From positions 186,001-250,000 of the forward strand of contig JAFKKG010000013.1 of NCBI GenBank assembly GCA_017305715.1: 64,000 nt of DNA. The letters run 5' to 3'. The notes beneath the pieces were generated by a model. That model saw only the letters and a program-made list of their open reading frames with translations. It searched no databases and was not told the DNA's origin. The stretch is from Hyphomicrobiales bacterium. Lineage in GTDB: Bacteria > Pseudomonadota > Alphaproteobacteria > Rhizobiales > Xanthobacteraceae. The translations under genes and the position numbers were made by a program. Positions 1 through 64,000 of the stretch are shown one piece after another; within the stretch, counting starts at the first letter, position 1, and every line of letters starts with the position of its first letter.

Positions 1-1
1 T

Positions 2-655
2 CTGGGCCCGAACGGCGCCGGCAAGACCACATTGTTCAACCTGATCAGCGGCGCGCTGCCCCGCAGCAAGGGCGAACTGAGTTTCCTGGGCCAGCCGCTT
101 TCGCGGGTGAGCGCGCGCGGCATGTGCCTGCGCGGCATGTCGCGAACCTTTCAGCACGCGGCCCTGGTGCAGGACATGACGGCGCTGGAGAACGTCGCGA
201 TCGGCGCGACCCACCTCGGCCGTTGCGGGCTCGTGGCCAATTCGCTCCGGCTCAACCGCGTGGAGGAGCGGCAATTGCTCGGCTGGGCCCAGCATCTGCT
301 CGAACGCGTCGGGCTCGCGGACAAGGCCAATGAGCTTGCCGGCAATCTCTCGCTCGGCCATCAGCGCATCCTCGAGATCGCCCGCGCGCTGGCGTCGGAT
401 CCGGTCCTGCTGTTGCTCGATGAGCCCGCGGCCGGTCTGCGCGCCAATGAAAAGGCGGTTCTTGCCGATCTTCTGAACAGCTTGCGCGCCGAGGGGCTCG
501 CCATCGTCCTGGTCGAGCACGATATGGATTTCGTGTTCCGCCTTGCCGATCGCCTGATGGTGATGAATTTTGGCCGTCGCATTGCGTTCGGCCGGCCGGA
601 CGAGGTCCGCGCCGATGCCGGGGTGCAGGAAGCCTATCTGGGGGTGGCGGCATGA
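2..655 (+). CDS. HAAT-family ABC transporter ATP-binding protein, LivG-like (5' truncated by window edge)
   Basis: ATP-hydrolysing subunit of a branched-chain amino acid type (HAAT) importer, acting on the cytoplasmic face of the membrane. The reading frame is open from base 2 and already encodes the Walker A motif GPNGAGKTT at bases 5-31, so the true start lies about 30-40 codons upstream, outside the window. Then come the signature region LSLGHQR, Walker B LLLLDEPAAGL and the switch histidine in VEHDMDFV. LivG-class proteins are usually about 250 residues; 218 are visible. It overlaps the next gene by ATGA, so the two are translationally coupled. The substrate cannot be read from the ATPase; the downstream oxidoreductases suggest an organic or amino acid. 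Confidence 0.93.
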   Translation: MGPNGAGKTTLFNLISGALPRSKGELSFLGQPLSRVSARGMCLRGMSRTFQHAALVQDMTALENVAIGATHLGRCGLVANSLRLNRVEERQLLGWAQHLLERVGLADKANELAGNLSLGHQRILEIARALASDPVLLLLDEPAAGLRANEKAVLADLLNSLRAEGLAIVLVEHDMDFVFRLADRLMVMNFGRRIAFGRPDEVRADAGVQEAYLGVAA

Positions 656-1419
656 CGGCATTGCTCGAAATCGAGCGTTTCACCGTTCGCTATGACCGGT
701 TGGTCGCCGTGAACGATGTCTCGCTGCAGGCGAATGCCGGCGAGGTGACGGCGGTGATCGGTCCGAACGGCGCTGGCAAGACCTCGCTGGTGAACGCGGT
801 GATGGGTCTCGTGCCGTTCGAGGGGCGGTTGGCATTTCCGGCATGGCCGCAAGTCGCGCACTCGACCGAGGCCCGGGTTCGCGCCCGAATTTCGCTGGTG
901 CCGGAGACGCGCGACCTGTTTGGGCCGATGACCGTGTTCGATAATCTCAGGCTTGGGGCTTTTGCTGCGCGCGGTGAGCGGGATTTCGACATGGCGGCTC
1001 GGCTCGACGAGACCTTCCGGTTGTTCCCGCGCCTCGCCGAGCGTCGCGATCAGAGGGCCGATACGTTGAGCGGTGGCGAGCGGCAGATGCTGGCGCTGGG
1101 GCGGGCATTGATGCTGCGTCCGCGCTTCCTGATGCTCGACGAGCCGAGCCTAGGGCTCGCGCCGCTGATCGTCGCGGAAGTGTTCCGCGTCATCGCGCGG
1201 CTAAGGGACCAGGGCGTCTCGATCCTTCTGATCGAACAGAACGCCCGGGCGGCCTTGCGCCTATCCGACCGCGCTTACGTGCTGGAGAACGGCGCCGTGC
1301 GTCTGCATGGCAAGGCCAGCGATATCGCCGCCGATCCCCGGGTGATCGAGGCCTATCTCGGCGGATCGGTGGCGCTCGCTTCCGATCGCCGTGAGCGTCA
1401 ATCGGGGAGGGTGGGATGA
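652..1419 (+). CDS. HAAT-family ABC transporter ATP-binding protein, LivF-like
   Basis: Second ATPase of the importer begun by the upstream gene. 255 residues, close to the LivF norm of about 235-250. Walker A GPNGAGKTS near residue 36, signature LSGGERQML, Walker B RFLMLDEPSLGLAP and the H-loop region replaced by IEQNARAAL, which is typical of LivF (E-Q instead of E-H). The start ATG overlaps the stop of the LivG-like gene, and its own stop overlaps the next start in the same way, so the ABC genes and the FAD dehydrogenase form one transcript. The C-terminal tail after YLGGS is longer than usual and rich in Arg, with no known role. Confidence 0.93.
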   Translation: MTALLEIERFTVRYDRLVAVNDVSLQANAGEVTAVIGPNGAGKTSLVNAVMGLVPFEGRLAFPAWPQVAHSTEARVRARISLVPETRDLFGPMTVFDNLRLGAFAARGERDFDMAARLDETFRLFPRLAERRDQRADTLSGGERQMLALGRALMLRPRFLMLDEPSLGLAPLIVAEVFRVIARLRDQGVSILLIEQNARAALRLSDRAYVLENGAVRLHGKASDIAADPRVIEAYLGGSVALASDRRERQSGRVG

Positions 1420-2813
1420 CACGCCGAACCATGGAGGCGATCGGCCGACTTCGCGAACGCTTCGGGGACGAACTCTCCACGGCCGATGCCGTTCGCGCGC
1501 ATCATGCCAATGGCGTCACCGCGCACCGGACCACCGCGCCGGATGCCGTGCTGTTTGCCAACACGACCGAAGACGTCGTCGATGCGGTCAGGATCTGCCA
1601 CGAATATCGCTGCCCCGTCGTTCCGTTCGGCACCGGTACCTCCACGGAAGGACAGATCAGCGCCGAGCAGGGTGGCCTCACCATCGATCTTTCCGGCATG
1701 AACCGTATCCTGCGCGTATCTGGCGAGGATCTGGATTGCACGGTACAGGCCGGCGTCACCCGCAAGGCACTGAACGCCTGGCTGCGCGACACCGGACTGT
1801 TCTTTCCAGTCGACCCCGGCGCCGATGCATCGATCGGCGGCATGGCTTCGACGCGCGCGTCGGGTACCAACGCGGTGCGCTACGGCACAATGCGCGAGGT
1901 CGTGATGTCGCTGTCGGTCGTGCTGGCCGACGGGCAGGTGATCGAGACCGGCACCCGTGCGCGCAAATCGTCGGCGGGTTACGATCTGACCCGGCTGTTT
2001 GTCGGCGCCGAGGGAACCCTTGGCGTCATCACCGAAGTAACGCTGCGCCTGGCACCGATCCCCCAGCGCATCGCCGCGGCAGTCTGTGCGTTCCCGACCG
2101 TGCGGGCGGCCGTCGCAAGCGTGGTCGCCGCGCTGCAAAACGGAATGCCACTGGCGCGGGCTGAACTGCTGGATGCCCTGCAGGTCAAGGCCTGCAACCG
2201 CTATTCGAAGCTCGATCTCGCCGTCAGCCCGACGCTGTTCCTGGAATTTCATGGCACCGATCGCGCGGTCGACGAGCAGGTGAGCTTGATGACGGAACTC
2301 ACCAGGGAATTCGAGGGCGGCGAATTCCGCTGGGCGACCGCAACCGAGGAGCGGACGAGGCTCTGGCAGGCACGTCACGATATCTGGTGGGCGGCGCTGG
2401 CGCTGCGCCCGGGCTCGCAGGGGGTCCCGACCGACATTTGCGTACCGATTTCGCAGTTGCCCGATGTGATCGCGCGAGCCCAGCAGGATGTCGCCGAACT
2501 CGGCCTGGTGGCGCCGCTTTGCGGCCACATCGGCGATGGCAATTTCCATCTTTGCGTGCTCGTTGACCCGGCGGATCGCAACGAGCAGGCGCGGATCGCG
2601 GAATTGAGTGCCCGCCTGGTGTCGCACGCACATGCGGTCGGTGGCACCTGCACTGGCGAGCATGGCATCGGTACCGGCAAGATGGGATATCTCGCCAATG
2701 AACGCGGCGCCGGCATGATGACACTCGCTGCGCTCAAGCGGGCGCTCGATCCCAGAAATATCATGAACCCCGGCAAGATCCTTTGCCTCGACACCTATCA
2801 GTCCTACGAGTGA
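1416..2813 (+). CDS. FAD-linked 2-hydroxyacid dehydrogenase (GlcD/D-lactate dehydrogenase family)
   Basis: Flavoprotein of the FAD_binding_4 plus FAD-oxidase_C family, oxidising a D-2-hydroxyacid to a 2-oxoacid. The N-terminal half carries the FAD-binding loop PFGTGTSTEGQ (about residue 68) and the GGMASTRASGTNAVRYG segment; the C-terminal half has the CGHIGDGNFH metal and active-site motif and ends with LDPRNIMNPGKIL, both family hallmarks. 465 residues is normal. ATGA overlap with the LivF-like gene indicates an operon. Next to a 2-oxoacid:ferredoxin oxidoreductase, it could make the 2-oxoacid that enzyme consumes, for example an aryl-lactate to aryl-pyruvate step. That link is inference; D-lactate or glycolate are alternatives. 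Confidence 0.88.
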   Translation: MTRRTMEAIGRLRERFGDELSTADAVRAHHANGVTAHRTTAPDAVLFANTTEDVVDAVRICHEYRCPVVPFGTGTSTEGQISAEQGGLTIDLSGMNRILRVSGEDLDCTVQAGVTRKALNAWLRDTGLFFPVDPGADASIGGMASTRASGTNAVRYGTMREVVMSLSVVLADGQVIETGTRARKSSAGYDLTRLFVGAEGTLGVITEVTLRLAPIPQRIAAAVCAFPTVRAAVASVVAALQNGMPLARAELLDALQVKACNRYSKLDLAVSPTLFLEFHGTDRAVDEQVSLMTELTREFEGGEFRWATATEERTRLWQARHDIWWAALALRPGSQGVPTDICVPISQLPDVIARAQQDVAELGLVAPLCGHIGDGNFHLCVLVDPADRNEQARIAELSARLVSHAHAVGGTCTGEHGIGTGKMGYLANERGAGMMTLAALKRALDPRNIMNPGKILCLDTYQSYE

Positions 2814-2857
2814 CGCCGTCAGGCACGTAGACAACCGCAAGAAGAAGAGCAGCCGTC

Positions 2858-5800
2858 ATGACATTCCGTGAAGCCGGCCAAGCCACCGTCGATTTCGATT
2901 ATCGCCTGCACGACGCCATCACCAAGGCGGACGGCCGCATCTTTGCATCGGGCACCCAGGCCCTGGTGCGGATGCTGGTGATGCAGCGCCTTGCCGACCG
3001 GCGCGACGGTATCCACTCGGCGGGCTTCATCAGCGGCTATCGTGGCTCGCCGCTCGCCGGTGTCGACACCGAAGCATGGCGTGCCAAGGCGGCGTTGACC
3101 GCGCACGACATCAAGTTCCTGCCGGCAGTGAACGAGGATCTTGCCGCGACCGCCGTCTCCGGCACGCAACGCGTCGGCGATGATCCCGCCCGGACGGTCG
3201 ATGGCGTCTTCGCGCTGTGGTACGGCAAGGGTCCCGGCGTCGACCGTGCTGGCGATGCAATCCGGCACGGCCATGCAGCTGGCGCGTCCGGGAATGGCGG
3301 CGTGCTGCTCGTGGTCGGCGATGACCATGCCGCGACTTCCTCCTCCATTCCCAATGCGAGCGACCTGTCGCTGATGGGATGGAACATACCGATCATCCAT
3401 CCGGCCGGCGTCGACGAATATGTTGCGTTCGGCCTGTGGGGGTGGGCGGCTTCGCGTTTTTCCGGCGCCTGGGTCGCGTTCAAGGCCATATCCGAAACCG
3501 TCGAAAGCAGTCGCAGTTTTGTCGATGGCGCGCTGCCGCGCTTCGAATTGCCATCGCAGGAGGGCTTTCCGCCCGACGGCCTCGCTTATAGCACGCGCGA
3601 CTTCCTGACGCCCGCGATCGAAGTCCGGATGGCGCGAAGGCTGGAGGCGATCTCGGCCTTTGCGCGGGCAAATCCGCTCGACCAGACCGTGGTCGATGCG
3701 CCGGGTGCCGACATCGGCATCGTCGCGGTCGGAAAGAATGCATTGGACGCGCTGGAAGCTTTCTCACGCGCCGGCCTGTCGCCGGGCGCCCTTGCGAACA
3801 AGGGAATACGAATCTGGAAGCCCGGGCTCGTCTTCCCGCTTGACCGCGCCGGGCTTGAAACATTTTCGACTGGGCTGAAGCACATCCTGGTCATCGAAGA
3901 GAAGACGAGTCTCGTCGAAGACCAGATCAAGGACATCCTGTTCAACCGGCCGGCGGATCGCAGGCCGAGCGTATCGGGCCGCCGCGACCATGACTTACCG
4001 CTGATCTCAGCGCTTGGCCAGCATCGCCCGTCGTCGCTGCTCGCGCCACTGTCGCAATGGCTGGCGAAAGTCCGACCCGATCTGGCTTTCGGCGACACCT
4101 CGAGCGCTTTCGAGAAGCCGCCGCTCACGAGCAACGCCGCGGACGGCATGCGCCGCATGCCCTATTTCTGCTCGGGGTGTCCGCATAACTCCTCGACCAA
4201 GGTCCCCGATGGCAGCGTGGCGCTGGCGGGAGTGGGCTGTCACTACATGGCAAGCTGGATGGACCGGCAGACCTCGGGTCTGACCCAGATGGGCGCGGAA
4301 GGCGTCGACTGGGTCGGGCAGTCAGGCTTCACCAATACGCCTCATGTCTTTCAGAACATGGGCGAGGGCACCTATTTCCATTCCGGTTATCTCGCGATCC
4401 GGCAGTCGATCGCCGCCGGCAACAATGTCACCTACAAGATTCTGTTCAACGATGCGGTGGCGATGACCGGCGGACAGCCGGTCGATGGCCAACTCACGGT
4501 CCCGCAGATCACGCGGCAGATGCTTGGCGAAGGCGCGAAGAAGGTGGTGGTCGCCACCGACGACGTCGCCCGCTACGCCGACATCGCCCTCGAGGCCGGG
4601 GTGACGGTGCATGACCGCCACGAACTCGATTCCGTTCAGCGCGAACTGCGCGAGATCAAGGGCGTCACGGTCCTGATCTACGACCAGACCTGCGCGGCCG
4701 AAAAACGTCGCCGCCGCAAGAAGGGAACCTATCCGGATCCCGACAAGCGCATGTTCATCAACAGCGCGGTCTGCGAAGGCTGCGGCGATTGCGGCAAGGT
4801 GTCCAACTGCCTGTCGATCGTTCCGCTGGAAACCGACCTCGGCCTGAAGCGGGCGATCGACCAGACCTCCTGCAACAAGGATTTCTCCTGCGCCGACGGC
4901 TTTTGCCCGAGCTTCGTTTCGGTGATCGGCGGCAAGTTGCGCAAGCCTCAGGCCTCGAGCAAGGACTGGGTCGCCGCCGCCGCAGCGCTGCCAACGCCGC
5001 CGTTGGAACTGCCCGACGATCGCCCGCACAATCTCCTCATCGCTGGCGTCGGTGGCAGCGGAATCATCACCGTTGGCGCCATCGTGGCGATGGCGGCGCA
5101 TCTCGATCGCCTCGCGATCGCCGAACTCGACTTCACCGCATTGGCGCAGAAGGGGGGCTCGGTGATGTGCCATCTTCGCATCGCCAAGGGCGGCATGCCG
5201 ATCAATCAGCCCCGGATCGATTGGGGACAGGCCGATGCGGTGATCATGAGCGATCTCATCGTCGGCTGCCTGCCCGACAGCATCGGCACGATCCGCAATG
5301 GCGCAACCCGCGTGCTTGCGAACACCCATCTCGGCTCGACCGCGGAGTTTACCCGCGATCCGGATTTCGATCCGCGAAACGCCGAGTTGCAGCAGAAGGT
5401 GCGCTTCGCCTGTGGCGACGCCATGCTGACGAGCTTTGACGTGCATCGGATGGTGCAAGAGCAGTTCGGCGACACCAGCGGCGCCAACATGTTCCTGATC
5501 GGGCACGCCTGGCAGCAGGGGCTGATCCCGGTGAGTGAGGCGGCGCTGATGCAAGCGATTGTGCTCAACGGTGTGGCGATCGAGACCAATAAGCGCACTT
5601 TCGCTTTCGGTCGGGTCGTCGCCGCCGGCGGTTCGCTCGCGGACAAGCCGCACGCGCTGGTTCGGAAGCGGCCAGAGGACTGGCCCGCGCTGATTGAGCG
5701 ACGCGCGACGGAACTGGTCAGCTATCAGAACACTGCCTATGCGGTGAAGTATCGCGCCTTCGTCGAACGATGTGCGGTGGCGGAGCAGAAGGTCGCACCC

Positions 5801-6352
5801 GGCAGCGACCTGTTGCTGACCAGGGCGGTCGCCAATAATTTGTTCAAGCTGATGGCCTACAAGGACGAATATGAAGTCGCCAGACTCTATCGCAGTCCGG
5901 ACTTCAACGCCGCGTTAAAGCAGCAATTCGAGGGCGACTTCACGCTTCGGTTCCATCTGGCGCCGCCCTCGCTGGCGAAACCGAAAGCCGGAAATGCGCC
6001 GCCGCGAAAGCGTGCGTTCGATTCGTGGATGATGTCCTTCTTCGCGCTGCTTGTACGCCTGAAGGTCCTGCGCGGTACGGCGTTCGACCCGTTCGGCTAT
6101 ACAGACGAGCGGCGGATGGAGCGCCGACTCATCGATGAATACCGGATGCTGATCGAGCATCTTCTGGCGAGATTGTCGCCGGCATCGCTGGGCCCGGCCG
6201 TGCGGCTGGCCGCGCTCCCGGAAAAGATCCGTGGTTATGGTCATGTCAAGAAGGCGAGTGTGGAAACCGTGAAGCGCGAGGAGCAGCTATTGCTGCAGCA
6301 GTTTGACGCCATTGTCGCACCGCTTTCGTCCGCCAGAAAAGGCGTTGCATGA
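2858..6352 (+). CDS. Fused indolepyruvate:ferredoxin oxidoreductase (IorA-IorB type)
   Basis: Large cytoplasmic thiamine-diphosphate iron-sulfur enzyme that oxidatively decarboxylates an aryl-2-oxoacid (indolepyruvate or phenylpyruvate class) to the acyl-CoA with ferredoxin as acceptor. 1164 residues matches the single-chain form of proteobacteria, in which the alpha and gamma halves of archaeal IorAB are fused. N-terminal POR-like domain, then a TPP region near residues 430-550, a cysteine cluster CEGCGDCGKVSNC near 638 and a second near 671 (CNKDFSCADGFC) for 4Fe-4S centres, then a POR-gamma domain beginning LIAGVGGSGIITVGAI near 727. It lies 44 bp after the dehydrogenase with the same direction. 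Substrate is inferred from family only. Confidence 0.92.
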   Translation: MTFREAGQATVDFDYRLHDAITKADGRIFASGTQALVRMLVMQRLADRRDGIHSAGFISGYRGSPLAGVDTEAWRAKAALTAHDIKFLPAVNEDLAATAVSGTQRVGDDPARTVDGVFALWYGKGPGVDRAGDAIRHGHAAGASGNGGVLLVVGDDHAATSSSIPNASDLSLMGWNIPIIHPAGVDEYVAFGLWGWAASRFSGAWVAFKAISETVESSRSFVDGALPRFELPSQEGFPPDGLAYSTRDFLTPAIEVRMARRLEAISAFARANPLDQTVVDAPGADIGIVAVGKNALDALEAFSRAGLSPGALANKGIRIWKPGLVFPLDRAGLETFSTGLKHILVIEEKTSLVEDQIKDILFNRPADRRPSVSGRRDHDLPLISALGQHRPSSLLAPLSQWLAKVRPDLAFGDTSSAFEKPPLTSNAADGMRRMPYFCSGCPHNSSTKVPDGSVALAGVGCHYMASWMDRQTSGLTQMGAEGVDWVGQSGFTNTPHVFQNMGEGTYFHSGYLAIRQSIAAGNNVTYKILFNDAVAMTGGQPVDGQLTVPQITRQMLGEGAKKVVVATDDVARYADIALEAGVTVHDRHELDSVQRELREIKGVTVLIYDQTCAAEKRRRRKKGTYPDPDKRMFINSAVCEGCGDCGKVSNCLSIVPLETDLGLKRAIDQTSCNKDFSCADGFCPSFVSVIGGKLRKPQASSKDWVAAAAALPTPPLELPDDRPHNLLIAGVGGSGIITVGAIVAMAAHLDRLAIAELDFTALAQKGGSVMCHLRIAKGGMPINQPRIDWGQADAVIMSDLIVGCLPDSIGTIRNGATRVLANTHLGSTAEFTRDPDFDPRNAELQQKVRFACGDAMLTSFDVHRMVQEQFGDTSGANMFLIGHAWQQGLIPVSEAALMQAIVLNGVAIETNKRTFAFGRVVAAGGSLADKPHALVRKRPEDWPALIERRATELVSYQNTAYAVKYRAFVERCAVAEQKVAPGSDLLLTRAVANNLFKLMAYKDEYEVARLYRSPDFNAALKQQFEGDFTLRFHLAPPSLAKPKAGNAPPRKRAFDSWMMSFFALLVRLKVLRGTAFDPFGYTDERRMERRLIDEYRMLIEHLLARLSPASLGPAVRLAALPEKIRGYGHVKKASVETVKREEQLLLQQFDAIVAPLSSARKGVA

Positions 6353-6359
6353 GGTCTTC

Positions 6360-6719
6360 ATGCTGACAATCGTGAGATGTCTGTACCGGCCGGGCGGCGC
6401 AGAGGACCGGTTGCCGATTCGGGACGTGCATATCGAGTATATGATCGCAAACCGCCGATGGCTGGAGCAGGGCGGTGCCCTGATGTCGGCCGACCGCGCG
6501 ATCGTCGAGGGAATGTTTCTGGTTCTGCGTCATGAGAGTCGCGAGCAAGTCGAGGCGTTTCTGGCCGGCGAGCCGTATACGCAGGCGGGACTCTTCGAGA
6601 CCGTTACGATCGAATTATTCGAACGCTTCGTGCCGCATGCCGATCCGGATTTCCTGGAAAAGCTTCTTATTGCTGCGCGGGACTGGATCGCGCGAAATTT
6701 GCGTTACCGCGAAGTCTGA
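6360..6719 (+). CDS. YciI-like domain protein
   Basis: Small soluble protein of 119 residues. It begins MLTIVRCLYRPGG and contains a conserved aspartate/histidine region (RDVHIEYM), followed by MSADRAIVEGMFLVLRHES and the stretch EAFLAGEPYTQAGLFETV, which is the typical YCII-domain closing motif (xxDPFxxAGL). The first ATG after the upstream stop, 8 bp downstream, was chosen; an in-frame upstream ATG at 6303 would overlap the oxidoreductase by 50 bp and add residues that do not look like the family. YCII proteins are ferredoxin-like-fold dimers with poorly known roles, often next to oxidoreductases. It ends the operon. The C-terminal 30 residues extend beyond the usual domain. Confidence 0.75.
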   Translation: MLTIVRCLYRPGGAEDRLPIRDVHIEYMIANRRWLEQGGALMSADRAIVEGMFLVLRHESREQVEAFLAGEPYTQAGLFETVTIELFERFVPHADPDFLEKLLIAARDWIARNLRYREV

Positions 6720-6811
6720 AGCAGGGCATCGTTGTGACGGGTGCCGTTCTTCTCGGACGCGCCGCAACCGCGGGCGATGGCAAATCCCCGCTCAGAAGAC
6801 AAATGCAATAG

Positions 6812-6831
6812 GGCCGCCAACTAGGGCGGCC
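6812..6831 (+). terminator. Possible Rho-independent terminator
   Basis: Perfect 7-bp stem GGCCGCC / GGCGGCC with a 6-base loop, followed by a T-rich but interrupted tract (TCTGTCTCATT). It is 92 bp after the YciI-like stop, where the five-gene operon should end. The weak T run keeps confidence moderate. Confidence 0.45.
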
Positions 6832-6942
6832 TCTGTCTCATTCGCCGAATCTGATTGCTAAGGGTTGTGTCAGAAGGCTTGAATTTGAACCGAGTGTCTT
6901 GCCGCCGCTCGGCTTCCTGCACGATTTCTTTCAGGCGCATCT

Positions 6943-6971
6943 ATCGGTAATGGCTATTACGAATTACCGAT
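6943..6971. repeat. 9-bp perfect inverted repeat
   Basis: ATCGGTAAT and ATTACCGAT are perfect complements separated by 11 bases. The spacer itself starts GGCTATTAC, so an alternative inner pairing GTAAT / ATTAC with a 4-base loop is also possible. AT-rich against a GC-rich background, with no gene on either side within 200 bp. It could be an operator, a structured RNA element or the scar of a mobile element; nothing in the sequence decides. Confidence 0.6.
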
Positions 6972-7081
6972 GAAGCTTTCGTCAAAAGGCCCACAGGCAG
7001 ATCGCAGAGCTGGAACAAAAACTCCGCGAGCTAGACGGGTAAAGCCGCCTCAAGCGCCGTGGGTGCGAGACCAAAATGAAA

Positions 7082-7118
7082 CGGCCCCAGCGCCTCGGGG
7101 GAACGCGCGCTGGAGCCG
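7082..7118. terminator. Long GC-rich hairpin, probable bidirectional terminator
   Basis: Arms CGGCCCCAGCGC (7082-7093) and GCGCTGGAGCCG (7107-7118) pair at 11 of 12 positions with a 13-base loop. The stem is preceded by AAA and followed by TTT, as in terminators that work in both directions. It lies between the plus-strand operon and the minus-strand gene ending at 7427. Confidence 0.5.
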
Positions 7119-7426
7119 CTTTGATATGTCCGAATCGTCTCCTCCAGACATGCGGCTTTAACGCCAACCCATTGCCACTTGTTCCCGACTTTTTAGTTGC
7201 CTGTCTTATGAAAAAGGCCCGACGCAACGGCAGGGCAATTCTTCGGAGCAGGCAATGGAAAGAGCGGAGTATGATCCTGGATTGGCAACGCCAAAAAACG
7301 TCGGGGGCGCGAAACTGCGTGATGGGTAGGAAGTGGGCTGCAGAGCTGAGCGGGTTGCCCATCGTGCTGAGTTTAGGCAATTGGGCCGGATGTGCTGAAG
7401 CCCAAACGGCTGCTTGGCCGTCTTCG

Positions 7427-7675
7427 CTAAGCGTCGCCTTCCTCCCGTCCACTGTCGGATGGTTTGTGACCATGGGGGCCACGATCGAACACGCCGTAAT
7501 GGCTCGACCTGCTGCCGTCGCCGTCGGCGCCCTGGGCAGCAAGGCCCATCCTAAGCAATTCTCGGACTGCTGCCGCCCTGGTCGGCATGCGGCGTTCATA
7601 GCGAAAATCGTCAATGAGTGAGAGTTCTTCCGGGGTGAGCATGATTTGAAGGCGTTCGTCGCGAAGGTCCTGCAT
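7427..7675 (-). CDS. Small ribbon-helix-helix-like protein
   Basis: 82-residue protein beginning MQDLRDERLQIMLTPEELSLIDDFRYERRMPTRAAAVRELLRMGLA. The strand-helix-helix pattern and the A-A-V-R-E-L-L-R-x-G-L ending of the second helix match Arc/MetJ-like DNA-binding domains, and I recognise the sequence style as one common in Bradyrhizobium. The C-terminal part after residue 50 is polar and low in structure. ATG at 7675 was chosen; a GTG four codons upstream (7687) is possible. A perfect inverted repeat 35 bp upstream could be its own operator. Function unknown beyond likely DNA binding. Confidence 0.7.
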   Translation of the reverse strand: MQDLRDERLQIMLTPEELSLIDDFRYERRMPTRAAAVRELLRMGLAAQGADGDGSRSSHYGVFDRGPHGHKPSDSGREEGDA

Positions 7676-7709
7676 GGATAAGCTCACGAGGCTAGTTAGC
7701 TAATTACTC

Positions 7710-7732
7710 AACTTACTAACTGATAGTAAGTT
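7710..7732. promoter_or_regulatory. Inverted repeat, likely operator for the ribbon-helix-helix-like gene
   Basis: AACTTACT and AGTAAGTT are perfect 8-bp complements with a 7-base spacer, in an AT-rich stretch between the divergent genes at 7675 and 7858. Placement and symmetry suit an autoregulatory site. No binding data; assignment by position only. Confidence 0.5.
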
Positions 7733-7857
7733 CCATACAATCCCCGGCTTGAGGGTATTGGTTAGTATGAGTAAAAAACTATAATTAAAACAAGCACTTG
7801 TGCCTATTGGCCGGAAGTGCAAGTTTGTCGGTGGGCAGAATCTGGAGGAGCGGCGCT

Positions 7858-8058
7858 ATGCGGCGACGACGACGATTCGACCAAACCACATCCCTTGAGG
7901 AGCGGCTCGCTGAGGAGGCGAAGCGACTTTTAGAAGAGGCGCAGAAGCTTCCTTGTGGCCCTAGCCGCGATGCGCTTATGCGGCGAGCGCGGCAGGCGGA
8001 GACTGGTTCGCTGGTAAGCGAATGGCTCCGGTCCCCAGGTCTTCGGTCGCCGCAATAA
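7858..8058 (+). CDS. Conserved small hypothetical protein (rhizobial type)
   Basis: 66-residue protein starting MRRRRRFDQTTSLEERLAEE, followed by AKRLLEEAQKLPCGPSRDAL and a C-terminus ending SEWLRSPGLRSPQ. The pattern of an Arg-rich head, one amphipathic helix, the LPCGPSRDALMRRARQAET segment and the W-L-R-S-P-G-L tail is familiar from Bradyrhizobium small proteins of unknown function. The ATG at 7858 was preferred over 7798 because the upstream residues are not part of this pattern, and GGAGGAG-like sequence precedes it (ctggaggagcggcgct). The next gene begins 1 bp after its stop. Confidence 0.7.
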   Translation: MRRRRRFDQTTSLEERLAEEAKRLLEEAQKLPCGPSRDALMRRARQAETGSLVSEWLRSPGLRSPQ

Positions 8059-8059
8059 C

Positions 8060-8245
8060 ATGGCATTCATCGTAAAGTTGGGGTCGATGAGAGTCGTCGC
8101 GAGGACGGCATCGGAGGCCGTGAAAACCATTGAGCGGTTCATCGAAGATAATGCGAAATCCGAGCCGACTGTCTCGACTTTTGACGGCAGTGAGTTCGGG
8201 ATCGAGAACCTGCGGAAATTGGTGGACACTGGCGGTCGTCACTGA
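8060..8245 (+). CDS. Small hypothetical protein
   Basis: 61 residues: MAFIVKLGSMRVVARTASEAVKTIERF..., ending ENLRKLVDTGGRH. A short beta-rich start followed by a helix; no family recognised. Its start is 1 bp after the preceding stop, suggesting co-translation, and its codon use is like that of the neighbours. Could be a small regulator or stress-response peptide; no function is assigned. Confidence 0.55.
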   Translation: MAFIVKLGSMRVVARTASEAVKTIERFIEDNAKSEPTVSTFDGSEFGIENLRKLVDTGGRH

Positions 8246-8494
8246 GTTCGGCGCCGCCCTCATCGGCAAAAGTGACTGACTACACAAATCGAAGTGATAC
8301 CGCGGCATTACTTTTCTTTGCCACGCCTTCGCGCTCTTCTTGACGGCCATGAACTGGCCACCCTCCTTGTTGGAGTAGGGAATCCGCGCGTATCACGCCA
8401 ATTAAATGCACTGGGCGGAATGAACGATGAGGCGCCTGCTGAGACCCGCATTTGGAACCAGCTTTCACGACGTCGATTAACGAAGGAGGGTACC

Positions 8495-8833
8495 ATGGCA
8501 AAAAAGATGAAGAAAAAGGCGCCGAAAAAAGCCGCTAAGAAAAAATCGGCAAAGAAGACGTCGATGAGGAAGCGCTGGTCTCAAAAGGTCACCGAAACGA
8601 GCGATGCGATGACGCTAGAGGACGGGGTGTTTACAAAAACCCCGCGCGCGATCGCGGCATCTCTCAAGCGGTCGGCGGAAAGGAGCAACCGGCGAAAGTC
8701 CTCGCCGTTCCGATCCGCTATGTCGATGCTCACCTTCTACGAAAACCGGGCGGGTAAGAACCTCTCGGTGGCTCGTAAGACCAAAATCGACAAAGCGAAG
8801 GCGGAACTTCGGGCGCTGTACCACAAAGACTGA
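8495..8833 (+). CDS. DUF3175 domain protein
   Basis: 112-residue basic protein. Residues 1-25 are a Lys/Ala-rich tail (MAKKMKKKAPKKAAKKKSAK), then RWSQKVTETSDAMTLEDGVF, SLKRSAERSNRRKSSPFRSAMSMLTFYENRAGKNL and a closing helix KAKAELRALYHKD; these match DUF3175, a small family of unknown function. The start is fixed by a strong ribosome site (AAGGAGGG, 6 bp before ATG); the longer frame from 8294 has no such site. The charged tail suggests nucleic-acid contact. The 249 bp upstream contain no evident gene. Confidence 0.8.
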   Translation: MAKKMKKKAPKKAAKKKSAKKTSMRKRWSQKVTETSDAMTLEDGVFTKTPRAIAASLKRSAERSNRRKSSPFRSAMSMLTFYENRAGKNLSVARKTKIDKAKAELRALYHKD

Positions 8834-9024
8834 AAGATTCAGCTTGTGGCGCGGGTGAAGCACATCGAGCGGCTCGCTTGGCCGCGGACCGGGCGGGGCT
8901 ATTTTCTCAAGATAGATCATCACAAGCGGCGCTCCTGCGGATGAAACCCCGACCTTTGAGTGCATAGATCGACCATCATGATTTCGATCCGGTCGATCGT
9001 AAGCTTGTCGCCAACCGCAGCGGA

Positions 9025-9945
9025 TCAACTCCGCTTCATGGAGGCGAGAAGGGCGCCGCCGAGGATCAAGGCTGCGCTGGCGATCAGCACCGGCGTCATG
9101 GCTTCCCCCAACACCAGCGATCCGAGCACGATGCCCACGATTGGCGAGAGCAGCATAAATTGGCCGGCCGTCGTCGCTGGAATGAGGGTCAGGATCTTTG
9201 CCCAGAACCAGAATGCCAAAATCGTAGGCACCAATGCGTTATAGAGGATGATCGCAACATAGCGCCCATCGAACGCGAGCGCGCGCTGCTCGAACGCCGC
9301 GGCGCATAGAACGGCAGTCACGGTTGCCGTCAGAAGTTGCAGAAAGATTTGCTGTCCGAGGGAAGACGTCCACGTGAACCGGCGGTATAGCACCGCTCCG
9401 AGCGCCCAGGCGACGGATCCGAGAAGCGCAGCCCCCGAGCCGGTCAAGGCATCGATACTGCTCCAGTCCATCGACCATGGCGCGCAAAAAAGCGCCAGCC
9501 CTCCGAAGCCGAGCGCCACGCCTATGACGGATTTCAGGTTCACCAGGTCGCGCGACAGCACCAGCCCGAAGAACAACGCCCAGATGGGCATCGAATAGGC
9601 GAGCAGGATGGTTCGGTTCGCGTCGATGTGAGTGAGGGCCCAATTTGTCGAACTCGTCGTCACCGAGATTTGCAGCAGGCCGATGAGAACGGTGCTGCCG
9701 AACTCGCCGCGGACCGGCAGCAACGCGCGCCATCCCTTTTGGTAGCACAACCATGCCGCCAGCAACGCCGCCGCCGTTGCATAGCGAAATGCATTGAAGA
9801 CCCATGGGCCGTTTATCGCGACCGCAATCTTTGTGATGACGTAGTTTGAGCCCCATGCCCCGATGACAAAAACCAGGAGCAGGGACAGCACGATGTTTTG
9901 GCGGACACCCGCATTTCCGGCGATGGTCGGTTTCGGCAACATCAT
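9025..9945 (-). CDS. EamA (DMT superfamily) transporter
   Basis: Inner-membrane transporter of the drug/metabolite superfamily with about ten hydrophobic helices in two EamA repeats (first around LLLVFVIGAWGSNYVITKI, second around GAALLGSVAWALGAVLYRRF), ending with the usual ASAALILGGALLAS helix. About 306 residues from the ATG pair at 9945, normal for the family. A start at 9993 or even 10089 is possible, but the latter overlaps the 3' end of the regulator gene. It sits just downstream of the XRE-cupin gene on the same strand, a pairing often used for efflux of amino acids or metabolites. Substrate unknown. Confidence 0.85.
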   Translation of the reverse strand: MMLPKPTIAGNAGVRQNIVLSLLLVFVIGAWGSNYVITKIAVAINGPWVFNAFRYATAAALLAAWLCYQKGWRALLPVRGEFGSTVLIGLLQISVTTSSTNWALTHIDANRTILLAYSMPIWALFFGLVLSRDLVNLKSVIGVALGFGGLALFCAPWSMDWSSIDALTGSGAALLGSVAWALGAVLYRRFTWTSSLGQQIFLQLLTATVTAVLCAAAFEQRALAFDGRYVAIILYNALVPTILAFWFWAKILTLIPATTAGQFMLLSPIVGIVLGSLVLGEAMTPVLIASAALILGGALLASMKRS

Positions 9946-10061
9946 GACCTTGCTATCGACGGCGATGCCGGCGCCATTCGCCTCGAAGCCCATCGATTTG
10001 AAATTCGCGTACGTGCTGCAGATTTTCGCTCCGACGCAAGCGGCTGAGGCGCGTGCTCCTC

Positions 10062-10655
10062 CTAGTAGACGGCAGGCGCGACGACCCAAAGCAGATCGAC
10101 GGTTTCATGACCCTCGCACCAGAAGCGATGGAGCCTGGTCGCTTCGAACGCAAACGAGTCGCCCGGTCCAATCATATGCACGACGCCGTCGAGCTCGAGC
10201 GCGAGCGTGCCTGACGTCACGATGCCGCATTTCGCGCCGCTTTCGTTGCGGCTTGCCTCGCCCCACGCGCCCCCCGGCCTGATCTCGATTCGCATCATCT
10301 GGATGCCCGTGACTTCGTCTGGCGAGAGAAGCTCTTTCCGCATGCTCCTCGGCCCGAAATCGAGCGTGCGACGGGCGCCCGCGCGCACGACGGCGTCTTC
10401 CTGCGGGGACGCCGGCACGTCGAACAGCCAACCCACCGGCATGTCCAATGCCGAGCAGATCTGGCGAAGTGAGCGAAGCGACGGTGTTGTCAGCCCGCGT
10501 TCGATCTGACTGAGAAGCCCGACGGATATATCGGCACGATCCGCCACCTGCTGCAGCGAGAACCGCTTGATGGTTCGCCTCAGCCTCAGCTTCCGTCCGA
10601 GACCTTCGTCGCGGTCGATTTCCGGGCGCGGCTCGATTTCTGCATGGTCTGACAT
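10062..10655 (-). CDS. XRE-family transcriptional regulator with C-terminal cupin
   Basis: 197 residues. The N-terminal helix-turn-helix (about residues 25-80) reads LRRTIKRFSLQQVADRADIS, VGLLSQIERGLTTPSLRSL and ends DMPVGWLFD; residues 110-190 form a cupin barrel with the glycine-rich SGTLALELDGVVHMIGPGDS turn. This architecture (HTH_3 plus Cupin_2, PuuR-like) usually represses catabolic or transport genes and binds a small effector in the cupin. It is divergent from the hyuA-like operon and upstream of the EamA gene, so it probably controls both. The 124-bp gap to hyuA contains a candidate operator. Confidence 0.88.
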   Translation of the reverse strand: MSDHAEIEPRPEIDRDEGLGRKLRLRRTIKRFSLQQVADRADISVGLLSQIERGLTTPSLRSLRQICSALDMPVGWLFDVPASPQEDAVVRAGARRTLDFGPRSMRKELLSPDEVTGIQMMRIEIRPGGAWGEASRNESGAKCGIVTSGTLALELDGVVHMIGPGDSFAFEATRLHRFWCEGHETVDLLWVVAPAVY

Positions 10656-10733
10656 TCGTCCTCCTATATACGAATCTATCGCATTTCATACCTTGATTGA
10701 AAATCTGGATAAATTTTTTTAGCAGGGTTGCAA

Positions 10734-10755
10734 TGTAACCGTCGGTATGTTTACA
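10734..10755. promoter_or_regulatory. Candidate operator between XRE-cupin and hyuA
   Basis: Imperfect dyad TGTAAC (10734-10739) and GTTTACA (10749-10755) with a 9-base spacer, 25 bp before the hyuA start in an AT-rich gap that also has an A/T run at 10709-10719. Location suits repression of the hyu operon and perhaps of the divergent regulator. The symmetry is imperfect, so this is a suggestion. Confidence 0.35.
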
Positions 10756-10779
10756 AATTGGACATAAACGAGGGTTCCT

Positions 10780-12798
10780 ATGCGGGTTGGTATCGAAGTC
10801 GGGGGTACATTCACCGATCTGGTCGCGGTGGATGGGAGCAGAGTCGAAGTCGTCAAGGTACCGAGCACGCCGGCCAGTCCGGACAAGGGCGCCTTTGCCT
10901 CGCTCGCGGCAGCCGGTCTCGATCCAGCCGTCGTGACGGACCTCGTTCACGGCTCGACGGTCGCAACCAACGCCATCCTGGAGCGCAAGGGTGCCCGGGT
11001 TGCATTCGTGACGACGCGCGGGTTTCGCGACATCCTGTTTTTCCAGCGTCACGATCGCCGCAACATTTACGATCTGCGTTATGCCAAGCCGTTGCCGCCG
11101 GTTCGGCGCAAGGATTGCTTTGAAGTTACCGAACGGCTCGATTCGGCAGGTGCGGTCGTTACGGCGCTCGATGAGGCCGAAGTTGTGTCGGCGCTTGTGC
11201 CCGCGCTCAAGGCTGGCGGTTATGAAGCCGTCGCAATCTGTCTGCTCTCCGCCTATACCTCGCCGGTCCACGAGGCGCGGCTGAGGCAACTCATTTCGGC
11301 CGGGTTGCCGGGGCTTCGGGTCGCCTGCTCGCACGACATCGCGCGTGAATTCCGCGAATTCGAACGTGCTTCAACGACCGTTCTGTCGGCTTATGTGCAA
11401 CCCGTGATCGACGGCTATCTTGATCGGTTCGAGGCAACGTTGGCGGCTGCCGGTTTCAAGGGTGCCTTCAGCGTCATGCAGTCGAACGGTGGGCGCATGC
11501 CGGCCGCGGCCATGCGAAAGAACTCGATTGCGGCGCTGTTCAGCGGTCCGGCCGCGGGCGTCGTGGGCGCGATCCGGCAGGCTGAACGTTCCGGGCGCAA
11601 GAACCTGATCACTTTCGATATGGGGGGGACTTCGACCGACGTCTGCCTCGTCGTGGACGGTGTTCCCTCCGTTTCACCCGAAACGGAGGTTGATGGCCTG
11701 CCGATCAGGACCCCCGTGCTCGACATTGTGAGCGTTGGCGCGGGTGGCGGTTCGCTGGTGTGGATCGATGACGGCGGCATGCTGCGGGTTGGTCCGCGGA
11801 GCGCGGGTGCGATGCCGGGGCCGGCCTGCTATGGCCGCGGCGGCACGGAGCCGACAGTGACCGACGCGCATCTCGTGCGTGGCACGATCCGGCCCGAGGC
11901 GTTTCTTGGCGGAACCATGCATCTCGACCCGGACAAGGCGCACAAGGCATTTGAGCCGATCGCAAGGCAGCTCGGGCTTTCGGTTCGCGATGCCGCTGCC
12001 GCTGCGATCCGGCTGGCCGTCGCCAACATCGTTCGCGCGATTCAGTTGGTCTCGACCGAGCGCGGCCATGATCCGCGCGGTTATGCTCTGTTGCCCTTCG
12101 GCGGCGCCGGCCCGCTGCTCGCAGCCGAGATTGCCGAGGAGCTCGGCATCACGGAGATTCTGGTTCCTCCGAATCCTGGCGTTATTTCCGCGCTCGGTCT
12201 GCTTTCGGCAGATTACGTGAAAGTGTCGGGCGTGACCCGTCGCACTGGTCTTGGCGACGCCGCTCCCCACATGCTGGCGGATGAATTTGGCCGCTTCCGA
12301 AAGGATGCCGAGGCCGAGTTTCGTCAACTCGGGCTGAACGGCGAGTTGGATTTCGACCTCACCGCCGACATGCGTTTCGTTGGCCAGGCCTTCGAAATCC
12401 CCGTACCGGTGGATACCGCGGCGCTGTCGCGGCTTGGCGCATCCGATCTTGCCGCCGATTTCGACGCCGCGCACCGGCGCATCTATTTTCATGGCGGCGA
12501 GCCCGGCCGCAAGGTCGAGATCGTCAGTCTTCGTTTCGGTGTGCGCCGTCGGCTCGAGACGTTGCCCGAGTTTCGCGAGCGTCCCGCCCAACTAGCCGGC
12601 CCGGGCAGCATCGAGGTGTGGACCCCGGCCGGAGCTATCAAGGCGAAGCTGGTCGACGCCGCCTCGATCGCCGCCGGTCAATCCGTTGATGGCGGTGCCC
12701 TCGTCGAAGGTTACAGTTCGACCCTGTGGCTTCCTCCGGCCTGGCGTGCTGCCCGCGACAAGGCCGGCAACCTGATCGTGAGCCGGATTTCCGCATGA
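10780..12798 (+). CDS. Hydantoinase/oxoprolinase family protein, subunit A
   Basis: 672-residue member of the HyuA/5-oxoprolinase family, which uses ATP to open cyclic amides such as N-methylhydantoin or 5-oxoproline together with the B subunit. It begins MRVGIEVGGTFTDLVAVDGS, the phosphate-binding loop of the Hydant_A_N domain, and has DMGGTSTDVCLV near residue 280 and PFGGAGPLLAAEIAEELGI near 445, all diagnostic. The start is preceded by a weak purine-rich site and the stop overlaps the B-subunit start (ATGA). First gene of an operon controlled in all likelihood by the divergent XRE-cupin protein. Acetone carboxylase-like relatives exist, but the neighbouring B subunit fits hydantoinase better. 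Confidence 0.9.
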   Translation: MRVGIEVGGTFTDLVAVDGSRVEVVKVPSTPASPDKGAFASLAAAGLDPAVVTDLVHGSTVATNAILERKGARVAFVTTRGFRDILFFQRHDRRNIYDLRYAKPLPPVRRKDCFEVTERLDSAGAVVTALDEAEVVSALVPALKAGGYEAVAICLLSAYTSPVHEARLRQLISAGLPGLRVACSHDIAREFREFERASTTVLSAYVQPVIDGYLDRFEATLAAAGFKGAFSVMQSNGGRMPAAAMRKNSIAALFSGPAAGVVGAIRQAERSGRKNLITFDMGGTSTDVCLVVDGVPSVSPETEVDGLPIRTPVLDIVSVGAGGGSLVWIDDGGMLRVGPRSAGAMPGPACYGRGGTEPTVTDAHLVRGTIRPEAFLGGTMHLDPDKAHKAFEPIARQLGLSVRDAAAAAIRLAVANIVRAIQLVSTERGHDPRGYALLPFGGAGPLLAAEIAEELGITEILVPPNPGVISALGLLSADYVKVSGVTRRTGLGDAAPHMLADEFGRFRKDAEAEFRQLGLNGELDFDLTADMRFVGQAFEIPVPVDTAALSRLGASDLAADFDAAHRRIYFHGGEPGRKVEIVSLRFGVRRRLETLPEFRERPAQLAGPGSIEVWTPAGAIKAKLVDAASIAAGQSVDGGALVEGYSSTLWLPPAWRAARDKAGNLIVSRISA

Positions 12799-14480
12799 GT
12801 GTCCCCGTCGAAACCCTTGATCCCGTCGACTACGCGGTCATCAGCCAATCGCTCATCGCCGCAGCCCGCGAGATGGGCGCGAAGCTGATCCGCTCGGCCT
12901 ATTCGACCGTGCTGCGCGAGGCCCGCGATGGTTCCGCGGCGCTGCTCGATGACGGTGGCAACACCATCGCCCAGGCCGAATTGATTCCGATGCAGCTCGG
13001 CACGATCGGGCAGGTCTTCCAGCCCGCGCTTGCGCTGTATCCGAAGGAAACACTTTCCGAGGGTGATTTCTTCGTGATGAACGACCCGTATTCGGGCGGT
13101 CAACACCTGCAAGACGTGTTCTTCTTTCATCCGATCTTCTTCGAGGGCAAGGTTCTCGGTTTCTCGGCTTCGGTCGCGCACCATCTCGACATATCGGGCG
13201 GTGATCCCGGTCTCAACACGGCTGCCACCGACGTTTACTCCGAAGGGTTCATCATCCCTCCGGTGAAGCTCAACATGGCGCGCGATTGGCACGGCGGGGC
13301 GTTCCAGCGCATCCTGCGCGCCAACGTTCGGGTTCCGCACCAGACCATGGGCGATTTCGACGCTCAGGTCGCTGCGAACGCCATTGGTGCGGCGCGTATC
13401 GTCGAACTCGCCGAGCGCTACGGCGTGAACAAGTTGAAGGCTGTCATGGCCGCGCTGCTCGACTACTCCGAGACCCGGATGCGGGCCGCGATCGGCGAGG
13501 TACCGGATGGAGTCTATTACGGCGAGGACGCCATCGACGATGATGGCATCACCGATGCGCCGCTGCCGGTGAAGGCCAAGGTCACCGTGAAGGGCGACAG
13601 CATCGAGATCGATTTTGCCGGCACCGCGCCCCAGGTTCGTCGCAACCTGAACGCGCCGTTCGCCGCCACGATCTCCGCTGCGCTGTCCTGCGTGAAGGGC
13701 GTTCTGACCAGTCCGGACATCCCGTTCAATGCCGGGGCCGCGCGGCCGATCACGGTGAAGGCCCCGAAGGGCAGCCTGCTCAACCCGCATCATCCGGCGC
13801 CGGTCCGCGCGCGAATGGAAGCAAGCTTCCGGGCCTGGAACGCGGTCATGAAGGCGTTGTCCGTGGCCGTGCCCGACAAGGTCATCGCCTGCGGCTACGA
13901 CACCACCACGGTGGGCGTGCTTTCGCAGCTCGGCGACAATGGCTGGTCGGTGTATCTTGAGATTTTCGGCGGCGGTTACGGTGCCGCGATCGATTCCGAT
14001 GGATGCGACGCGGTCGACTCACCGCTGTCGAATTGTTCGAACACGCCGATCGAAGCGCTCGACCAGGACTTTCCGTTCTTCCGCGTCATCGAATACGCCA
14101 TGACGCAGGATAGCTGTGGCGTCGGCCAGAGCCGCGGAGGGCTCGGCTTCCTGCGCCGTTACGAAATCCTGAAGGAGGGCGTCCGCTTTTCGCTCTACAG
14201 CGACCGCTTCAAGCGCGCTCCGGAGGGACTCTTTGGCGGCGGCGCGGGAACAACGGGCTATTGTGAAATCAAACGCCGCGGCGAGATCATTCCGCTCAAA
14301 TCGAAAGATGCGGTCGACCTGTTGCCCGGCGACATTGTCACCCTCGCCGTCGGCGGTGGTGGCGGCTTCGGTGATCCTTCGAAGCGTTCCGCCGAACGTT
14401 TGCGCGAAGATCAGGCCGACGGGATTATCTCGGCTGACCGCGCCGCCAGTTGGGCATCCTCTAAAATAGCGGCGGAGTGA
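12795..14480 (+). CDS. Hydantoinase/oxoprolinase family protein, subunit B
   Basis: 561 residues, normal for HyuB. It starts LDPVDYAVISQSLIAAAREM, has the family patterns DPYSGGQHLQDVFFF (near residue 98) and the Gly-rich end GDIVTLAVGGGGGFGDPSKR. Partner of the upstream A subunit for ATP-dependent cyclic amide hydrolysis in the cytoplasm. The start was set at the ATG overlapping the hyuA stop rather than the further upstream ATG at 12726, whose extra residues are out of family. Its stop overlaps the next start. Confidence 0.9.
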   Translation: MSVPVETLDPVDYAVISQSLIAAAREMGAKLIRSAYSTVLREARDGSAALLDDGGNTIAQAELIPMQLGTIGQVFQPALALYPKETLSEGDFFVMNDPYSGGQHLQDVFFFHPIFFEGKVLGFSASVAHHLDISGGDPGLNTAATDVYSEGFIIPPVKLNMARDWHGGAFQRILRANVRVPHQTMGDFDAQVAANAIGAARIVELAERYGVNKLKAVMAALLDYSETRMRAAIGEVPDGVYYGEDAIDDDGITDAPLPVKAKVTVKGDSIEIDFAGTAPQVRRNLNAPFAATISAALSCVKGVLTSPDIPFNAGAARPITVKAPKGSLLNPHHPAPVRARMEASFRAWNAVMKALSVAVPDKVIACGYDTTTVGVLSQLGDNGWSVYLEIFGGGYGAAIDSDGCDAVDSPLSNCSNTPIEALDQDFPFFRVIEYAMTQDSCGVGQSRGGLGFLRRYEILKEGVRFSLYSDRFKRAPEGLFGGGAGTTGYCEIKRRGEIIPLKSKDAVDLLPGDIVTLAVGGGGGFGDPSKRSAERLREDQADGIISADRAASWASSKIAAE

Positions 14481-15781
14481 CGGTCCCGATGGGCTCTTCC
14501 GCTGCAAGCCATGATCACTCGCTCTGGTCGGCGACAGCGCGCGAAGCAGCTCTCGTGACCGAGCCGTTCAGCGGTGAGAGCCGTGTCGACCTTGCTGTGA
14601 TCGGCGGCGGGATCACCGGCTGTTCGACGGCCCTGAATGCGGCAGAAGCCGGCGCATCCGTCATTCTCCTGGAGGCGAAGACGATCGGCTGGGGTGCCTC
14701 GGGGCGCAATGGCGGGCAAGTCATTCCCGGTCTGAAATACGATCCATCCGAGATGTCGGCAAAATATGGCGCAGCCGCCGGCCGAAAGCTCACCGAAGCG
14801 GTCGGCAACGCCGCGGATGTCGTGTTCGATCGAATCGCAAAACATCGCATCGATTGCGATCCGAAGCGGAGCGGATGGGTTCAGGCCGCCCATGCCGCGC
14901 CCGCGCTGGCGCGTGTTCAGCAGCGGGCGCAAGACTGGATGAACGTAGGAGCTCCGGTCGAATTGCTCGACGGGTCCGATATTGAGAGGCTGATCGGTAC
15001 GCGCGCCTATCTGGGCGGCTGGATCGACAAGCGCGCCGGCACCCTGCAGCCGCTTTCCTTCGTCCGCGGTCTCGCGCGGGCCGCCCGCGAGGCAGGGGTC
15101 GCGGTTCACGAAAACTCTGCCGTCGAATCGCTGGAACAGGACGGCGAAGGTTGGCGGCTCCAAACGGCGAGGGGGACCGTCAGGGCTCGCTCCGTCGTCC
15201 TCGGAACGGATGCTTATTCGACTCCGCTGGTCGCGGACCTTCCGAACGCGATGTTGCTGGTCCAGAGCGCGCAGCTTGCGACCGAGCCGCTTTCGCCGAA
15301 CCTTCAGGCGCACATTTTACCGGATGGCCGCTGTTGTTCGGAAACCCGGCGGCTTGCATTCTATTTCCGGCTCTCTCCCGACGGTCGGCTGATGTTCGGC
15401 GGGCGTGGCGCCGTCGGTGATGCCGAGAACCCGGTTTTCACCGAGGCACTCATTGCCGCCATGCGCCGGATCTTTCCGGAAGCCGCCGACGCGCCGGTCG
15501 CCTTTCGATGGTCGGGCCAGATCGGGCTTACCCTCGACGGCCTGCCGCACATCCACGAGGCTGCTCCTAATTTGCACATAGGCATGGGCTATAACGGCCG
15601 CGGTGTCGCGATGGCGACGGTGATGGGAGGCTGGCTCGCTGCGAAGGCGTTGCGAGGCGAGGCTTCGCCGCTTCCGGCCACGCCTCTCGCGCCGATCCGT
15701 TGGCACCGGCTACGGCGTCCCGCCCTGGCGCTTGGCGTCGGCTGGGCCTGGGCCCGCGATCGCATGGGGTTTGCAGGATGA
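14477..15781 (+). CDS. FAD-dependent amine/amino acid oxidoreductase (DAO family)
   Basis: 434-residue flavoprotein with N-terminal Rossmann motif DLAVIGGGITGCSTALNAAE and the GWGASGRNGGQV segment typical of gamma-glutamylputrescine oxidase/PuuB and related DAO enzymes that oxidise secondary amines or N-methyl groups. The C-terminal GYNGRGVAMATVMGGWLA is the closing FAD contact. Start GTG overlaps the hyuB stop; an ATG four codons later is equally possible. Its place after hydantoinase genes suggests it oxidises the ring-opened N-substituted amino acid, for example an N-carbamoyl or N-methyl derivative; that is inference. Confidence 0.87.
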   Translation: MTVPMGSSAASHDHSLWSATAREAALVTEPFSGESRVDLAVIGGGITGCSTALNAAEAGASVILLEAKTIGWGASGRNGGQVIPGLKYDPSEMSAKYGAAAGRKLTEAVGNAADVVFDRIAKHRIDCDPKRSGWVQAAHAAPALARVQQRAQDWMNVGAPVELLDGSDIERLIGTRAYLGGWIDKRAGTLQPLSFVRGLARAAREAGVAVHENSAVESLEQDGEGWRLQTARGTVRARSVVLGTDAYSTPLVADLPNAMLLVQSAQLATEPLSPNLQAHILPDGRCCSETRRLAFYFRLSPDGRLMFGGRGAVGDAENPVFTEALIAAMRRIFPEAADAPVAFRWSGQIGLTLDGLPHIHEAAPNLHIGMGYNGRGVAMATVMGGWLAAKALRGEASPLPATPLAPIRWHRLRRPALALGVGWAWARDRMGFAG

Positions 15782-16944
15782 CCCAATCGCCCACGCATTT
15801 GTTCAGCCCGCTGACGCTTCGCGGCGTGACGCTTCCGAACCGGATCGTCATCTCGCCGATGCAACAATACAGCGCAGCACCGGACGGTTTGCCGAACGCA
15901 TTTCACCGCCAGCATTATGGCCGTCTGTCGCTCGGCGGGCCGGGGCTTCTTTTCACGGAGGCGCTTGCCGTGACGGCCGCGGGCCGGGTCACGCATTCCG
16001 ATCTCGGCATCTGGTCGAACGACCATCTGCCAGCGCTCGCCGCGCTGGTCGCCGACATCGAGCGCTTCGGTGCGATCCCGGCGACGCAACTCATTCACGC
16101 GGGTCGCAAGGGCAGCGTCTCGCGCCCCTGGGAAGGCTATTCGCCGCTCGACGCCGCGACGGCTGCGAAAGGCAGTGCTCCCTGGACGACATTCTCGTCA
16201 AGTGCCATTCCGGCCAACCGCGGCTGGCATGTGCCGGAGGCGCTCGAAGCCGATGGGATCAAGCGCCTGCTCGACGACTATGCGGCGGCGGCGGCGCGCG
16301 CCGCGCAAGCCGGCTTCCGCGTCCTTAATATCCATGCCGCCCATGGTTACCTGATTCACAGCTTCCTCTCCCCGCTGGCCAATCACCGTAACGATGATTG
16401 GGGCGGGGATTTCGCCGGACGTACGCGCCTGCTCCTGCAGGTGGTAAGTGCGGTCCGCTCGACCTGGCCATCCGACCGGCCGCTGATGGTGCGCCTCTCC
16501 TGCGTCGATGATGAACCGGGAGGCTGGACGCTTAACGATTCCGTAGCCCTGGCTTCGCTGCTGAAAGCAGCAGGGGTCGATGTCGTGGATTGTTCTTCGG
16601 GTGGGCTCGCCGAACGCACGACGACCAAGATGGTCCGCCGGCCCGAAGGCTACCAGGTCCCATATGCCGAGCGGATTCGGACGCAGGCGGGTATGCCGAC
16701 GATGGCGGTCGGCCTCATCACGACACCAGCCTTCGCTGATGCCGTGGTACGCGAAGGCCGCGCCGATCTGGTGGCGATCGGTCGCGAGGCGCTGCACAAC
16801 CCCCATTGGCCATTGCATGCCGCCCGCGCTCTTGGCCGGGATGAACGTTTTGATCGCTGGCCTCCATCATGGGGTTGGTGGCTTGAGAAACGGGCGAGGG
16901 CCGCTGCCCTGGCCGAGACTTCAACCGACGCGACTGGAGGATAA
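15778..16944 (+). CDS. NADH:flavin oxidoreductase, Old Yellow Enzyme family (YqjM-like)
   Basis: 388-residue FMN TIM-barrel protein. LFSPLTLRGVTLPNRIVISP opens the barrel, the substrate histidine pair is in NIHAAHGYLIHSFLSPLANH, and FMN phosphate contacts are in the MAVGLITTPAFAD and LVAIGREALHNPHW segments, as in YqjM-type enzymes. The redox-tuning cysteine that follows PM in YqjM (PMCMYS) is glutamine here (PMQQYS), so flavin reactivity may differ. Start ATG overlaps the previous stop (ATGA). Enzymes of this family reduce activated alkenes; some take part in betaine or N-methyl compound catabolism. Confidence 0.88.
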   Translation: MTQSPTHLFSPLTLRGVTLPNRIVISPMQQYSAAPDGLPNAFHRQHYGRLSLGGPGLLFTEALAVTAAGRVTHSDLGIWSNDHLPALAALVADIERFGAIPATQLIHAGRKGSVSRPWEGYSPLDAATAAKGSAPWTTFSSSAIPANRGWHVPEALEADGIKRLLDDYAAAAARAAQAGFRVLNIHAAHGYLIHSFLSPLANHRNDDWGGDFAGRTRLLLQVVSAVRSTWPSDRPLMVRLSCVDDEPGGWTLNDSVALASLLKAAGVDVVDCSSGGLAERTTTKMVRRPEGYQVPYAERIRTQAGMPTMAVGLITTPAFADAVVREGRADLVAIGREALHNPHWPLHAARALGRDERFDRWPPSWGWWLEKRARAAALAETSTDATGG

Positions 16945-16948
16945 ATCT

Positions 16949-18163
16949 ATGATGGATCGCAGACGTGTTCTAACCGGAATGGCGGCGGCTCCCCTGGCTC
17001 TCGCGGCGCCCGGTATTATCAGGCGCGCCAACGCGGAGAGCGTTCTCGACGTGGCGGCTGTCTACTCCTTGTCCGGGACTTTCGCGAATGTCGGGTCCGG
17101 CCTGAATGACGGGAGCAAGTGGGCCTTCGAGCAATACGGCAGCGCTGCCGGACACAAGCTGAACTACGTTCTGCTCGACGATCGCGGCGATGCCGGCGAG
17201 GCGGTTCGCAAGGTTCAGGAAGCGATGACCCAACGCGGCATCAAGCACGTGATCGGTTGCACAAATTCGGCGATCGCCCTGGCGGTCCAGAAAGAAGTGT
17301 ACGCCCGCAAGGGGATCTACGTGAATCAGGCGGGTGCCGACGAAGTGACGGGCAAGGACTGTAACAAATCGGGCTTCCGCTGGCCCGTCGCCTGCTACAG
17401 CGCCGTCAATGCCACCGTCCGACCGCTGATCGATAAATTCCCGAAGGCCAAGCGCTGGTACACCATCACCGGCCAGTACGTGTTCGGAGACAGCCTGCTG
17501 TCGAACTGCAAGGATGTGTTCAAGGAAAAGGGTATCGAGCACGTCGGCAATAGTTACCACTCGCTCTCCGACCGTGAATATTCCGGCTACATCGCAACCG
17601 CTCTGTCGCAAAATCCCGATGTCCTTGCGATCTGCAACTTCGGCAACCAGACGGTCGACGTGGTGCGGCAGGCGATCAGCTACGGCATGAAACGCAACAC
17701 CAAGATTCTTGCGGTCTGGTCCACCGGGCTGGATCAATTCCAGGCTCTGGGCCCGGAGAATTGCGAGGACGTCTATTTCGGGGCGAACTTCTGGCACGGC
17801 GTCGACTCGCCGGGCGGCCGGCGTGTGGCCGAAATCGTCAAGCAGAAGACGGGTGACGTCCCGAACTACCTGCAGGCGTGCGGATATGCGGTCTCGCAAA
17901 TCCTGATTGAAGGCCTCAACAAGGCGAATTCAACGGATGTCCCCACAATCGTCAAAGCGCTCGAGGGCATCAGCTACGAGGGGCCAACCGGCACCGAGAG
18001 TATTCGCCCGGAGGACCATCAGGTCGTGAAGGACTATTATCTGATGCTCGGAAAAGCGAAGAGCGCGATGAAGGACAAGAACGATCTTTGCAGCGTCGTC
18101 GCCGCGACCAAAGCGCTTCCGCCGCCGGAGAAGACCGGCTGCCAGATGGCGGCCTCACTTTGA
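16949..18163 (+). CDS. HAAT-type ABC transporter substrate-binding protein
   Basis: 404-residue periplasmic receptor of the Leu/Ile/Val-binding (Peripla_BP_6) type. It opens with a Tat-like signal DRRRVLTGMAAAPLALAAPG and a cleavage site near RANA-ES. Mature protein starts with the two-lobed domain (DVAAVYSLSGTFANVGSGLN). Six bp upstream of the ATG is GGAGG. Followed at 19 bp by the two permeases and two ATPases of the same importer, so it defines the substrate of that system. The upstream hydantoinase, DAO and OYE genes suggest an N-containing small molecule. Confidence 0.92.
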   Translation: MMDRRRVLTGMAAAPLALAAPGIIRRANAESVLDVAAVYSLSGTFANVGSGLNDGSKWAFEQYGSAAGHKLNYVLLDDRGDAGEAVRKVQEAMTQRGIKHVIGCTNSAIALAVQKEVYARKGIYVNQAGADEVTGKDCNKSGFRWPVACYSAVNATVRPLIDKFPKAKRWYTITGQYVFGDSLLSNCKDVFKEKGIEHVGNSYHSLSDREYSGYIATALSQNPDVLAICNFGNQTVDVVRQAISYGMKRNTKILAVWSTGLDQFQALGPENCEDVYFGANFWHGVDSPGGRRVAEIVKQKTGDVPNYLQACGYAVSQILIEGLNKANSTDVPTIVKALEGISYEGPTGTESIRPEDHQVVKDYYLMLGKAKSAMKDKNDLCSVVAATKALPPPEKTGCQMAASL

Positions 18164-18182
18164 GCCGGAAATAGTTCAACCG

Positions 18183-19046
18183 ATGTCGACCCAGCTTCTC
18201 CTGTTTCAGGTTCTGAACGGTGTCGGCATCGGCATGATCTATTTTCTCTTGTCGGTCGGCCTGACGCTGATTTTCGGGCTGATGCGCTTCGTGAACTTCG
18301 CTCACGGGGCGTTCTATCTTGCGGCCGCCTATATCACCTATGCGGTCGTGCTGTGGACCGGAAGCTTCTGGTGGGCGCTGTTGCTCGGACCCGTCCTCGT
18401 CGCGGTACTCGCCCTGATCATCGAACGACTTCTGCTTCGGCATACTTATGCGCTGCCGCACGAGGCGCAAATTCTCATCACCTTTGCGGTGGCGTTGTTG
18501 ATCCAAGAGGTCGTGATCCTTCTGTTCACACCGCTCGGTCATAACGTGCCGGTGCCCGCCGCGCTTTCCGGAATCGTGTTTCTCGGGCCATATGTTTATC
18601 CCGCCTACCGATTGGCCGTGGTTGGCGTCGCGGCTGTCGTCGCGATTGTGCTCTGGATCGCGATCGAGCGAACCAAGATGGGTTCGATCCTGCGAGCCGG
18701 CTCCGAAAGCGCCGAGATGGTCGGCCTTCTCGGTATCAATGTCGATCGCGTCTTCATGGCCACCTTCGCGCTTGGCGCCGCGCTGGCCGGTCTGGCCGGC
18801 GTCCTTGTCGCGCCGCTGCGGGGCGTCGAACCGTTCATGAGTGCCGAGGCTCTCGGAATAGCCTTCGTGGTCGTGGTCGTGGGCGGGCTCGGAACCTTGT
18901 CTGGCGCACTCGTCGGCGGAATTCTGATCGGGCTTGTGCAGTCAATCATGAGCACGCTCTGGCCCGAAGGCGCACAGTTGATGATCTATGCCGCGATGGC
19001 TCTGGTCATCATGATCCGGCCGACAGGCCTGATGGGACGGATCTGA
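18183..19046 (+). CDS. HAAT ABC transporter permease, LivH-like
   Basis: 287-residue integral membrane protein with about eight hydrophobic helices, beginning QLLLFQVLNGVGIGMIYFLL and containing the GLMRFVNFAHGAFYLAAAY motif that marks LivH. The conserved EAA-like loop GLLGINVDRVFMATFALGAALAGLAG is around residues 180-205. One-base overlap with the next gene. Confidence 0.93.
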   Translation: MSTQLLLFQVLNGVGIGMIYFLLSVGLTLIFGLMRFVNFAHGAFYLAAAYITYAVVLWTGSFWWALLLGPVLVAVLALIIERLLLRHTYALPHEAQILITFAVALLIQEVVILLFTPLGHNVPVPAALSGIVFLGPYVYPAYRLAVVGVAAVVAIVLWIAIERTKMGSILRAGSESAEMVGLLGINVDRVFMATFALGAALAGLAGVLVAPLRGVEPFMSAEALGIAFVVVVVGGLGTLSGALVGGILIGLVQSIMSTLWPEGAQLMIYAAMALVIMIRPTGLMGRI

Positions 19047-19999
19047 TGCGCACCGTCGAACGCTTTCCGAATCTCGCAACAGCCATCGTGCTCGCCGCGC
19101 TCGTGGTTCTCCCGTTGACCGTGCCCGCCACGCTCGCGAGCCAGATCGCGATCTTTGCCACCGGCGCGCTCTCTGTCGCGCTTCTGCTCGGTGCAGTCGG
19201 TCTGTTGTCGTTCGGGCAGGGCCTTTATCTCGGCGTCGGCGCTTATGTCTGCGGCATCCTCCTCCGGGATGCCGGGCTGGGTCTCATTCCCGCGCTCCTG
19301 ATGGCGGCGCTTTCGGGCACCGTGTTGGCCGGCCTCCTGGGCAGCGTCATCGTGCGCCGGCATGGCGTTTACTTTGTCATGCTGACCCTGGCGTTCGCCC
19401 AGATGGGCTATTTTGCCGTGCTTGCCTTCAAGAATGTGACGGGCGGAGAGAATGGGCTTTCCGGCTTGCCGCGGCAATTCGATCTGCTCGGGTTCTCGAT
19501 CGCCGACCCGCTCTCGATGTACGGATTTATGGCCGGCGCGTTCTTTCTTGTTTTCCTGCTCATTCAACGGGTCATCGCCTCGCCGTTCGGAAGCGTGCTC
19601 GCAGCCATCCGCGAGAACGAGCCGCGGTGCGAGGCGCTCGGCTACCCGGTGGCCCGTTACAAGACAGCAGCCGTCGCGCTGGCGGGTGGGATCGCCGGGC
19701 TCGCCGGCGGTCTCCATGTCATCTTTCTGGGCTTCGTGCCGCCCAGCGACATCGAACTCGAAATGAGCCAGCGTCTCCTGGTCATCGCGCTGATCGGCGG
19801 GATCGGATCGCCCGGAGGCGCTCTGATGGGCTCGGCATTCTACACGATCGTTTCTGAAGCCCTGTCCGAGATTTGGCCACGCTGGATGGCGCTGATCGCG
19901 CTCTTGCTCATCGGCCTCGTCCTGTTTCTGCCCGGCGGTCTGTGGGGCGCCAGACGTCGTATCTCGGCGCTGTTCGCGCGGAATACCGCCCATGACTGA
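19046..19999 (+). CDS. HAAT ABC transporter permease, LivM-like
   Basis: 317-residue integral membrane protein. The family segment LLSFGQGLYLGVGAYVCGIL lies near residue 53 and the EAA loop region ENEPRCEALGYPVARYKTAAVALAGGIAGLAGGL near 190-225. Start overlaps the stop of the LivH-like gene by one base and the stop overlaps the next start by 8 bp. Second membrane subunit of the importer. Confidence 0.93.
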   Translation: MRTVERFPNLATAIVLAALVVLPLTVPATLASQIAIFATGALSVALLLGAVGLLSFGQGLYLGVGAYVCGILLRDAGLGLIPALLMAALSGTVLAGLLGSVIVRRHGVYFVMLTLAFAQMGYFAVLAFKNVTGGENGLSGLPRQFDLLGFSIADPLSMYGFMAGAFFLVFLLIQRVIASPFGSVLAAIRENEPRCEALGYPVARYKTAAVALAGGIAGLAGGLHVIFLGFVPPSDIELEMSQRLLVIALIGGIGSPGGALMGSAFYTIVSEALSEIWPRWMALIALLLIGLVLFLPGGLWGARRRISALFARNTAHD

Positions 20000-20744
20000 C
20001 CCGATCCTCACCGCCGAGTCGATCGATGTCCGGTTCGGAGATTTCCAGGCCCTGTCTGGCTTCTCGCTGTCGGTTCAGTCCGGCACGATCCACGCACTCA
20101 TCGGACCGAATGGCGCTGGCAAGACCACCTTGTTCAACGCGCTGACCGGCGTGCGCAAGCCGAGCGGAGGCCGTATCGTGTTCGACGGCCACACGGTTAC
20201 GCATGTTTCGGCCCATCGCCGTGTCCATTACGGCATGAGCCGATCATTTCAGGTCACCGCGCTCTTCGCTGCCCTGACGGTTGCCGAAAACCTCCGTCTC
20301 GCCGTGCAGGCCCGGTACGCGGCCGAGGGATGGGTGTTCTGGCGCAGTCCCGATCGCCGCCGTGACATCCGTGATGAGGTCGACGCACTGCTGGCCGAGA
20401 CATTCCTGACCGGGCGCGCCGACACCCGGACCGGCGACCTGTCGCATGGCGGACAGCGTTCTCTCGAGATCGGAATGGCGCTGGCCGGCCGCCCCAAACT
20501 GATTTTCCTCGACGAGCCTCTCGCGGGGATGGGAATCGATGACGTCCACCGCACCAAAGGACTTATCAGTTCGCTCCGGAGCCGTATGGCTGTGCTCCTG
20601 ATCGAGCACAATATGAGCGTCGTGCTCGATATTTCCGATCGCATCACGGTCATGGCTGCCGGCCGCAAGATCGCCGAGGATGTGCCGGCCAAGATCCGAA
20701 CCGACCCCGCTGTTCGCTCCGCCTATCTCGGGAGTACCGCATGA
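19992..20744 (+). CDS. HAAT ABC transporter ATP-binding protein, LivG-like
   Basis: 250-residue ATPase with Walker A GPNGAGKTTLF, signature LSHGGQRSLEIGMAL, Walker B LIFLDEPLAGMG and H-loop EHNMSVV, the normal LivG layout. It overlaps LivM by 8 bp and LivF by 4 bp, consistent with tightly coupled translation. Confidence 0.94.
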   Translation: MTDPILTAESIDVRFGDFQALSGFSLSVQSGTIHALIGPNGAGKTTLFNALTGVRKPSGGRIVFDGHTVTHVSAHRRVHYGMSRSFQVTALFAALTVAENLRLAVQARYAAEGWVFWRSPDRRRDIRDEVDALLAETFLTGRADTRTGDLSHGGQRSLEIGMALAGRPKLIFLDEPLAGMGIDDVHRTKGLISSLRSRMAVLLIEHNMSVVLDISDRITVMAAGRKIAEDVPAKIRTDPAVRSAYLGSTA

Positions 20745-21454
20745 CGGGCGTACCCATCATTTCGGTTGTCGGCCTGCACGGCTGGTACGGCAAAAGCCAC
20801 ATCCTGCAGGGTATCGATCTCACGGTTGGAAACGGTGAACTTTTGGCCCTTCTCGGCCGAAACGGCGTCGGCAAAACGACGACGATGCGGGCAATTTCCG
20901 GAACGCTTGCACGGGCGGAGGGCGATGTCCGGCTGGCCGGCCTGCCGGTTCTCGGTCAACCCGCCCATGTGGTCGCGCGGCGAGGTCTATCGCTAGTCCC
21001 CGAACATCGCGGCATATTTGGCACGCTCACCGTTGAGGAAAATCTTTCCCTGGCGGCGCGACGCGGTTCGCCCTGGTCGACCGAGCGGATATGGTCGATG
21101 TTCCCTTCGCTCGCTGATCGGCGCCGGACCCCTGGAGGCAAGCTATCCGGCGGCGAGCAGCAGATGCTGGCGATCGGGAGGGCCCTTGTCACCGGCCCGA
21201 AGCTGCTGCTGCTCGACGAGCCGACGGAGGGGCTTGCGCCGGTCATCGTCGATCGCCTGATTGAGATTCTGCGAGAGTTGAAGGCTGCGGGCCTGTCGAT
21301 GCTGCTCGTGGAGCAAAGTTTGGCGGTCTGTACCGCGGTCGCCGACAGATTTGCGATCCTCGATGGCGGCCGAATTGTCTGGGAGGGGGATGGACCCGCG
21401 CTCATGTCCGCTGAGGACGTGCGCGCGCGCCATCTCACGCTCGAACACGCTTGA
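20741..21454 (+). CDS. HAAT ABC transporter ATP-binding protein, LivF-like
   Basis: 237-residue ATPase: Walker A GRNGVGKTTTMR, signature LSGGEQQMLAIGRAL, Walker B LLLLDEPTEGLAP and E-Q in place of the H-loop (VEQSLAV). Last gene of the operon that begins with hyuA; a 205-bp convergent gap to the SDR gene follows and shows no strong terminator. Confidence 0.94.
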   Translation: MTGVPIISVVGLHGWYGKSHILQGIDLTVGNGELLALLGRNGVGKTTTMRAISGTLARAEGDVRLAGLPVLGQPAHVVARRGLSLVPEHRGIFGTLTVEENLSLAARRGSPWSTERIWSMFPSLADRRRTPGGKLSGGEQQMLAIGRALVTGPKLLLLDEPTEGLAPVIVDRLIEILRELKAAGLSMLLVEQSLAVCTAVADRFAILDGGRIVWEGDGPALMSAEDVRARHLTLEHA

Positions 21455-21659
21455 TAGCATCTCAGAGGGCCAGCCGGCGCAGCGCCCCTCAGCGATCTTA
21501 CAGAATTGATGGCGAAGATCACGCATTGCGACCACTGCCTGGTCGTTTCGTTCAGGGGCTCGCGCCCGCCGAATTGTCGATTGTTGTGGTCGATCGTGGC
21601 CGCGGACAACAATCGCTGCGTAAGTGAATGCGGAGCCGAAATTGAATGCTCCGAGGCAA

Positions 21660-22394
21660 TCACCCCGCAAGGAAGCCGCCATCCACCGCAACCACCGTTC
21701 CGGTCGCGTAGTGCGAGGCCGGCATGCAGAGAAAGGCCACTGCGCCGGCAATATCCTGTGGCTGTCCCCACCGTTTGAACGCGGTGCGATCGGCGATGCG
21801 CTGGTAATGCGCGCGGTCGGTCCGGCCGGCGGCGTTGATCGCGGTTTCGATGTAGCCGGGCGCCACCGCGTTGACCCGAATGCCTTGTTCGGCCCAGGCC
21901 AGAGCCAGCGCCTTGGTCAACATCACGACGCCACCCTTGCTGGCGCAATAGGCGGGGATGCGCGGCAATGCCAGCGTGGCGTTCATTGAGGCGATGTTGA
22001 CGACCGAGCCCTTGCGATCCGCCAACAGCGGGCGGAATGCCATACAGGTCCGGAACGTGCCGGTGAGGTTCACATCGAGCACCTTCACGAAGGTCTCGAT
22101 CTCGAACTCCTTGTCGCGTGCGAGGATCCCGGCGCAATTGACCAGCGCGTCGACGCGCTGGTGCCGCGCCGCAAAGGACGCCACCGCCGCATCATCCGTC
22201 ACGTCCAGTGTTGCAAGCGCAAGGCCCTCGCGGGGCTTGAGCAGCGAACGCGCGAGGTCGGCGTCGTTGGCGCCCGTTGCGGTCACGCTCGCGCCGAGAT
22301 CGCAGAACTGGTTGCTGATCGCGGCGCCTATGTCGCCGGCGCCGCCGATTACGACCGCGTGGAAACCGGGGGTGAGAGAAAAATTGGAACTCAT
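21660..22394 (-). CDS. Short-chain dehydrogenase/reductase (SDR)
   Basis: 244-residue classical SDR. NAD(P) loop [15 protein letters not shown] near residue 16, NCAG near 87, catalytic Ser in NIASMNAT, Tyr and Lys in PAYCASKGG, and the closing [14 protein letters not shown]. It lies 14 bp after the lacI-type gene on the same strand, so it is transcribed with the regulator, divergent from the sugar importer and kinase operon. It therefore probably acts on the same sugar or its alcohol/ketone form, paired with the zinc dehydrogenase on the other side. Confidence 0.88.
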
Positions 22395-22408
22395 CGGGAG
22401 CGCCTCTT

Positions 22409-23443
22409 TCAGGAGCGGGTAGGCGGTGCGGTCGATTCGCGAACCACCAGCGAGAAGTCGACCTCGTGGTGCATGATGGTCTGCTCACCGGCGAGGCTGC
22501 GGACGAGATATTCGCCGGCGCGCTGCCAGGTTTCGCCGGTGGGAACGTGAATGGTGGTCAGGCTCGGCCGCAGATGGCGGCTCCAGTCGAGATCGTCGAA
22601 CCCGACGACCGAGAGGTCGCGCGGGACCGAAAAGCCGCTGCGCTCGGCCTCCAGCAACACGCCGTAGGCGATGACGTCATTGCCGCAGACCACGGCGGTC
22701 GGCCGATCCTTGAGATTCAGCAGATAGCGGGCCGCTTCGCGGGCATCATCGAGCGCATAGGGTACTTCGACATGCCATTGCGACGGAAGGTCAAGGCCGG
22801 CTTCCGACAAGGCGCGGCGGAATCCGGCGACACGGGCGCTGGCGCGGTCGTTGTTGCGCTGGAGCGCGGAGACGATTCCGATCCGGCGATGGCCGAGATC
22901 GATGACGTGTGTCGCCGCACGATGGGCCGCCGCTTCATTGTCGGTTCCGACGCAAGGATAGGGTTTGTCCGGCTGATAGATGCCGACGTTGATGAAGGGC
23001 ACGGCGTTGTCGGCAAGTTGCTTGCGCAGGCTTTCATGATGACAGTCGCCGCGCAGCACCAGTCCGTCCACGCCACGGCTGATGAGGTTGCGCGCCTGCT
23101 GCAGCTCGACGTCGAGGTCGTAGCCGCTCGTGGTGAGGAACAGCATGTAGCCCATCGACGAGAGATACTTTTGCAGCGAAGCGATGCCGCGCGCGAACAT
23201 GGTGTTGTCGATGGTCGGTATGATCGCGCCAAGGGTGCGCGATCGCCGCGACGACAGGATGCGCGCCGGCGCATGCGGGATGTAACCGACCGCCTCGATC
23301 GCCTCCGTGATGCGGGCGCGCAAGGCCGGGCTGACGGCGTCGGGACTGTTGAGCGCGCGCGAGACGGACGCGGTCGAGACGCCGGCGCGCTTTGCGACGG
23401 CGCGGATGCCTTGCTTTGCGGATTGGACGGTCGAGAGGCGCAT
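22409..23443 (-). CDS. LacI-family transcriptional regulator
   Basis: 344-residue repressor. HTH near residues 12-35 ([20 protein letters not shown]), hinge helix [14 protein letters not shown], then a periplasmic-binding-like effector domain ([20 protein letters not shown]...). The ATG at 23443 was chosen: extending to the TTG at 23467 would run through a perfect palindrome that is more likely its operator. Divergent from the sugar importer operon, with two dyads in the gap. The effector is expected to be the imported sugar or a pathway intermediate. Confidence 0.9.
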
Positions 23444-23445
23444 GG

Positions 23446-23459
23446 ATGTAACGTTACAT
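23446..23459. promoter_or_regulatory. LacI operator, perfect palindrome
   Basis: ATGTAACGTTACAT, a perfect 14-bp palindrome with the central C-G pair expected of LacI-family sites. It lies 2 bp upstream of the regulator start codon, a position that fits autorepression. Confidence 0.65.
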
Positions 23460-23526
23460 TGGTTCAAGGCAGTTGCGTAGAGATAATTTCGTCGATACGC
23501 AGCAGCTAATTTGATTTTTCGATTGC

Positions 23527-23554
23527 TTGACAGGCGATATTTGAGGCATACGGT
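23527..23554 (+). promoter_or_regulatory. Possible sigma-70 type promoter of the sugar importer operon
   Basis: TTGACA at 23527-23532 is a consensus -35 box; TACGGT at 23549-23554, 16 bp later, is a weak -10. The second LacI-type dyad begins at the end of the -10, so repressor binding would block initiation. The start codon of the first gene is 66 bp downstream. Confidence 0.4.
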
Positions 23555-23567
23555 GTAACCGTTTTCA
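23554..23567. promoter_or_regulatory. Second LacI-type operator
   Basis: TGTAACCGTTTTCA, an imperfect 14-bp dyad (TGTAACC / GTTTTCA) of the TGNAANCGNTTNCA pattern typical of LacI-family regulators of sugar genes. Shares TGTAAC with the palindrome at 23446 and overlaps the predicted promoter of the importer operon. Confidence 0.55.
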
Positions 23568-23619
23568 ATATAAAGGCGCTGCCGAGAAGGCGGTCAAGCC
23601 GGGTCAGGGAGGGATTTCA

Positions 23620-24921
23620 ATGAACGCCAGGATGTTTGCGGTGCGCGTCGCATTGCCGGTTCTCGCGGTCGCTGCCATCAGCGTCGAGGCCCATGCGGCC
23701 GATTTCGACTGGAAGAAGTTTCAGGGCAAGACCGTCACCTTTCTGGCCAACAACAATCCTGTCGCGCAGGCACTGCTGACCTACAAGGATGATTTCGAGA
23801 AGCTGACCGGTATGACCTTGAAGGTCGATGGCTACCAGGAACAGCAGATGCGCCAGCGGCTGGTGACCGTGATGAATGCGCATAGCGACGAGGTCGACGT
23901 GTTCATGACGTTGCCGTCGCGCGAGGGCGAACAATTCTCCGCCGCCGGCTGGTATGCCGATCTCACGGCGATGGCCAGGAACGACGTGGCCAAGGAATAC
24001 GACCCGGCGGGCCTCAGTCAGGCGCTGCTGAAGGCCGCGACGTTTGGCGGCAAGCTGACCAGCATGCCCATGAACATCGAGGGGCCAATTTTCTATTATC
24101 GCACCGACATCTTCAAGAAATGCGGCATCGAGAAGCCGGCGACCATCAAGGACGTCGAGGCGGCGGCCGCGAAGATCAAGGCGTGCGACAGCTCGGTCAC
24201 GCCGTTCGTCTCGCGTGGCCTGAAGCCCGCGATCGCCTACACCTTCAGCAATGTGCTGCACAATATCGGCGGCAGCTATATCGCCAATGGGAAGTCTAAT
24301 CTCTGCTCGGCCAAGGGCAAGGAGGCGCTCGACACCTATAGCCGGCTGTTGCGCGATTTCGGGCCGCCCGGCGTGGTCAATTACAGCTTTCAGCAGATCT
24401 CCGCGCTCTATCGCAGCGGCCGCGCCGCGATGTCGTTCGAGTCCTCCAACGAGCTTCGCACCGCGATGGAAGGCGGCGCCCGCCTCAAGGACACCGCCTT
24501 GATGCCGTTCCCGGCAGGCGAGGCAGGACAGGTGCCAACCGTGATCGGCTGGGGCTTGACCGTCTCTTCGCACAGCAAGCAGCCCGATGCGGCCTGGTAT
24601 TTCGTGCAGTGGGCGACGAGCCCGGCCGTTCAGAAGAAAATGGCCTTGCAGGGCATCGCGCCGCCGCGGCCTTCGGTTGCCAATGATCCGGAGTACCGCA
24701 AGTGGATCGACGAGGAGCCGGTGCGCAAGGAATGGCAGGCCGCGCTCGATGTGCTCGCGACGAAAGGCTCTTCTGAAGTCGGCTATCCCATCGTCGCCAA
24801 CCCCGAGTCACGCGAATTCATCGGCCAGGCGGTACAGGATATGATCCTGAAGCAGAAGAGTGTCGACCAGGCCTGCGCCGATGCCGACAAAGCGCTCGAT
24901 GCGCTGATCGCACAGAAGTAA
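23620..24921 (+). CDS. Carbohydrate ABC transporter substrate-binding protein
   Basis: 433-residue periplasmic receptor of the SBP_bac_1 family. Sec signal MNARMFAVRVALPVLAVAAI with likely cleavage after AHA. Contains a W-rich C-lobe typical of sugar receptors (GWGLTVSSHSKQPDAAWYFV). AGGGAGG-like site upstream of ATG (cagggagggatttcaatg). First gene of an operon with two permeases, ATPase, zinc dehydrogenase, PfkB kinase and aldolase. If the kinase truly acts on sulfofructose, this receptor should bind a sulfosugar such as sulfoquinovose or its glycoside; the binding residues cannot be judged by eye. Confidence 0.9.
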   Translation: MNARMFAVRVALPVLAVAAISVEAHAADFDWKKFQGKTVTFLANNNPVAQALLTYKDDFEKLTGMTLKVDGYQEQQMRQRLVTVMNAHSDEVDVFMTLPSREGEQFSAAGWYADLTAMARNDVAKEYDPAGLSQALLKAATFGGKLTSMPMNIEGPIFYYRTDIFKKCGIEKPATIKDVEAAAAKIKACDSSVTPFVSRGLKPAIAYTFSNVLHNIGGSYIANGKSNLCSAKGKEALDTYSRLLRDFGPPGVVNYSFQQISALYRSGRAAMSFESSNELRTAMEGGARLKDTALMPFPAGEAGQVPTVIGWGLTVSSHSKQPDAAWYFVQWATSPAVQKKMALQGIAPPRPSVANDPEYRKWIDEEPVRKEWQAALDVLATKGSSEVGYPIVANPESREFIGQAVQDMILKQKSVDQACADADKALDALIAQK

Positions 24922-24983
24922 TCGCGGGAAGCGCCGGTCGGCAGGGTCCGGTCGCGCGTCACTGAATCGAGGGAATCGCAGGC

Positions 24984-25871
24984 ATGTCGGACGCGGCTGC
25001 AACAATGGCGCAGGGCCGGCAAAGGCTTGAACTGTCGGCGCTTTCCGCGCCGGCGGTCATTTTCACCGTCGCGATGATCGCGTTTCCTGTCGTCTATACG
25101 ATCTGGCTGGGTTTTCAGAGCTTCTCGAACACCGGCAAGCAATCCTTCGCCGGCCTTGCGAACTATTCGAAGCTGATCTCCGACAACGAGTTCTGGCATG
25201 GATTGTGGGTGACCATCGCGCTCTATGTGCTTTCGCTGGTGCTGCAGCTCGTGTTCGGCATCTGGCTGGCTCTGATCCTGTTCCATGCCAAGCGATTGCC
25301 GGGCATCGTGCGCTCGCTGTTCATTTCGCCGTTCATGATGCCGCCGGTGGTGGCCGGCATGATGTGGCTTGTGATTCTCGATCCCTCGCTGGGAGCTGCC
25401 AATTACATCCTGCAATCGCTCGGGCTGCCGCCGTCGGAGTGGCTGGCCTCGCCCACCTGGGTCATTCCCACCGTCGCGTTGATCGATAGCTGGCAGTGGA
25501 CCCCCTATGTCGCGCTGATCGTGCTCGGTGGATTGCAGTCGCTGCCATCCAGCGTCTACGAGGCCGCGCAGATCGACGGCGCATCGGCGTTCAAGACCTT
25601 CCAGCGCATCACGCTGCCGCTGTTGCTGCCGACCATCGTCACGGCAGCGATCCTGCGCAGCGTCGATCTCCTGCGCTTCTTCGACATCATCTACATCACG
25701 ACCCAGGGCGGCCCCGGCAACGCGTCGAACACGCTCAACATCTACGGCTTCCGGGTCGGCTTCGAATTCTTCAACATCGGCTATGCCAGTGCGCTGATGC
25801 TGACGCTGACCGCGATCGTGCTTGGTGCGGTGCTCGCCTTCAATCGGCTGCGCGGCGCGGTGGCCTGGTAG
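24984..25871 (+). CDS. Carbohydrate ABC transporter permease (MalF/UgpA-like)
   Basis: 295-residue inner-membrane permease with six helices. The EAA motif for ATPase contact is EAAQIDGASAFKTFQRITLPLLLP near residue 193. Belongs to the CUT1 sugar importer class. Sixty-two bp after the receptor gene, 8 bp before the second permease. Confidence 0.92.
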   Translation: MSDAAATMAQGRQRLELSALSAPAVIFTVAMIAFPVVYTIWLGFQSFSNTGKQSFAGLANYSKLISDNEFWHGLWVTIALYVLSLVLQLVFGIWLALILFHAKRLPGIVRSLFISPFMMPPVVAGMMWLVILDPSLGAANYILQSLGLPPSEWLASPTWVIPTVALIDSWQWTPYVALIVLGGLQSLPSSVYEAAQIDGASAFKTFQRITLPLLLPTIVTAAILRSVDLLRFFDIIYITTQGGPGNASNTLNIYGFRVGFEFFNIGYASALMLTLTAIVLGAVLAFNRLRGAVAW

Positions 25872-25879
25872 GTGATGCC

Positions 25880-26707
25880 ATGATGGACGCGCCCACGACC
25901 GACCGCTGGATCCGCTGCCTCAATTTGCTGCAGCTCGTGCTGGCCGGCATCATCATCATGACGCCGACGGTGTGGATGGTGCTGTCCTCATTCAAGCCGT
26001 CATTCGAGGTGACGGCCTATCCGCCGACGCTGATCTTCTCGCCGACGATGGAAAATTACCTGCAGCTGACCAGGACGACGCCGTTCGTGAGCTATGCCGT
26101 CAACAGCCTGATCGTGACCATCGGCTCGACAGCGCTCGGGCTGCTCTTCGGCGTTCCCGCCGCCTTCGCCGTCTCCTGGACGCGGATTTCCTGGCCGGCG
26201 ATTCTGACGCTCGCCGCGCGCATGGCGCCGGGCACACTGTTCCTGCTGCCGTGGTACGTCATGTTCCGGCAGGTCGGGATGATCGGCTCTTACACCGCGC
26301 TCATTCTCAGCCATGCCGTGATCACCTTGCCGATCGTCATCTGGGTGCTCTTGCCGTCCTTCGACAGCATCCCGCGCAGCGTGTTCGAGGCCGCGCAGGT
26401 CGACGGTTGCAGCGTCACACGAATCCTCTGGCGTATTGCGCTGCCGCTGGTGGCCTCCGGAGTCGCGGTCGCGGCGATCCTCGCTTTCGTGTTTTCCTGG
26501 AACTACTTCCTGTTCGCGCTGGTGCTCTCGAACGGCGACACCAAGACGCTGATCGCGGCCGCTTTCAACTTCATCGGTGAGGGATCGACGCAGTGGGGCG
26601 CGCTGATGGCTGCGGCGACGTTGATTGCGTTGCCGCCCCTCATTCTTGCGGCGCTGGTGCAGCGCTGGCTGGTGTCCGGGCTGACGCTTGGCGCGGTGAA
26701 AGGTTAG
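25880..26707 (+). CDS. Carbohydrate ABC transporter permease (MalG/UgpE-like)
   Basis: 275-residue permease; EAA motif EAAQVDGCSVTRILWRIALP near residue 170, and the MalG-type ending LVSGLTLGAVKG. The ATG at 25880 follows a TAGGTGA ribosome site; the longer upstream frame overlaps the first permease and is not needed. Partner of the upstream permease in the CUT1 importer. Confidence 0.92.
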   Translation: MMDAPTTDRWIRCLNLLQLVLAGIIIMTPTVWMVLSSFKPSFEVTAYPPTLIFSPTMENYLQLTRTTPFVSYAVNSLIVTIGSTALGLLFGVPAAFAVSWTRISWPAILTLAARMAPGTLFLLPWYVMFRQVGMIGSYTALILSHAVITLPIVIWVLLPSFDSIPRSVFEAAQVDGCSVTRILWRIALPLVASGVAVAAILAFVFSWNYFLFALVLSNGDTKTLIAAAFNFIGEGSTQWGALMAAATLIALPPLILAALVQRWLVSGLTLGAVKG

Positions 26708-26713
26708 GTCTCG

Positions 26714-27718
26714 ATGAACGTATCTCCACGACCCAATTCGATCATGCAGGCGGCCGTCTTTCACGGCCATGAACGCATCACCATTGAGCGCGTCGGGATG
26801 CCCGACATTGGTGCAGGCGAGGTGCTGGTGCGGGTATCGCGCACGGCGCTGTGCGGTTCGGACTTCAAGCTTTGGCACAAGGGCGCCGAATTCACGGCGG
26901 GCCACGAAATCTTTGGCGTGGTCGAGCAGCCCGGCCATCGCCTCCATGGCAAGCGCTGCGCGGTGTACATTCCGTTGCATTGCGACCGCTGTGCTGCCTG
27001 CAAGCGCGGCGACACGCAGATGTGCCTGGAAGTGTCGAGCCTGATCGGCTGGAACCGCCCGGGCGGTTATGCCGAATATGTCCCGGTGCCGGAAAACTGC
27101 CTGCTGCCGGTGCCTGATGACATCGAGGACAGCCTGGCGCCACTGCTGCTCGATGTGATCGGCACGTCGGGGCATGCCGTGCGGTTCGTCAGCAAGGTCG
27201 TGCCGCCGGCCGAGGCGGGGCCAGTGCTCGTGATGGGCGCGGGACCGGTCGGATTGGGCGTGGTGCTCGCGCTGCGTAGCCTGGGATACGACGACATCCA
27301 TGTCGCCGATCCGAACCCAACACGCCTGAACATCGCGCTGTCCTTTGGAGCGAAATCGCATCCGGTCGGCGATACGTCGAAGCGCTTTGCGCTGATCATG
27401 GAATGCTCGGGCGCGCATGCCGCGCGCAATCTCGGCATCGAGCTCATCCTGCCGCGCGGCGCGCTGGTGCTGGTCGGTGAGAATGCCGCTCCCTGGACCA
27501 TCGAGGAAGGCAAGGTGTTCCGCCGCAAGGATTTCTACATGATTCGGACCTTCTATTTCCCGGTCGGCGATTTCGAGCCCAACGTCGCCTTGTTGCGCCA
27601 ATACAAGAACGAGTATCGCGTGCTCGTCGATGGCGAGTTCGGCCTGGCGTCGTTGCCGGAGAATTTCGCGCGCTTCGCCAGGGGCGAACTGATCAAGCCG
27701 GTACTGGCGCTGGATTAG
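26714..27718 (+). CDS. Zinc-dependent alcohol dehydrogenase (polyol/sugar dehydrogenase type)
   Basis: 334-residue medium-chain dehydrogenase. Catalytic zinc ligands Cys in ALCGSD and His in TAGHEIFG; structural zinc from the four cysteines in CDRCAACKRGDTQMC; NAD loop VMGAGPVGLGVVLAL near residue 175. It lies inside the ABC operon between permease and ATPase, so its substrate is tied to the imported sugar. Family members oxidise secondary alcohols of polyols (GatD, sorbitol dehydrogenase). Here it could interconvert a sulfo-polyol or sugar with a ketose, or reduce a C3 product; undecided. Confidence 0.9.
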   Translation: MNVSPRPNSIMQAAVFHGHERITIERVGMPDIGAGEVLVRVSRTALCGSDFKLWHKGAEFTAGHEIFGVVEQPGHRLHGKRCAVYIPLHCDRCAACKRGDTQMCLEVSSLIGWNRPGGYAEYVPVPENCLLPVPDDIEDSLAPLLLDVIGTSGHAVRFVSKVVPPAEAGPVLVMGAGPVGLGVVLALRSLGYDDIHVADPNPTRLNIALSFGAKSHPVGDTSKRFALIMECSGAHAARNLGIELILPRGALVLVGENAAPWTIEEGKVFRRKDFYMIRTFYFPVGDFEPNVALLRQYKNEYRVLVDGEFGLASLPENFARFARGELIKPVLALD

Positions 27719-27722
27719 CATC

Positions 27723-28796
27723 ATGGCCTCGATCTCGATCCGCAACCTCGTCAAGCGCTACGGTAGTTTCACCGTGATCCCTGACCTCAATCTGGAGATC
27801 GCGGATCACGAGTTCGTGGTCTTCGTCGGTCCGTCCGGTTGCGGCAAGTCGACCCTGCTTCGGATCATCGCGGGTCTCGAGCCGATGACGGCGGGTGATC
27901 TCTATATAGGCGACAAACGCGTCAACGGCGTTCAGGCGGCGCAGCGCGATATCGCCATGGTGTTCCAGGATTACGCGCTCTACCCGCACATGCGTGTCTA
28001 CGACAACATGTCCTTTGCGCTGGAGTTGCGCGGCACACCGAAGGCGGAGATCGACGCGCGGGTCAGGCGCGCCGCGGCGCTGCTGCACATCGAGCCCTAT
28101 CTCGACCGCAAGCCGAAGGAATTGTCCGGGGGCCAGCGCCAGCGCGTGGCGATGGGACGCGCGATCGTGCGTAACCCCAAGGCGTTCCTGTTCGACGAGC
28201 CGCTGTCCAATCTCGACGCCAAGCTGCGCGGACAGGTGCGCGCCGAGATCAAGGCGCTATCGCAGGAACTCAAGACCACCATGGTCTTCGTCACCCACGA
28301 TCAGATCGAGGCGATGACCATGGCCGACCGGATCGTGGTGCTGCAGGGCGGCGTGGTGCAGCAATATGATACGCCGGAGACCGTATACGAGCGCCCCGCG
28401 AACCAGTTCGTGGCCGGCTTTATCGGCTCGCCCGCCATGAACTTCTTTCCGGTGGAATGGCGCGATGATCGCGTCGTGCTTTCCCAGATCGGAGCGGCCG
28501 TGCCGCTTGACGATGCGAGCAGCCGCCGCTTGCAGAAGGCCGGTAACGGTGTGCTCGGGATCCGTCCCGAGCATTTCGGTGTCGTCACGGATCCAGCCGA
28601 CGGCATTGCGGTCAACGTCAAACTCGTCGAGCCGCTCGGCTCGGACACGCTGATTCATTTCGATCTCGCCGGCGTCTCCGCCATTGCGCGGGTCGATCCG
28701 GAATTGCGTCCAAGGCTCGGTGATCGCCTGAGCGTTCGCCCGCAGCCGGGAAAGATACATCTGTTCGACGGCAACAGCGGGGAGGTGCTGCGATGA
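27723..28796 (+). CDS. Sugar ABC transporter ATP-binding protein (UgpC/MsmK-like)
   Basis: 357-residue CUT1 ATPase. Walker A GPSGCGKSTLLR, signature LSGGQRQRVAMGRAIV, Walker B AFLFDEPLSNLDAKL, H-loop VTHDQIEAMTMADR, then a C-terminal TOBE/OB regulatory domain from about residue 240. Energises the importer encoded by the neighbouring permeases. Its stop overlaps the kinase start (ATGA). Confidence 0.94.
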   Translation: MASISIRNLVKRYGSFTVIPDLNLEIADHEFVVFVGPSGCGKSTLLRIIAGLEPMTAGDLYIGDKRVNGVQAAQRDIAMVFQDYALYPHMRVYDNMSFALELRGTPKAEIDARVRRAAALLHIEPYLDRKPKELSGGQRQRVAMGRAIVRNPKAFLFDEPLSNLDAKLRGQVRAEIKALSQELKTTMVFVTHDQIEAMTMADRIVVLQGGVVQQYDTPETVYERPANQFVAGFIGSPAMNFFPVEWRDDRVVLSQIGAAVPLDDASSRRLQKAGNGVLGIRPEHFGVVTDPADGIAVNVKLVEPLGSDTLIHFDLAGVSAIARVDPELRPRLGDRLSVRPQPGKIHLFDGNSGEVLR

Positions 28797-29749
28797 ACTC
28801 GTCCACAACCCGGGATCGCGTTTCGCCGGTCGATCTTCCGTCCAGGGCTGGACGCGTCCGGGTCGTCTGCCTGGGTTTGTCCGCGCTCGACCAGATCTGG
28901 CGCGTCGACCGGCTCTTCACGGGCCAAAGCGAGAAGATAAGGAGTCCGGACTATACGACGCTCGGCGGCGGGATGGCAGCGAACGCGGCGGTGACCATTG
29001 CCCGACTCGGCGGTTCGGCGGCGTTTTGGGGCCGGGGTGGCGCGGATCCCGCCGGGTACGAGATGCGATCGGCGTTCGTTGCAGAAGGGGTCGATGTCGA
29101 GAACTTCCGGTTGTTCTTCGAAGGCCGATCGTCGGTTTCCGGGATCATCGTCGACGGGTCTGGCGAACGGCAGATCGTGAATTTCCGCGGACTCTATCCG
29201 GAGGTCGCCGACTGGCTGCCTCTGGAGGAAGTGAGGCAGGCGTCGTCAGTGCTGGCCGATCCGCGTTGGGTCGAGGGCGCGGCGGCTCTGTTCGGCAAGG
29301 CGCGTGCGTTGAGGATTCCAACGGTGCTGGACGGCGATGTCGCCGACGCCGAGGTCTTCGAGCGTTTGTTGCCGCTCACCGACCATGCAATCTTCTCCGA
29401 ACCGGCGCTTGCATCCTTCGCGGGATCTGCGAGCGATGACTCCCTGCCGACCCTCGCACGGTTTGGCTGTCGCGTCGTCGGGGTCACGCGCGGACAGGAT
29501 GGGGTGAGCTGGTACGAGGACGGCTGCCTGAATCGGCAGGCCAGCTATCTCGTTGACGTCGTGGACACCACCGGCGCCGGTGACGTCTTCCACGGCGCCT
29601 ACGCCCTTGCGATCGGCGGCGGGCTCGACGTGCGCGATGCCATGGCCTTTGCCGCCGCGACCGCCGCGCTGAAATGCACCTACTCCGGCGGCCGCGCCGG
29701 AATTCCCTCCATCAACGATTGTCTAGCATTCATGAGGACGAAACCATGA
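28793..29749 (+). CDS. PfkB-family kinase, probable sulfofructose kinase (YihV-like)
   Basis: 318-residue ribokinase-fold kinase. Substrate Gly motif LGGGMAANAAVTIARLG near residue 57, catalytic Asp264 in VVDTTGAGDVFHGA, and closing AALKCTYSGGRAGIPS. Compared from memory with E. coli YihV, the similarity is high through the whole chain (VLADxRW, TVLDGD, SDHAxFSEPxLA, TTGAGDVFHGA, GGRAGIP). The three YihV residues reported to hold the sulfonate, Lys27, Asn109 and Arg138, align with Lys48 (SEKIR), Asn130 (GERQIVNF) and Arg158 (LADPRW). That points to phosphorylation of 6-deoxy-6-sulfofructose with ATP rather than tagatose or fructose phosphate. About 20 extra residues at the N-terminus. ATGA overlap with both neighbours. 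Confidence 0.82.
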   Translation: MNSSTTRDRVSPVDLPSRAGRVRVVCLGLSALDQIWRVDRLFTGQSEKIRSPDYTTLGGGMAANAAVTIARLGGSAAFWGRGGADPAGYEMRSAFVAEGVDVENFRLFFEGRSSVSGIIVDGSGERQIVNFRGLYPEVADWLPLEEVRQASSVLADPRWVEGAAALFGKARALRIPTVLDGDVADAEVFERLLPLTDHAIFSEPALASFAGSASDDSLPTLARFGCRVVGVTRGQDGVSWYEDGCLNRQASYLVDVVDTTGAGDVFHGAYALAIGGGLDVRDAMAFAAATAALKCTYSGGRAGIPSINDCLAFMRTKP

Positions 29750-30783
29750 GAACGATTGGAAAGAACCGCGGCATTGCGCGCCTGGCGGATGTGGACGGCC
29801 ACTTTCGCATGGTTGCGCTCGACCAGCGGCCGCCGCTGTTCGACGCCATCGCGCAGGCGAAGGGCATCACGCGGGATCAAGTCGAATACACCGACGTGAC
29901 TGCGGCCAAGCGGCTGCTGGTGGAGAACCTTGCGCCCCACTGCAGCTCGATGCTGTTCGACCCCAATTTCGCGGTGCCTGCGGCGATCGACCTGCTTCCG
30001 GCTCGCTGCGGCTTGATCATGACGCTGGAGGAGCATCGCGTCGAGGAGACGCCGGGCGGGCGCAAGTCGCGCGCCATCACCGATTGGAGCGTGGAGAAGA
30101 TCCGCGCCATGGGCGGCGACGCCGTCAAGGTGCTGGCCTGGTATCGGCCCGACGCCGATCCGGCCGTGAACGAGCATCAGAAGCGGTTCGTGCGCGAGAT
30201 CGGGCAGGACTGCGCGCGTTATGATATTCCCTATGTGCTGGAACTACTGGTCTATCCGTTTCTCGGCAGCGCCAATCACACGGCCGATTACGTGGAAGCT
30301 CCGGGCAAGTTGCCGGGCCTCGTGATCGAAAGCGTGCGCGAATTCGCCAAGCCGGAATACGGGGTCGATCTCCTGAAGCTGGAAAGTCCGCTTGCGGCCA
30401 ACAGCCTGCCGGCACGTGACGGCAGTGCCGCGGCGCAAGCGGCGCAGAAGCAATTCGACACGATCGGCGATATCTGCCGTGAACGCCGCATTCCCTGGGT
30501 GTTGTTGTCCGGCGGCGCTGCGCCGGACAAATTCGAACGTGTGCTGGAGTATGCCTATGCGGCGGGCGCCGGCGGGTTCCTTGCCGGCCGTACGATCTGG
30601 CTCGATGCCGTGCTCAGGAATTTTCCGGACCGCGCGGCCGTGGCCGCGAGCCTGCGCAAGGATGGCCTTGCGGTGCTCGAACGTCTCAATGACCTGACCA
30701 CCGCCAAGGGGACGCCGTGGAAAGCGCGCTTTCCGGTATTCACTGATATCAAGCAGGAAGGCGACTTCGCGCGCGCCTATTGA
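29746..30783 (+). CDS. Class I aldolase of the LacD/YihT family, probable sulfofructose-phosphate aldolase
   Basis: 345-residue TIM-barrel aldolase. MVALDQRPPLF near residue 22 is the family start (LA[VI]DQR in YihT and LacD); Lys211 in DLLKLESP corresponds to the Schiff-base Lys193 of YihT; the C-terminal GGFLAGRTIW matches the YihT GFLAGRAVW anion-binding turn. It is about 50 residues longer than YihT (292), with the additional parts before the Schiff-base strand and at the C-terminus, closer in length to LacD (about 325). Directly coupled to the YihV-like kinase by ATGA overlap, so the expected reaction is cleavage of sulfofructose 1-phosphate to DHAP and sulfolactaldehyde. Tagatose-1,6-bisphosphate is the main alternative. 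Confidence 0.75.
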   Translation: MRTIGKNRGIARLADVDGHFRMVALDQRPPLFDAIAQAKGITRDQVEYTDVTAAKRLLVENLAPHCSSMLFDPNFAVPAAIDLLPARCGLIMTLEEHRVEETPGGRKSRAITDWSVEKIRAMGGDAVKVLAWYRPDADPAVNEHQKRFVREIGQDCARYDIPYVLELLVYPFLGSANHTADYVEAPGKLPGLVIESVREFAKPEYGVDLLKLESPLAANSLPARDGSAAAQAAQKQFDTIGDICRERRIPWVLLSGGAAPDKFERVLEYAYAAGAGGFLAGRTIWLDAVLRNFPDRAAVAASLRKDGLAVLERLNDLTTAKGTPWKARFPVFTDIKQEGDFARAY

Positions 30784-30831
30784 CGGGCCCTGACGCAGAG
30801 CAGCGGGCGGCGCCCGGTGGTTGTGGAATCT

Positions 30832-30856
30832 CGGACGCCGCGCCAGATGGCGTCCG
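30832..30856. terminator. Hairpin between convergent genes
   Basis: CGGACGCC and GGCGTCCG form a perfect 8-bp stem with a 9-base loop, followed by ATTATTCCCC. It lies between the aldolase stop and the stop of the convergent binding protein gene, and could end both transcripts. Confidence 0.55.
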
Positions 30857-30868
30857 ATTATTCCCCAT

Positions 30869-31864
30869 TCAGGTGATTGTCTTGAGATACAGGCTGGGGT
30901 CGAAATATTTGCTCGCCGGCGTAAAGTCCTTGATGTTGGCGTTGGCCATGAAGAAGTCGGTGGTCTGCTGCAACCAGTTGGTGACGGTGCCGTCGGAATA
31001 GAGCCGCTTCCAGTCGCGTGACGTGAACATCTTCTGCGCCTTGAAGGACTCATTGATGTCAGCCAGCGGCGTCTGGCTGTAATGGCCTTTCTGCAGCTTC
31101 TCCATCGCTTCGTTGCTGTTGGCGATGATGTAATCATTGGCGTCGGCCCAGCCCCTGATCAGCTTGGCGAGGGTCTCCTTGTTCGGCTCGTAATAGTCGT
31201 TGGCTGCCGCCCAGCCGCCAATGATGGCTGCCTGTGGATAATAGGCAGACGCATCGGCGAGCTTGATCGCACCCGGGACCTTGTCGCGCACGGTCACATT
31301 GAACGGCACCCAGAGCGCCACCGCGGGTACGGCGCCCGAGATGAACGCCGTTACCGCCGCCGGCATGGTCTGGTTGACGAGCTCGACTTCCTTGGGATCG
31401 ATCTTGTTGGCACGCAGCGCCTTGTCCAGGAACACATGCGCGGTGGTGCCGGTCGCCGTCGCGATCCGCTTGCCCTTCAGATCCTCGAACGTCTTGATAC
31501 CCTGGTCGGAGCGTACCCAGAGCTGCGCGGTGGCGACCTCGATGTCGTTGATCAGGAATACCTTGCCTTGTCCGCGCGCCGGGAAATTCGAGAGCACGGC
31601 GCCCGTCGCCAACACGTCAAGACTGCCGCCGATCAAGGCCTGGAAGATTTCCAGGCCGGTATTGAACTGGCGTAGCTCGAGATCGAGGCCCTGCTTCTCG
31701 AACGAGCCGCGGACCATGCCGGTCCAGATCTGTCCGTCAACGGCAACGGTATGCAGATAGCCGACGCGAACCTTGGTTTTCGCTTGCGCGATGGCAGGTG
31801 CGGAGGCAGCAAAGCCTCCGAGCGCGAGGCCGGCGGTGGTGGTCAGAAATTGTCGTCGATCCAT
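30869..31864 (-). CDS. Nitrate/sulfonate/taurine-class ABC substrate-binding protein (SsuA/TauA-like)
   Basis: 331-residue periplasmic receptor with a Tat-like signal DRRQFLTTTAGLALGGFAAS cut near AIAQA. Mature part begins TKVRVGYLHTVAVDGQIW and shows the NMT1/OpuAC-type fold landmarks (TGLEIFQALIGGSLDVLATG, LKGKRIATATGTTAHVFLDKAL). Heads an importer with ATPase and permease on the same strand. Sulfonates, taurine, aromatic acids and pyrimidine precursors are all known ligands of this class. The nearby YihV-like operon makes a sulfonate worth testing. Confidence 0.88.
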   Translation of the reverse strand: MDRRQFLTTTAGLALGGFAASAPAIAQAKTKVRVGYLHTVAVDGQIWTGMVRGSFEKQGLDLELRQFNTGLEIFQALIGGSLDVLATGAVLSNFPARGQGKVFLINDIEVATAQLWVRSDQGIKTFEDLKGKRIATATGTTAHVFLDKALRANKIDPKEVELVNQTMPAAVTAFISGAVPAVALWVPFNVTVRDKVPGAIKLADASAYYPQAAIIGGWAAANDYYEPNKETLAKLIRGWADANDYIIANSNEAMEKLQKGHYSQTPLADINESFKAQKMFTSRDWKRLYSDGTVTNWLQQTTDFFMANANIKDFTPASKYFDPSLYLKTIT

Positions 31865-31893
31865 GGCATTCCTCCATACTGCATTTTTTTGGC

Positions 31894-32718
31894 TTATTCT
31901 GAAAACGAGGCCGGCCGCATCTGCGCCTGCTGCGCCCGGTATTCGCTCATGACCAGTTCCCTGATGTGGCTCCGCAGCTCGCCGAATTCCGGTCGCTCCT
32001 GCAGCGATTCATCGCGCGGATAGGCGAAGGGCACGTCGATGATTTCCTTGATCCGGGCCGGCCGCGCCGTCACGACGACAATGCGTGAAGCCAGATAAAT
32101 CGCTTCTTCCACCGAATGCGTGATCAGCATGACGGTCTTGCCCTCGCTCGCCAATACCTTCAGCAGCAGGTTCTGCATGTTGGCGCGCGTCTGGGCGTCC
32201 AGCGCGCCGAACGGCTCGTCCATCAGCAGGAATTGCGGTTTGACCGCATAGGCCCGCGCGATCGCGAGTCGTTGCCGCATCCCGCCCGATAGGTGCTTCG
32301 GATAGGAATTGGCGAAATCCGACAGGCCCATCAGCGCGAGATAGTGTTCGCAGATCTGGTTCTGCTCCTTGACGGGAACATGATTGGCCTTGAGCTTGAG
32401 GCCGAACGAGATGTTTTCCTTGACGGTCAACCATGGAAAGACGCCGTACTCTTGAAAGATCACGCCGCGTTCGGGGCCAGGTCCCTTCACGGGATGTCCG
32501 TCGAACAGCACCTCGCCGGTGGTCGGCTTCTGAAAACCGGCCAGCATGCTCATCATCGTGGTCTTGCCGCAGCCGGACGGTCCGATCACGGCGATGAAGT
32601 CGCCGTCGTGGATGTCGTAGCTGACATCATCCACGACCCGTAATATTCCCTTCGGCGTGTCGAACGACAGCGAGACGTTCTCGAACTGCGCGCGCTTGAT
32701 GCTGGGCTGACTGTTCAT
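31894..32718 (-). CDS. Nitrate/sulfonate/taurine-class ABC transporter ATP-binding protein (SsuB/TauB-like)
   Basis: 274-residue ATPase. Walker A GPSGCGKTTMMSMLAG, Q-loop FQEYGVFPWLTV, signature LSGGMRQRLAIARAY, Walker B FLLMDEPFGALDAQTR, H-loop THSVEEAIYLASR. Typical of the SsuB/TauB class. Start overlaps the stop of the permease gene. Confidence 0.93.
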   Translation of the reverse strand: MNSQPSIKRAQFENVSLSFDTPKGILRVVDDVSYDIHDGDFIAVIGPSGCGKTTMMSMLAGFQKPTTGEVLFDGHPVKGPGPERGVIFQEYGVFPWLTVKENISFGLKLKANHVPVKEQNQICEHYLALMGLSDFANSYPKHLSGGMRQRLAIARAYAVKPQFLLMDEPFGALDAQTRANMQNLLLKVLASEGKTVMLITHSVEEAIYLASRIVVVTARPARIKEIIDVPFAYPRDESLQERPEFGELRSHIRELVMSEYRAQQAQMRPASFSE

Positions 32719-33506
32719 GCGACGGCTCTCTCCTGCCAGACCAGCAGCCGTGCACTGATGCGGCGCAGGATCGTATCCATGATCAGCGCAATACAGCCAA
32801 TGCAGATGATGCCGACATAGATGACGTCGAGCAGGAAGTAGGTCGAAGCGTTCTGGATCATGGCGCCGAGGCCACGCTGGGCGGCGATCAATTCGGACGC
32901 CACCAGCGTCGCCCAGGCCACCCCGAGTGCGACGCGGAGCGCGGTGAGGATATGCGGCACCGTTAGCGGGATGATGACCTTACGAAAGATTTCCATCTCG
33001 CCGGCGCCCAGCGTTTGGGCGACGCGGATGTAGAGCGGCGTGATCTGCGAGACGCCTTCATACATCACGATCACGCCGGCGAAGAATGAAGCGTAGAACA
33101 GGATGACGAGCTTGGCGATCTCGTCGACCCCGAAATAGACGATCACCAGCGGGATCAGCGCGATCGGCGGCAGTGCACGAAAGAAATTGATCATCGGATC
33201 GGCGAAGGTCCGCGCTGGCCGGTACCAGCCCAGCAGGAAACCGACCGGAACGGCAACGAGGATGCCGAGCATAACGCCGAGAAAAACCCGGCGCGTCGAA
33301 GCAAAGATGTCGTACAGGAGGCCTTCGTGCAGCAGCAATTCGACGAACTTGGCCGCAACCTGATGCGGGGCGGGGATCAGCGAGACGTTGACGAAGCCGC
33401 TCCAGCGCACAGCGTACCATAACAGGATCGCGCCGACCCATGGCAGAAGTCCCAGCAAAAAGCGTCTCGCGACACTTCCGTTCATTTCCACTCTTTCCGG
33501 CTGCAA
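32715..33506 (-). CDS. Nitrate/sulfonate/taurine-class ABC transporter permease (SsuC/TauC-like)
   Basis: 263-residue inner-membrane permease with about six helices; the ATPase-contact loop is IRVAQTLGAGEMEIFRKVIIPLTVPHI near residue 160. First gene of the three-gene operon, divergent from the enolase-superfamily gene with an 85-bp gap that contains an inverted repeat. Confidence 0.92.
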   Translation of the reverse strand: MQPERVEMNGSVARRFLLGLLPWVGAILLWYAVRWSGFVNVSLIPAPHQVAAKFVELLLHEGLLYDIFASTRRVFLGVMLGILVAVPVGFLLGWYRPARTFADPMINFFRALPPIALIPLVIVYFGVDEIAKLVILFYASFFAGVIVMYEGVSQITPLYIRVAQTLGAGEMEIFRKVIIPLTVPHILTALRVALGVAWATLVASELIAAQRGLGAMIQNASTYFLLDVIYVGIICIGCIALIMDTILRRISARLLVWQERAVA

Positions 33507-33525
33507 TTGCAGTTGATGTGCGCAA

Positions 33526-33549
33526 GGTCATATTATAAATAGGATGACC
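33526..33549. promoter_or_regulatory. Inverted repeat in the divergent promoter, possible GntR operator
   Basis: GGTCAT (33526-33531) and ATGACC (33544-33549) are perfect complements with a 12-base AT-rich spacer (ATTATAAATAGG). It is 20 bp upstream of the sulfonate-class permease and 43 bp upstream of the preferred enolase-family start. The GntR-UTRA gene at the end of the plus-strand operon is the obvious candidate regulator. Confidence 0.5.
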
Positions 33550-33591
33550 ATACAAGAGGCGGCGCCGTGTGCCGCGCTCCGGGGTCCCGAA

Positions 33592-34719
33592 ATGACATCG
33601 CCGAGCTTCACCCTCCGCAGCGTCCGAGCATTTTGCTATCGCTATCCGCTGTCGACCCAGGTGGTTACGTCGTTCGGCCGGATGCAGGATCGTCCGGCGG
33701 TGTTCGTCCGCGCGGAAGACACGGACGGAAATACGGGCTGGGGTGAGGTGTGGTCGAACTTTCCATCCACCGGCGCCGAGCACCGCACGCGACTTGTGAA
33801 TGAGATCCTGGCTCCCGCCATATTGGGAGTTGCAGTCAGCGAACCCTCGCAGATTTTCGAAGAGCTCACGCGGGGGACGGGTGTGCTGGCGTTGCAATGC
33901 GGCGAGCCTGGACCGTTCGCACAGGCCATCGCGGGCATCGACCTCGCCATCTGGGATTTGTATGCCCGGCGCCACAAGACCGCCCTGTGGAAGTTGCTCG
34001 GCGGCACCCGTCAACGGATCAAGGTCTACGCCAGCGGCATCAATCCGACGGGTTCGCAGCAGATGGCGGAAGCGGCGTTGGCTCGCGGGCACCGTGCATT
34101 GAAGCTGAAGATCGGCTTCGAGCCTGCGAGCGATCGCGCCAACCTCGCGTCGCTTCGCGACCTCGTCGGCGAGGGCATGTTGGCTGCCGACGCCAACCAG
34201 GGCTGGTCGATTGGGCAGGCACTGGAGATCGTGCCCGGACTGTCTGCGTTCAATCTCGCCTGGCTGGAGGAGCCGATCCGCGCCGATCGGCCGTGGCAAG
34301 AATGGCAGGCGTTGCGGAAGGGCGCCGCCGTACCGCTTGCCGCGGGAGAAAACATCGCGAGCCGTGACGGCTTCAGGCAGGTGCTCGGAGACGACGTATT
34401 GCGGGTGGTTCAGCCTGATATCGCGAAATGGGGCGGGCTGACGGAGTGCCGCGTCATTGCCCGCGACATCGCGGCATCCGGCAAGACGTTCTGTCCGCAT
34501 TATCTCGGCGGCGGGATCGGCCTGTTGGCGTCGGCGCATCTGCTCGCCGGCGTGGGAGGCGACGGCCTGCTGGAGGTCGATTCCAACGACAATCCCCTGC
34601 GTGACCGGTTCTGTGGTCCCGTCGCAAATGTCAGCGACGGTACGATCACGCTCGGCGACGAGCCTGGCCTTGGCATCGAGCCGGACCTGGCTTCGATCGA
34701 ACAATACCGTACGGGCTGA
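33592..34719 (+). CDS. Enolase-superfamily enzyme (mandelate racemase/muconate lactonizing type)
   Basis: 375 residues from the chosen ATG. The barrel carries the KxK base motif LKLKIGF (mandelate racemase subgroup), three metal ligands in AADANQGW, LEEPI and AGENIAS, then VQPDIAKWGG and the His in CPHYLGGGIGL. Such enzymes abstract an alpha-proton from a carboxylate and racemise, dehydrate (sugar acids) or cycloisomerise. A more upstream ATG at 33544 lies inside an inverted repeat, so I prefer 33592, preceded by GGGG. Operon with GMC oxidoreductase and GntR. Substrate not predictable; hydroxy-acid racemisation or sugar-acid dehydration are candidates. Confidence 0.85.
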   Translation: MTSPSFTLRSVRAFCYRYPLSTQVVTSFGRMQDRPAVFVRAEDTDGNTGWGEVWSNFPSTGAEHRTRLVNEILAPAILGVAVSEPSQIFEELTRGTGVLALQCGEPGPFAQAIAGIDLAIWDLYARRHKTALWKLLGGTRQRIKVYASGINPTGSQQMAEAALARGHRALKLKIGFEPASDRANLASLRDLVGEGMLAADANQGWSIGQALEIVPGLSAFNLAWLEEPIRADRPWQEWQALRKGAAVPLAAGENIASRDGFRQVLGDDVLRVVQPDIAKWGGLTECRVIARDIAASGKTFCPHYLGGGIGLLASAHLLAGVGGDGLLEVDSNDNPLRDRFCGPVANVSDGTITLGDEPGLGIEPDLASIEQYRTG

Positions 34720-34720
34720 C

Positions 34721-36316
34721 ATGACCGCGAAAGGCTACGACTACATCATCGTGGGCGCCGGATCGGCCGGCTGTGTCGTTGCAAACCGGCTGTCCGCCGA
34801 TCCCTCCTGCCGTGTGCTGCTACTGGAGGCCGGCGGCTCAGATCGAAATTTCTGGCTCAAGCTGCCCGTCGGCTATTACCGGACAATCTATAACGAGCGT
34901 TTTTCGCGCCAGTTCAGGACCGAGCCGAACGAAACCACAGGCGGGCGACCGATCGTCTGGCCACGCGGCCGCGTGCTGGGAGGCTCTTCGTCCATCAACG
35001 GCTTGATCTTCATTCGCGGCCAGCACGAGGATTTCGACGATTGGGAACGGTTGGGAGCGGCAGGCTGGAGCTACCGCGAATTGCTGCCGTATTTCCGGCG
35101 CTACGAGCGCTATGCGGGCGGTGAGAGCCAGTACCATGGCGGCCTCGGCGAGTTCGAAGTTTCCGATCTCCGCAACGACAACGCTGCGTCCGCGGCCTGG
35201 GTGGAAGCCGGTGTCGAGTTTGGACTGCCACGCAATCCCGATTTCAATGGCGAGACGACCTATGGTGTCGGTAGCTACCAGCTCGGCATCGGCAGGCATT
35301 GGCGCACCAGTTCGGCGTCCGCCTTCCTGAAACCGGTCGCGCATCGCCAGAATCTGACAGTCATCACCGGCGCCCAGGTCAGCAAAGTCACGTTTCGGGG
35401 AGCGGTCGCGACCGGCGTCGAATGGATCAAGGATGCGCGCACGTTCAGCGCCGCCGCGGACCGCGAGGTGATCCTGTCGGCCGGCGCCTTGCAGTCGCCG
35501 CAACTGCTGCAATTGTCGGGCGTGGGTCCCGCCGCATTGTTGCGTGGGCTGGGCATTCCGGTCGTCGCTGACTCCCCGGAAGTCGGGCGCAATCTGCAGG
35601 ATCACTATCAGGCGCGCCTGATCGTGCGACTGAAGCAGCCGATCTCGCTGAACGACCAGGTGCGCAATCCAGTCCAACTCGCCAGAATGGGCTTGCAATG
35701 GATGTTCGCGGGCAGCGGCCCGCTGACCGTCGGCGCCGGCCAGGTTGGCGGCGCGGCGCTCACCGAGTACGCCGGCGGCGGTCGTCCCGACGTGCAATTC
35801 AACGTTATGCCGTTGTCGGTCGACAAGCCCGGCGATCCCCTGCACAGCTATTCCGGATTCACGGCATCGGCCTGGCAGTGTCATGCGAAATCGCGCGGGC
35901 AACTGGCGATCCGTTCGACCGACCCGTTCGAGCAGCCGCGCATCGAGCCCAATTATTTTGCCGAGGAGATCGACCGCAAGACAATCGTCGCCGGGCTCAA
36001 CATTCTGCGTGACATCTATCGGCAAAAGGCGTTTCGCGCCCTTTGGGATGTCGAGATGGTGCCGGGTGAAGCCGCAAAAAGCGATGCCGGCCTGTGGGAT
36101 TTCGCGCGCAATACCGGAGGCACGGTGTTTCATTGCGTCGGCACCTGCCGTATGGGAGATGATGCGACGTCGGTGCTCGATCCCCAATTGCGGGTGCGCG
36201 GTGTCGAGCGGTTGCGGGTGATCGACGCGTCCGTGATGCCGCAGATCACGTCGGCCAACACCAATGCCACCAGCCTGATGATCGGAGAGCGCGGGGCCGC
36301 ACTTGTGATATCGTAG
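34721..36316 (+). CDS. GMC-family FAD oxidoreductase (choline/alcohol dehydrogenase type)
   Basis: 531 residues. ADP-binding motif YDYIIVGAGSAGCVVANRLSADP at the N-terminus, GMC signature 1 around GRVLGGSSSINGLIF, signature 2 around SAGALQSPQLLQLSGVGP, and the catalytic His/Asn region FHCVGTCRMGDD... VIDASVMPQITSANTNA. Oxidises an alcohol to an aldehyde. It starts 1 bp after the enolase-family stop; GntR follows 22 bp later. Choline, aryl or polyethylene-glycol alcohols are family substrates. Confidence 0.9.
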   Translation: MTAKGYDYIIVGAGSAGCVVANRLSADPSCRVLLLEAGGSDRNFWLKLPVGYYRTIYNERFSRQFRTEPNETTGGRPIVWPRGRVLGGSSSINGLIFIRGQHEDFDDWERLGAAGWSYRELLPYFRRYERYAGGESQYHGGLGEFEVSDLRNDNAASAAWVEAGVEFGLPRNPDFNGETTYGVGSYQLGIGRHWRTSSASAFLKPVAHRQNLTVITGAQVSKVTFRGAVATGVEWIKDARTFSAAADREVILSAGALQSPQLLQLSGVGPAALLRGLGIPVVADSPEVGRNLQDHYQARLIVRLKQPISLNDQVRNPVQLARMGLQWMFAGSGPLTVGAGQVGGAALTEYAGGGRPDVQFNVMPLSVDKPGDPLHSYSGFTASAWQCHAKSRGQLAIRSTDPFEQPRIEPNYFAEEIDRKTIVAGLNILRDIYRQKAFRALWDVEMVPGEAAKSDAGLWDFARNTGGTVFHCVGTCRMGDDATSVLDPQLRVRGVERLRVIDASVMPQITSANTNATSLMIGERGAALVIS

Positions 36317-36337
36317 GCGCGAGCCGGAGAGCGTGAG

Positions 36338-37060
36338 ATGGAACTGATTTCCGACAGTCACGTCCCAAAATATGCACAGATTGCCGATATCTTCCGGCAG
36401 CGCATCGCGCGGGGCATTTGGGCGCAGGGCGTGCGGTTGCCGGCGAACGAAGATCTGGCCGCGGAATTCGGCGTCTCCCGCGTCACCATCCGGCAGGCGG
36501 TCGACCTGCTGGCTCGCGACGGCATTATCGAGGCGCGGCAGGGCCGCGGCACCTTCATCACCGGCATGCTGAAGCAGGATCGCTGGCTCAAGGTCGAGAC
36601 CACGTTGTCCGACCTTGCCGAGGTATACCGCGACACTTCGCCGGAGATCATCAACATCTCGGAAAGCCGCACCGATGCGCCGTTGCTGCCCGAGGACGGC
36701 AAGCCGGCCGCGAATTATGTTTTCATGCGGCGCGTGCATTCGCGGGACAAGCGGCCGTATTGCGTGATCTCGATTTATCTCGACGAGAAGGTATTTCAGA
36801 AGTCGCCAAAGCGGTTTCGCAAGGAAACGGTCATTCCAATCCTGAAGGATATGCGTGATCCCGCCATTAGCAGTGCCCGGCAAACGCTGACGATCGGTAC
36901 CGCCGATCTAGAGGCGGCGAAGCTGTTGCAAGTGCCGTTGAATTCACCGGTCGCCGAGGTTCGGCGGGTTTTCACCAGTGCGGACCGAACGGTGATCTAT
37001 TTGGGCGAAGTCACCTATCGTGGCGATTTCATTCGCATCGACATGGATCTGCGGCCCTGA
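36338..37060 (+). CDS. GntR-family regulator with UTRA domain (HutC subfamily)
   Basis: 240 residues. Winged helix at 10-75 (YAQIADIFRQRIARGIWAQG ... FGVSRVTIRQAVDLLARDGIIEARQGRGTFI), then a UTRA ligand domain with the conserved pattern VFMRRVHSRDKRPYCVISIYLDEKVF and a C-terminal GEVTYRGDFIRIDMDL. Last gene of the three-gene operon; likely represses it. Convergent with the ClC gene, 9 bp apart. Confidence 0.9.
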   Translation: MELISDSHVPKYAQIADIFRQRIARGIWAQGVRLPANEDLAAEFGVSRVTIRQAVDLLARDGIIEARQGRGTFITGMLKQDRWLKVETTLSDLAEVYRDTSPEIINISESRTDAPLLPEDGKPAANYVFMRRVHSRDKRPYCVISIYLDEKVFQKSPKRFRKETVIPILKDMRDPAISSARQTLTIGTADLEAAKLLQVPLNSPVAEVRRVFTSADRTVIYLGEVTYRGDFIRIDMDLRP

Positions 37061-37069
37061 GCGCGCCGT

Positions 37070-38893
37070 TCACCGGAAGAATAGTTCCTGATTGCGCCGC
37101 TCCAGCTCTTCGCCATAGGTTCGCAATACGTTCGCCTCGCTGACGGTCCCGATGGCGGCGCGGTGCTCGGGCCGGTCGACGACTGCCAGCACATCGGCTT
37201 CGCTGCGCTCGAAGGCGGTCATGATCTCGCGGATGGAGGTGTCCGGAAGCAGGAACTCCTCTTTCTGTTGCGCCAGCGTCGAAAGCGGCTGATCCGTCCT
37301 GGTGGCGGTCGAGTGCAAATCGGCTGAAGAGACCAGGCCGGCATAGGTTCCGTTCGGGTCGCGCAACACGATCTGCCGAACGCGCGCGGGCGAGAACAGT
37401 TTTTGCGCTTCCGCGATCGGCGTAGTGCTGAGTGCATTGTCGAAATCGGAGCGCATGAGCGACGAAGCGCGCAATTGCTGGACCCAGCCGACGTCCTGCG
37501 GGCCGCGAATGACCTCGCCGCGCAGATGGAACCGCCAGGTGGCAAAGCTGTAGCCAAATAATTCCCTGACGATCAGCGCGCAGACCGATGAAGCGACCAC
37601 CGCGCCGACGGTCACGGAGAAGTCTCCCGTGATCTCGAGCGCCAGACAGATCATGCTGAACGGCGCGCCAAGCACGCCGGTGCCGAGCGCGGCCAGCGCC
37701 GCGATAGCCGCCGTTCCGGGCTGCAAGGCCAGATCGGGAAACGGCACGGTCAGAACCACGCTGTAGAGTTGCCCGACCAGCGCGCCCAGCATCAGCGAGG
37801 CGAAGAACAGGCCGCCGCGAAAGCCCGATCCCAGCGATATTGCCGATGCCATCATCTTCAGCAGGATCGTTGTGGTCAGCAGCAGCCAAGTCGGGTTGCT
37901 CACCAGCAGGATCTGCATCGCGCCATGTCCGGCTCCCAGCACGGTCGGTGTAAGGAGCGCAAGGCTGCCAAGAAGGACGCCCCCGAGAACGGGCCGCAGC
38001 GCGCCGCCGAGAATCGTCAGTCGCTGAAAGCAGCGTTCGGAAAACGCCACGGCCAGCATCAGCAGGATGCTGGCGAAAGCACAGATGACCCCGATCAGGA
38101 CCGTTTGCCCGATCATTTCGACCGATACCGGCGAGGGAAAGCCCGGCACGAGCAGAAATTGGAGGTGCGTCAAATGCCGAGCGACCAGCCACGATGTCAC
38201 CGCGCTCGCAATCACGGGCACCAGACCGGCCGAAGTGTAGGCGCCGAGAATGACCTCGAAGGCAAAGAAGGCTCCCGCGAGCGGCGCCGAGAAGGCGGCG
38301 CTGATGGCTCCCGCCGCGCCGCAAGCCACCAGCAGTCGCATGTCGTTGCGGCGAGCCGCCAGCCGCTGGCCGATATGGGAGCCGAATGCGGAACAGATTT
38401 GGGTGTACCCGGCCTCGAGTCCGACCGATCCGCCAAAGCCGTTTGATAGCAAGGTCTGCATCGAGATGAGCATGCTGCCCCGAAACGAGACGCGCCCGCC
38501 GTAGAGCGCGTTGGCCTCGATCGCGTCGGCCAGTTGCTGTCCCTTGATATGGCGCGCGAAGAACAGTCCGACGGCGGCCAGGACGGCGCCGCCGAGGACC
38601 GGAATTAGCAGGGTACGCTGCCAGGAGATGACGCCGGTAGAGCTGAGATGGGCGTCAAAGGGGATATCGAACAACAGAGCGTGCGCGACCTGGCTCAGTT
38701 TCGAGATGGCGGCGACCAACAATCCGGAGAGCAAGCCAATCACGATGGCGACCAAAACGAGGCCGGTTTCACGGCTGCGGACGAAATTGCGCAACGCCGC
38801 CGGCAACAGATAATAGCTGGAGGCTTTGGGTTTCTTTGCCGTGTCGGGGGGAGTGGCAACCGTCATTGCGGCCAACGCCCGTCGCCGTCGCAT
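37070..38893 (-). CDS. ClC-family chloride channel/transporter with two C-terminal CBS domains
   Basis: 607 residues. Voltage_CLC domain about residues 60-430, then two CBS domains (about 475-535 and 545-605). The gating glutamate is retained in GLEAGYTQI (equivalent of GREGP in E. coli ClcA), and the later filter loop is GSGFRGGLFFASL. The first selectivity motif GSGIP is replaced by the region around LYGGRVSFRGSM, so anion preference may differ from Cl-. ATG at 38866 is an alternative start. Single-gene unit. Confidence 0.87.
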   Translation of the reverse strand: MRRRRALAAMTVATPPDTAKKPKASSYYLLPAALRNFVRSRETGLVLVAIVIGLLSGLLVAAISKLSQVAHALLFDIPFDAHLSSTGVISWQRTLLIPVLGGAVLAAVGLFFARHIKGQQLADAIEANALYGGRVSFRGSMLISMQTLLSNGFGGSVGLEAGYTQICSAFGSHIGQRLAARRNDMRLLVACGAAGAISAAFSAPLAGAFFAFEVILGAYTSAGLVPVIASAVTSWLVARHLTHLQFLLVPGFPSPVSVEMIGQTVLIGVICAFASILLMLAVAFSERCFQRLTILGGALRPVLGGVLLGSLALLTPTVLGAGHGAMQILLVSNPTWLLLTTTILLKMMASAISLGSGFRGGLFFASLMLGALVGQLYSVVLTVPFPDLALQPGTAAIAALAALGTGVLGAPFSMICLALEITGDFSVTVGAVVASSVCALIVRELFGYSFATWRFHLRGEVIRGPQDVGWVQQLRASSLMRSDFDNALSTTPIAEAQKLFSPARVRQIVLRDPNGTYAGLVSSADLHSTATRTDQPLSTLAQQKEEFLLPDTSIREIMTAFERSEADVLAVVDRPEHRAAIGTVSEANVLRTYGEELERRNQELFFR

Positions 38894-39323
38894 CTGACCA
38901 CGTGGAATCCGATACTGCCGCGCAGCGAATGATTGGGCGATGGCCGATCATGAAAAGGGTCGTGTGGCGTGGTGAAGTGGTGATATCGAGAAGAAAAATA
39001 ATCCATGCACCATTCCCAGACGTTGCCTGCTGCATTCTACAGGCCGCGGCCATTGGCTGCAAAGGCATCAATCGGTGTCGTTCCGATGTAACTAGCGCCG
39101 GCAGTGTTACAATCGGGAAATTCGCACTGCCAGATGTTGCAATGACATTCAACTGCAGGGGTTAATTCCCGCCCCAGGGGTAGATTTCCTGCTAGCCGCC
39201 ACGCGCGGCCATCTCCCATTCGACGCCGTTCCCACATGCCGCCGCGGCATCCGCGCGTCCTCCGTCGCGGTTGCCGGGTATCAAGCCCAGGGCCGACCGC
39301 ACAGGCCCGCGCCATTCGCATAT
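38894..39323. other. Intergenic region upstream of the ClC gene and the CoA-ligase operon
   Basis: About 430 bp between divergent genes. No coding frame here has family signatures. The right end carries the first copy of the TCATTA-N7-TAATGA operator; the rest shows no clear repeat or promoter to my eye. Confidence 0.5.
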
Positions 39324-39342
39324 TCATTATTGACGATAATGA
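39324..39342. promoter_or_regulatory. MarR-type operator, copy 1 (TCATTA-N7-TAATGA)
   Basis: Perfect 6-bp arms TCATTA / TAATGA around TTGACGA, extending to 7 bp when read with a 5-base spacer. TTGACG inside it could be the -35 of the CoA-ligase promoter with TAGCTT at 39353-39358 as -10, so occupancy would repress. The same motif occurs upstream of a binding protein gene (43291) and in modified form at the MarR gene (45163). Confidence 0.7.
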
Positions 39343-39399
39343 CTAACAAGATTAGCTTTAATCCAGTGATATTATTCGACTTTGGGGCGGGCTTTGCCG

Positions 39400-41274
39400 A
39401 TGCAATCGGAATTTGGCTTGGACACAGTGGCCGCCGGCGAAGGCGCTATGTCCGCATTCGCGAACTCGTCCTGCGAGGTCGAACGGCGGCAGGGCGGACA
39501 ATTGGTCCTTCGAAGTTCGCTCCCGCAGGCACCATATCCCGACAGCGTCATCGCCGTTTTGAAGGCGAGGGCAGACCTGTCCGGCGAGGAGGTGCTGTTT
39601 CGGGAGGCAGGCGCCGATGGAATTACCGGCGAGTTGAATCACAGGGATGCCTATTTTCTCGCCTGCAAGATCGGGCGCCTTTATCTGGAGCTTGGGGCAT
39701 CGCAAGATCGCCCGGTTGCGCTGATTGCCGACAATTCGATTCAGGCGGCGATCGCTATTCTGGGCTGCTATGCCGCAGGCGTACCCGTCGCGCCGATTTC
39801 GCCATCCTACTCGAAGCTTTCGAGCGATTACGGCAAACTCCGCTACATCATTGGCCTGCTGACGCCCGCGCTGGTCATCTTCGACGATGCCGTCGAGCAT
39901 GCCGGCGCGATCGCCGGCATCGCTTGGGGCGACGCGCGGCTGGCGACCATGAACCGGCAAGCGCGCGGCATGCTGTCGTGGGATGATCTGCTCGGCGGCA
40001 GGCCGATCGATCCGGACCTGACCCGCTCACGGGACCAAATCGCCAAAATCCTGTTCACCTCGGGCTCAACCGGCATGCCGAAGGGCGTCATCAACACCCA
40101 GCGCATGATGATGTCGAACCAGATCGCGCTGGCGCAGGTCTGGCCTGGGGTCTTCGACAAGCCGCCCGTGCTGGTCGACTGGCTGCCGTGGAACCATACC
40201 TATGGCGGCAACCAGATCTTCAACATGCCGATCGTGTTCGGCGGATCGCTGACCATTGATCGCGGCCGGCCGACGCCGGCGGGCATCGACACCATGATCA
40301 AGTCGATCAAGCAGATCAGGCCGAATCTCTATCTCAACGTGCCGCGCGTGCTGGACATGCTCGCCGACCGTCTCGATGCCGACAATTCCTTTGCCGAGGC
40401 CATGTTCGAGCGCCTCGAACTGATCGGCTATGCGGGCGCGGCGCTGCCTGTTCCCGTCGCCAACAAGCTCAGCAAGGTTGCAAAGCGAATCAAGGGCCGG
40501 AGCATTCCCGTGGTCGGGCTTTGGGGCGCCACGGAAACCGCGCCGGTCGTTACCGCGGTCTATTTTCCATCCTCGGAGCCCGCCAATATCGGCCTGCCAA
40601 TTCCAGGGTTTGAGCTCAAATTCACGCCCGATGGTACCAAGCATGAGATGCGCGTGCGTGGACCCGGCGTCACCCCGGGCTACTGGCGCCAGCCGGATGT
40701 CACCGCCAAGGCCTTTGACGAAGAGGGCTACTACCGCATGGGCGATGCCGGCCGCTTCGTCGATCCTGCCAATGTGAATGCAGGGCTGATCTTCGACGGG
40801 CGCGTCGCCGAGAATTTCAAGCTCTTGTCCGGAACATGGGTGAATGTTGGTTCCCTGCGCGTCAGCGTGATCGCGGCCTGCGCCGACCTGATCGCGGACG
40901 TGGTGATCGCGGGGCACAATCAGGATTATATAGCCGCGCTGATTTTTCCGAAGCTTGCCGCTTGCCGGGAACTGGCAGGCGTCGAGATAGATGATCCCAA
41001 TAGCGAATATCTGATCGAACCCAAGGTACGGGAGACTATTCGCGCAGCGTTGGCCGCCCACAACAGGAATGCCGGCGGAAGTTCAAACCGAATCGTCCGC
41101 GCCCTGATCCTGCGCGATCCGCCGTCGGTCGATGCCGGCGAGATCACGGACAAGGGATACATCAACCAGCGTGCCGTGCTCGAGCGGCGGGCGTCGTTGG
41201 TCGACGCGATCTACCACGGTGGAGCCCATGCCGGCGTGATCGACATCGATCCTGCCGCGGTTCCGCAAGCCTAG
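39400..41274 (+). CDS. Acyl-CoA ligase, feruloyl-CoA-synthetase-like
   Basis: 624-residue ATP-dependent acid:CoA ligase of the AMP-binding superfamily. P-loop ILFTSGSTGMPKGVINTQRM (about residue 215) is the form usual in feruloyl-CoA synthetases; later motifs are VVGLWGATETAPVV (adenine pocket), YYRMGDAGRF and the C-terminal hinge. It would activate a hydroxycinnamate or other aryl acid to the CoA ester in the cytoplasm. ATG at 39400 was chosen; ATG at 39448 is possible, and 39382 is a TTG. The MarR-type operator lies 57 bp upstream. The nearby enoyl-CoA hydratase, thiolase-like protein and Rieske oxygenase fit phenylpropanoid breakdown. Confidence 0.85.
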   Translation: MQSEFGLDTVAAGEGAMSAFANSSCEVERRQGGQLVLRSSLPQAPYPDSVIAVLKARADLSGEEVLFREAGADGITGELNHRDAYFLACKIGRLYLELGASQDRPVALIADNSIQAAIAILGCYAAGVPVAPISPSYSKLSSDYGKLRYIIGLLTPALVIFDDAVEHAGAIAGIAWGDARLATMNRQARGMLSWDDLLGGRPIDPDLTRSRDQIAKILFTSGSTGMPKGVINTQRMMMSNQIALAQVWPGVFDKPPVLVDWLPWNHTYGGNQIFNMPIVFGGSLTIDRGRPTPAGIDTMIKSIKQIRPNLYLNVPRVLDMLADRLDADNSFAEAMFERLELIGYAGAALPVPVANKLSKVAKRIKGRSIPVVGLWGATETAPVVTAVYFPSSEPANIGLPIPGFELKFTPDGTKHEMRVRGPGVTPGYWRQPDVTAKAFDEEGYYRMGDAGRFVDPANVNAGLIFDGRVAENFKLLSGTWVNVGSLRVSVIAACADLIADVVIAGHNQDYIAALIFPKLAACRELAGVEIDDPNSEYLIEPKVRETIRAALAAHNRNAGGSSNRIVRALILRDPPSVDAGEITDKGYINQRAVLERRASLVDAIYHGGAHAGVIDIDPAAVPQA

Positions 41275-41332
41275 ATGCGGGCCGGTTGGCGGCCTTTCAT
41301 TCGACATACGAATTCATTGTTGGGAGTGACGG

Positions 41333-42547
41333 GTGTTTGACGACGTCGAGATTCCTTACCGCGGCTATTGGTCGACGCCCTTCGCAAAATGGCAGGGCGT
41401 CTTTGCCGGCCTGCACAGCATTCGTTTCGCGGCCGATGTCGCAAAGTCGGAACTGAAGCGGCGACGCATTGCCCCCGAAGCGTTCGACCATGCCGTCCTC
41501 GGCGTAACCATCCCGCAGTGGCGCGGCTTTTGGGGGGTGCCGTGGCTGATGAGCATGGTCGGGAACGACAACGTCACCGGCCCCACCGTTGCGCAGGCCT
41601 GCCAGACCGGTCCACGCTGCCTGATCGCGGCGGCCATGGAATTGAGCGGCGGACAGGCGAACAGCGCGCTGGTCGTAACCTGCGACCGGATGTCGAACGG
41701 AGCCTTCGTGACCTATCCCGGTGATGGCGGATGGGGTGGGTTGCCCAAGACGGAATCCTGGACCGTTGATAATTTTCTCGAAGCGCCCGATCTCGGCCAC
41801 CCCGTGGTTCAGACGGCGGAGAATGTCGCCAGGCGTTGGCAGATCAGCCGCGAGGAGCAGCATGACGTCGTGCTCCGGCGTTACGAGCAGTATCAGGACG
41901 CGCTAGCCGACAATCGCGCTTTCCAGCGGCGGTACATGACGCTGCCGTTCGAGGTGCCGGATCCCAAGTTCATCAAAGTCGCGGGGCTCATCGATGGTGA
42001 CGCCGGGGTGAACGAGACCTCACGCGAGGCGCTCGATCGCCTGATGCCGGCAACGCAACGCGACACGGTGACCTACGCCAGCCAGACCCATCCGGCGGAC
42101 GGCAATGCCGCCGTCATTGTCGCGACCACGGATCGCGCCAGGGAACTGACCGCCGATGCCCGTCTGCGCATCCGCATTCGCGGCTTTGGGCAGGCCCGTG
42201 CCGAGCCGGCACTGATGCCGGCGGCCCCGATACCCGCCGCCCGGATCGCGCTGGAGCGCGCGGGGATCGGGCTTCATCACTTGACCGCCGTGAAATCGCA
42301 CAACCCGTTCATCGTCAACGACATCGTATTCGCGTGCGAGACCGGCTTTCCGGTCGAGCGGATGAATAATTTTGGTTCATCCCTGGTGTTCGGTCATCCG
42401 CAGGGGCCGACCGGAACGCGGCTCATCATCGAATTGATCGAGGAACTGATTATCCGGGGCGGTGGGTTTGGATTGTATCACGGCTGTGCCGCGGGTGACG
42501 CGGGCTTTGCCGTTGTCATCGAGGTCGACGACCGATCCGCGGCCTGA
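41333..42547 (+). CDS. Thiolase-family protein
   Basis: 404 residues, GTG start preceded by GGGAG. N-terminal nucleophile Cys90 in AQACQTGPRC, GHPQGPTGTR (equivalent of GHPxGxSG) and the second Cys in YHGCAAGDAG are retained; the NEAF loop is SHNPFIVND, lacking the glutamate. Thiolases cleave 3-oxoacyl-CoA or condense acyl-CoAs. Located between the ligase and a transglutaminase-like gene, it may remove acetyl-CoA from the ligase product after hydration and oxidation. The loop change leaves room for a different reaction. Confidence 0.83.
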   Translation: MFDDVEIPYRGYWSTPFAKWQGVFAGLHSIRFAADVAKSELKRRRIAPEAFDHAVLGVTIPQWRGFWGVPWLMSMVGNDNVTGPTVAQACQTGPRCLIAAAMELSGGQANSALVVTCDRMSNGAFVTYPGDGGWGGLPKTESWTVDNFLEAPDLGHPVVQTAENVARRWQISREEQHDVVLRRYEQYQDALADNRAFQRRYMTLPFEVPDPKFIKVAGLIDGDAGVNETSREALDRLMPATQRDTVTYASQTHPADGNAAVIVATTDRARELTADARLRIRIRGFGQARAEPALMPAAPIPAARIALERAGIGLHHLTAVKSHNPFIVNDIVFACETGFPVERMNNFGSSLVFGHPQGPTGTRLIIELIEELIIRGGGFGLYHGCAAGDAGFAVVIEVDDRSAA

Positions 42548-42578
42548 CCGCCGCTTTCCCGCCCACGGAGTTAGCAAG

Positions 42579-43292
42579 ATGATTTTCACACCCTATGGCC
42601 TTCCCGAAACAAGCGAGGCCTATCTCACGCCGACCTACTTCCTCGACTCCGATGCTCCGGTCGTCGTGGACTTCGCCAGGCGGGTCGCCGGTGACGAGAA
42701 AGATCCAGCCAAAATCGCCGTGAGGCTTTTCTATGCCGTTCGCGATGAATTTCGCTACGACCCGTTCGCGATCTGGCTTGCGCCGGAAAAATTCCAGGCC
42801 AGCATCGTGGTCAAGCAGGGTTACGGATTCTGCATCACCAAGGCGGTGCTGCTGGCCGCGGCAGCGCGGGTATGCGGCATACCGTCGGCGATCGGCCTCA
42901 GCGATGTGATCAACCATTTCACATCGCCCAAGCTGAAGAAGGCGATGGGGGGCCGCGAGATTTTCCTGCATCACGGTTATGCGGCGCTCTATCTCGGCGG
43001 CAATTGGGTGAAGGCGGCGCCCGCCTTCAACATCGAACTGTGCACCCGCTTCGGCGTGCCTCCCACCGAGTTCGACGGCGTCAACGATGCGATCCTGCAG
43101 AAGTATGACGCCGAGAACAACGTGCGCATGGAGTATTTGCGCGACCACGGTTACTGGTCCGATCTGCCGTTCAACCGGGTGAAGGATGACATGGACGGCT
43201 ACTATCCGGCCGGTTTCAATTACGGCGGCGGCGCCAGCGGCGGCGACGAGCGCTTTGACGGCGAACGCGCCGCTGCGCTGCCCGAAACATAA
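42579..43292 (+). CDS. Transglutaminase-like domain protein
   Basis: 237 residues. The transglutaminase core has Cys85 in GYGFCITKAVLLAAAARVCGIP and the later strand GYAALYLGGNWVKAAPAFN, the place where the His and Asp of the papain-like triad sit; a His-His pair (LHHGYAALYL) precedes the strand. No signal peptide, so cytoplasmic. Members act as cysteine proteases, amidases or transglutaminases. Its position inside an acyl-CoA operon suggests it hydrolyses or transfers an amide or thioester, but this is not shown. Start fixed by ATG at 42579, 31 bp after the thiolase stop. Confidence 0.78.
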   Translation: MIFTPYGLPETSEAYLTPTYFLDSDAPVVVDFARRVAGDEKDPAKIAVRLFYAVRDEFRYDPFAIWLAPEKFQASIVVKQGYGFCITKAVLLAAAARVCGIPSAIGLSDVINHFTSPKLKKAMGGREIFLHHGYAALYLGGNWVKAAPAFNIELCTRFGVPPTEFDGVNDAILQKYDAENNVRMEYLRDHGYWSDLPFNRVKDDMDGYYPAGFNYGGGASGGDERFDGERAAALPET

Positions 43293-43313
43293 TCATTAAC
43301 GGCGATAATGATT
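43291..43313. promoter_or_regulatory. MarR-type operator, copy 2
   Basis: AATCATTA and TAATGATT, perfect 8-bp arms around ACGGCGA; core TCATTA-N7-TAATGA identical to copy 1. It overlaps the stop of the transglutaminase-like gene and lies just upstream of a -35-like TTGACT at 43316. Confidence 0.7.
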
Positions 43314-43315
43314 GC

Positions 43316-43343
43316 TTGACTGCCTTTCGTTCAAAGGTAATCT
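43316..43343 (+). promoter_or_regulatory. Possible promoter of the binding-protein gene
   Basis: TTGACT (43316-43321), 16-bp spacer, TAATCT (43338-43343), immediately downstream of the operator and 24 bp before the start codon. Reasonable sigma-70 type match. Confidence 0.45.
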
Positions 43344-43366
43344 TGAAAGATAATGGAGGGTGGGTC

Positions 43367-44569
43367 ATGCTCAGCAGATTGATGGTGGTTATCGGTATTC
43401 TCCTGTTTTCCGCGGCGCATGCGGCGGACACGACGCCGTTGAAGATCGCGGTGCTCAACGACCAAAGCAGCGTCTATGCCGATTTTCAGGGCATCGGATC
43501 GGTGATCGCGGCGCAGATGGCGGTGGAGGACTATGGTGGCAAGGCCGGCGGCCGGCCGGTCGAGGTACTGTCGGCGGACCATCAAATGAAGGCCGATGTC
43601 GGCGCCAGCATCGCGCGGCGCTGGATCGATCTCGACAACGTGCAGCTGATCCTGGATCTTCCGAATTCCTCGGTGGCACTCGCCGTCAACGAGGTCGTGC
43701 GCGAGAAGAACAAGGTGCTGATCGGCTCGGGCGCCGGCACCTCACTTCTGACCGGTGCCAAATGCACGCCCAATACCATCCACTGGACCTACGACACATG
43801 GGCACTGGCGCATGGCGTCGCCAAATCGGTGGTCGAGCAGGGCGGCAAGAAGTGGTTCTTCATCACCAGCGACTATGCATTCGGACATGATCTCGAAAAG
43901 CAGGCTTCGGATGTCGTCATTGCAAGCGGCGGGCAGGTGCTGGGTGCGGTCCGTCATCCACTCGGCGCGTCGGATTTTGCCTCTTTCATTCTGCAGGCGC
44001 AGGCATCGGGTGCCGACGTCATCGGGCTGGCGACACCGGGCGGCGACCTCTCCAATCTGGTCAAGCAGGCCAACGAGTTCGGATTGTCCAAGACCCATCG
44101 CCTAGTCGGTTTGATCTTTTCGATCAATAACGCCGATTCGATCGGCTTGCCGAGCTCGCAGGGCGTGGTGGCGCTGAATGCTACCTATTGGGACCTCAAC
44201 GACGCCACGCGGGCGTGGTCAAGGCGGTTTCAGCAGCGCCATCCACGCAAAAACATGCCGAATGATCAGCAGATGGGCGTCTACTCCGCCGTGCTGCATT
44301 ATCTCAAGGCGATCGACAAGCTTTCCGGTGAAGCCGGAGACGGCGCCAAGGTGGTGGCTACGATGAAGGCGATGCCGACCGACGATCCGCTGTTCGGCAA
44401 GGGGCTGATCCGCGCCGACGGCCGCAAGATCCATCCCAACTACGTGCTCAGGACCAAGGCCGCCTCGGCCTCGAAGGAGCGCTGGGATTATTTTGACGTG
44501 ATCGCAACGGTGCCGGCCGAGCAATCATTCCGCCCCATCAAAGACGGCAACTGCCCGCTGGTGAACTAG
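43367..44569 (+). CDS. HAAT-type ABC substrate-binding protein without adjacent permeases (1)
   Basis: 400-residue periplasmic receptor (Peripla_BP_6), Sec signal MLSRLMVVIGILLFSAAHAA with cleavage after AHA, GGAGGG ribosome site 8 bp upstream. Mature chain begins DTTPLKIAVLNDQSSVYADF. No permease or ATPase is adjacent, so it must use a HAAT core encoded elsewhere, for example the one entering this window at base 1 or the one at 18.2-21.5 kb. Operator copy 2 upstream ties it to the CoA-ligase regulon, making an aryl acid a likely ligand. Confidence 0.88.
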   Translation: MLSRLMVVIGILLFSAAHAADTTPLKIAVLNDQSSVYADFQGIGSVIAAQMAVEDYGGKAGGRPVEVLSADHQMKADVGASIARRWIDLDNVQLILDLPNSSVALAVNEVVREKNKVLIGSGAGTSLLTGAKCTPNTIHWTYDTWALAHGVAKSVVEQGGKKWFFITSDYAFGHDLEKQASDVVIASGGQVLGAVRHPLGASDFASFILQAQASGADVIGLATPGGDLSNLVKQANEFGLSKTHRLVGLIFSINNADSIGLPSSQGVVALNATYWDLNDATRAWSRRFQQRHPRKNMPNDQQMGVYSAVLHYLKAIDKLSGEAGDGAKVVATMKAMPTDDPLFGKGLIRADGRKIHPNYVLRTKAASASKERWDYFDVIATVPAEQSFRPIKDGNCPLVN

Positions 44570-44602
44570 GTCGCGATGAGAATAGTTTCGAACGAAGGGC
44601 CG

Positions 44603-45145
44603 TCAGACGATCCCATAGATGTGCATGAGATCGTCCAGTCCGGCGACGAATTGGGAAAGATCGCCGCGGATCGCCTGCTTGATACGACGCTCCTGCTGCT
44701 CGACCCGTGTCGTGACCTTCTTGATCAACTTTTTACCCTCGGGGGTCAGGTGCAGCGTACGCAAACGCCGGTCGATCGGACTCAACTGCCGGAGCAGGTA
44801 GTTGGCCTTCTCGAGGCGGTCGAGCGACAGCACCAGCGCGGGAGGTTCGGCCCCGACCAGCCGGGTGATCTCGTTCTGGAAGATTCCGGGATTGGCCTCA
44901 ATGATGGAGAGCACGGCAAAATCCATGATCCTCAGGTCGAAAGCGCTCAGGATGCCGTTCAGCTCGCTGATGATAGCATGTTTGACCCGCCTGATCTTGT
45001 AACCGACGAAGCGATCCATCGGATTGACGAGATGTGGCGCTCCGGAGGGGAGGTCCGGGGTGACGGGACCTTTGCGCGCGGCAGGGACATCCGCGAACGT
45101 CTCGTTGGGCGGCCTGACGGCCCGCCCGCTTTGCCTCGCCGCCAC
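44603..45145 (-). CDS. MarR-family transcriptional regulator
   Basis: 180 residues from a GTG start with AGGGAG 9 bp upstream. An upstream frame to 45211 would include the operator and is rejected. Winged helix: IMDFAVLSIIEANPGIFQNE, then LVLSLDRLEKANYLLRQLSPIDRRLRTLHLTPEGKKL, the wing with the conserved DRR. A 45-residue N-terminal extension rich in Pro/Arg precedes the core. Divergent from the enoyl-CoA hydratase; operator copies at 39324, 43291 and its own promoter suggest it represses ligase, binding protein and itself, probably relieved by an aryl-CoA or aryl acid as in FerC/CouR-type MarR proteins. Confidence 0.85.
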   Translation of the reverse strand: MAARQSGRAVRPPNETFADVPAARKGPVTPDLPSGAPHLVNPMDRFVGYKIRRVKHAIISELNGILSAFDLRIMDFAVLSIIEANPGIFQNEITRLVGAEPPALVLSLDRLEKANYLLRQLSPIDRRLRTLHLTPEGKKLIKKVTTRVEQQERRIKQAIRGDLSQFVAGLDDLMHIYGIV

Positions 45146-45162
45146 CGTGCGCGCTCCCTGAA

Positions 45163-45181
45163 TCGTTATCGTAAATAATGG
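45163..45181. promoter_or_regulatory. MarR-type operator, copy 3
   Basis: TCGTTA-N7-TAATGG, matching 10 of 12 arm positions of copies 1 and 2. Lies between the divergent MarR and enoyl-CoA hydratase genes, 17 bp before the MarR GTG and 47 bp before the hydratase ATG. Confidence 0.6.
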
Positions 45182-45228
45182 ATACCAGCCATGGCTCTTA
45201 GCATCGAGCAAGTCAGGAAGAAAGCCGG

Positions 45229-46020
45229 ATGATTTCGTCGGATGTCGAGATTGCGATCGATGGCAAGATTGCGATTCTCTCCTTGAATCGCCCGCAAAAG
45301 CGTAATGCCATTCGTGACCAGACCATAGAAGCGCTCGGACATTTCTTCGCCCATTTGCCGCAGGTCGGCGCTGTATTGCTCCGCGCCAATGGTGAAGATT
45401 TCTCGGCCGGCCTCGACCTTGGCGAACACCGCGATCGTGACGCGGCGCAGGTGATGCATCACTCCCAGATGTGGCATCGCGTGCTCAACGCCGTGCAGTT
45501 CGGCGGTGTTCCCGTGGTGTCGGTGTTGAAGGGCGCGGTTATCGGCGGTGGGCTCGAAATCGCCACCTCGACCCATGTGCGCATCGCCGAACGGAGCGCC
45601 TATTACGCGTTGCCGGAAGCGGTTCGCGGAATTTACGTCGGCGGCGGGGCGTCAGTACGCGTGGCTCGGCTCATCGGCAAGGACCGCATGATCGAAATGA
45701 TGCTGACCGGACGCCGGCACGATGCGGCGACAGGCCACGGCTACGGCATTTCGCACTATCTCGTCGAGAACGGCGAGGGCGAACCAATGGGACTCGATCT
45801 CGCGCGACGCGTCGCAGACAATGCGCCGCTGTCCAATTACGCGATCCTGAACGCGATCCCGCGCATTTCGGACATGTCGGCGAATGACGGCTTCTTCGTC
45901 GAGTCGCTGATGGCGGCGGTGGTGCAGACCGGCGAGGCCGCGCAGCGCGGCCTGACCGATTTCCTCGAAAAGCGCGCACCATCCTTGAAACCGGCCGCCG
46001 AACAGATGAACGCGAAATAG
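45229..46020 (+). CDS. Enoyl-CoA hydratase/isomerase family protein
   Basis: 263-residue crotonase-fold protein. Oxyanion-hole segments around GEDFSAGLDLGEHRD (near residue 60) and KGAVIGGGLEIATSTHVRIAE (near 100), with the acidic position in LPEAVRGIYVGGGASVRVARLIG. Hydrates or cleaves an enoyl-CoA, in this setting probably the aryl-acryloyl-CoA made by the ligase. ATG preceded by AGGAAGAA. No gene follows for 178 bp. Confidence 0.88.
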   Translation: MISSDVEIAIDGKIAILSLNRPQKRNAIRDQTIEALGHFFAHLPQVGAVLLRANGEDFSAGLDLGEHRDRDAAQVMHHSQMWHRVLNAVQFGGVPVVSVLKGAVIGGGLEIATSTHVRIAERSAYYALPEAVRGIYVGGGASVRVARLIGKDRMIEMMLTGRRHDAATGHGYGISHYLVENGEGEPMGLDLARRVADNAPLSNYAILNAIPRISDMSANDGFFVESLMAAVVQTGEAAQRGLTDFLEKRAPSLKPAAEQMNAK

Positions 46021-46134
46021 GCGCGATAGCCCTGCCTGCATGTTCATTCCGGTCGTCCGGCGGCGGCGTGCCGCGGCGGGATGACCGACATGTTGCGCGC
46101 CCGCGCTACTGGGCTCCGAGATCGACTCTAAAAA

Positions 46135-46153
46135 TAGCATTGTAGCAAAGCTA
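46135..46153. promoter_or_regulatory. Second operator type (TAGC-N11-GCTA), copy 1
   Basis: TAGCATTG and CAAAGCTA, complementary at 7 of 8 positions around TAG, 46 bp upstream of the Rieske oxygenase start. The same 19-bp TAGC-N11-GCTA frame recurs at 49471. Confidence 0.5.
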
Positions 46154-46198
46154 ATTTATGGTAGTATTCCATATCGGTCGACGGGATGGGGTTGGCGC

Positions 46199-47248
46199 AT
46201 GTTTCTTTATAATGCCTGGTACGTTGCGGCCTGGAGCAGCGAGATCACGTCGAAGCCGATGGGCCGCACCCTGCTCAACGAGCCGGTGGTGTTTTATCGC
46301 GCCGCCGACGGAACGGTGATGGCGCTGGAAGACCGCTGCTGCCATCGCGGCATGCCGTTGTCGTGCGGCGAAGTCTTTGGGCAGAACATTCGCTGCGAGT
46401 ATCACGGCATGGTGTTCGACAGCGCCGGCAAATGCGTCGAGATACCCGGCCAGGCGATGATCCCGGCCAGCGCGCGGGTGCGCGCCTATCCGGTCGAGGT
46501 GCGCGACGATCTGGTGTGGATCTGGATGGGCGATCCGGCGCTGGCAAGTCCCGAGACGATCGTCCGTTATCCCTGGCACTCGGCGTGGCCCTACAAGAGC
46601 AAGACCGAGCGGATCGACTGCAACTATCTATTGCTGTCGGACAATCTCCTCGATCAGACCCACGGTGCCTATGTTCACAAATCGACGCTGGCCAGCAATG
46701 TCGACGCCTATGAGCGCGCCGAAATGAAGGTGAGCGCAACGCCGGATGGCGTCAAATTCATCCGCTGGATGCTCAACTGCGTTCCGCCGGGCATTTATGC
46801 CAAGGCGGTGAAATTCCGCGGCCGTGTCGACCGCTGGGGCGAGTTCGAATATGTGGCCCCGTCGTGCATCCTGCAGTTCACCGGCGCGCGCGATGTCGGC
46901 GAGGGCGCCTACGAGAACGATGCCCGTGACGGCGGCTTTGGCCTGCGCATCTTCTACGGCATCACGCCGGAGACCGAGCATACCAGCTGGTTCATGTGGT
47001 CGACCGCCAACAGCTATCGCCAGAACGATCCGGCCGCCACCGAAGAACTGTTCGCCGAAATCGAGCGCGCCTTCAAGGAAGACGAGGACGTACTGGTCGC
47101 GCAATACGCGATGCTGCGCAGGGTAGGTGACCGGCCCTTGATCAATATCGCATCCGATGGGGCTCGCATGCAGGCCCGTCTCGTGCTCGAACGCAAGATC
47201 GCGGAGGAGCGCGGTATTCCTCGCGATCAGGTTGTCACATTGGTCTAG
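46199..47248 (+). CDS. Rieske non-heme iron oxygenase (VanA/O-demethylase-like), large subunit
   Basis: 349 residues. Rieske 2Fe-2S ligands in CCHRGMPLSCGEVFGQNIRC-EYHG (CxH-x15-18-CxxH), beginning near residue 45; mononuclear iron ligands in NLLDQTHGAYVH. Length and motif spacing fit vanillate O-demethylase-type oxygenases. No reductase (VanB-like) gene is nearby, so electron supply must come from elsewhere. Would release formaldehyde from a methoxy-aryl acid, complementing the ligase module; a ring-hydroxylation or N-demethylation role is also possible. Confidence 0.87.
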   Translation: MFLYNAWYVAAWSSEITSKPMGRTLLNEPVVFYRAADGTVMALEDRCCHRGMPLSCGEVFGQNIRCEYHGMVFDSAGKCVEIPGQAMIPASARVRAYPVEVRDDLVWIWMGDPALASPETIVRYPWHSAWPYKSKTERIDCNYLLLSDNLLDQTHGAYVHKSTLASNVDAYERAEMKVSATPDGVKFIRWMLNCVPPGIYAKAVKFRGRVDRWGEFEYVAPSCILQFTGARDVGEGAYENDARDGGFGLRIFYGITPETEHTSWFMWSTANSYRQNDPAATEELFAEIERAFKEDEDVLVAQYAMLRRVGDRPLINIASDGARMQARLVLERKIAEERGIPRDQVVTLV

Positions 47249-47292
47249 GCGGTTTGTTCGCCATCTCGTCAATCCCAGTCCGGAGCACGCCT

Positions 47293-48501
47293 ATGGTTGG
47301 ACGTATGGAAGGCCTTATTCTTTCGCTGGCATTGCTGGCAGGAACCGTTACGGCGAGCGCCGGGGGAAAGTATGGACCCGGCGCGACCGACACCGAAATC
47401 CTGATCGGGCAGACCAATCCCTACAGCGGGCCGTTGTCGTCTTATGGGACCCAGGGCCGCGCGCAGACGGCGTACTACGCCATGATCAACGAGCAGGGCG
47501 GCGTGAACGGTCGCAAGATCAGATTGATAAGCCTCGACGACAGTTACTCGCCGCCGAAAACGGTCGAGCATCACCGCCGATTGGTCGAGAGCGACGAGGT
47601 GCTCGGCGTGGTCGGCACGATGGGAACGCCGACCAACTCGGCGATCGTCAAATACATGAACGCGAAATCCGTGCCGCATATCTTCCTGGCCAGCGGCGCA
47701 TCGAAATGGGGCGATTTCAAAAGTTCGCCATGGACGATGGGTTGGTATCCGACCTATCGCTCGGAAGGCAATATCTACGGCGCCTATATCCGGGATAATA
47801 TGAAGGATGCGAAGATCGCGATCCTCTCCCAGAACGATGACTACGGAAAGGACTTCGTCGCGGGCTTCAAGGCCGGCCTTGGTGAGGCTGCCGACAAGCT
47901 CATCGTCAAGGAGCTGACATATGAAGTATCGGAGCCGACGATCGATTCGCAGATCGTGACGCTGAAGGCGTCCGGCGCCAACGTGTTGTTCAGCGCGTCG
48001 ACGGCAAAGGCTGCGGCGCAGACCATCAAGAAGGCCGGGGAGCTCGACTGGCACCCGACGCATTTCCTGGTGCAGAACGCCAACTCGATCTCGACGGTGC
48101 TGGCCCCCGCCGGCCTCAATCACGCGGTCGGATTGATCTCGACCGCCTATATCAAGGACCCCGTCGATCCCCAATTCGCTGATGATGAAGGCATGAAGTG
48201 GTATCTGGCTTTCATGAAGAAGTACTATCCGGACGGTGACGTGAAGGATCCTCAGAATCAGATCGGCGTGTCGATCGCCGCTACCTTCGTACAGGTCCTG
48301 AAACAGTGCGGTAACGATCTGACGCGGGAGAACGTGATGAAGCAGGCCAACAGCATTCGGGATCTGGAACTCCCGCTGCTGCTGCCCGGAATCAAGCTGA
48401 ATACGGGGGTCGAGGACCATTATCCGATCGAGCAGTTTCAGCTCGTCAAGTTCGACGGCAAGACGTGGGCCCGGTTCGGCGATGTCCTGAAGAGCAATTG
48501 A
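47293..48501 (+). CDS. HAAT-type ABC substrate-binding protein without adjacent permeases (2)
   Basis: 402-residue periplasmic receptor, signal MVGRMEGLILSLALLAGTVT cleaved near ASAGG. Mature chain starts KYGPGATDTEILIGQTNPYS, typical for Peripla_BP_6 proteins that bind aromatic or amino acids. No permease or ATPase adjacent. Downstream of the Rieske gene by 44 bp, likely cotranscribed under the second operator type. Start ATG at 47293; 47305 is an alternative. Confidence 0.87.
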   Translation: MVGRMEGLILSLALLAGTVTASAGGKYGPGATDTEILIGQTNPYSGPLSSYGTQGRAQTAYYAMINEQGGVNGRKIRLISLDDSYSPPKTVEHHRRLVESDEVLGVVGTMGTPTNSAIVKYMNAKSVPHIFLASGASKWGDFKSSPWTMGWYPTYRSEGNIYGAYIRDNMKDAKIAILSQNDDYGKDFVAGFKAGLGEAADKLIVKELTYEVSEPTIDSQIVTLKASGANVLFSASTAKAAAQTIKKAGELDWHPTHFLVQNANSISTVLAPAGLNHAVGLISTAYIKDPVDPQFADDEGMKWYLAFMKKYYPDGDVKDPQNQIGVSIAATFVQVLKQCGNDLTRENVMKQANSIRDLELPLLLPGIKLNTGVEDHYPIEQFQLVKFDGKTWARFGDVLKSN

Positions 48502-48670
48502 TGCTGCGGCACATGGTTTCTTCGGACTACGATAGCTAATTTTGAAAGTTTTATTCGCGTCAGATGTAGCCCTGTCGTTGTTGTCGGTGTATGAGATGCA
48601 CCCGCGTGGCGAGGATCCGATTCCCGTGATTCTCGTCAGGCGGATTGACCTCTCTAACGGCCGTTGAGCG

Positions 48671-49366
48671 ATGGTGATGCCGATGATGAAGAATGTAAAA
48701 TCGGCTCGCAAGGCCCTGGTGTCCAAGGCCGCCAGGAAAGGCAAAGCCGTCGTTTCCAAGGGCGGTGCTCCGATCAAGGCTTCCCGTGCCTCGGCGCCGT
48801 TGACGGTGTCGCGTCCCGAACTGCTGGTGCAGGGCTCGGACCGCGCGTTCCGCAGCCTCGTGCACGGGCTGTTCGGGTTCTTCGCCAGGCACGAGGCCAT
48901 TCGTTCCGGCCACGGTGCCCGCATCGGCCTGGTTGGAATCGAGTATACGGTGCTGATCTCGATCGGGCATCTCACCGTCCATGAAGGTGACGTCAGCGTC
49001 AACCGGATCGCGGAGCATCTTTATCTCAGCGGCGCATTCGTCACGACGGTGACGAATAAACTGCTGCAGCGGGGTCTGATTCACAAGACGCCCGATCCGA
49101 ACGATCGCCGGCGGGTGCGTCTTGAAATCTCCGAAAAGGGATGGGCGAGGCTTGCAGAACTGGCGCCGGTTCAGCGTCAGGTCAATGACGTTCAATTCGA
49201 TTGCCTGAGCGCGAGCGAGTTCAAGCAGCTGTCGGATATGATGGAGCGGCTGATCGACAGCAGCAATCGCGCCTTGCGGTTGCAGGCCTACTTTGCGGAT
49301 GGGGCAGGCGACGCCGCCCCGGATGGGACCGGCTCGCAATCCCAGCCCAAGCTCGACTTGCAATAG
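48671..49366 (+). CDS. MarR-family transcriptional regulator with Lys-rich N-terminal extension
   Basis: 231 residues. The first 45 are basic and low-complexity (KSARKALVSKAARKGKAVVS...). Winged helix from about residue 80: VGIEYTVLISIGHL, SVNRIAEHLYLSGAFVTTVT, and the wing PDPNDRRRVRLEISEKG. A 25-residue polar tail ends the protein. Next to copies of the TAGC-N11-GCTA motif (46135, 49471, degenerate form at 48533), so it probably controls the Rieske/receptor pair and the AA_synth-monooxygenase operon. Confidence 0.85.
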   Translation: MVMPMMKNVKSARKALVSKAARKGKAVVSKGGAPIKASRASAPLTVSRPELLVQGSDRAFRSLVHGLFGFFARHEAIRSGHGARIGLVGIEYTVLISIGHLTVHEGDVSVNRIAEHLYLSGAFVTTVTNKLLQRGLIHKTPDPNDRRRVRLEISEKGWARLAELAPVQRQVNDVQFDCLSASEFKQLSDMMERLIDSSNRALRLQAYFADGAGDAAPDGTGSQSQPKLDLQ

Positions 49367-49470
49367 CCAGCCCTTCGGCGCGAGCCGCTTCCATCCCGAA
49401 TGTCGATTCCAGCGCTTGCCAGGCGGGCGCATGAAGGCTTGCGCTCTATCTCTCGAAATACATCTTGCGA

Positions 49471-49489
49471 TAGCTTTTAAAGTTAGCTA
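49471..49489. promoter_or_regulatory. Second operator type (TAGC-N11-GCTA), copy 2
   Basis: TAGCTTTTAAAGTTAGCTA; read outward, ATAGCT and AGCTAT are perfect arms around TTTAAAGTT. Twenty-nine bp before the AA_synth start codon, in an AT-rich promoter. A degenerate copy starts at 48533 upstream of the MarR gene. Confidence 0.6.
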
Positions 49490-49518
49490 TTAGAGAGTGA
49501 CAATTCGGGGAGGGCAAA

Positions 49519-50091
49519 ATGCGCATTCGAAAGATCATTACGCTGGTCGATGAGGCCCGCCACGAAGCAGGCTTTGCGGCCGAGCCGCCGTTGCGCAAGG
49601 TCGCAACCGCTGCCGTGATAGGCAACCCTTTCGCAGGCCGCTATCAGGCCGATCTGTCTTCGTTGGTCACGGCCAGCGAGGCCCTTGGGCGCGAGATGTC
49701 CTGCATCGCGGTCGAGGCCATGGGAGACTATCCCATCCAGAGCTACGGCAAGGCTGCAATCATCGGTCTCGCCGGTGAGCAGGAGCACGGCGTCGCGTTG
49801 TTGACCACCGTGTTCGGCAACGTGATCCGGGACGCCGTCGGTGGCGGCATCGCCTGGATCTCGTCCTTCACCAAACGTGCGGCGGCGGGCTCGATGATCG
49901 ATATTCCGCTCGCGCACAAGGACGCCCTCTATGTCCGGTCGCACTATGACGGCGTCTCGGTCATGCTGCCGGACGCGCCGCTGCCCGATGAGATCGCGAT
50001 CATCTGCGCCTATGCGAACCGCGGCCGGCTGAATCATCGCGTTGGTGGTCTTGCCGCCGCCGACATCAAGGGCGTCAACGGCCTCATCTAG
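49519..50091 (+). CDS. AA_synth (DUF1185, PF06684) family protein
   Basis: 190 residues. Contains the family landmarks RKVATAAVIGNPFAGRYQAD near 26, EAMGDYPIQSYGKAAIIGLAGEQEHG near 70 and GRLNHRVGGLAAADIKGVNGL at the C-terminus. The fold of this family is known from structural genomics as a chorismate-mutase-like variant with proposed roles in amino-acid or ring metabolism, but no reaction is proven. It is first in an operon with a flavin monooxygenase, an enamidase-like hydrolase and a flavin reductase. A tautomerase-like or hydrolase step on a ring-opened product is conceivable. Confidence 0.85.
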   Translation: MRIRKIITLVDEARHEAGFAAEPPLRKVATAAVIGNPFAGRYQADLSSLVTASEALGREMSCIAVEAMGDYPIQSYGKAAIIGLAGEQEHGVALLTTVFGNVIRDAVGGGIAWISSFTKRAAAGSMIDIPLAHKDALYVRSHYDGVSVMLPDAPLPDEIAIICAYANRGRLNHRVGGLAAADIKGVNGLI

Positions 50092-50120
50092 CTCGATCCC
50101 GGTCAGAACGGAGAATACAA

Positions 50121-51599
50121 ATGGCAATTTGCAAGACCGGCGCTGAGCATCTGGCTTCGCTGAAGGATGGGCGTACCGTCTATATCGACGGCGCGTTGGT
50201 CTCGGATGTGACCGAGCATCCCGCGTTTCGCAAATCCGTGGCCTCAGCCGCGAGCCTCTACGATTTTCAGACCGCGCCTGAAAATCTGGAGCTCATGACC
50301 TTTGCGCCGGAGCATGCCAACCGCCGGATTAATCGAGCCTGGCAGATTCCGCGCTCCTACGCCGAAATGACCCGCCGGCGGAAGGCGCTTACGGCCTGGG
50401 CGGAATGCAGCTACGGTTTCATGGGGCGTTCCCCGGACCATCTGGCTTCCGCGCTCGTCGGCCAAAGAATCGGCCTCGACGTCTTCAAGCGGGGAGGCGA
50501 AGCGCGCGCGAAGGCGTTTGCGGACTATTTCGACTACGCCAGCTCGAGTGACTTGTTCTTGACCTATGTCATCATCAATCCCCAGGCAAACCGCTCAAAG
50601 GATTGGGGTGACCAGGAAGAGGATCTGGTGGCCCGGATCGTCGATGAAGACGCAACCGGCGTGACGATCCGCGGCGCGAAGATGATGGGAACCAGCTCCA
50701 TCATGGCGAATGAAATCTTTGTCGCCAATCTGCAGCCGCTCAAGGCGGGCGAGGAAGCGCTCGCGTTCTGCTGCGCGCTGGAGATGAACACCAAGGGCCT
50801 GCGCGTGTTGTCGCGCAAGTCCTATGAAGCCGGCGCCGTGTCGGTGTATGATAACCCGATCTCCTCCCGATACGACGAAAACGACGCGGTGATCTATTTC
50901 GACGACGTCAAGGTTCCCTGGGACCGGCTGTTCGTCCATCGCGACGTCGATCTCTGCCGCGCCCAATTCCACGATACGCCCGGCCATGTGTTCCAGAACT
51001 ACCAGTCGCAAATACGCCTCGTGGTCAAACTCAAGTTCCTGGTCGGCATCGCTCACAAGCTCACGGAGACGATCGGCACCTCGGGGATGCCGCAGGTCCG
51101 TGAACAGCTGGGACGGCTGGCCGCCAATGTCGGAATGGTCGAGGCCATGCTGCACGGCATGGAAGCGAGCGGTGAGCAGGTCGGCGACTACTGGATTCCC
51201 AACCGCCACCATCTCTACTCGTCACAGGTCATCACCCAGGAGCTCTATCCGCGCATGATCAACGTGATCCGCGAACTCGCCGGCGGCGCTTTCATCATGC
51301 TGCCGTCGTCGTTCCGCGATTGGGATAATCCCGTCATCGAGCCGCTGATCCGCAAGACCCAGCGATCGTCTGCGCTCGATCCCGAACAGAAAGTGAAATT
51401 TCTGAAGGCGGCGTGGGATGCAATCGGCTCCGAATTCGGCTCGCGGCATACCCAGTACGAGATGTTCTACGCCGGTGCGCAATTCGTGACCGCGGGTCAC
51501 AGCTTTCGAACCTACGGCTGGGACTCGTCGAACAATCTCGTTGACAGGCTGCTGTCGAGCTTCGCGCTGAACGACGAGCGGTCTGCCGTCAAACATTGA
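50121..51599 (+). CDS. HpaB-family FADH2-dependent monooxygenase (4-hydroxyphenylacetate 3-hydroxylase family)
   Basis: 492 residues, normal length. N-terminal HpaB_N domain (about 5-270), with WAECSYGFMGRSPDHL near 93 and TSSIMANEIFV near 190, and C-terminal HpaB domain (about 275-470) with the FAD contact region LSSFALNDERS near the end. Uses reduced flavin supplied by a separate reductase to hydroxylate a phenol or heteroaromatic, or to cleave N-heterocycles oxidatively. The HpaC-like gene 1.3 kb downstream is the obvious partner. Usual HpaB works on 4-hydroxyphenylacetate, but the operon holds no homoprotocatechuate genes. Confidence 0.9.
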   Translation: MAICKTGAEHLASLKDGRTVYIDGALVSDVTEHPAFRKSVASAASLYDFQTAPENLELMTFAPEHANRRINRAWQIPRSYAEMTRRRKALTAWAECSYGFMGRSPDHLASALVGQRIGLDVFKRGGEARAKAFADYFDYASSSDLFLTYVIINPQANRSKDWGDQEEDLVARIVDEDATGVTIRGAKMMGTSSIMANEIFVANLQPLKAGEEALAFCCALEMNTKGLRVLSRKSYEAGAVSVYDNPISSRYDENDAVIYFDDVKVPWDRLFVHRDVDLCRAQFHDTPGHVFQNYQSQIRLVVKLKFLVGIAHKLTETIGTSGMPQVREQLGRLAANVGMVEAMLHGMEASGEQVGDYWIPNRHHLYSSQVITQELYPRMINVIRELAGGAFIMLPSSFRDWDNPVIEPLIRKTQRSSALDPEQKVKFLKAAWDAIGSEFGSRHTQYEMFYAGAQFVTAGHSFRTYGWDSSNNLVDRLLSSFALNDERSAVKH

Positions 51600-51629
51600 G
51601 AACGTCAAACACCGGACATCGGGGACGCC

Positions 51630-52832
51630 ATGCGGGTAGCGATCGTTAATATCGGCTTGATCCTGACCGGCGACTGGCGCGATCCGTTCGCGGGCGGCGA
51701 TACCGTCATTTGCGAAGACGGCATCATCATTTCGGTCGGCACCGCGCCCGTGTCGGCGATCGAGAGCGCTGATATCGTGATCGATGCCGATGGCACAACG
51801 CTGATCCCCGGCCTGATCGACTCTCACGTCCATATCACCTTCGGTGACTATACCCCGCGCCAGCAGACGGTCGGCTATCTCGAAAGCTACATCCATGGCG
51901 GCACCACCACCGCGATTTCAGCGTCGGAGGTCCACGTTCCCGGCCGGCCGCGCGATCCCGATGGCGTCAAGGCGCTCGCGATTGCTGCGCGGAAATGCTT
52001 CGAGAACTACCGTCCCGGCGGAATGACGGTGCACGCCGGCTCCGTGATTCTGGAGCCGGGGCTCACCGAAAGCGACTTTGCGGATCTGCGACGGCAAGGC
52101 GTGTGGCTTGCCAAGGCCGGCTTCGGCGCGGTGTCGAGCGCGTTCGACTATGTCCCGTTGGTGAGCGCGGCCCGCGCCAGCGGCATGATCACCACGGTGC
52201 ATACTGGCGGATCCTCGATCCCGGGATCCGGTGCGGTGACCGCCGAACATCTGCTCGCCATGAACCCGCACGTGTCGTTCCACGTGAATGGTGGGCCGAC
52301 CGCCATGCGCGACGCCGATTTCGAACGTCTGGTTTGCGAAAGTGACATCGCGCTTCAAATTTGCACCGCGGGAAACCTGCGGACCGCGCTGCTGACCGCT
52401 GCGCTGGCGACCAGGCACAATGCCTTCGACCGGCTGATCGTTGCGACTGATACGCCGACCGGAAGCGGCATCATGCCGCTCGGCATGCTCTACACGGTGT
52501 CGCATCTGGCGAGCCTCGGACATGTTCCCCCCGAGCATGCGATTGCTGCGGCGACGGGCAGCAACGCCCGCATTTATGGGCTGAACTCCGGCTACATCAG
52601 GCCTGGCCGCATCGCCGACCTGGTACTTATCGATGCGCCTGACGGCGGGTCACAGCAAAATGGCCTCGACGCGATCCGGAACGGCGATATCGCGGCCATC
52701 GGCGCCGTTATCGCGCGCGGCGAACCGCAGTTCGTCGGCCGCAGCCGCAACAGCCCCGCGACGACGCGAACGGTTCAGGTGGCCAACTGCCGCGTTCCGC
52801 GTTTTGCAGTAGCCGCCCAACGTCCAAGGTAA
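51630..52832 (+). CDS. Amidohydrolase-superfamily hydrolase resembling enamidase
   Basis: 400 residues, cytoplasmic. Zinc motif DSHVHITFGD (His66, His68, Asp73), then PGRPRDPDGVKALAI, His135 in TVHAGSVILEPGLTE, His191 in VHTGGSSIPGSG, His218 in FHVNGGPTAM and Asp274 in ATDTPTGSG. Compared from memory with Eubacterium barkeri enamidase, each block is present in the same order (THVHVSGGDYAPRQ, GRPKDAAGTKALAI, VHGGAVILEKGLTE, HTGGTSIPGSS, HINGGPTAI, NDAPSGTG, SRNTPP). Enamidase opens 1,4,5,6-tetrahydro-6-oxonicotinate to 2-formylglutarate. Here, in an aerobic monooxygenase operon, it likely opens a lactam enamide or imide. Confidence 0.85.
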   Translation: MRVAIVNIGLILTGDWRDPFAGGDTVICEDGIIISVGTAPVSAIESADIVIDADGTTLIPGLIDSHVHITFGDYTPRQQTVGYLESYIHGGTTTAISASEVHVPGRPRDPDGVKALAIAARKCFENYRPGGMTVHAGSVILEPGLTESDFADLRRQGVWLAKAGFGAVSSAFDYVPLVSAARASGMITTVHTGGSSIPGSGAVTAEHLLAMNPHVSFHVNGGPTAMRDADFERLVCESDIALQICTAGNLRTALLTAALATRHNAFDRLIVATDTPTGSGIMPLGMLYTVSHLASLGHVPPEHAIAAATGSNARIYGLNSGYIRPGRIADLVLIDAPDGGSQQNGLDAIRNGDIAAIGAVIARGEPQFVGRSRNSPATTRTVQVANCRVPRFAVAAQRPR

Positions 52833-52867
52833 AGCCCTTACATGGCGTGACGTGATAGGAGGCATCC

Positions 52868-53467
52868 ATGAGCAGCAAGAACGTGGACATGCCGCTGGTA
52901 TGCGAGCCGCGCTCGTTTTCCGACCGCGAGTTCCGTGACGCACTGGGTCTGTTTGCGACCGGTGTCGTCGTGATTACGAGCGCGGGAAAGGCGGGGAGCG
53001 GTAACGGCGATCGCAGCGGATATCTCGGTGCGACCGTAAGCTCGTTTAGCTCGGTTTCGCTGGATCCACCGCTAATCCTGTTCAGCATCGGACGCCAATC
53101 AAAGGCGTTTACCGCCTGGCAGTCGGTTGAAAGTTTTGCAGTCAATATCCTGAGCGAAAATCAGAGTGCTATATCGACGCGCTTTGCCCGCGCCATGACC
53201 GACAAATGGGATGGCGTGAATACCCGCTCGGGACTGGGAGGAGTTCCGTTGTTGTCCGATGCGCTGGCTTGGATCGAATGCCGGGCATACGCTAAATACG
53301 ACGGCGGAGATCATCTTATCATTGTCGGTCAGGTATTGTCCTTATCGGCAAAGCCGGGAGCAAGTGCACGTCCGCTGATTTTCTTCGGCGGCAAATATCG
53401 CGAGCTCGATGTTCATCCGAGCATTTTGACGCCGCCCGATGCCGATCAGTGGCTGCACGGGTGGTAG
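52868..53467 (+). CDS. Flavin reductase-domain protein (HpaC-like)
   Basis: 199 residues. Flavin_Reduct fold: FRDALGLFATGVVVITSAGK, GATVSSFSSVSLDPPLILFS and AVNILSENQSAISTRFA, ending near the FFGGKYRELD strand. Reduces FMN or FAD with NAD(P)H for the HpaB-family oxygenase upstream. Start ATG 35 bp after the hydrolase gene with GGAGG just upstream (taggaggcatccatg). Confidence 0.9.
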   Translation: MSSKNVDMPLVCEPRSFSDREFRDALGLFATGVVVITSAGKAGSGNGDRSGYLGATVSSFSSVSLDPPLILFSIGRQSKAFTAWQSVESFAVNILSENQSAISTRFARAMTDKWDGVNTRSGLGGVPLLSDALAWIECRAYAKYDGGDHLIIVGQVLSLSAKPGASARPLIFFGGKYRELDVHPSILTPPDADQWLHGW

Positions 53468-53576
53468 CAGGACGTCAGTTTCAAAAGGCCGACCAATTGT
53501 GAGACCGCGCGCCCCAGACAGGTGGATGCGGCGGGCAATCGAGGGTTGCCCGCGCGCCGATGGCAAGCGCAATACA

Positions 53577-53622
53577 ACTTGTTATAAATGTTGTAATTTG
53601 TATAGCGAAAACTATAACAAGT
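53577..53622. promoter_or_regulatory. Long inverted repeat in promoter of the SDR gene, likely GntR/FCD operator
   Basis: ACTTGTTATA (53577-53586) and TATAACAAGT (53613-53622), perfect 10-bp arms with a 26-base AT-rich spacer that contains further TTGTAA and TTGTATA half-sites. TTGT-AT-type repeats are common for FCD-type GntR regulators; one is encoded 1 kb downstream. Confidence 0.55.
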
Positions 53623-53686
53623 AGAAGCCCGGAAGTTCGTTGCGACGGACAATAGGGAGCTGGTCGAAATAAGCTGGAGCCCGCGG

Positions 53687-54466
53687 ATGCTTGAAGGAAC
53701 GGTCGCTTTTGTCACCGGTGGCGGGTCCGGGATCGGTCGCGGCATCGCACTTTGTCTCGCTGCCCATGGCGCTGCGGTGGTCGTTTCGGACCTCGATGCC
53801 GAGATGAGCCGTGCCGCCGCCGACGAAGTGAAGGCGAGCGGCGGACGTGGTTTCGCTGTCGTGGGCGACGTCGGGCAATGGGAGCAGGCTGACGACGTCC
53901 TGGCGCAGGGCGTCCGGCTTGCCGGCGGTCCGGTGGATATTCTGGTGAATTGCGCAGGTCTCTACTTCTCGGTGCCGTTCCATCAGCTCTCGCGAGAGGC
54001 GCATGAGCGGCTCTATGCCGTGAACGTCTCCGGGGTCTTCGCCATGTGCCAGGCGGCAGTTCCGGCGATGAAAGCGCGCCGGTGCGGCAAGATCGTCAAT
54101 ATTGCCTCGGTCAGCGGCAAGGATCCGTTCGCGTCCAGTGCCAGTTATGGCTCGTCGAAATCGGCGGTGATCGGCATGACCAAGTCGCTTGCCAAGGAAC
54201 TTGGGCCGTACAACATCAACGTCAACGCGGTCTGTCCAGGCCTGGTCTATACGAAGATGCAGGATGATCAGTGCCGCCGGATTGCCGCCGAGACCGGGCG
54301 GCAGCCGGAGGATGTCTGGCGTCAGCGCCTCGCGGCCGTTCCGCTCGGGCGTGGCCAGGAGCCATCGGACATCGGAGAAGCGGTGGCCTTCCTGGCTAGC
54401 GAGCGCGCCCGCAACGTCACCGGCCAAGCGCTGAACGTCTGTGGCGGCCAGCAGATGATGGACTAG
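53687..54466 (+). CDS. Short-chain dehydrogenase/reductase (SDR)
   Basis: 259 residues. NAD(P) loop TGGGSGIGRG near 11, NCAG near 89, NIASVSGKDP with catalytic Ser, Tyr-x3-Lys in ASYGSSKSAV, closing GQALNVCGGQQMMD. Asp in VVSDLDAE after the second strand suggests NAD(H) preference. Between the flavin reductase and the GntR gene, with an inverted repeat in its promoter. Would oxidise an alcohol of the ring-opened product. Confidence 0.88.
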   Translation: MLEGTVAFVTGGGSGIGRGIALCLAAHGAAVVVSDLDAEMSRAAADEVKASGGRGFAVVGDVGQWEQADDVLAQGVRLAGGPVDILVNCAGLYFSVPFHQLSREAHERLYAVNVSGVFAMCQAAVPAMKARRCGKIVNIASVSGKDPFASSASYGSSKSAVIGMTKSLAKELGPYNINVNAVCPGLVYTKMQDDQCRRIAAETGRQPEDVWRQRLAAVPLGRGQEPSDIGEAVAFLASERARNVTGQALNVCGGQQMMD

Positions 54467-54555
54467 GGACAGCGCCTGGTTGTCGTTGGCTCGGGTTACT
54501 TGTCAAAGAACAACCGACGCCCTAGCATTCCAGCATGAAGTTGGGAGCGATTTGA

Positions 54556-55281
54556 ATGAGTCCGCGGCGCGTCAGAATGAGCGACGTTCTTTACGGCGAC
54601 ATTCTCAAGCAGATCAATTCCGGAGGATTCGCGGTCGATCACCGACTGCCGTCCGAAAAGGAGTTTTGCGAGCGCTTCGGCGTTTCCCGCCCGATTGTAC
54701 GCGAGGCGCTTGAGCGGCTGCGCGCCGAGGGGCTGATACGTTCGCGCCAGGGCGCCGGTAGTTTCGTCGCCAACGGCGCGGCCCAAGCGACGGCAGAGCC
54801 GCCATCGCACGGGTCACCTGACACGATGCCGGTACATATCAACAGTATCGCCGCGATCCAGAAGTTCTATGCTTACCGTATCTCGTTGGAAGGAGAGCTC
54901 GCATACGCCGCCGCACAGAACCGCCAGCCCGCGGACATCAATCGCATCGGCGGCCTGTTGCAGGATATCAAGTCGAGCGCTGCCAGCAATACCCAGGGCA
55001 TTGATGAGGACCTCGAATATCATGCGGCTATCGCGCAGGCGACGCACAACGAATTTTTTATCGCGGCCTGGAACGCCGCGCGCGGGCATATCCGCTTCCT
55101 GATCGAACTCGCCCGCAGCCTTTCGACGCTGGGTTTGCCGAATCATTCGGCAGCCGTGCGATCGAGCCATGAGCCAATCTTCGAATGTATCCGCGACGGC
55201 GACGCCGACGGCGCGCGCGCCCGCATGCGGGAGCACATCACCCGGTCGCAAGAGCGGGTGTTCCTCGGGAAATGGACCTGA
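54556..55281 (+). CDS. GntR-family regulator with FCD domain
   Basis: 241 residues. Winged helix 8-75 (VLYGDILKQINSGGFAVDHR LPSEKEFCERFGVSRPIVREALERLRAEGLI...), FCD ligand domain about 100-235 with ISLEGELAYAAAQ and a helical metal-site region. Follows the SDR by 89 bp and ends convergent to the next ABC permease (54 bp). Likely controls the SDR and perhaps the flanking ABC cassette. Effector: a carboxylate, as is common for FCD proteins. Confidence 0.9.
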   Translation: MSPRRVRMSDVLYGDILKQINSGGFAVDHRLPSEKEFCERFGVSRPIVREALERLRAEGLIRSRQGAGSFVANGAAQATAEPPSHGSPDTMPVHINSIAAIQKFYAYRISLEGELAYAAAQNRQPADINRIGGLLQDIKSSAASNTQGIDEDLEYHAAIAQATHNEFFIAAWNAARGHIRFLIELARSLSTLGLPNHSAAVRSSHEPIFECIRDGDADGARARMREHITRSQERVFLGKWT

Positions 55282-55334
55282 CGGCAGGACCTGCGGCGCT
55301 TTCGAGCGAAGTGGATACCGGCCCGCGTTGCAAT

Positions 55335-56165
55335 CTAGTCCTTGCTGCCGGTGGTGGCAAAGGAGGCGATGAAGTAGCGCTGGAATACCAGCAGCACGGC
55401 CATCGGCAGCAGCGCCGTAAATACGGCGCCGCCGAACATCTGGCCGTAATCGACGTCGTATTGTCCAGCGAAGCTTGCGATCGCGACCGAGGCGACGTGA
55501 TAATCGGGGTCCGGCGCGATCAGCAGCGGCCACAGATAGGCTTGCCACTGGAACACGAACAGGATCAGCCCGGCGCCGATCAGCGCGGGCTTCGATAGCG
55601 GCAGGTAGATCCGGGTGAAGATGCCGAACCAGCCGAGGCCATCCACCATCGCGGCCTCCGCGAGCTCGCGCGGGATACCGAGGAAAAACTGGCGCAACAG
55701 GAATACCGCGAGGCCGTTGCCGATCCCCGGCAGGATTAGCCCCGCATAGGAGTTCTGCAGATTGAGGTCGCGGAACACCTGTGCTAGCGGCACGGCGATC
55801 GAATCGAACGGAATCAGGAAGCTGACGATCATCGCAGCGAAAACCACGCCGCGGCCACGATAGTTCAGCGCGGCGAGCGCGAAGGCCGCCATCGAGCAGA
55901 TCACGAGGCCCAACAAGACCGTGATGGCGGTCACGACGGCGGAATTGAGCATCGCCCGCGCAAACGGGCCGTTCCAAAGCGCGATGACGTTTTCGAAAGT
56001 TACCTGCGTTGGCACGAAGGTGTGGATGCTGAGCGGTGACAGATAGCGGAAGATCTCCGCGCTCGGCCGCAAAGCGCTGATGCCCGCCCAGATCAACGGC
56101 AGCATGGCCGCGGCCGCTGCCCCGATCGCGATCACCAGAAGCGGAACGGTTTGTTTGCGGTTCAT
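55335..56165 (-). CDS. Carbohydrate ABC transporter permease (UgpE/MalG-like)
   Basis: 276 residues, six helices. EAA loop EAAMVDGLGWFGIFTRIYLPLSKPALIGAG near 185. The ATG at 56165 overlaps the stop of the upstream permease; a longer frame to 56447 is an artefact. Third gene of a receptor-permease-permease operon that has no ATPase of its own. Confidence 0.9.
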   Translation of the reverse strand: MNRKQTVPLLVIAIGAAAAAMLPLIWAGISALRPSAEIFRYLSPLSIHTFVPTQVTFENVIALWNGPFARAMLNSAVVTAITVLLGLVICSMAAFALAALNYRGRGVVFAAMIVSFLIPFDSIAVPLAQVFRDLNLQNSYAGLILPGIGNGLAVFLLRQFFLGIPRELAEAAMVDGLGWFGIFTRIYLPLSKPALIGAGLILFVFQWQAYLWPLLIAPDPDYHVASVAIASFAGQYDVDYGQMFGGAVFTALLPMAVLLVFQRYFIASFATTGSKD

Positions 56166-57085
56166 TCGGATTTTCCGCCTGTCATCATGCGGAACTGGAT
56201 GGCGACGACAATGACGACGATGCCGACGAGAATCCCGGTTTCGGCTGCGGCGCCACGAACGTCGCCCGACAGGAAGCCGCGGGTATAGATGTCGTTCATG
56301 ATCAGGTTGGTCGAACCCTGCGGGCCGCCCTTGGTCAGGATCTGCACCGGCGCGAAAACCAGGAAGTTCGCCACCGTGTCGGCGACCAGAACGAAGGTCA
56401 GCGGACGTCGCAGTTGCGGCAGGGTGATGTAGCGAAACTGCTGCCACGCCGTCGCGCCATCAATCACCGCCGCTTCATAGAGCGCGAAAGGGATTTCCTT
56501 CAGTCCGGCGAGCAGGAAGGTCATCCAATAGCCGACGCCGATCCAGCTGACGATCAGGATAATTGTGTAGAGCGCCTGGTCCGGCGTGGTGAGGAAGCCT
56601 TGCGCCGGCAAGCCGATAGTCGCGAGCAGCGCGTTGGCCGGGCCGTCCGGCCGGAACACCACGCCCATGATGATCGCCGATACGCTCTGCGGGACCGCGA
56701 CGGGCAGCAGGATCAGCGTGCGCCAGAGCGCGCCGGCCGGCAGCGCCCGGTGCAGCACCAGCGCCAGTCCGAGCGCGCAGGCGATCTGGAACGGGTTGAC
56801 GATCAGCGCGAACAGCAACGTCGCGGAAAGCGCGTCGTGGAAGGACGGATCGGAAAACAGGAACGTATAGTTGGCGAGGCCGAACGTTCCCGCACTGCCG
56901 ACGTGAATCGATTGCCACAGCGCAAGGCCGGTCGGCCAGATGCGCAGCACCAATACGGCGATCACGGCAGGTGCAAGGAAGATCGCCGCGACCATGCCCT
57001 CGCTGAGGGTCCGGCGCGGCGTGGGGGCGGGCACCGCCTTGCTGGCGGCCTCCGTGGTGCGGGTGGTGGAAAGAGCGGTCATCAT
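56162..57085 (-). CDS. Carbohydrate ABC transporter permease (UgpA/MalF-like)
   Basis: 307 residues, about six helices after a 35-residue cytoplasmic start. EAA loop EAAVIDGATAWQQFRYITLPQLRRPLTFVL near 205. Start overlaps the receptor stop and stop overlaps the next start, both by 4 bp. Confidence 0.9.
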   Translation of the reverse strand: MMTALSTTRTTEAASKAVPAPTPRRTLSEGMVAAIFLAPAVIAVLVLRIWPTGLALWQSIHVGSAGTFGLANYTFLFSDPSFHDALSATLLFALIVNPFQIACALGLALVLHRALPAGALWRTLILLPVAVPQSVSAIIMGVVFRPDGPANALLATIGLPAQGFLTTPDQALYTIILIVSWIGVGYWMTFLLAGLKEIPFALYEAAVIDGATAWQQFRYITLPQLRRPLTFVLVADTVANFLVFAPVQILTKGGPQGSTNLIMNDIYTRGFLSGDVRGAAAETGILVGIVVIVVAIQFRMMTGGKSE

Positions 57086-58359
57086 TCCAATCGCGAGAAT
57101 GCGGCTTTCAGCGCGGCTTCGGTGCGTTCGAGCGAAGGCTTCGCTTCCGCGCCGTTGCGGATGTCGCTGTACATCCGGTTCATGATTTCCTCGAACACGA
57201 CATAGCCGGTGGTGCGCGGCCGGCTGACCGCGGTGTTGGCCAGTTCATAGCTGATGATCTTGGCGAAGGGAGCGGTATTTTCGCCGCCGGCCTCGGACTC
57301 GCGCCGGAGGTAGGCCGCGAAGGCCGCCTTGTTGGCGGGCGGCTGCGGCGCGATCGTGCTGGCGAGCAGGGAACCTTCGCTGTCGAGCGTCAGAAACCTG
57401 GCGAACTTCACCGCGGCATCCTTCTGGGCGCTTTTCGGATTGACGCCGATGGTCCAGGAACCGGTTGGGGTAACCGGCTTTCCCCCAGCGAAATAGGGCA
57501 TTGGCGCAATGCCGAAATTCAGTTCGTTGGCGAGGCGGAACACGCGTGCATGCCAGACGCCCGCGACCATGTAGGCGACCTGCCCCGAGGAAAACAGTGC
57601 CGGCATCTGCTCGTAGGCGACGCCCCGCGGTGCAAGGCCGCTGGCATAGAGATCGCGATACCATGCGGTCGTCTTGATCCAGCCTTCGGTGGTGAGGGCC
57701 GGGGTCAGCAAGCCATCGCCGGAGAGGCCCGGTCCGAAGCCGCGCGATTCGTAAAGCGGCTGCAGCTCGTAATAGCGATCGTTCTGGTCGAAGGCGAAAC
57801 CCCATTTGGCGCCAGCTTTCTGCGCCGCGCGGGCATTGGTCTGGAGGTCCTCCCAGGTCAAGCGCTTGGCAGGATCGGCATCGGGCGCGGCAAGGCCCGC
57901 CTTCTTCAACAGATCATTGTTGTAGAAAAGGAACTGCGACGTGGTCCAGAACGGAAAGCTCCACAGCTTGTCCCGGAACGAGGTGCCGGCGATGGCGGCG
58001 GGCGCCGCGGCAGCTTCGATCTCGGCGCGCATCGGCGTCAGGTCGGCGAGGAAGCCCTTGTTGGCATAGGCCGGCACCCGCGGCTCGTCGACGGTGTAGA
58101 CATCGACGCTGGTATCGCCGGCACCAAGGCGCGCCTGGATCTGGGCGTTGAGCTGGTCGAACGGGACATTCTGAGCCTGAACCTTGATACCGGGATTGGC
58201 CTTCTCGAAGGCCGCGATTACAGCGTCAAAGGCGCCGGCCTTCTGCGAGGAAAGGAAACCGATACGGGCCTCCTGCGCGAGGGCGGATCGGGAGATCAGC
58301 GGTGCGGCAAGGACGCCTGCGCCAAGTGCCATGACATGGCGACGGGTAATCTTGACCAT
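57082..58359 (-). CDS. Carbohydrate ABC transporter substrate-binding protein (UgpB-like)
   Basis: 425-residue SBP_bac_1 protein with signal KITRRHVMALGAGVLAAPLI cleaved near ALAQ, mature chain ARIGFLSSQKAGAFDAVI. First gene of the operon. A short dyad ATGTTTACAT at 58431-58440 sits 72 bp upstream. Sugar or glycerol-phosphate class; ligand unknown. Confidence 0.88.
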   Translation of the reverse strand: MVKITRRHVMALGAGVLAAPLISRSALAQEARIGFLSSQKAGAFDAVIAAFEKANPGIKVQAQNVPFDQLNAQIQARLGAGDTSVDVYTVDEPRVPAYANKGFLADLTPMRAEIEAAAAPAAIAGTSFRDKLWSFPFWTTSQFLFYNNDLLKKAGLAAPDADPAKRLTWEDLQTNARAAQKAGAKWGFAFDQNDRYYELQPLYESRGFGPGLSGDGLLTPALTTEGWIKTTAWYRDLYASGLAPRGVAYEQMPALFSSGQVAYMVAGVWHARVFRLANELNFGIAPMPYFAGGKPVTPTGSWTIGVNPKSAQKDAAVKFARFLTLDSEGSLLASTIAPQPPANKAAFAAYLRRESEAGGENTAPFAKIISYELANTAVSRPRTTGYVVFEEIMNRMYSDIRNGAEAKPSLERTEAALKAAFSRLE

Positions 58360-58430
58360 AAAACTCCTCCTCGGGTTTCCGATTGATCGGGCGGGGGACG
58401 TTTCCGCCGGTCTCTTCCTCTATTAATTAC

Positions 58431-58440
58431 ATGTTTACAT
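58431..58440. promoter_or_regulatory. Short dyad upstream of the first ABC operon
   Basis: ATGTTTACAT, arms ATGT / ACAT around TT, in an AT-rich patch (TATTAATTACATG precedes). Could be a GntR half-site; weak evidence. Confidence 0.3.
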
Positions 58441-58465
58441 CATTGGGCCGTAACAGGCAAACTTG

Positions 58466-59302
58466 TCAACCCTTGACCGCGCCGGCGGCCATTCCGGCGA
58501 CGAAATAGCGGCTGCAGAAGGCGAACATCAGGAACAGCGGAATGACGATCAGGGTCGCGCCGGCCATCACTTCGCCCCAGCGCATGTCGATTCCGGCGAG
58601 CAGGGAGGCGAGGCCCACCGGCAGCGTCTTGCTGCCGTCGCTCGACAGCAGCACGAGGCCGAACGTGTAATCGGTCCAGGACAGCAGGAAGGAGAAGATC
58701 GCGACTGTCGCAAGTCCCGGCAGCGACAGCGGCAGGATCACGCGCACGAAAGCGCCAAGCCGCGAGCAGCCGTCGACCATCGCCGCTTCCTCCAGTTCGA
58801 ACGGCATCGCCTTCAGGAAGCCCCACAGGAACCAGACCGCGAGCGGCAGCGTCATGGTAAAATGCGCCACCACCAGCGAGGGCAGCGTGTCGACGAGGTT
58901 CAGCACCGCGAAGATGGAGGTCAGCGGAATCGCCAGCAGCAGCGGCGGAAACATGTAGGCATAGAGCATCGTGCCGATGATGGCCTTTTTGCCGCGGATC
59001 TTGAAGCGCGATATCGCGTAGGCCATCGTGATGGATACCACCAGCGTGACGATGACCGTCGCGGAGGCGACGATAATGCTGTTCCAGAACTGCAGCAGGA
59101 AATCGGTGCGGCGGATCAGCGTGCGGTAATATTCGAGCGTGAACGATGTCGGCAGCAGCGCCCGCGAGGTATAGAACACGGCGGGCTCGCGGAAGCTGCA
59201 GATGATCATGTAATAGATCGGAAACGCCGAATAGACGGCGAGCAGCAGCGCCAGCGCGTATTGTCCGGTCCTGGCAAGAAGCGTTCGTGCGGACGAATTC
59301 AT
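58466..59302 (-). CDS. Carbohydrate ABC transporter permease (second cassette, MalG-like)
   Basis: 278 residues, six helices; EAA loop EAAMVDGCSRLGAFVRVILPLSLPGLA near 185, C-terminus MAAGAVKG typical of MalG. ATG at 59302 chosen; the longer frame to 59809 lies over the partner permease. Gap of 8 bp to the upstream permease. Confidence 0.9.
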   Translation of the reverse strand: MNSSARTLLARTGQYALALLLAVYSAFPIYYMIICSFREPAVFYTSRALLPTSFTLEYYRTLIRRTDFLLQFWNSIIVASATVIVTLVVSITMAYAISRFKIRGKKAIIGTMLYAYMFPPLLLAIPLTSIFAVLNLVDTLPSLVVAHFTMTLPLAVWFLWGFLKAMPFELEEAAMVDGCSRLGAFVRVILPLSLPGLATVAIFSFLLSWTDYTFGLVLLSSDGSKTLPVGLASLLAGIDMRWGEVMAGATLIVIPLFLMFAFCSRYFVAGMAAGAVKG

Positions 59303-59310
59303 GGAATGCC

Positions 59311-60168
59311 TCACGTCTCGATCGGGAAGCGGCGAAAGAAAACGACCAGCGCCACGGTGAGCAGGATCAGCGAAAGCGTGGCGACCGCTGCGCCGCCGCC
59401 GATGTCGTAGAGGCGAAAGGCCATGTGATAGGAAAGCACCGGCAGGTGCTCGGTACCGCCAAGCGGCCCGCCCTGCGTCATCAGCCAGATCACGTCGAAC
59501 TTGTTGAACATCCAGATCCCGCGCAGCAGCACGACGACGACGAGTACGTCGCGGATGCCGGGAAGCGTCACGTGCCGGAAACTCTGAAAGGGGCCCGCGC
59601 CGTCGACCCGCGCGGCGGCGTAGAGTTCGTCGGGAATAGTCTGCAACGAGGCGAGCACGCAGATGGTCACGAATGGCGTCCACATCCACACGCTGACGCC
59701 GACAACGGTCGCGAAGGCGGCGAAGCTCGAATCCGACCAGACGAAATTGCTGATGCCGAGCGCCTTCAGCCAATGCGTGACGATGCCGACATTGCCGTCC
59801 AGCATCCACTGGAAGCTGATCGCGACCACCACGGTCGGCAGAATATAAGGCAGGATCGCGATGGCACGGAACAGCGCCTGGCCTCTAATCGGCGCGTGGA
59901 GGATCAGCGCCGAGCCGATCCCCAGCACGACCTGCAGCGCGACCGTGCACACGGCGTAACAGGTGCCCGTCCACAGATCGCGCCAGAATTCCGGCATGCC
60001 GAGGATGCGCCGGTAGTTCGCAAGTCCGGCCCATTCGCCGGCCACGACGAACGAGTTCACCGATTGGAAGGAGAGAACGATCGCCTGGATCGCCGGCAAA
60101 ATGATCAGGACCGCCGTAACGGCGATGCCGAACAGCAGAAATATCCGAACGGTGGCATCTGGCTTCAA
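59311..60168 (-). CDS. Carbohydrate ABC transporter permease (second cassette, MalF-like)
   Basis: 285 residues, about six helices; EAA loop AAARVDGAGPFQSFRHVTLPGIRDVLVVVV near 195. Follows its receptor gene by 52 bp. Confidence 0.9.
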   Translation of the reverse strand: MKPDATVRIFLLFGIAVTAVLIILPAIQAIVLSFQSVNSFVVAGEWAGLANYRRILGMPEFWRDLWTGTCYAVCTVALQVVLGIGSALILHAPIRGQALFRAIAILPYILPTVVVAISFQWMLDGNVGIVTHWLKALGISNFVWSDSSFAAFATVVGVSVWMWTPFVTICVLASLQTIPDELYAAARVDGAGPFQSFRHVTLPGIRDVLVVVVLLRGIWMFNKFDVIWLMTQGGPLGGTEHLPVLSYHMAFRLYDIGGGAAVATLSLILLTVALVVFFRRFPIET

Positions 60169-60220
60169 GAGAAGGCGTCCCGGTTACGTTTTCGGATATC
60201 GGCCATTCGGCGTGCTTCGA

Positions 60221-61534
60221 TCAGGTCGCCGTCGCGCGCCGCATCTTCTCGGCGGCGATCCCCACCGCCTCGGCGGAAGGCATCTTCTTCAGCGTGGCGT
60301 TCTGGAGCATCTCGTTGAACGCCAGCGACTCGAACACTTTGGCCGCCTTCAAGTTGGCGTGCGGGCCCTGGGTATCGATCGAGGCGATGGTCATATCGGG
60401 GCGGGTGATGAAACCGCGCATCTCGGCGACCAGCTCCGCGTGCTTCTGCAGCATCGGATGGCTGCGCCAGCGCGGGTCGTCATAGATGTCGAGGCGGCAG
60501 GGCTGCTGATGCACCGGCGCGGCATGCAGCCAGTCGATATACTTTTCCTTGGCGAACCAGGTCATGAATTTCATGCTTTCCTCGGCGCGCGGCGTGTTCA
60601 TCACCACGAAGCCGTCATAGCCGTGGGTGACGGCCTTCTGCTTGCCGGTGCTGTCCATGTAAGGAAAGGCGCCGACCTTGGCGGCAATATCGGGCGCCTT
60701 GTCCTCGAGCACCTCGATGAGCCGGCCGGAATAGGTGGCGTGCGCGACCTGGGAACTCGAGAACAGGCCGAGCGATTGCGCCCAACTGGCCTGGGCCATG
60801 CCGGCCGGCATATTCGGGTACAGCGAAGCGAAATAGTCGAGGGCGGCGATCGCTTTCTTGCCGTTGTCGCCCTTGTCGAACACAATATCGAGCTTGTCGT
60901 CGAGGAACTGGACGCCTTCGGCGAAGTGGAATCCGGTGGACATCCACTGTGTCGCGCCGGTATTGCCGGTCGGATGGAAGCAGCCGGCCATCTCCGCGGT
61001 CTTCAGCTTCTCGGCGTTGCCGAGGTACTCGGTCCAGTTGTTCGGTACCTTCAGTCCCTTGGCGCTGTACAGGTCCTTCCTGTAGTAAATCATGCAGAAA
61101 TTGTAGTCGTAGGGTAGCCAGTACTTGTTGCCTTTGTAAGGAAACAGGATCTTCGGTCCCCACTGATATTTGTCGACCAGTTCGTTCATCGGCACCAGCA
61201 GGTTCTGGTCCGCGAGCAGGATGACGTCGCCGATGAAGCCGAGCGCCGCCATGTCGTAGGGCGAGCCCGAGCGCATTGCGCTCGACAGCTTCGGATACTC
61301 GTCGGCGGGCGCCACGTTGTCGAACAGGACGGTGACCCCGGTCAGAGCCTTGTAATCGGCGACGATCTTCTTCATCGCTTCGATGCTGGCGATCGCGGTC
61401 TCGGTGTTCATCAGGCGGAGTGTGACGGCGCCCTGGGCACGGATCGCGGGTGTATAGAGCGCGCTGGCTGCGCCGGCCGATGCGGCAAGGAAAGTGCGCC
61501 GCGACAGTTTCGGCGGCTGTGCAAATCTCGTCAT
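60221..61534 (-). CDS. Carbohydrate ABC transporter substrate-binding protein (second cassette)
   Basis: 437 residues. Clear Tat motif SRRTFLAASAGAASA, cleavage near IRAQG; mature chain AVTLRLMNTETAIASIEAMK, SBP_bac_1 family. Receptor of the second importer; begins 49 bp after the ATPase gene. Confidence 0.9.
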   Translation of the reverse strand: MTRFAQPPKLSRRTFLAASAGAASALYTPAIRAQGAVTLRLMNTETAIASIEAMKKIVADYKALTGVTVLFDNVAPADEYPKLSSAMRSGSPYDMAALGFIGDVILLADQNLLVPMNELVDKYQWGPKILFPYKGNKYWLPYDYNFCMIYYRKDLYSAKGLKVPNNWTEYLGNAEKLKTAEMAGCFHPTGNTGATQWMSTGFHFAEGVQFLDDKLDIVFDKGDNGKKAIAALDYFASLYPNMPAGMAQASWAQSLGLFSSSQVAHATYSGRLIEVLEDKAPDIAAKVGAFPYMDSTGKQKAVTHGYDGFVVMNTPRAEESMKFMTWFAKEKYIDWLHAAPVHQQPCRLDIYDDPRWRSHPMLQKHAELVAEMRGFITRPDMTIASIDTQGPHANLKAAKVFESLAFNEMLQNATLKKMPSAEAVGIAAEKMRRATAT

Positions 61535-61583
61535 GGTATCCTCCTTGATGATTTGTCGTTATGTGGGACGGGCCTTCGGTCGA

Positions 61584-62645
61584 TCAGGCGGCGCGGATCG
61601 CGCGGCCTGAATCCGCATCGAACAGATGCGCGGCCTCGGGAAGCGGAGCGATGCGAATGGTGTCTCCAGGCATTGCGCGGATTCGTTCACGGAACACGCA
61701 GACCACAGGTGTCGTGCCGAGGTTGGCCATCACATGCGTTTCCGAGCCGGTCGGCTCGACCACGGTGACTTCGGCCGGCAGCCCGTCGTCGGACAGCATG
61801 AAATGCTCCGGCCGCGCGCCGTAGATCGCGACGCGGCCGTCGGCCGTTTTCGGCGCGCCGCTCAGCGGCAGGCAGACCCCGCCCGTGGTCTCGAATGCGC
61901 CGCCGCGCACGGTGCCCCGGATCTGGTTCATCGACGGCGAGCCGATGAATCCCGCGACGAACAGGTTGGCCGGGCGGTCGTAGAGTTCGAGCGGCGTCCC
62001 GATCTGCTCAACCACGCCGTCGCGCATCACCACGATCTTGTCGGCCATCGTCATCGCCTCGATCTGATCGTGGGTGACGTAGACGGTCGTGGTCTTGAGC
62101 TTCTGGTGCAGCGCCTTGATTTCGGCCCGCATCGCCACGCGGAGCTTCGCGTCGAGATTGGACAGTGGCTCGTCGAACAGGAACACCTGGGGCGCGCGGA
62201 CGATGGCCCGGCCCATCGCGACGCGCTGGCGCTGGCCGCCGGAGAGCTGGCGCGGATAGCGATCGAGCAACTGTCGTAGCCCGAGAATATCGGCTGCTCG
62301 ATCCACGCGCGGGGCGATGTCGGCCTTCGACATCTTCTTGAGTTTGAGCGAGAAGCCCATATTGTCCGCCACTTTCATATGCGGATAGAGCGCGTAGTTC
62401 TGGAAAACCATCGCGATGTCGCGATCCTTCGGCGGGAGATCGTTGACAACCTTGCTGCCGATTCTGATTTCACCGTCGCTGATGTTCTCGAGCCCGGCCA
62501 GCATGCGCAGCAAGGTTGACTTCCCGCAGCCGGAGGGACCGACGAGCACGACGAACTCGCCATCGGCGATGTCGATATCGATGCCCTTGACGACTTCGAG
62601 GCTGCCGAAGCGCTTTTTCAAGCCCTTGATGCTGACTGGTGCCAT
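61584..62645 (-). CDS. Sugar ABC transporter ATP-binding protein (UgpC/MsmK-like)
   Basis: 353-residue CUT1 ATPase. Walker A GPSGCGKSTLLR, signature LSGGQRQRVAMGRAIV, Walker B VFLFDEPLSNLDAKL, H-loop THDQIEAMTMAD, and a C-terminal TOBE domain. First gene of the second cassette. The first cassette (55.3-58.4 kb) has no ATPase, so this protein may energise both, as MsmK-type ATPases can. Confidence 0.93.
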   Translation of the reverse strand: MAPVSIKGLKKRFGSLEVVKGIDIDIADGEFVVLVGPSGCGKSTLLRMLAGLENISDGEIRIGSKVVNDLPPKDRDIAMVFQNYALYPHMKVADNMGFSLKLKKMSKADIAPRVDRAADILGLRQLLDRYPRQLSGGQRQRVAMGRAIVRAPQVFLFDEPLSNLDAKLRVAMRAEIKALHQKLKTTTVYVTHDQIEAMTMADKIVVMRDGVVEQIGTPLELYDRPANLFVAGFIGSPSMNQIRGTVRGGAFETTGGVCLPLSGAPKTADGRVAIYGARPEHFMLSDDGLPAEVTVVEPTGSETHVMANLGTTPVVCVFRERIRAMPGDTIRIAPLPEAAHLFDADSGRAIRAA

Positions 62646-63024
62646 GCGTTTCCCCTGAGTGTGATTGGCGCATCGGCTGCCGGCGCCGGGCGCTCTGATG
62701 ACCAGCGGGGGCGACCCCGTTGGTGGACAACTGCGGTAACTTTGCTAGAAAATATGTTAGTAAACTATTTGGACAACTGCCTTCAACATGTCAATAAACT
62801 AAATTGAGCGACGGACCCTTCAGGCAAAAATGCCTCAGTAGCAGTGCTAAATTGCGGATTAGGGCTGCGCTTTGTAAAATTACAAGTTTGTTGACATCTT
62901 GGGTGGGCTGCTCTAGTCCAAGCTTGTCGTCTGACGGGTCATTGCCCCCGGGGCCTATCTCGGTGGCAGCGATCCCGGTCGGGGCCAAGGCAAGGCGCCT
63001 GCAAACGCTTCGGAGATTTGAGAC
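62646..63024. promoter_or_regulatory. Divergent promoter region with repeated motifs
   Basis: 379 bp without a gene. TGGACAACTGC occurs twice, exactly, at 62724-62734 and 62770-62780. TGTTAGTAAACTATTTG (62755-62771) and TGTCAATAAACTAAATTG (62789-62806) are similar, 34 bp apart. A dyad TTGTAA-AA-TTACAA lies at 62872-62885, just before a consensus -35 TTGACA (62891-62896) for the plus-strand gene; a clear -10 was not found. Tandem repeats like these suit a regulator that binds several sites. Confidence 0.45.
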
Positions 63025-63930
63025 ATGCGGCTCGGCTGTATCTTCCTCGCCCCCCAATCGCTGGCGGAGCTCGATGCGATGGCTGAGACGCTCGACGTTT
63101 ACGGCTTGTCGGCCATCATCGCGCCGAAGACGTTCGGCGATTTCACTGAGGACGAGGCCCATGCCTATGGCGAGCGCGCCCGCAAGCTCGGCCTCGTCAT
63201 CGGCGAGACCGGTCTCTGGGAGAATTTCCTGACCGACGACAAGGAACTGCGCGCCAACCGGATCGAACGGTTCCGCCGCCTGCTGCGCAACGCCGATATC
63301 GCCGGGATCCGGTCCGCCAACACGCTGGTCGGCACCAAGCATGCATCGGACCGGCCGCTGTTTCCGCACGCCTACAATTTCACCAAAGAATGCCGTGCCG
63401 AGTTCCGCGAAGTCGTACTGCGCATCCTCGACGGCCTCGAACTCAAGAACACCAAATACGGCATCGAGCCCTGGTATACGACGTTCTTCTACCAGCCGGA
63501 AGACATCAAGGAGTTCATTGTCTCGGTCGGGCATCCGCGCTTCGGCCTGCACATGGACCAGGGCAACATGATCTCCCACGCCTCGTTCTACGATACGACG
63601 GCGATGATCGAGAAAACCTTTGCGCTCTTGAAGGACGACGTGGTGTCGGTCCACATCAAGGACATCCAGTGGGAGGGCGCGCATTTCGGCCTGCGCTGGA
63701 ACGAGGTGCCGCTCGGCGAGGGCACGATGGATATCACGACCTATCTGCGCCATATCGCCCGGCTCGACGCCGACATGACCTGCTATCTCGAGCATTTCTA
63801 TGAAGAGCGCGACTACGCGCTGAATTTCGCCCGGTTGCACCACATCGCGCGCGGCGCGGGCGTGTCGTTCCTGCCGCGCCAGCCGCGTGATGGCGAGCGG
63901 ATCGTCACCGGAAAATTCCCGAAGGGGTGA
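63025..63930 (+). CDS. Sugar-phosphate isomerase/epimerase family TIM-barrel protein
   Basis: 301 residues, AP_endonuc_2 (xylose-isomerase-like) barrel. It begins MRLGCIFLAPQSLAELDAMA; metal-site type residues are in GIEPWYTTFFYQPEDIKEFI (Glu), FGLHMDQGNMISH (His, Asp), VVSVHIKDIQW (His) and YLEHFYEERDYALNFARL (Glu). Such enzymes epimerise or isomerise ketoses, keto-sugar acids or inositol derivatives. Divergent from the second sugar importer, so probably acts on the imported sugar. No kinase or dehydrogenase is seen before the window ends 70 bp later. Confidence 0.83.
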   Translation: MRLGCIFLAPQSLAELDAMAETLDVYGLSAIIAPKTFGDFTEDEAHAYGERARKLGLVIGETGLWENFLTDDKELRANRIERFRRLLRNADIAGIRSANTLVGTKHASDRPLFPHAYNFTKECRAEFREVVLRILDGLELKNTKYGIEPWYTTFFYQPEDIKEFIVSVGHPRFGLHMDQGNMISHASFYDTTAMIEKTFALLKDDVVSVHIKDIQWEGAHFGLRWNEVPLGEGTMDITTYLRHIARLDADMTCYLEHFYEERDYALNFARLHHIARGAGVSFLPRQPRDGERIVTGKFPKG

Positions 63931-64000
63931 GCGCGACAGGACGGCTTGGGTATCGGACAACATGGCGTGTGGCGGCCGCGAAGGGCCGGCCGCCCCGAGG

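Follow-up and report, generated by a model that had tools for sequence, protein, structure and literature searches.

The window, a stretch of 64,000 nucleotides from a soil bacterium of the Hyphomicrobiales, carries five genes at positions 49519-54466, all on the + strand, which by profile matches encode an AA_synth protein, an HpaB-type flavin monooxygenase, an amidohydrolase, a flavin reductase and an SDR (Table 1), confirming the earlier note, which had described here an operon with an enamidase-like hydrolase, an HpaB/HpaC pair and an AA_synth protein. By the gene list of a rough home-made gene finder, the gaps are 29 nt between AA_synth and HpaB, 30 nt between HpaB and hydrolase and 35 nt between hydrolase and HpaC, and these four genes form a tight operon. 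The SDR belongs less clearly to the unit because 219 nt separate it from HpaC, and a further 89 nt lie between the SDR and the GntR/FCD regulator. It had been counted in the set; with a match at three of 32 loci that carry a hydrolase of the same group (K loci, see below), one of them the window, it is not conserved and was ruled out as a core part, as was the upstream Rieske gene (1/32). The MarR-type protein is the probable local regulator of the cassette, and relatives (34-63%) lie near the cassette in L039, L048 and L153. No inverted repeats were found in 49360-49525 or in a second stretch of the window that was scanned, and scans for promoters and terminators returned two promoter-like sites (1.8 in shuffles) and one terminator-like site (5.3 in shuffles).

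Table 1. Features of the AA_synth-HpaB-hydrolase-HpaC cassette and its flanks (positions in the window).
Feature	Positions	Strand	Evidence
MarR-type regulator	48671..49366	+	PF01047 E 1e-10
AA_synth (PF06684/DUF1185), 190 aa	49519..50091	+	PF06684 E 2e-64
HpaB-type (group D) flavin monooxygenase, oxygenase component, 492 aa	50121..51599	+	HpaB_N E 3e-81, HpaB E 7e-57
Enamidase-like amidohydrolase, K group, 400 aa	51630..52832	+	Amidohydro_1 E 2e-17; 2VUN E 2e-100
Lys162 codon, at the place of enamidase Glu164	52113..52115	+	position computed from ORF start
HpaC-type flavin reductase, 199 aa	52868..53467	+	Flavin_Reduct E 2e-39
SDR oxidoreductase, doubtful member	53687..54466	+	adh_short E 4e-57; 3/32 K loci
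GntR/FCD regulator, doubtful member	54556..55281	+	FCD E 2e-21, GntR E 2e-17

The hydrolase is a full-length relative of enamidase, as had been proposed: its best solved relative is enamidase 2VUN (residues 3-383, 42.4% identity across 380 aligned residues), the next best reaching only E 9e-7. On the phylogeny that the earlier note had itself named as the test of its reading, the enzyme lies outside the 2VUN group and not in the enamidase branch, one branch (SH-aLRT 90) parting a K group from an E group in a quick tree without outgroup. At the position of the metal-site Glu164, which we take to bridge the metals in 2VUN, all 32 K rows (window enzyme included) have Lys and all 68 E rows (2VUN included) have Glu, while the other five of the six metal-site positions of enamidase are kept in the window enzyme (H66, H68, H191, H218 and D274, beside K162). 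In two K rows, L047 and L050, Gln replaces the metal His66, L047 being a row with unresolved letters. A second difference lies at residue 243, Gln in the window and Glu245 in 2VUN, which parts K from E in all rows compared, L032 left out. The HxH, Lys, His, His, Asp signature, the class mark of carboxylated-Lys amidohydrolases, is present, and Lys162, carboxylated, is predicted from the sequence to be probably the bridging ligand in place of the enamidase Glu. Such a swap has a precedent in the isoaspartyl dipeptidases, of which, in the passage concerned, type I uses Glu and type II carbamylated Lys (PMC7774594).

At the 32 K loci (window included), AA_synth recurs as a neighbour of the hydrolase, occurring at 24; it is found with both K and E groups, and some of the eight K loci at which it was not seen end at a contig edge. 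The oxygenase varies, with HpaB at 12/32, an FAD monooxygenase at 5/32 and CoxL at 5/32, and HpaC is present at four, the window among them. This pattern would be expected if hydrolysis were the core and the oxygenase followed the substrate. Considering that AA_synth and HpaB recur, and that the HpaB-bearing K loci stem from Alphaproteobacteria, Acidimicrobiia and Bacillota, the gene set is no chance grouping, and the neighbourhood analysis that had been suggested upheld the association of the HpaB/HpaC pair and AA_synth with the hydrolase, although not that of the SDR. A gene for 6-hydroxynicotinate reductase (6HNR) lies near 42 of all 64 E loci and at none of the 32 K loci. Most E loci with 6HNR nearby are from Proteobacteria, which we presume to be aerobes, and CoxL occurs at 22/64 E loci. 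An enamidase-type gene is not unusual in such organisms: an E-type enzyme was found in 24 of the 25 sampled genomes of the genus, the window genome counted, which has it in a nicotinate-type cluster with 6HNR, UPF0280 and AA_synth. The assay on tetrahydro-oxonicotinate proposed earlier would therefore likely use the wrong substrate, since the hydrolase lies outside the 2VUN group, carries Lys at the metal site and has no 6HNR nearby, and since the E-type enzyme is common.

The flavin monooxygenase has the two-component make-up of group D, with PF11794 and PF03241 in HpaB and a PF01613 flavin reductase partner. HpaB scores 296 bits against TIGR02309 (cut-off 480) and 278 bits against TIGR02310 (cut-off 885) and, being under both cut-offs, is no 4-hydroxyphenylacetate hydroxylase by these models. 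Viewed from HpaB, the link to the hydrolase is loose: of six strong HpaB places in 398 genomes, two are within the cassette (one is the window), three are in HpaC-HpaB sets where the stretch read showed neither AA_synth nor hydrolase and one has none of these genes, which weakens a strict coupling.

The AA_synth protein scores 216.5 bits against a Pfam gathering cut-off of 27, has the solved relatives 2QTP (E 6e-43) and 3BYQ (E 1e-28), and has no PHROGs match; one solved relative forms a hexamer and has a chorismate-mutase-like fold. Structures of PF06684 were described in 2010, and a settled reaction was not found in the literature covered. In the passages of PMC7913881 that concern the family, two proteins with an AA_synth assignment, TgnF and HcdD, appear by name in trigonelline-type or similar routes, and HcdD, whose route acts on a lactone, is induced in coumarin degradation, with no effect of the protein detectable by the authors. 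A search for TgnF gave no paper on AA_synth by title among the matches listed. In 10 of the 29 AA_synth loci opened, an alpha/beta hydrolase adjoins the gene, and in two of four loci read further (L159 and L160) a flavin reductase, a luciferase-like protein and an aldehyde dehydrogenase-like protein follow, the luciferase-like call being made by eye on gene lists from the rough gene finder.

Taken together, these observations suggest that the gene set probably uses oxygen and an unusual enamidase relative to open a nitrogen-containing ring. That the AA_synth-HpaB-hydrolase-HpaC cassette is catabolic and serves an N-heteroaromatic acid is, as a whole explanation, one to which we give an even chance. 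HpaC would supply reduced flavin, HpaB would hydroxylate the ring at the position adjoining the nitrogen, and the hydroxy form would tautomerise to a cyclic enamide (lactam), whose C-N bond the K-type hydrolase would open on a two-metal site; loss of ammonia from the enamine set free would leave an aldehyde or keto acid. AA_synth would probably speed a step around hydrolysis, either the tautomerisation or the ammonia loss from the enamine. This lactam-enamide route, as judged from sequence, stands at roughly equal odds of being right or wrong, and of the N-heterocycle proposal made earlier it keeps the chemistry, still the most economical reading, and gives up the identity of the hydrolase as enamidase, the enzyme lying outside the 2VUN group.

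The leading candidate for the substrate, tentatively, is pyrrole-2-carboxylate or a close relative, from which the end products would be 2-oxoglutarate and ammonia. A two-component, group D flavin pyrrole-2-carboxylate monooxygenase is described in a passage of PMC6165268, and the microbial metabolism of the compound is called known but poorly understood in a passage of PMC12899673. In a more specific version, which we regard as speculative and rather unlikely in all its parts, HpaBC would convert pyrrole-2-carboxylate to 5-hydroxypyrrole-2-carboxylate, an enamide hydrolase of a new, carboxylated-lysine class would open the lactam tautomer, yielding 2-oxoglutarate and ammonia, and AA_synth would be a dedicated, RidA-like enamine/imine deaminase or tautomerase; such a role would explain why the family accompanies hydrolases of the ring and enamide types in three kinds of cluster. 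Literature searches on a pyrrole route with an amidohydrolase found none; those on two-component flavin ring opening of pyridine and on trigonelline led nowhere, as did, among the matches listed, those on pyrrole-2-carboxylic acid, and those on homarine operons gave, among the matches listed, none on homarine genes by title.

SSADH-type matches occur at 9/32 K loci, most just 31-41% identical, so that these may be general aldehyde dehydrogenases; at L024 an aldehyde dehydrogenase exceeds the SSADH model cut-off (674 vs 646 bits), and at L041 a 75% relative is placed between oxygenase and AA_synth, both of which would fit a five-membered ring that yields a C4 semialdehyde. The FAD monooxygenase of L024 has PnpA as its nearest solved chain, followed by HspB, a succinoylpyridine hydroxylase. 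SSADH at one of 12 HpaB-bearing K loci and 8 of 20 other K loci is not a significant difference (p 0.10), which weakens the case for reading its absence at HpaB loci as evidence that 2-oxoglutarate is the product. Likewise, UbiD decarboxylases at 3/32 K loci are not significantly enriched (p 0.11), and the UbiD fragment of L058 is nearest to 6H6X (E 3e-36), presumably HmfF, a furan-dicarboxylate enzyme, the match to the pyrrole-2-carboxylate decarboxylase PA0254 being much weaker (E 1e-16).

Among the alternatives, the flavin enzyme might itself open a pyridine or pyridinium ring to an open-chain N-formyl enamide, from which the K hydrolase would remove the acyl group while AA_synth acted like TgnF. 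The naming of TgnF and HcdD in such or similar routes (PMC7913881), the alpha/beta hydrolases and the L159 and L160 gene sets beside AA_synth, and the SSADH-type matches at K loci are consistent with this; the look-alike clusters, however, pair an alpha/beta hydrolase with a luciferase-like oxygenase rather than HpaB with an amidohydrolase, and the sole solved relative that matches the K enzyme over its full length cleaves a ring and not an open chain, so that we consider it unlikely. A route free of nitrogen, in which HpaBC would hydroxylate an aromatic acid, phenolic or otherwise, and the hydrolase would open a lactone, is an improbable reading: the CoA-ligase, thiolase, crotonase and Rieske genes that precede the cassette on its own strand could share the pathway, HcdD is induced in a lactone route (PMC7913881) and crotonase-like genes are found at 8/32 K loci vs 4/64 E loci (p 0.018), but HpaB falls under the 4-hydroxyphenylacetate cut-offs and the one VanA-type Rieske match at K loci is the window itself. 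We find it very improbable that the amidohydrolase-fold protein acts, like KpiC, as an extradiol dioxygenase that uses O2 to cleave a dihydroxy heterocycle supplied by HpaBC; as described in part of PMC7356986, KpiC shares 28% identity with enamidase and, following a flavin monooxygenase, uses O2 to open 3,4-dihydroxypyridine, yet the window enzyme, set beside KpiC by description only, has a higher identity to enamidase (42.4%) and retains the HxH, His, His and Asp positions. That the hydrolase is a true tetrahydro-oxonicotinate enamidase serving aerobic nicotinate breakdown, for which its best solved relative speaks, was rejected as a hardly credible reading on the grouping, on residue 162 (with residue 243 behaving likewise, L032 left out), and on the absence of 6HNR from the 32 K loci; the same genome also encodes an E-type enzyme, in company with 6HNR, UPF0280 and AA_synth.

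If the lactam-enamide reading is true, the set may contain genes hitherto missing from a route of heterocycle breakdown, one whose metabolism has been described as poorly understood (PMC12899673, in part). It would additionally define a second metal-site class within the enamidase family, give PF06684 a concrete, testable role and carry a warning for annotation, as enamidase-like genes beside flavin monooxygenases would probably not be nicotinate genes.

Compared with known systems, the hydrolase resembles the Eubacterium barkeri enamidase (2VUN) over its full length and at five of six metal-site positions, and differs from it in Lys162 for Glu164 and Gln243 for Glu245, in its place across the K/E branch and in the lack of a 6HNR neighbour at K loci. 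E-type clusters, one of them in this genome, share the hydrolase family and the AA_synth partner, but have 6HNR, at 22/64 loci CoxL, where the window has a flavin monooxygenase. The tetrahydro-oxonicotinate route of Azorhizobium is published, in a passage that calls the pathway anaerobic (PMC9304392). The isoaspartyl dipeptidases (PMC7774594, in part) are alike in the choice of Glu or carbamylated Lys at the bridging metal position. They are unlike in being peptidases with another substrate. The trigonelline (tgn) clusters are alike in that AA_synth occurs there together with a hydrolase, an aldehyde dehydrogenase and a flavin oxygenase system, whereas in the tgn look-alike loci seen here the hydrolase is of the alpha/beta type and the oxygenase luciferase-like. 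In the kpi cluster for 4-hydroxypyridine, KpiA is single-component. That cluster likewise places a flavin monooxygenase before an amidohydrolase-fold ring opener, although KpiC is described in the part concerned as a dioxygenase, 28% identical to enamidase (PMC7356986). By class, the Rhodococcus pyrrole-2-carboxylate monooxygenase (PMC6165268, in part) is comparable to the HpaB/HpaC pair, as a two-component flavin hydroxylase acting on an N-heteroaromatic acid.

The closest solved relative of the window hydrolase is the enamidase 2VUN of Eubacterium barkeri, which matches nearly the whole chain (E 2e-100; runner-up E 9e-7) with 42.4% identity over 380 aligned residues. Contigs of named genomes were scanned with a seven-row alignment, retaining the best 80 of at least 282 relatives, while plasmid records supplied 25 further relatives, 11 of which were opened. 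Across the 115 loci compared, residue 162 in window numbering is Lys in 34 (K loci, window included) and Glu in 81 (E loci). After removal of duplicates and near-copies, 32 Lys and 68 Glu rows entered a quick tree search without outgroup, where a single branch separated the two sets (SH-aLRT 90). The earlier note had described the window hydrolase as resembling enamidase block by block; in the tree it falls on the Lys side, with 2VUN within the Glu side. The midpoint root of this outgroup-free tree lies on the long row of L032, a distant Lys-type member (39%) on a haloarchaeal plasmid whose placement is unsure, and therefore the tree does not settle the relative age of the K and E groups. Among 41 genomes searched (own and related), K-type relatives (63-65%) were present in two besides the own genome, and an E-type relative (43-44%) was present in 24 of the 25 sampled from the genus, a count that takes in the own genome. 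The second enamidase-type protein of the own genome clusters with Bradyrhizobium rows.

Gene neighbourhoods were counted by tblastn over at most 10 kb per side, using references drawn partly from the same loci; some stretches end at contig ends, so that absences are upper bounds. The K loci (n = 32) carried AA_synth (24), HpaB (12), SSADH-type (9), DUF4286/EthD-like (9), crotonase-like (8), TPP enzyme (7), FAD monooxygenase (5), CoxL (5), HpaC (4), UbiD (3) and SDR (3) genes, whereas the E loci (n = 64) carried AA_synth (45), 6-hydroxynicotinate reductase (6HNR, 42), UPF0280 (40), CoxL (22) and HpaB (3). No 6HNR was found at any of the 32 K loci within these stretches (p 5e-11 against the E loci; HpaB p 8e-5), p values that serve only as a guide given the non-independence of related loci. 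The neighbourhood of AA_synth, HpaB and an enamidase-like hydrolase recurs, without the SDR as a regular member. In 19 of 32 K loci, no more than 400 nt separates AA_synth from the hydrolase; in the window, HpaB stands between the two. HpaB-bearing K loci belong to Bradyrhizobium and related Hyphomicrobiales, Rubritepida, Alteribacillus and four MAGs that either carry Acidimicrobiia in their titles or are members of that class. At four K loci (L038, L045, L046, L050), no neighbour reference gave a match in the stretches covered. The E-type locus of the own genome, L036, is probably a nicotinate cluster, with 6HNR, UPF0280, CoxL and AA_synth nearby.

Coordinates of the cassette and of other genes and loci noted
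Feature	Position	Strand	Content
Window cassette	49519 to 54466	+	AA_synth, HpaB-type oxygenase, amidohydrolase, HpaC-type reductase, SDR (five genes in that order)
Window, upstream genes	39382-48501		CoA-ligase, thiolase-like, transglutaminase-like, two branched-chain-type binding proteins, crotonase, VanA-like Rieske oxygenase
L036, own genome	G000:C1:500692-501837 and 507953-508480		E-type locus
L032, haloarchaeal plasmid	8986-10128		Lys-type hydrolase
L058, Alteribacillus K locus	11-3525		UbiD, UbiX-like and TPP-enzyme genes at its start, beside HpaC-HpaB-hydrolase-AA_synth
L026, Mesorhizobium plasmid, near K-type locus	3755-4693		two genes annotated type II 3-dehydroquinate dehydratase
L039	15417-18620		HpaC-HpaB set separate from the K cassette of this locus

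In the own genome (7.45 Mb, 51 contigs), a rough home-made gene finder placed gaps of 29, 30 and 35 nt within the first four cassette genes and 219 nt ahead of the SDR. The run is preceded by a MarR gene at a distance of 152 nt and followed, after 89 nt, by a GntR gene. The genes at 39382-48501, accompanied by a MarR gene on the opposite strand, are possibly a separate aromatic-acid cluster.

Viewed from HpaB, 398 genomes of the phylum held six strong places in five genomes. Only two of the six, the window being one, lie in the cassette. Three adjoin HpaC (two of them also a MarR gene), with neither AA_synth nor hydrolase along the stretch that was read, and one has none of HpaC, AA_synth and hydrolase there. 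The hydrolase is therefore no fixed partner of this HpaB subfamily. HpaC-HpaB sets without AA_synth or hydrolase were seen at L154, L155, L156 and L039, some near DUF2848-like and amidase genes; an unassigned 126-aa protein with a shared start sequence accompanies those of L154, L156 and L039.

AA_synth was present in 41 of 299 genomes. Among the 30 best-scoring, hence non-random, loci (L001 of the own genome excluded), 29 were classed: 18 nicotinate-type, 10 adjoining an alpha/beta hydrolase and one adjoining neither. Those alpha/beta hydrolases that were tested look like enol-lactonases and esterases and like no named amidase, so their putative role as enamide hydrolases is argued by analogy with the trigonelline (tgn) route. 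Four of these loci were followed over a longer stretch, and two of them go on to a flavin reductase, an oxygenase that looks luciferase-like by eye, and an aldehyde dehydrogenase-like gene. An alignment of 50 AA_synth members has K78, E87, H90, R104, S116, R140, E158 and R174 among its invariant positions, and the relative BB2672 is described as a hexamer with a chorismate-mutase-like fold and a conserved His cluster (PMC2954203). From fold and gene company, our guess is that AA_synth may act at an enamine or tautomer step; for HcdD, the AA_synth protein of a coumarin route, one group looked for an effect and found none (PMC7913881).

Judged by titles, the first lines of abstracts and individual passages, open-licence PubMed Central papers (most subscription papers lie outside this set) on AA_synth, on enamidase with monooxygenase and on pyrrole-2-carboxylate with monooxygenase and amidohydrolase yielded no published account of this gene set. 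The pathway we consider most likely, as a hypothesis, would begin with HpaBC hydroxylating a ring position adjoining nitrogen; the product would tautomerise to a cyclic enamide, which the K hydrolase would open by water addition, with subsequent loss of ammonia. Enamidase is described as hydrolysing and deaminating its own six-membered substrate (PMC9304392). Pyrrole-2-carboxylate was chosen as candidate substrate because a two-component group D monooxygenase uses it (PMC6165268) and its metabolism is termed known but poorly understood (PMC12899673). It was also chosen because its hydroxylated lactam would be a five-membered analogue of the enamidase substrate and 2-oxoglutarate as product would make further pathway enzymes unnecessary. 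Hormann and Andreesen reportedly described 2-oxoglutarate as the product in Arthrobacter in 1991. The UbiD fragment of L058 counts against a simple pyrrole reading: its match to 6H6X (E 3e-36) is far stronger than its match to PA0254 (E 1e-16), which a reference entry of PMC12899673 lists as the pyrrole-2-carboxylate decarboxylase.

Residue 162, at the metal site, is Lys in all 32 K rows and Glu in all 68 E rows, and residue 243 is Gln in 31/31 K rows (L032 excluded) and Glu in 68/68 E rows. H68, H191, H218 and D274 are conserved in every row of both groups, and H66 in all save two K rows. The K-type hydrolases of L047, whose sequence contains unresolved letters, and L050, which adjoins genes resembling uric acid breakdown (by eye), have Gln for this first metal His. 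In 2VUN, the corresponding residue, Glu164, bridges the metals. Gly directly precedes the Glu in 79 of 81 Glu loci. A matching split is described for isoaspartyl dipeptidases, where type I enzymes have Glu and type II enzymes a carbamylated Lys; in type I, too, the Glu comes after a Gly, with a cis-peptide bond between them (PMC7774594). On the basis of this shared division and shared Gly, Lys162 is probably carboxylated, as in the type II dipeptidases.
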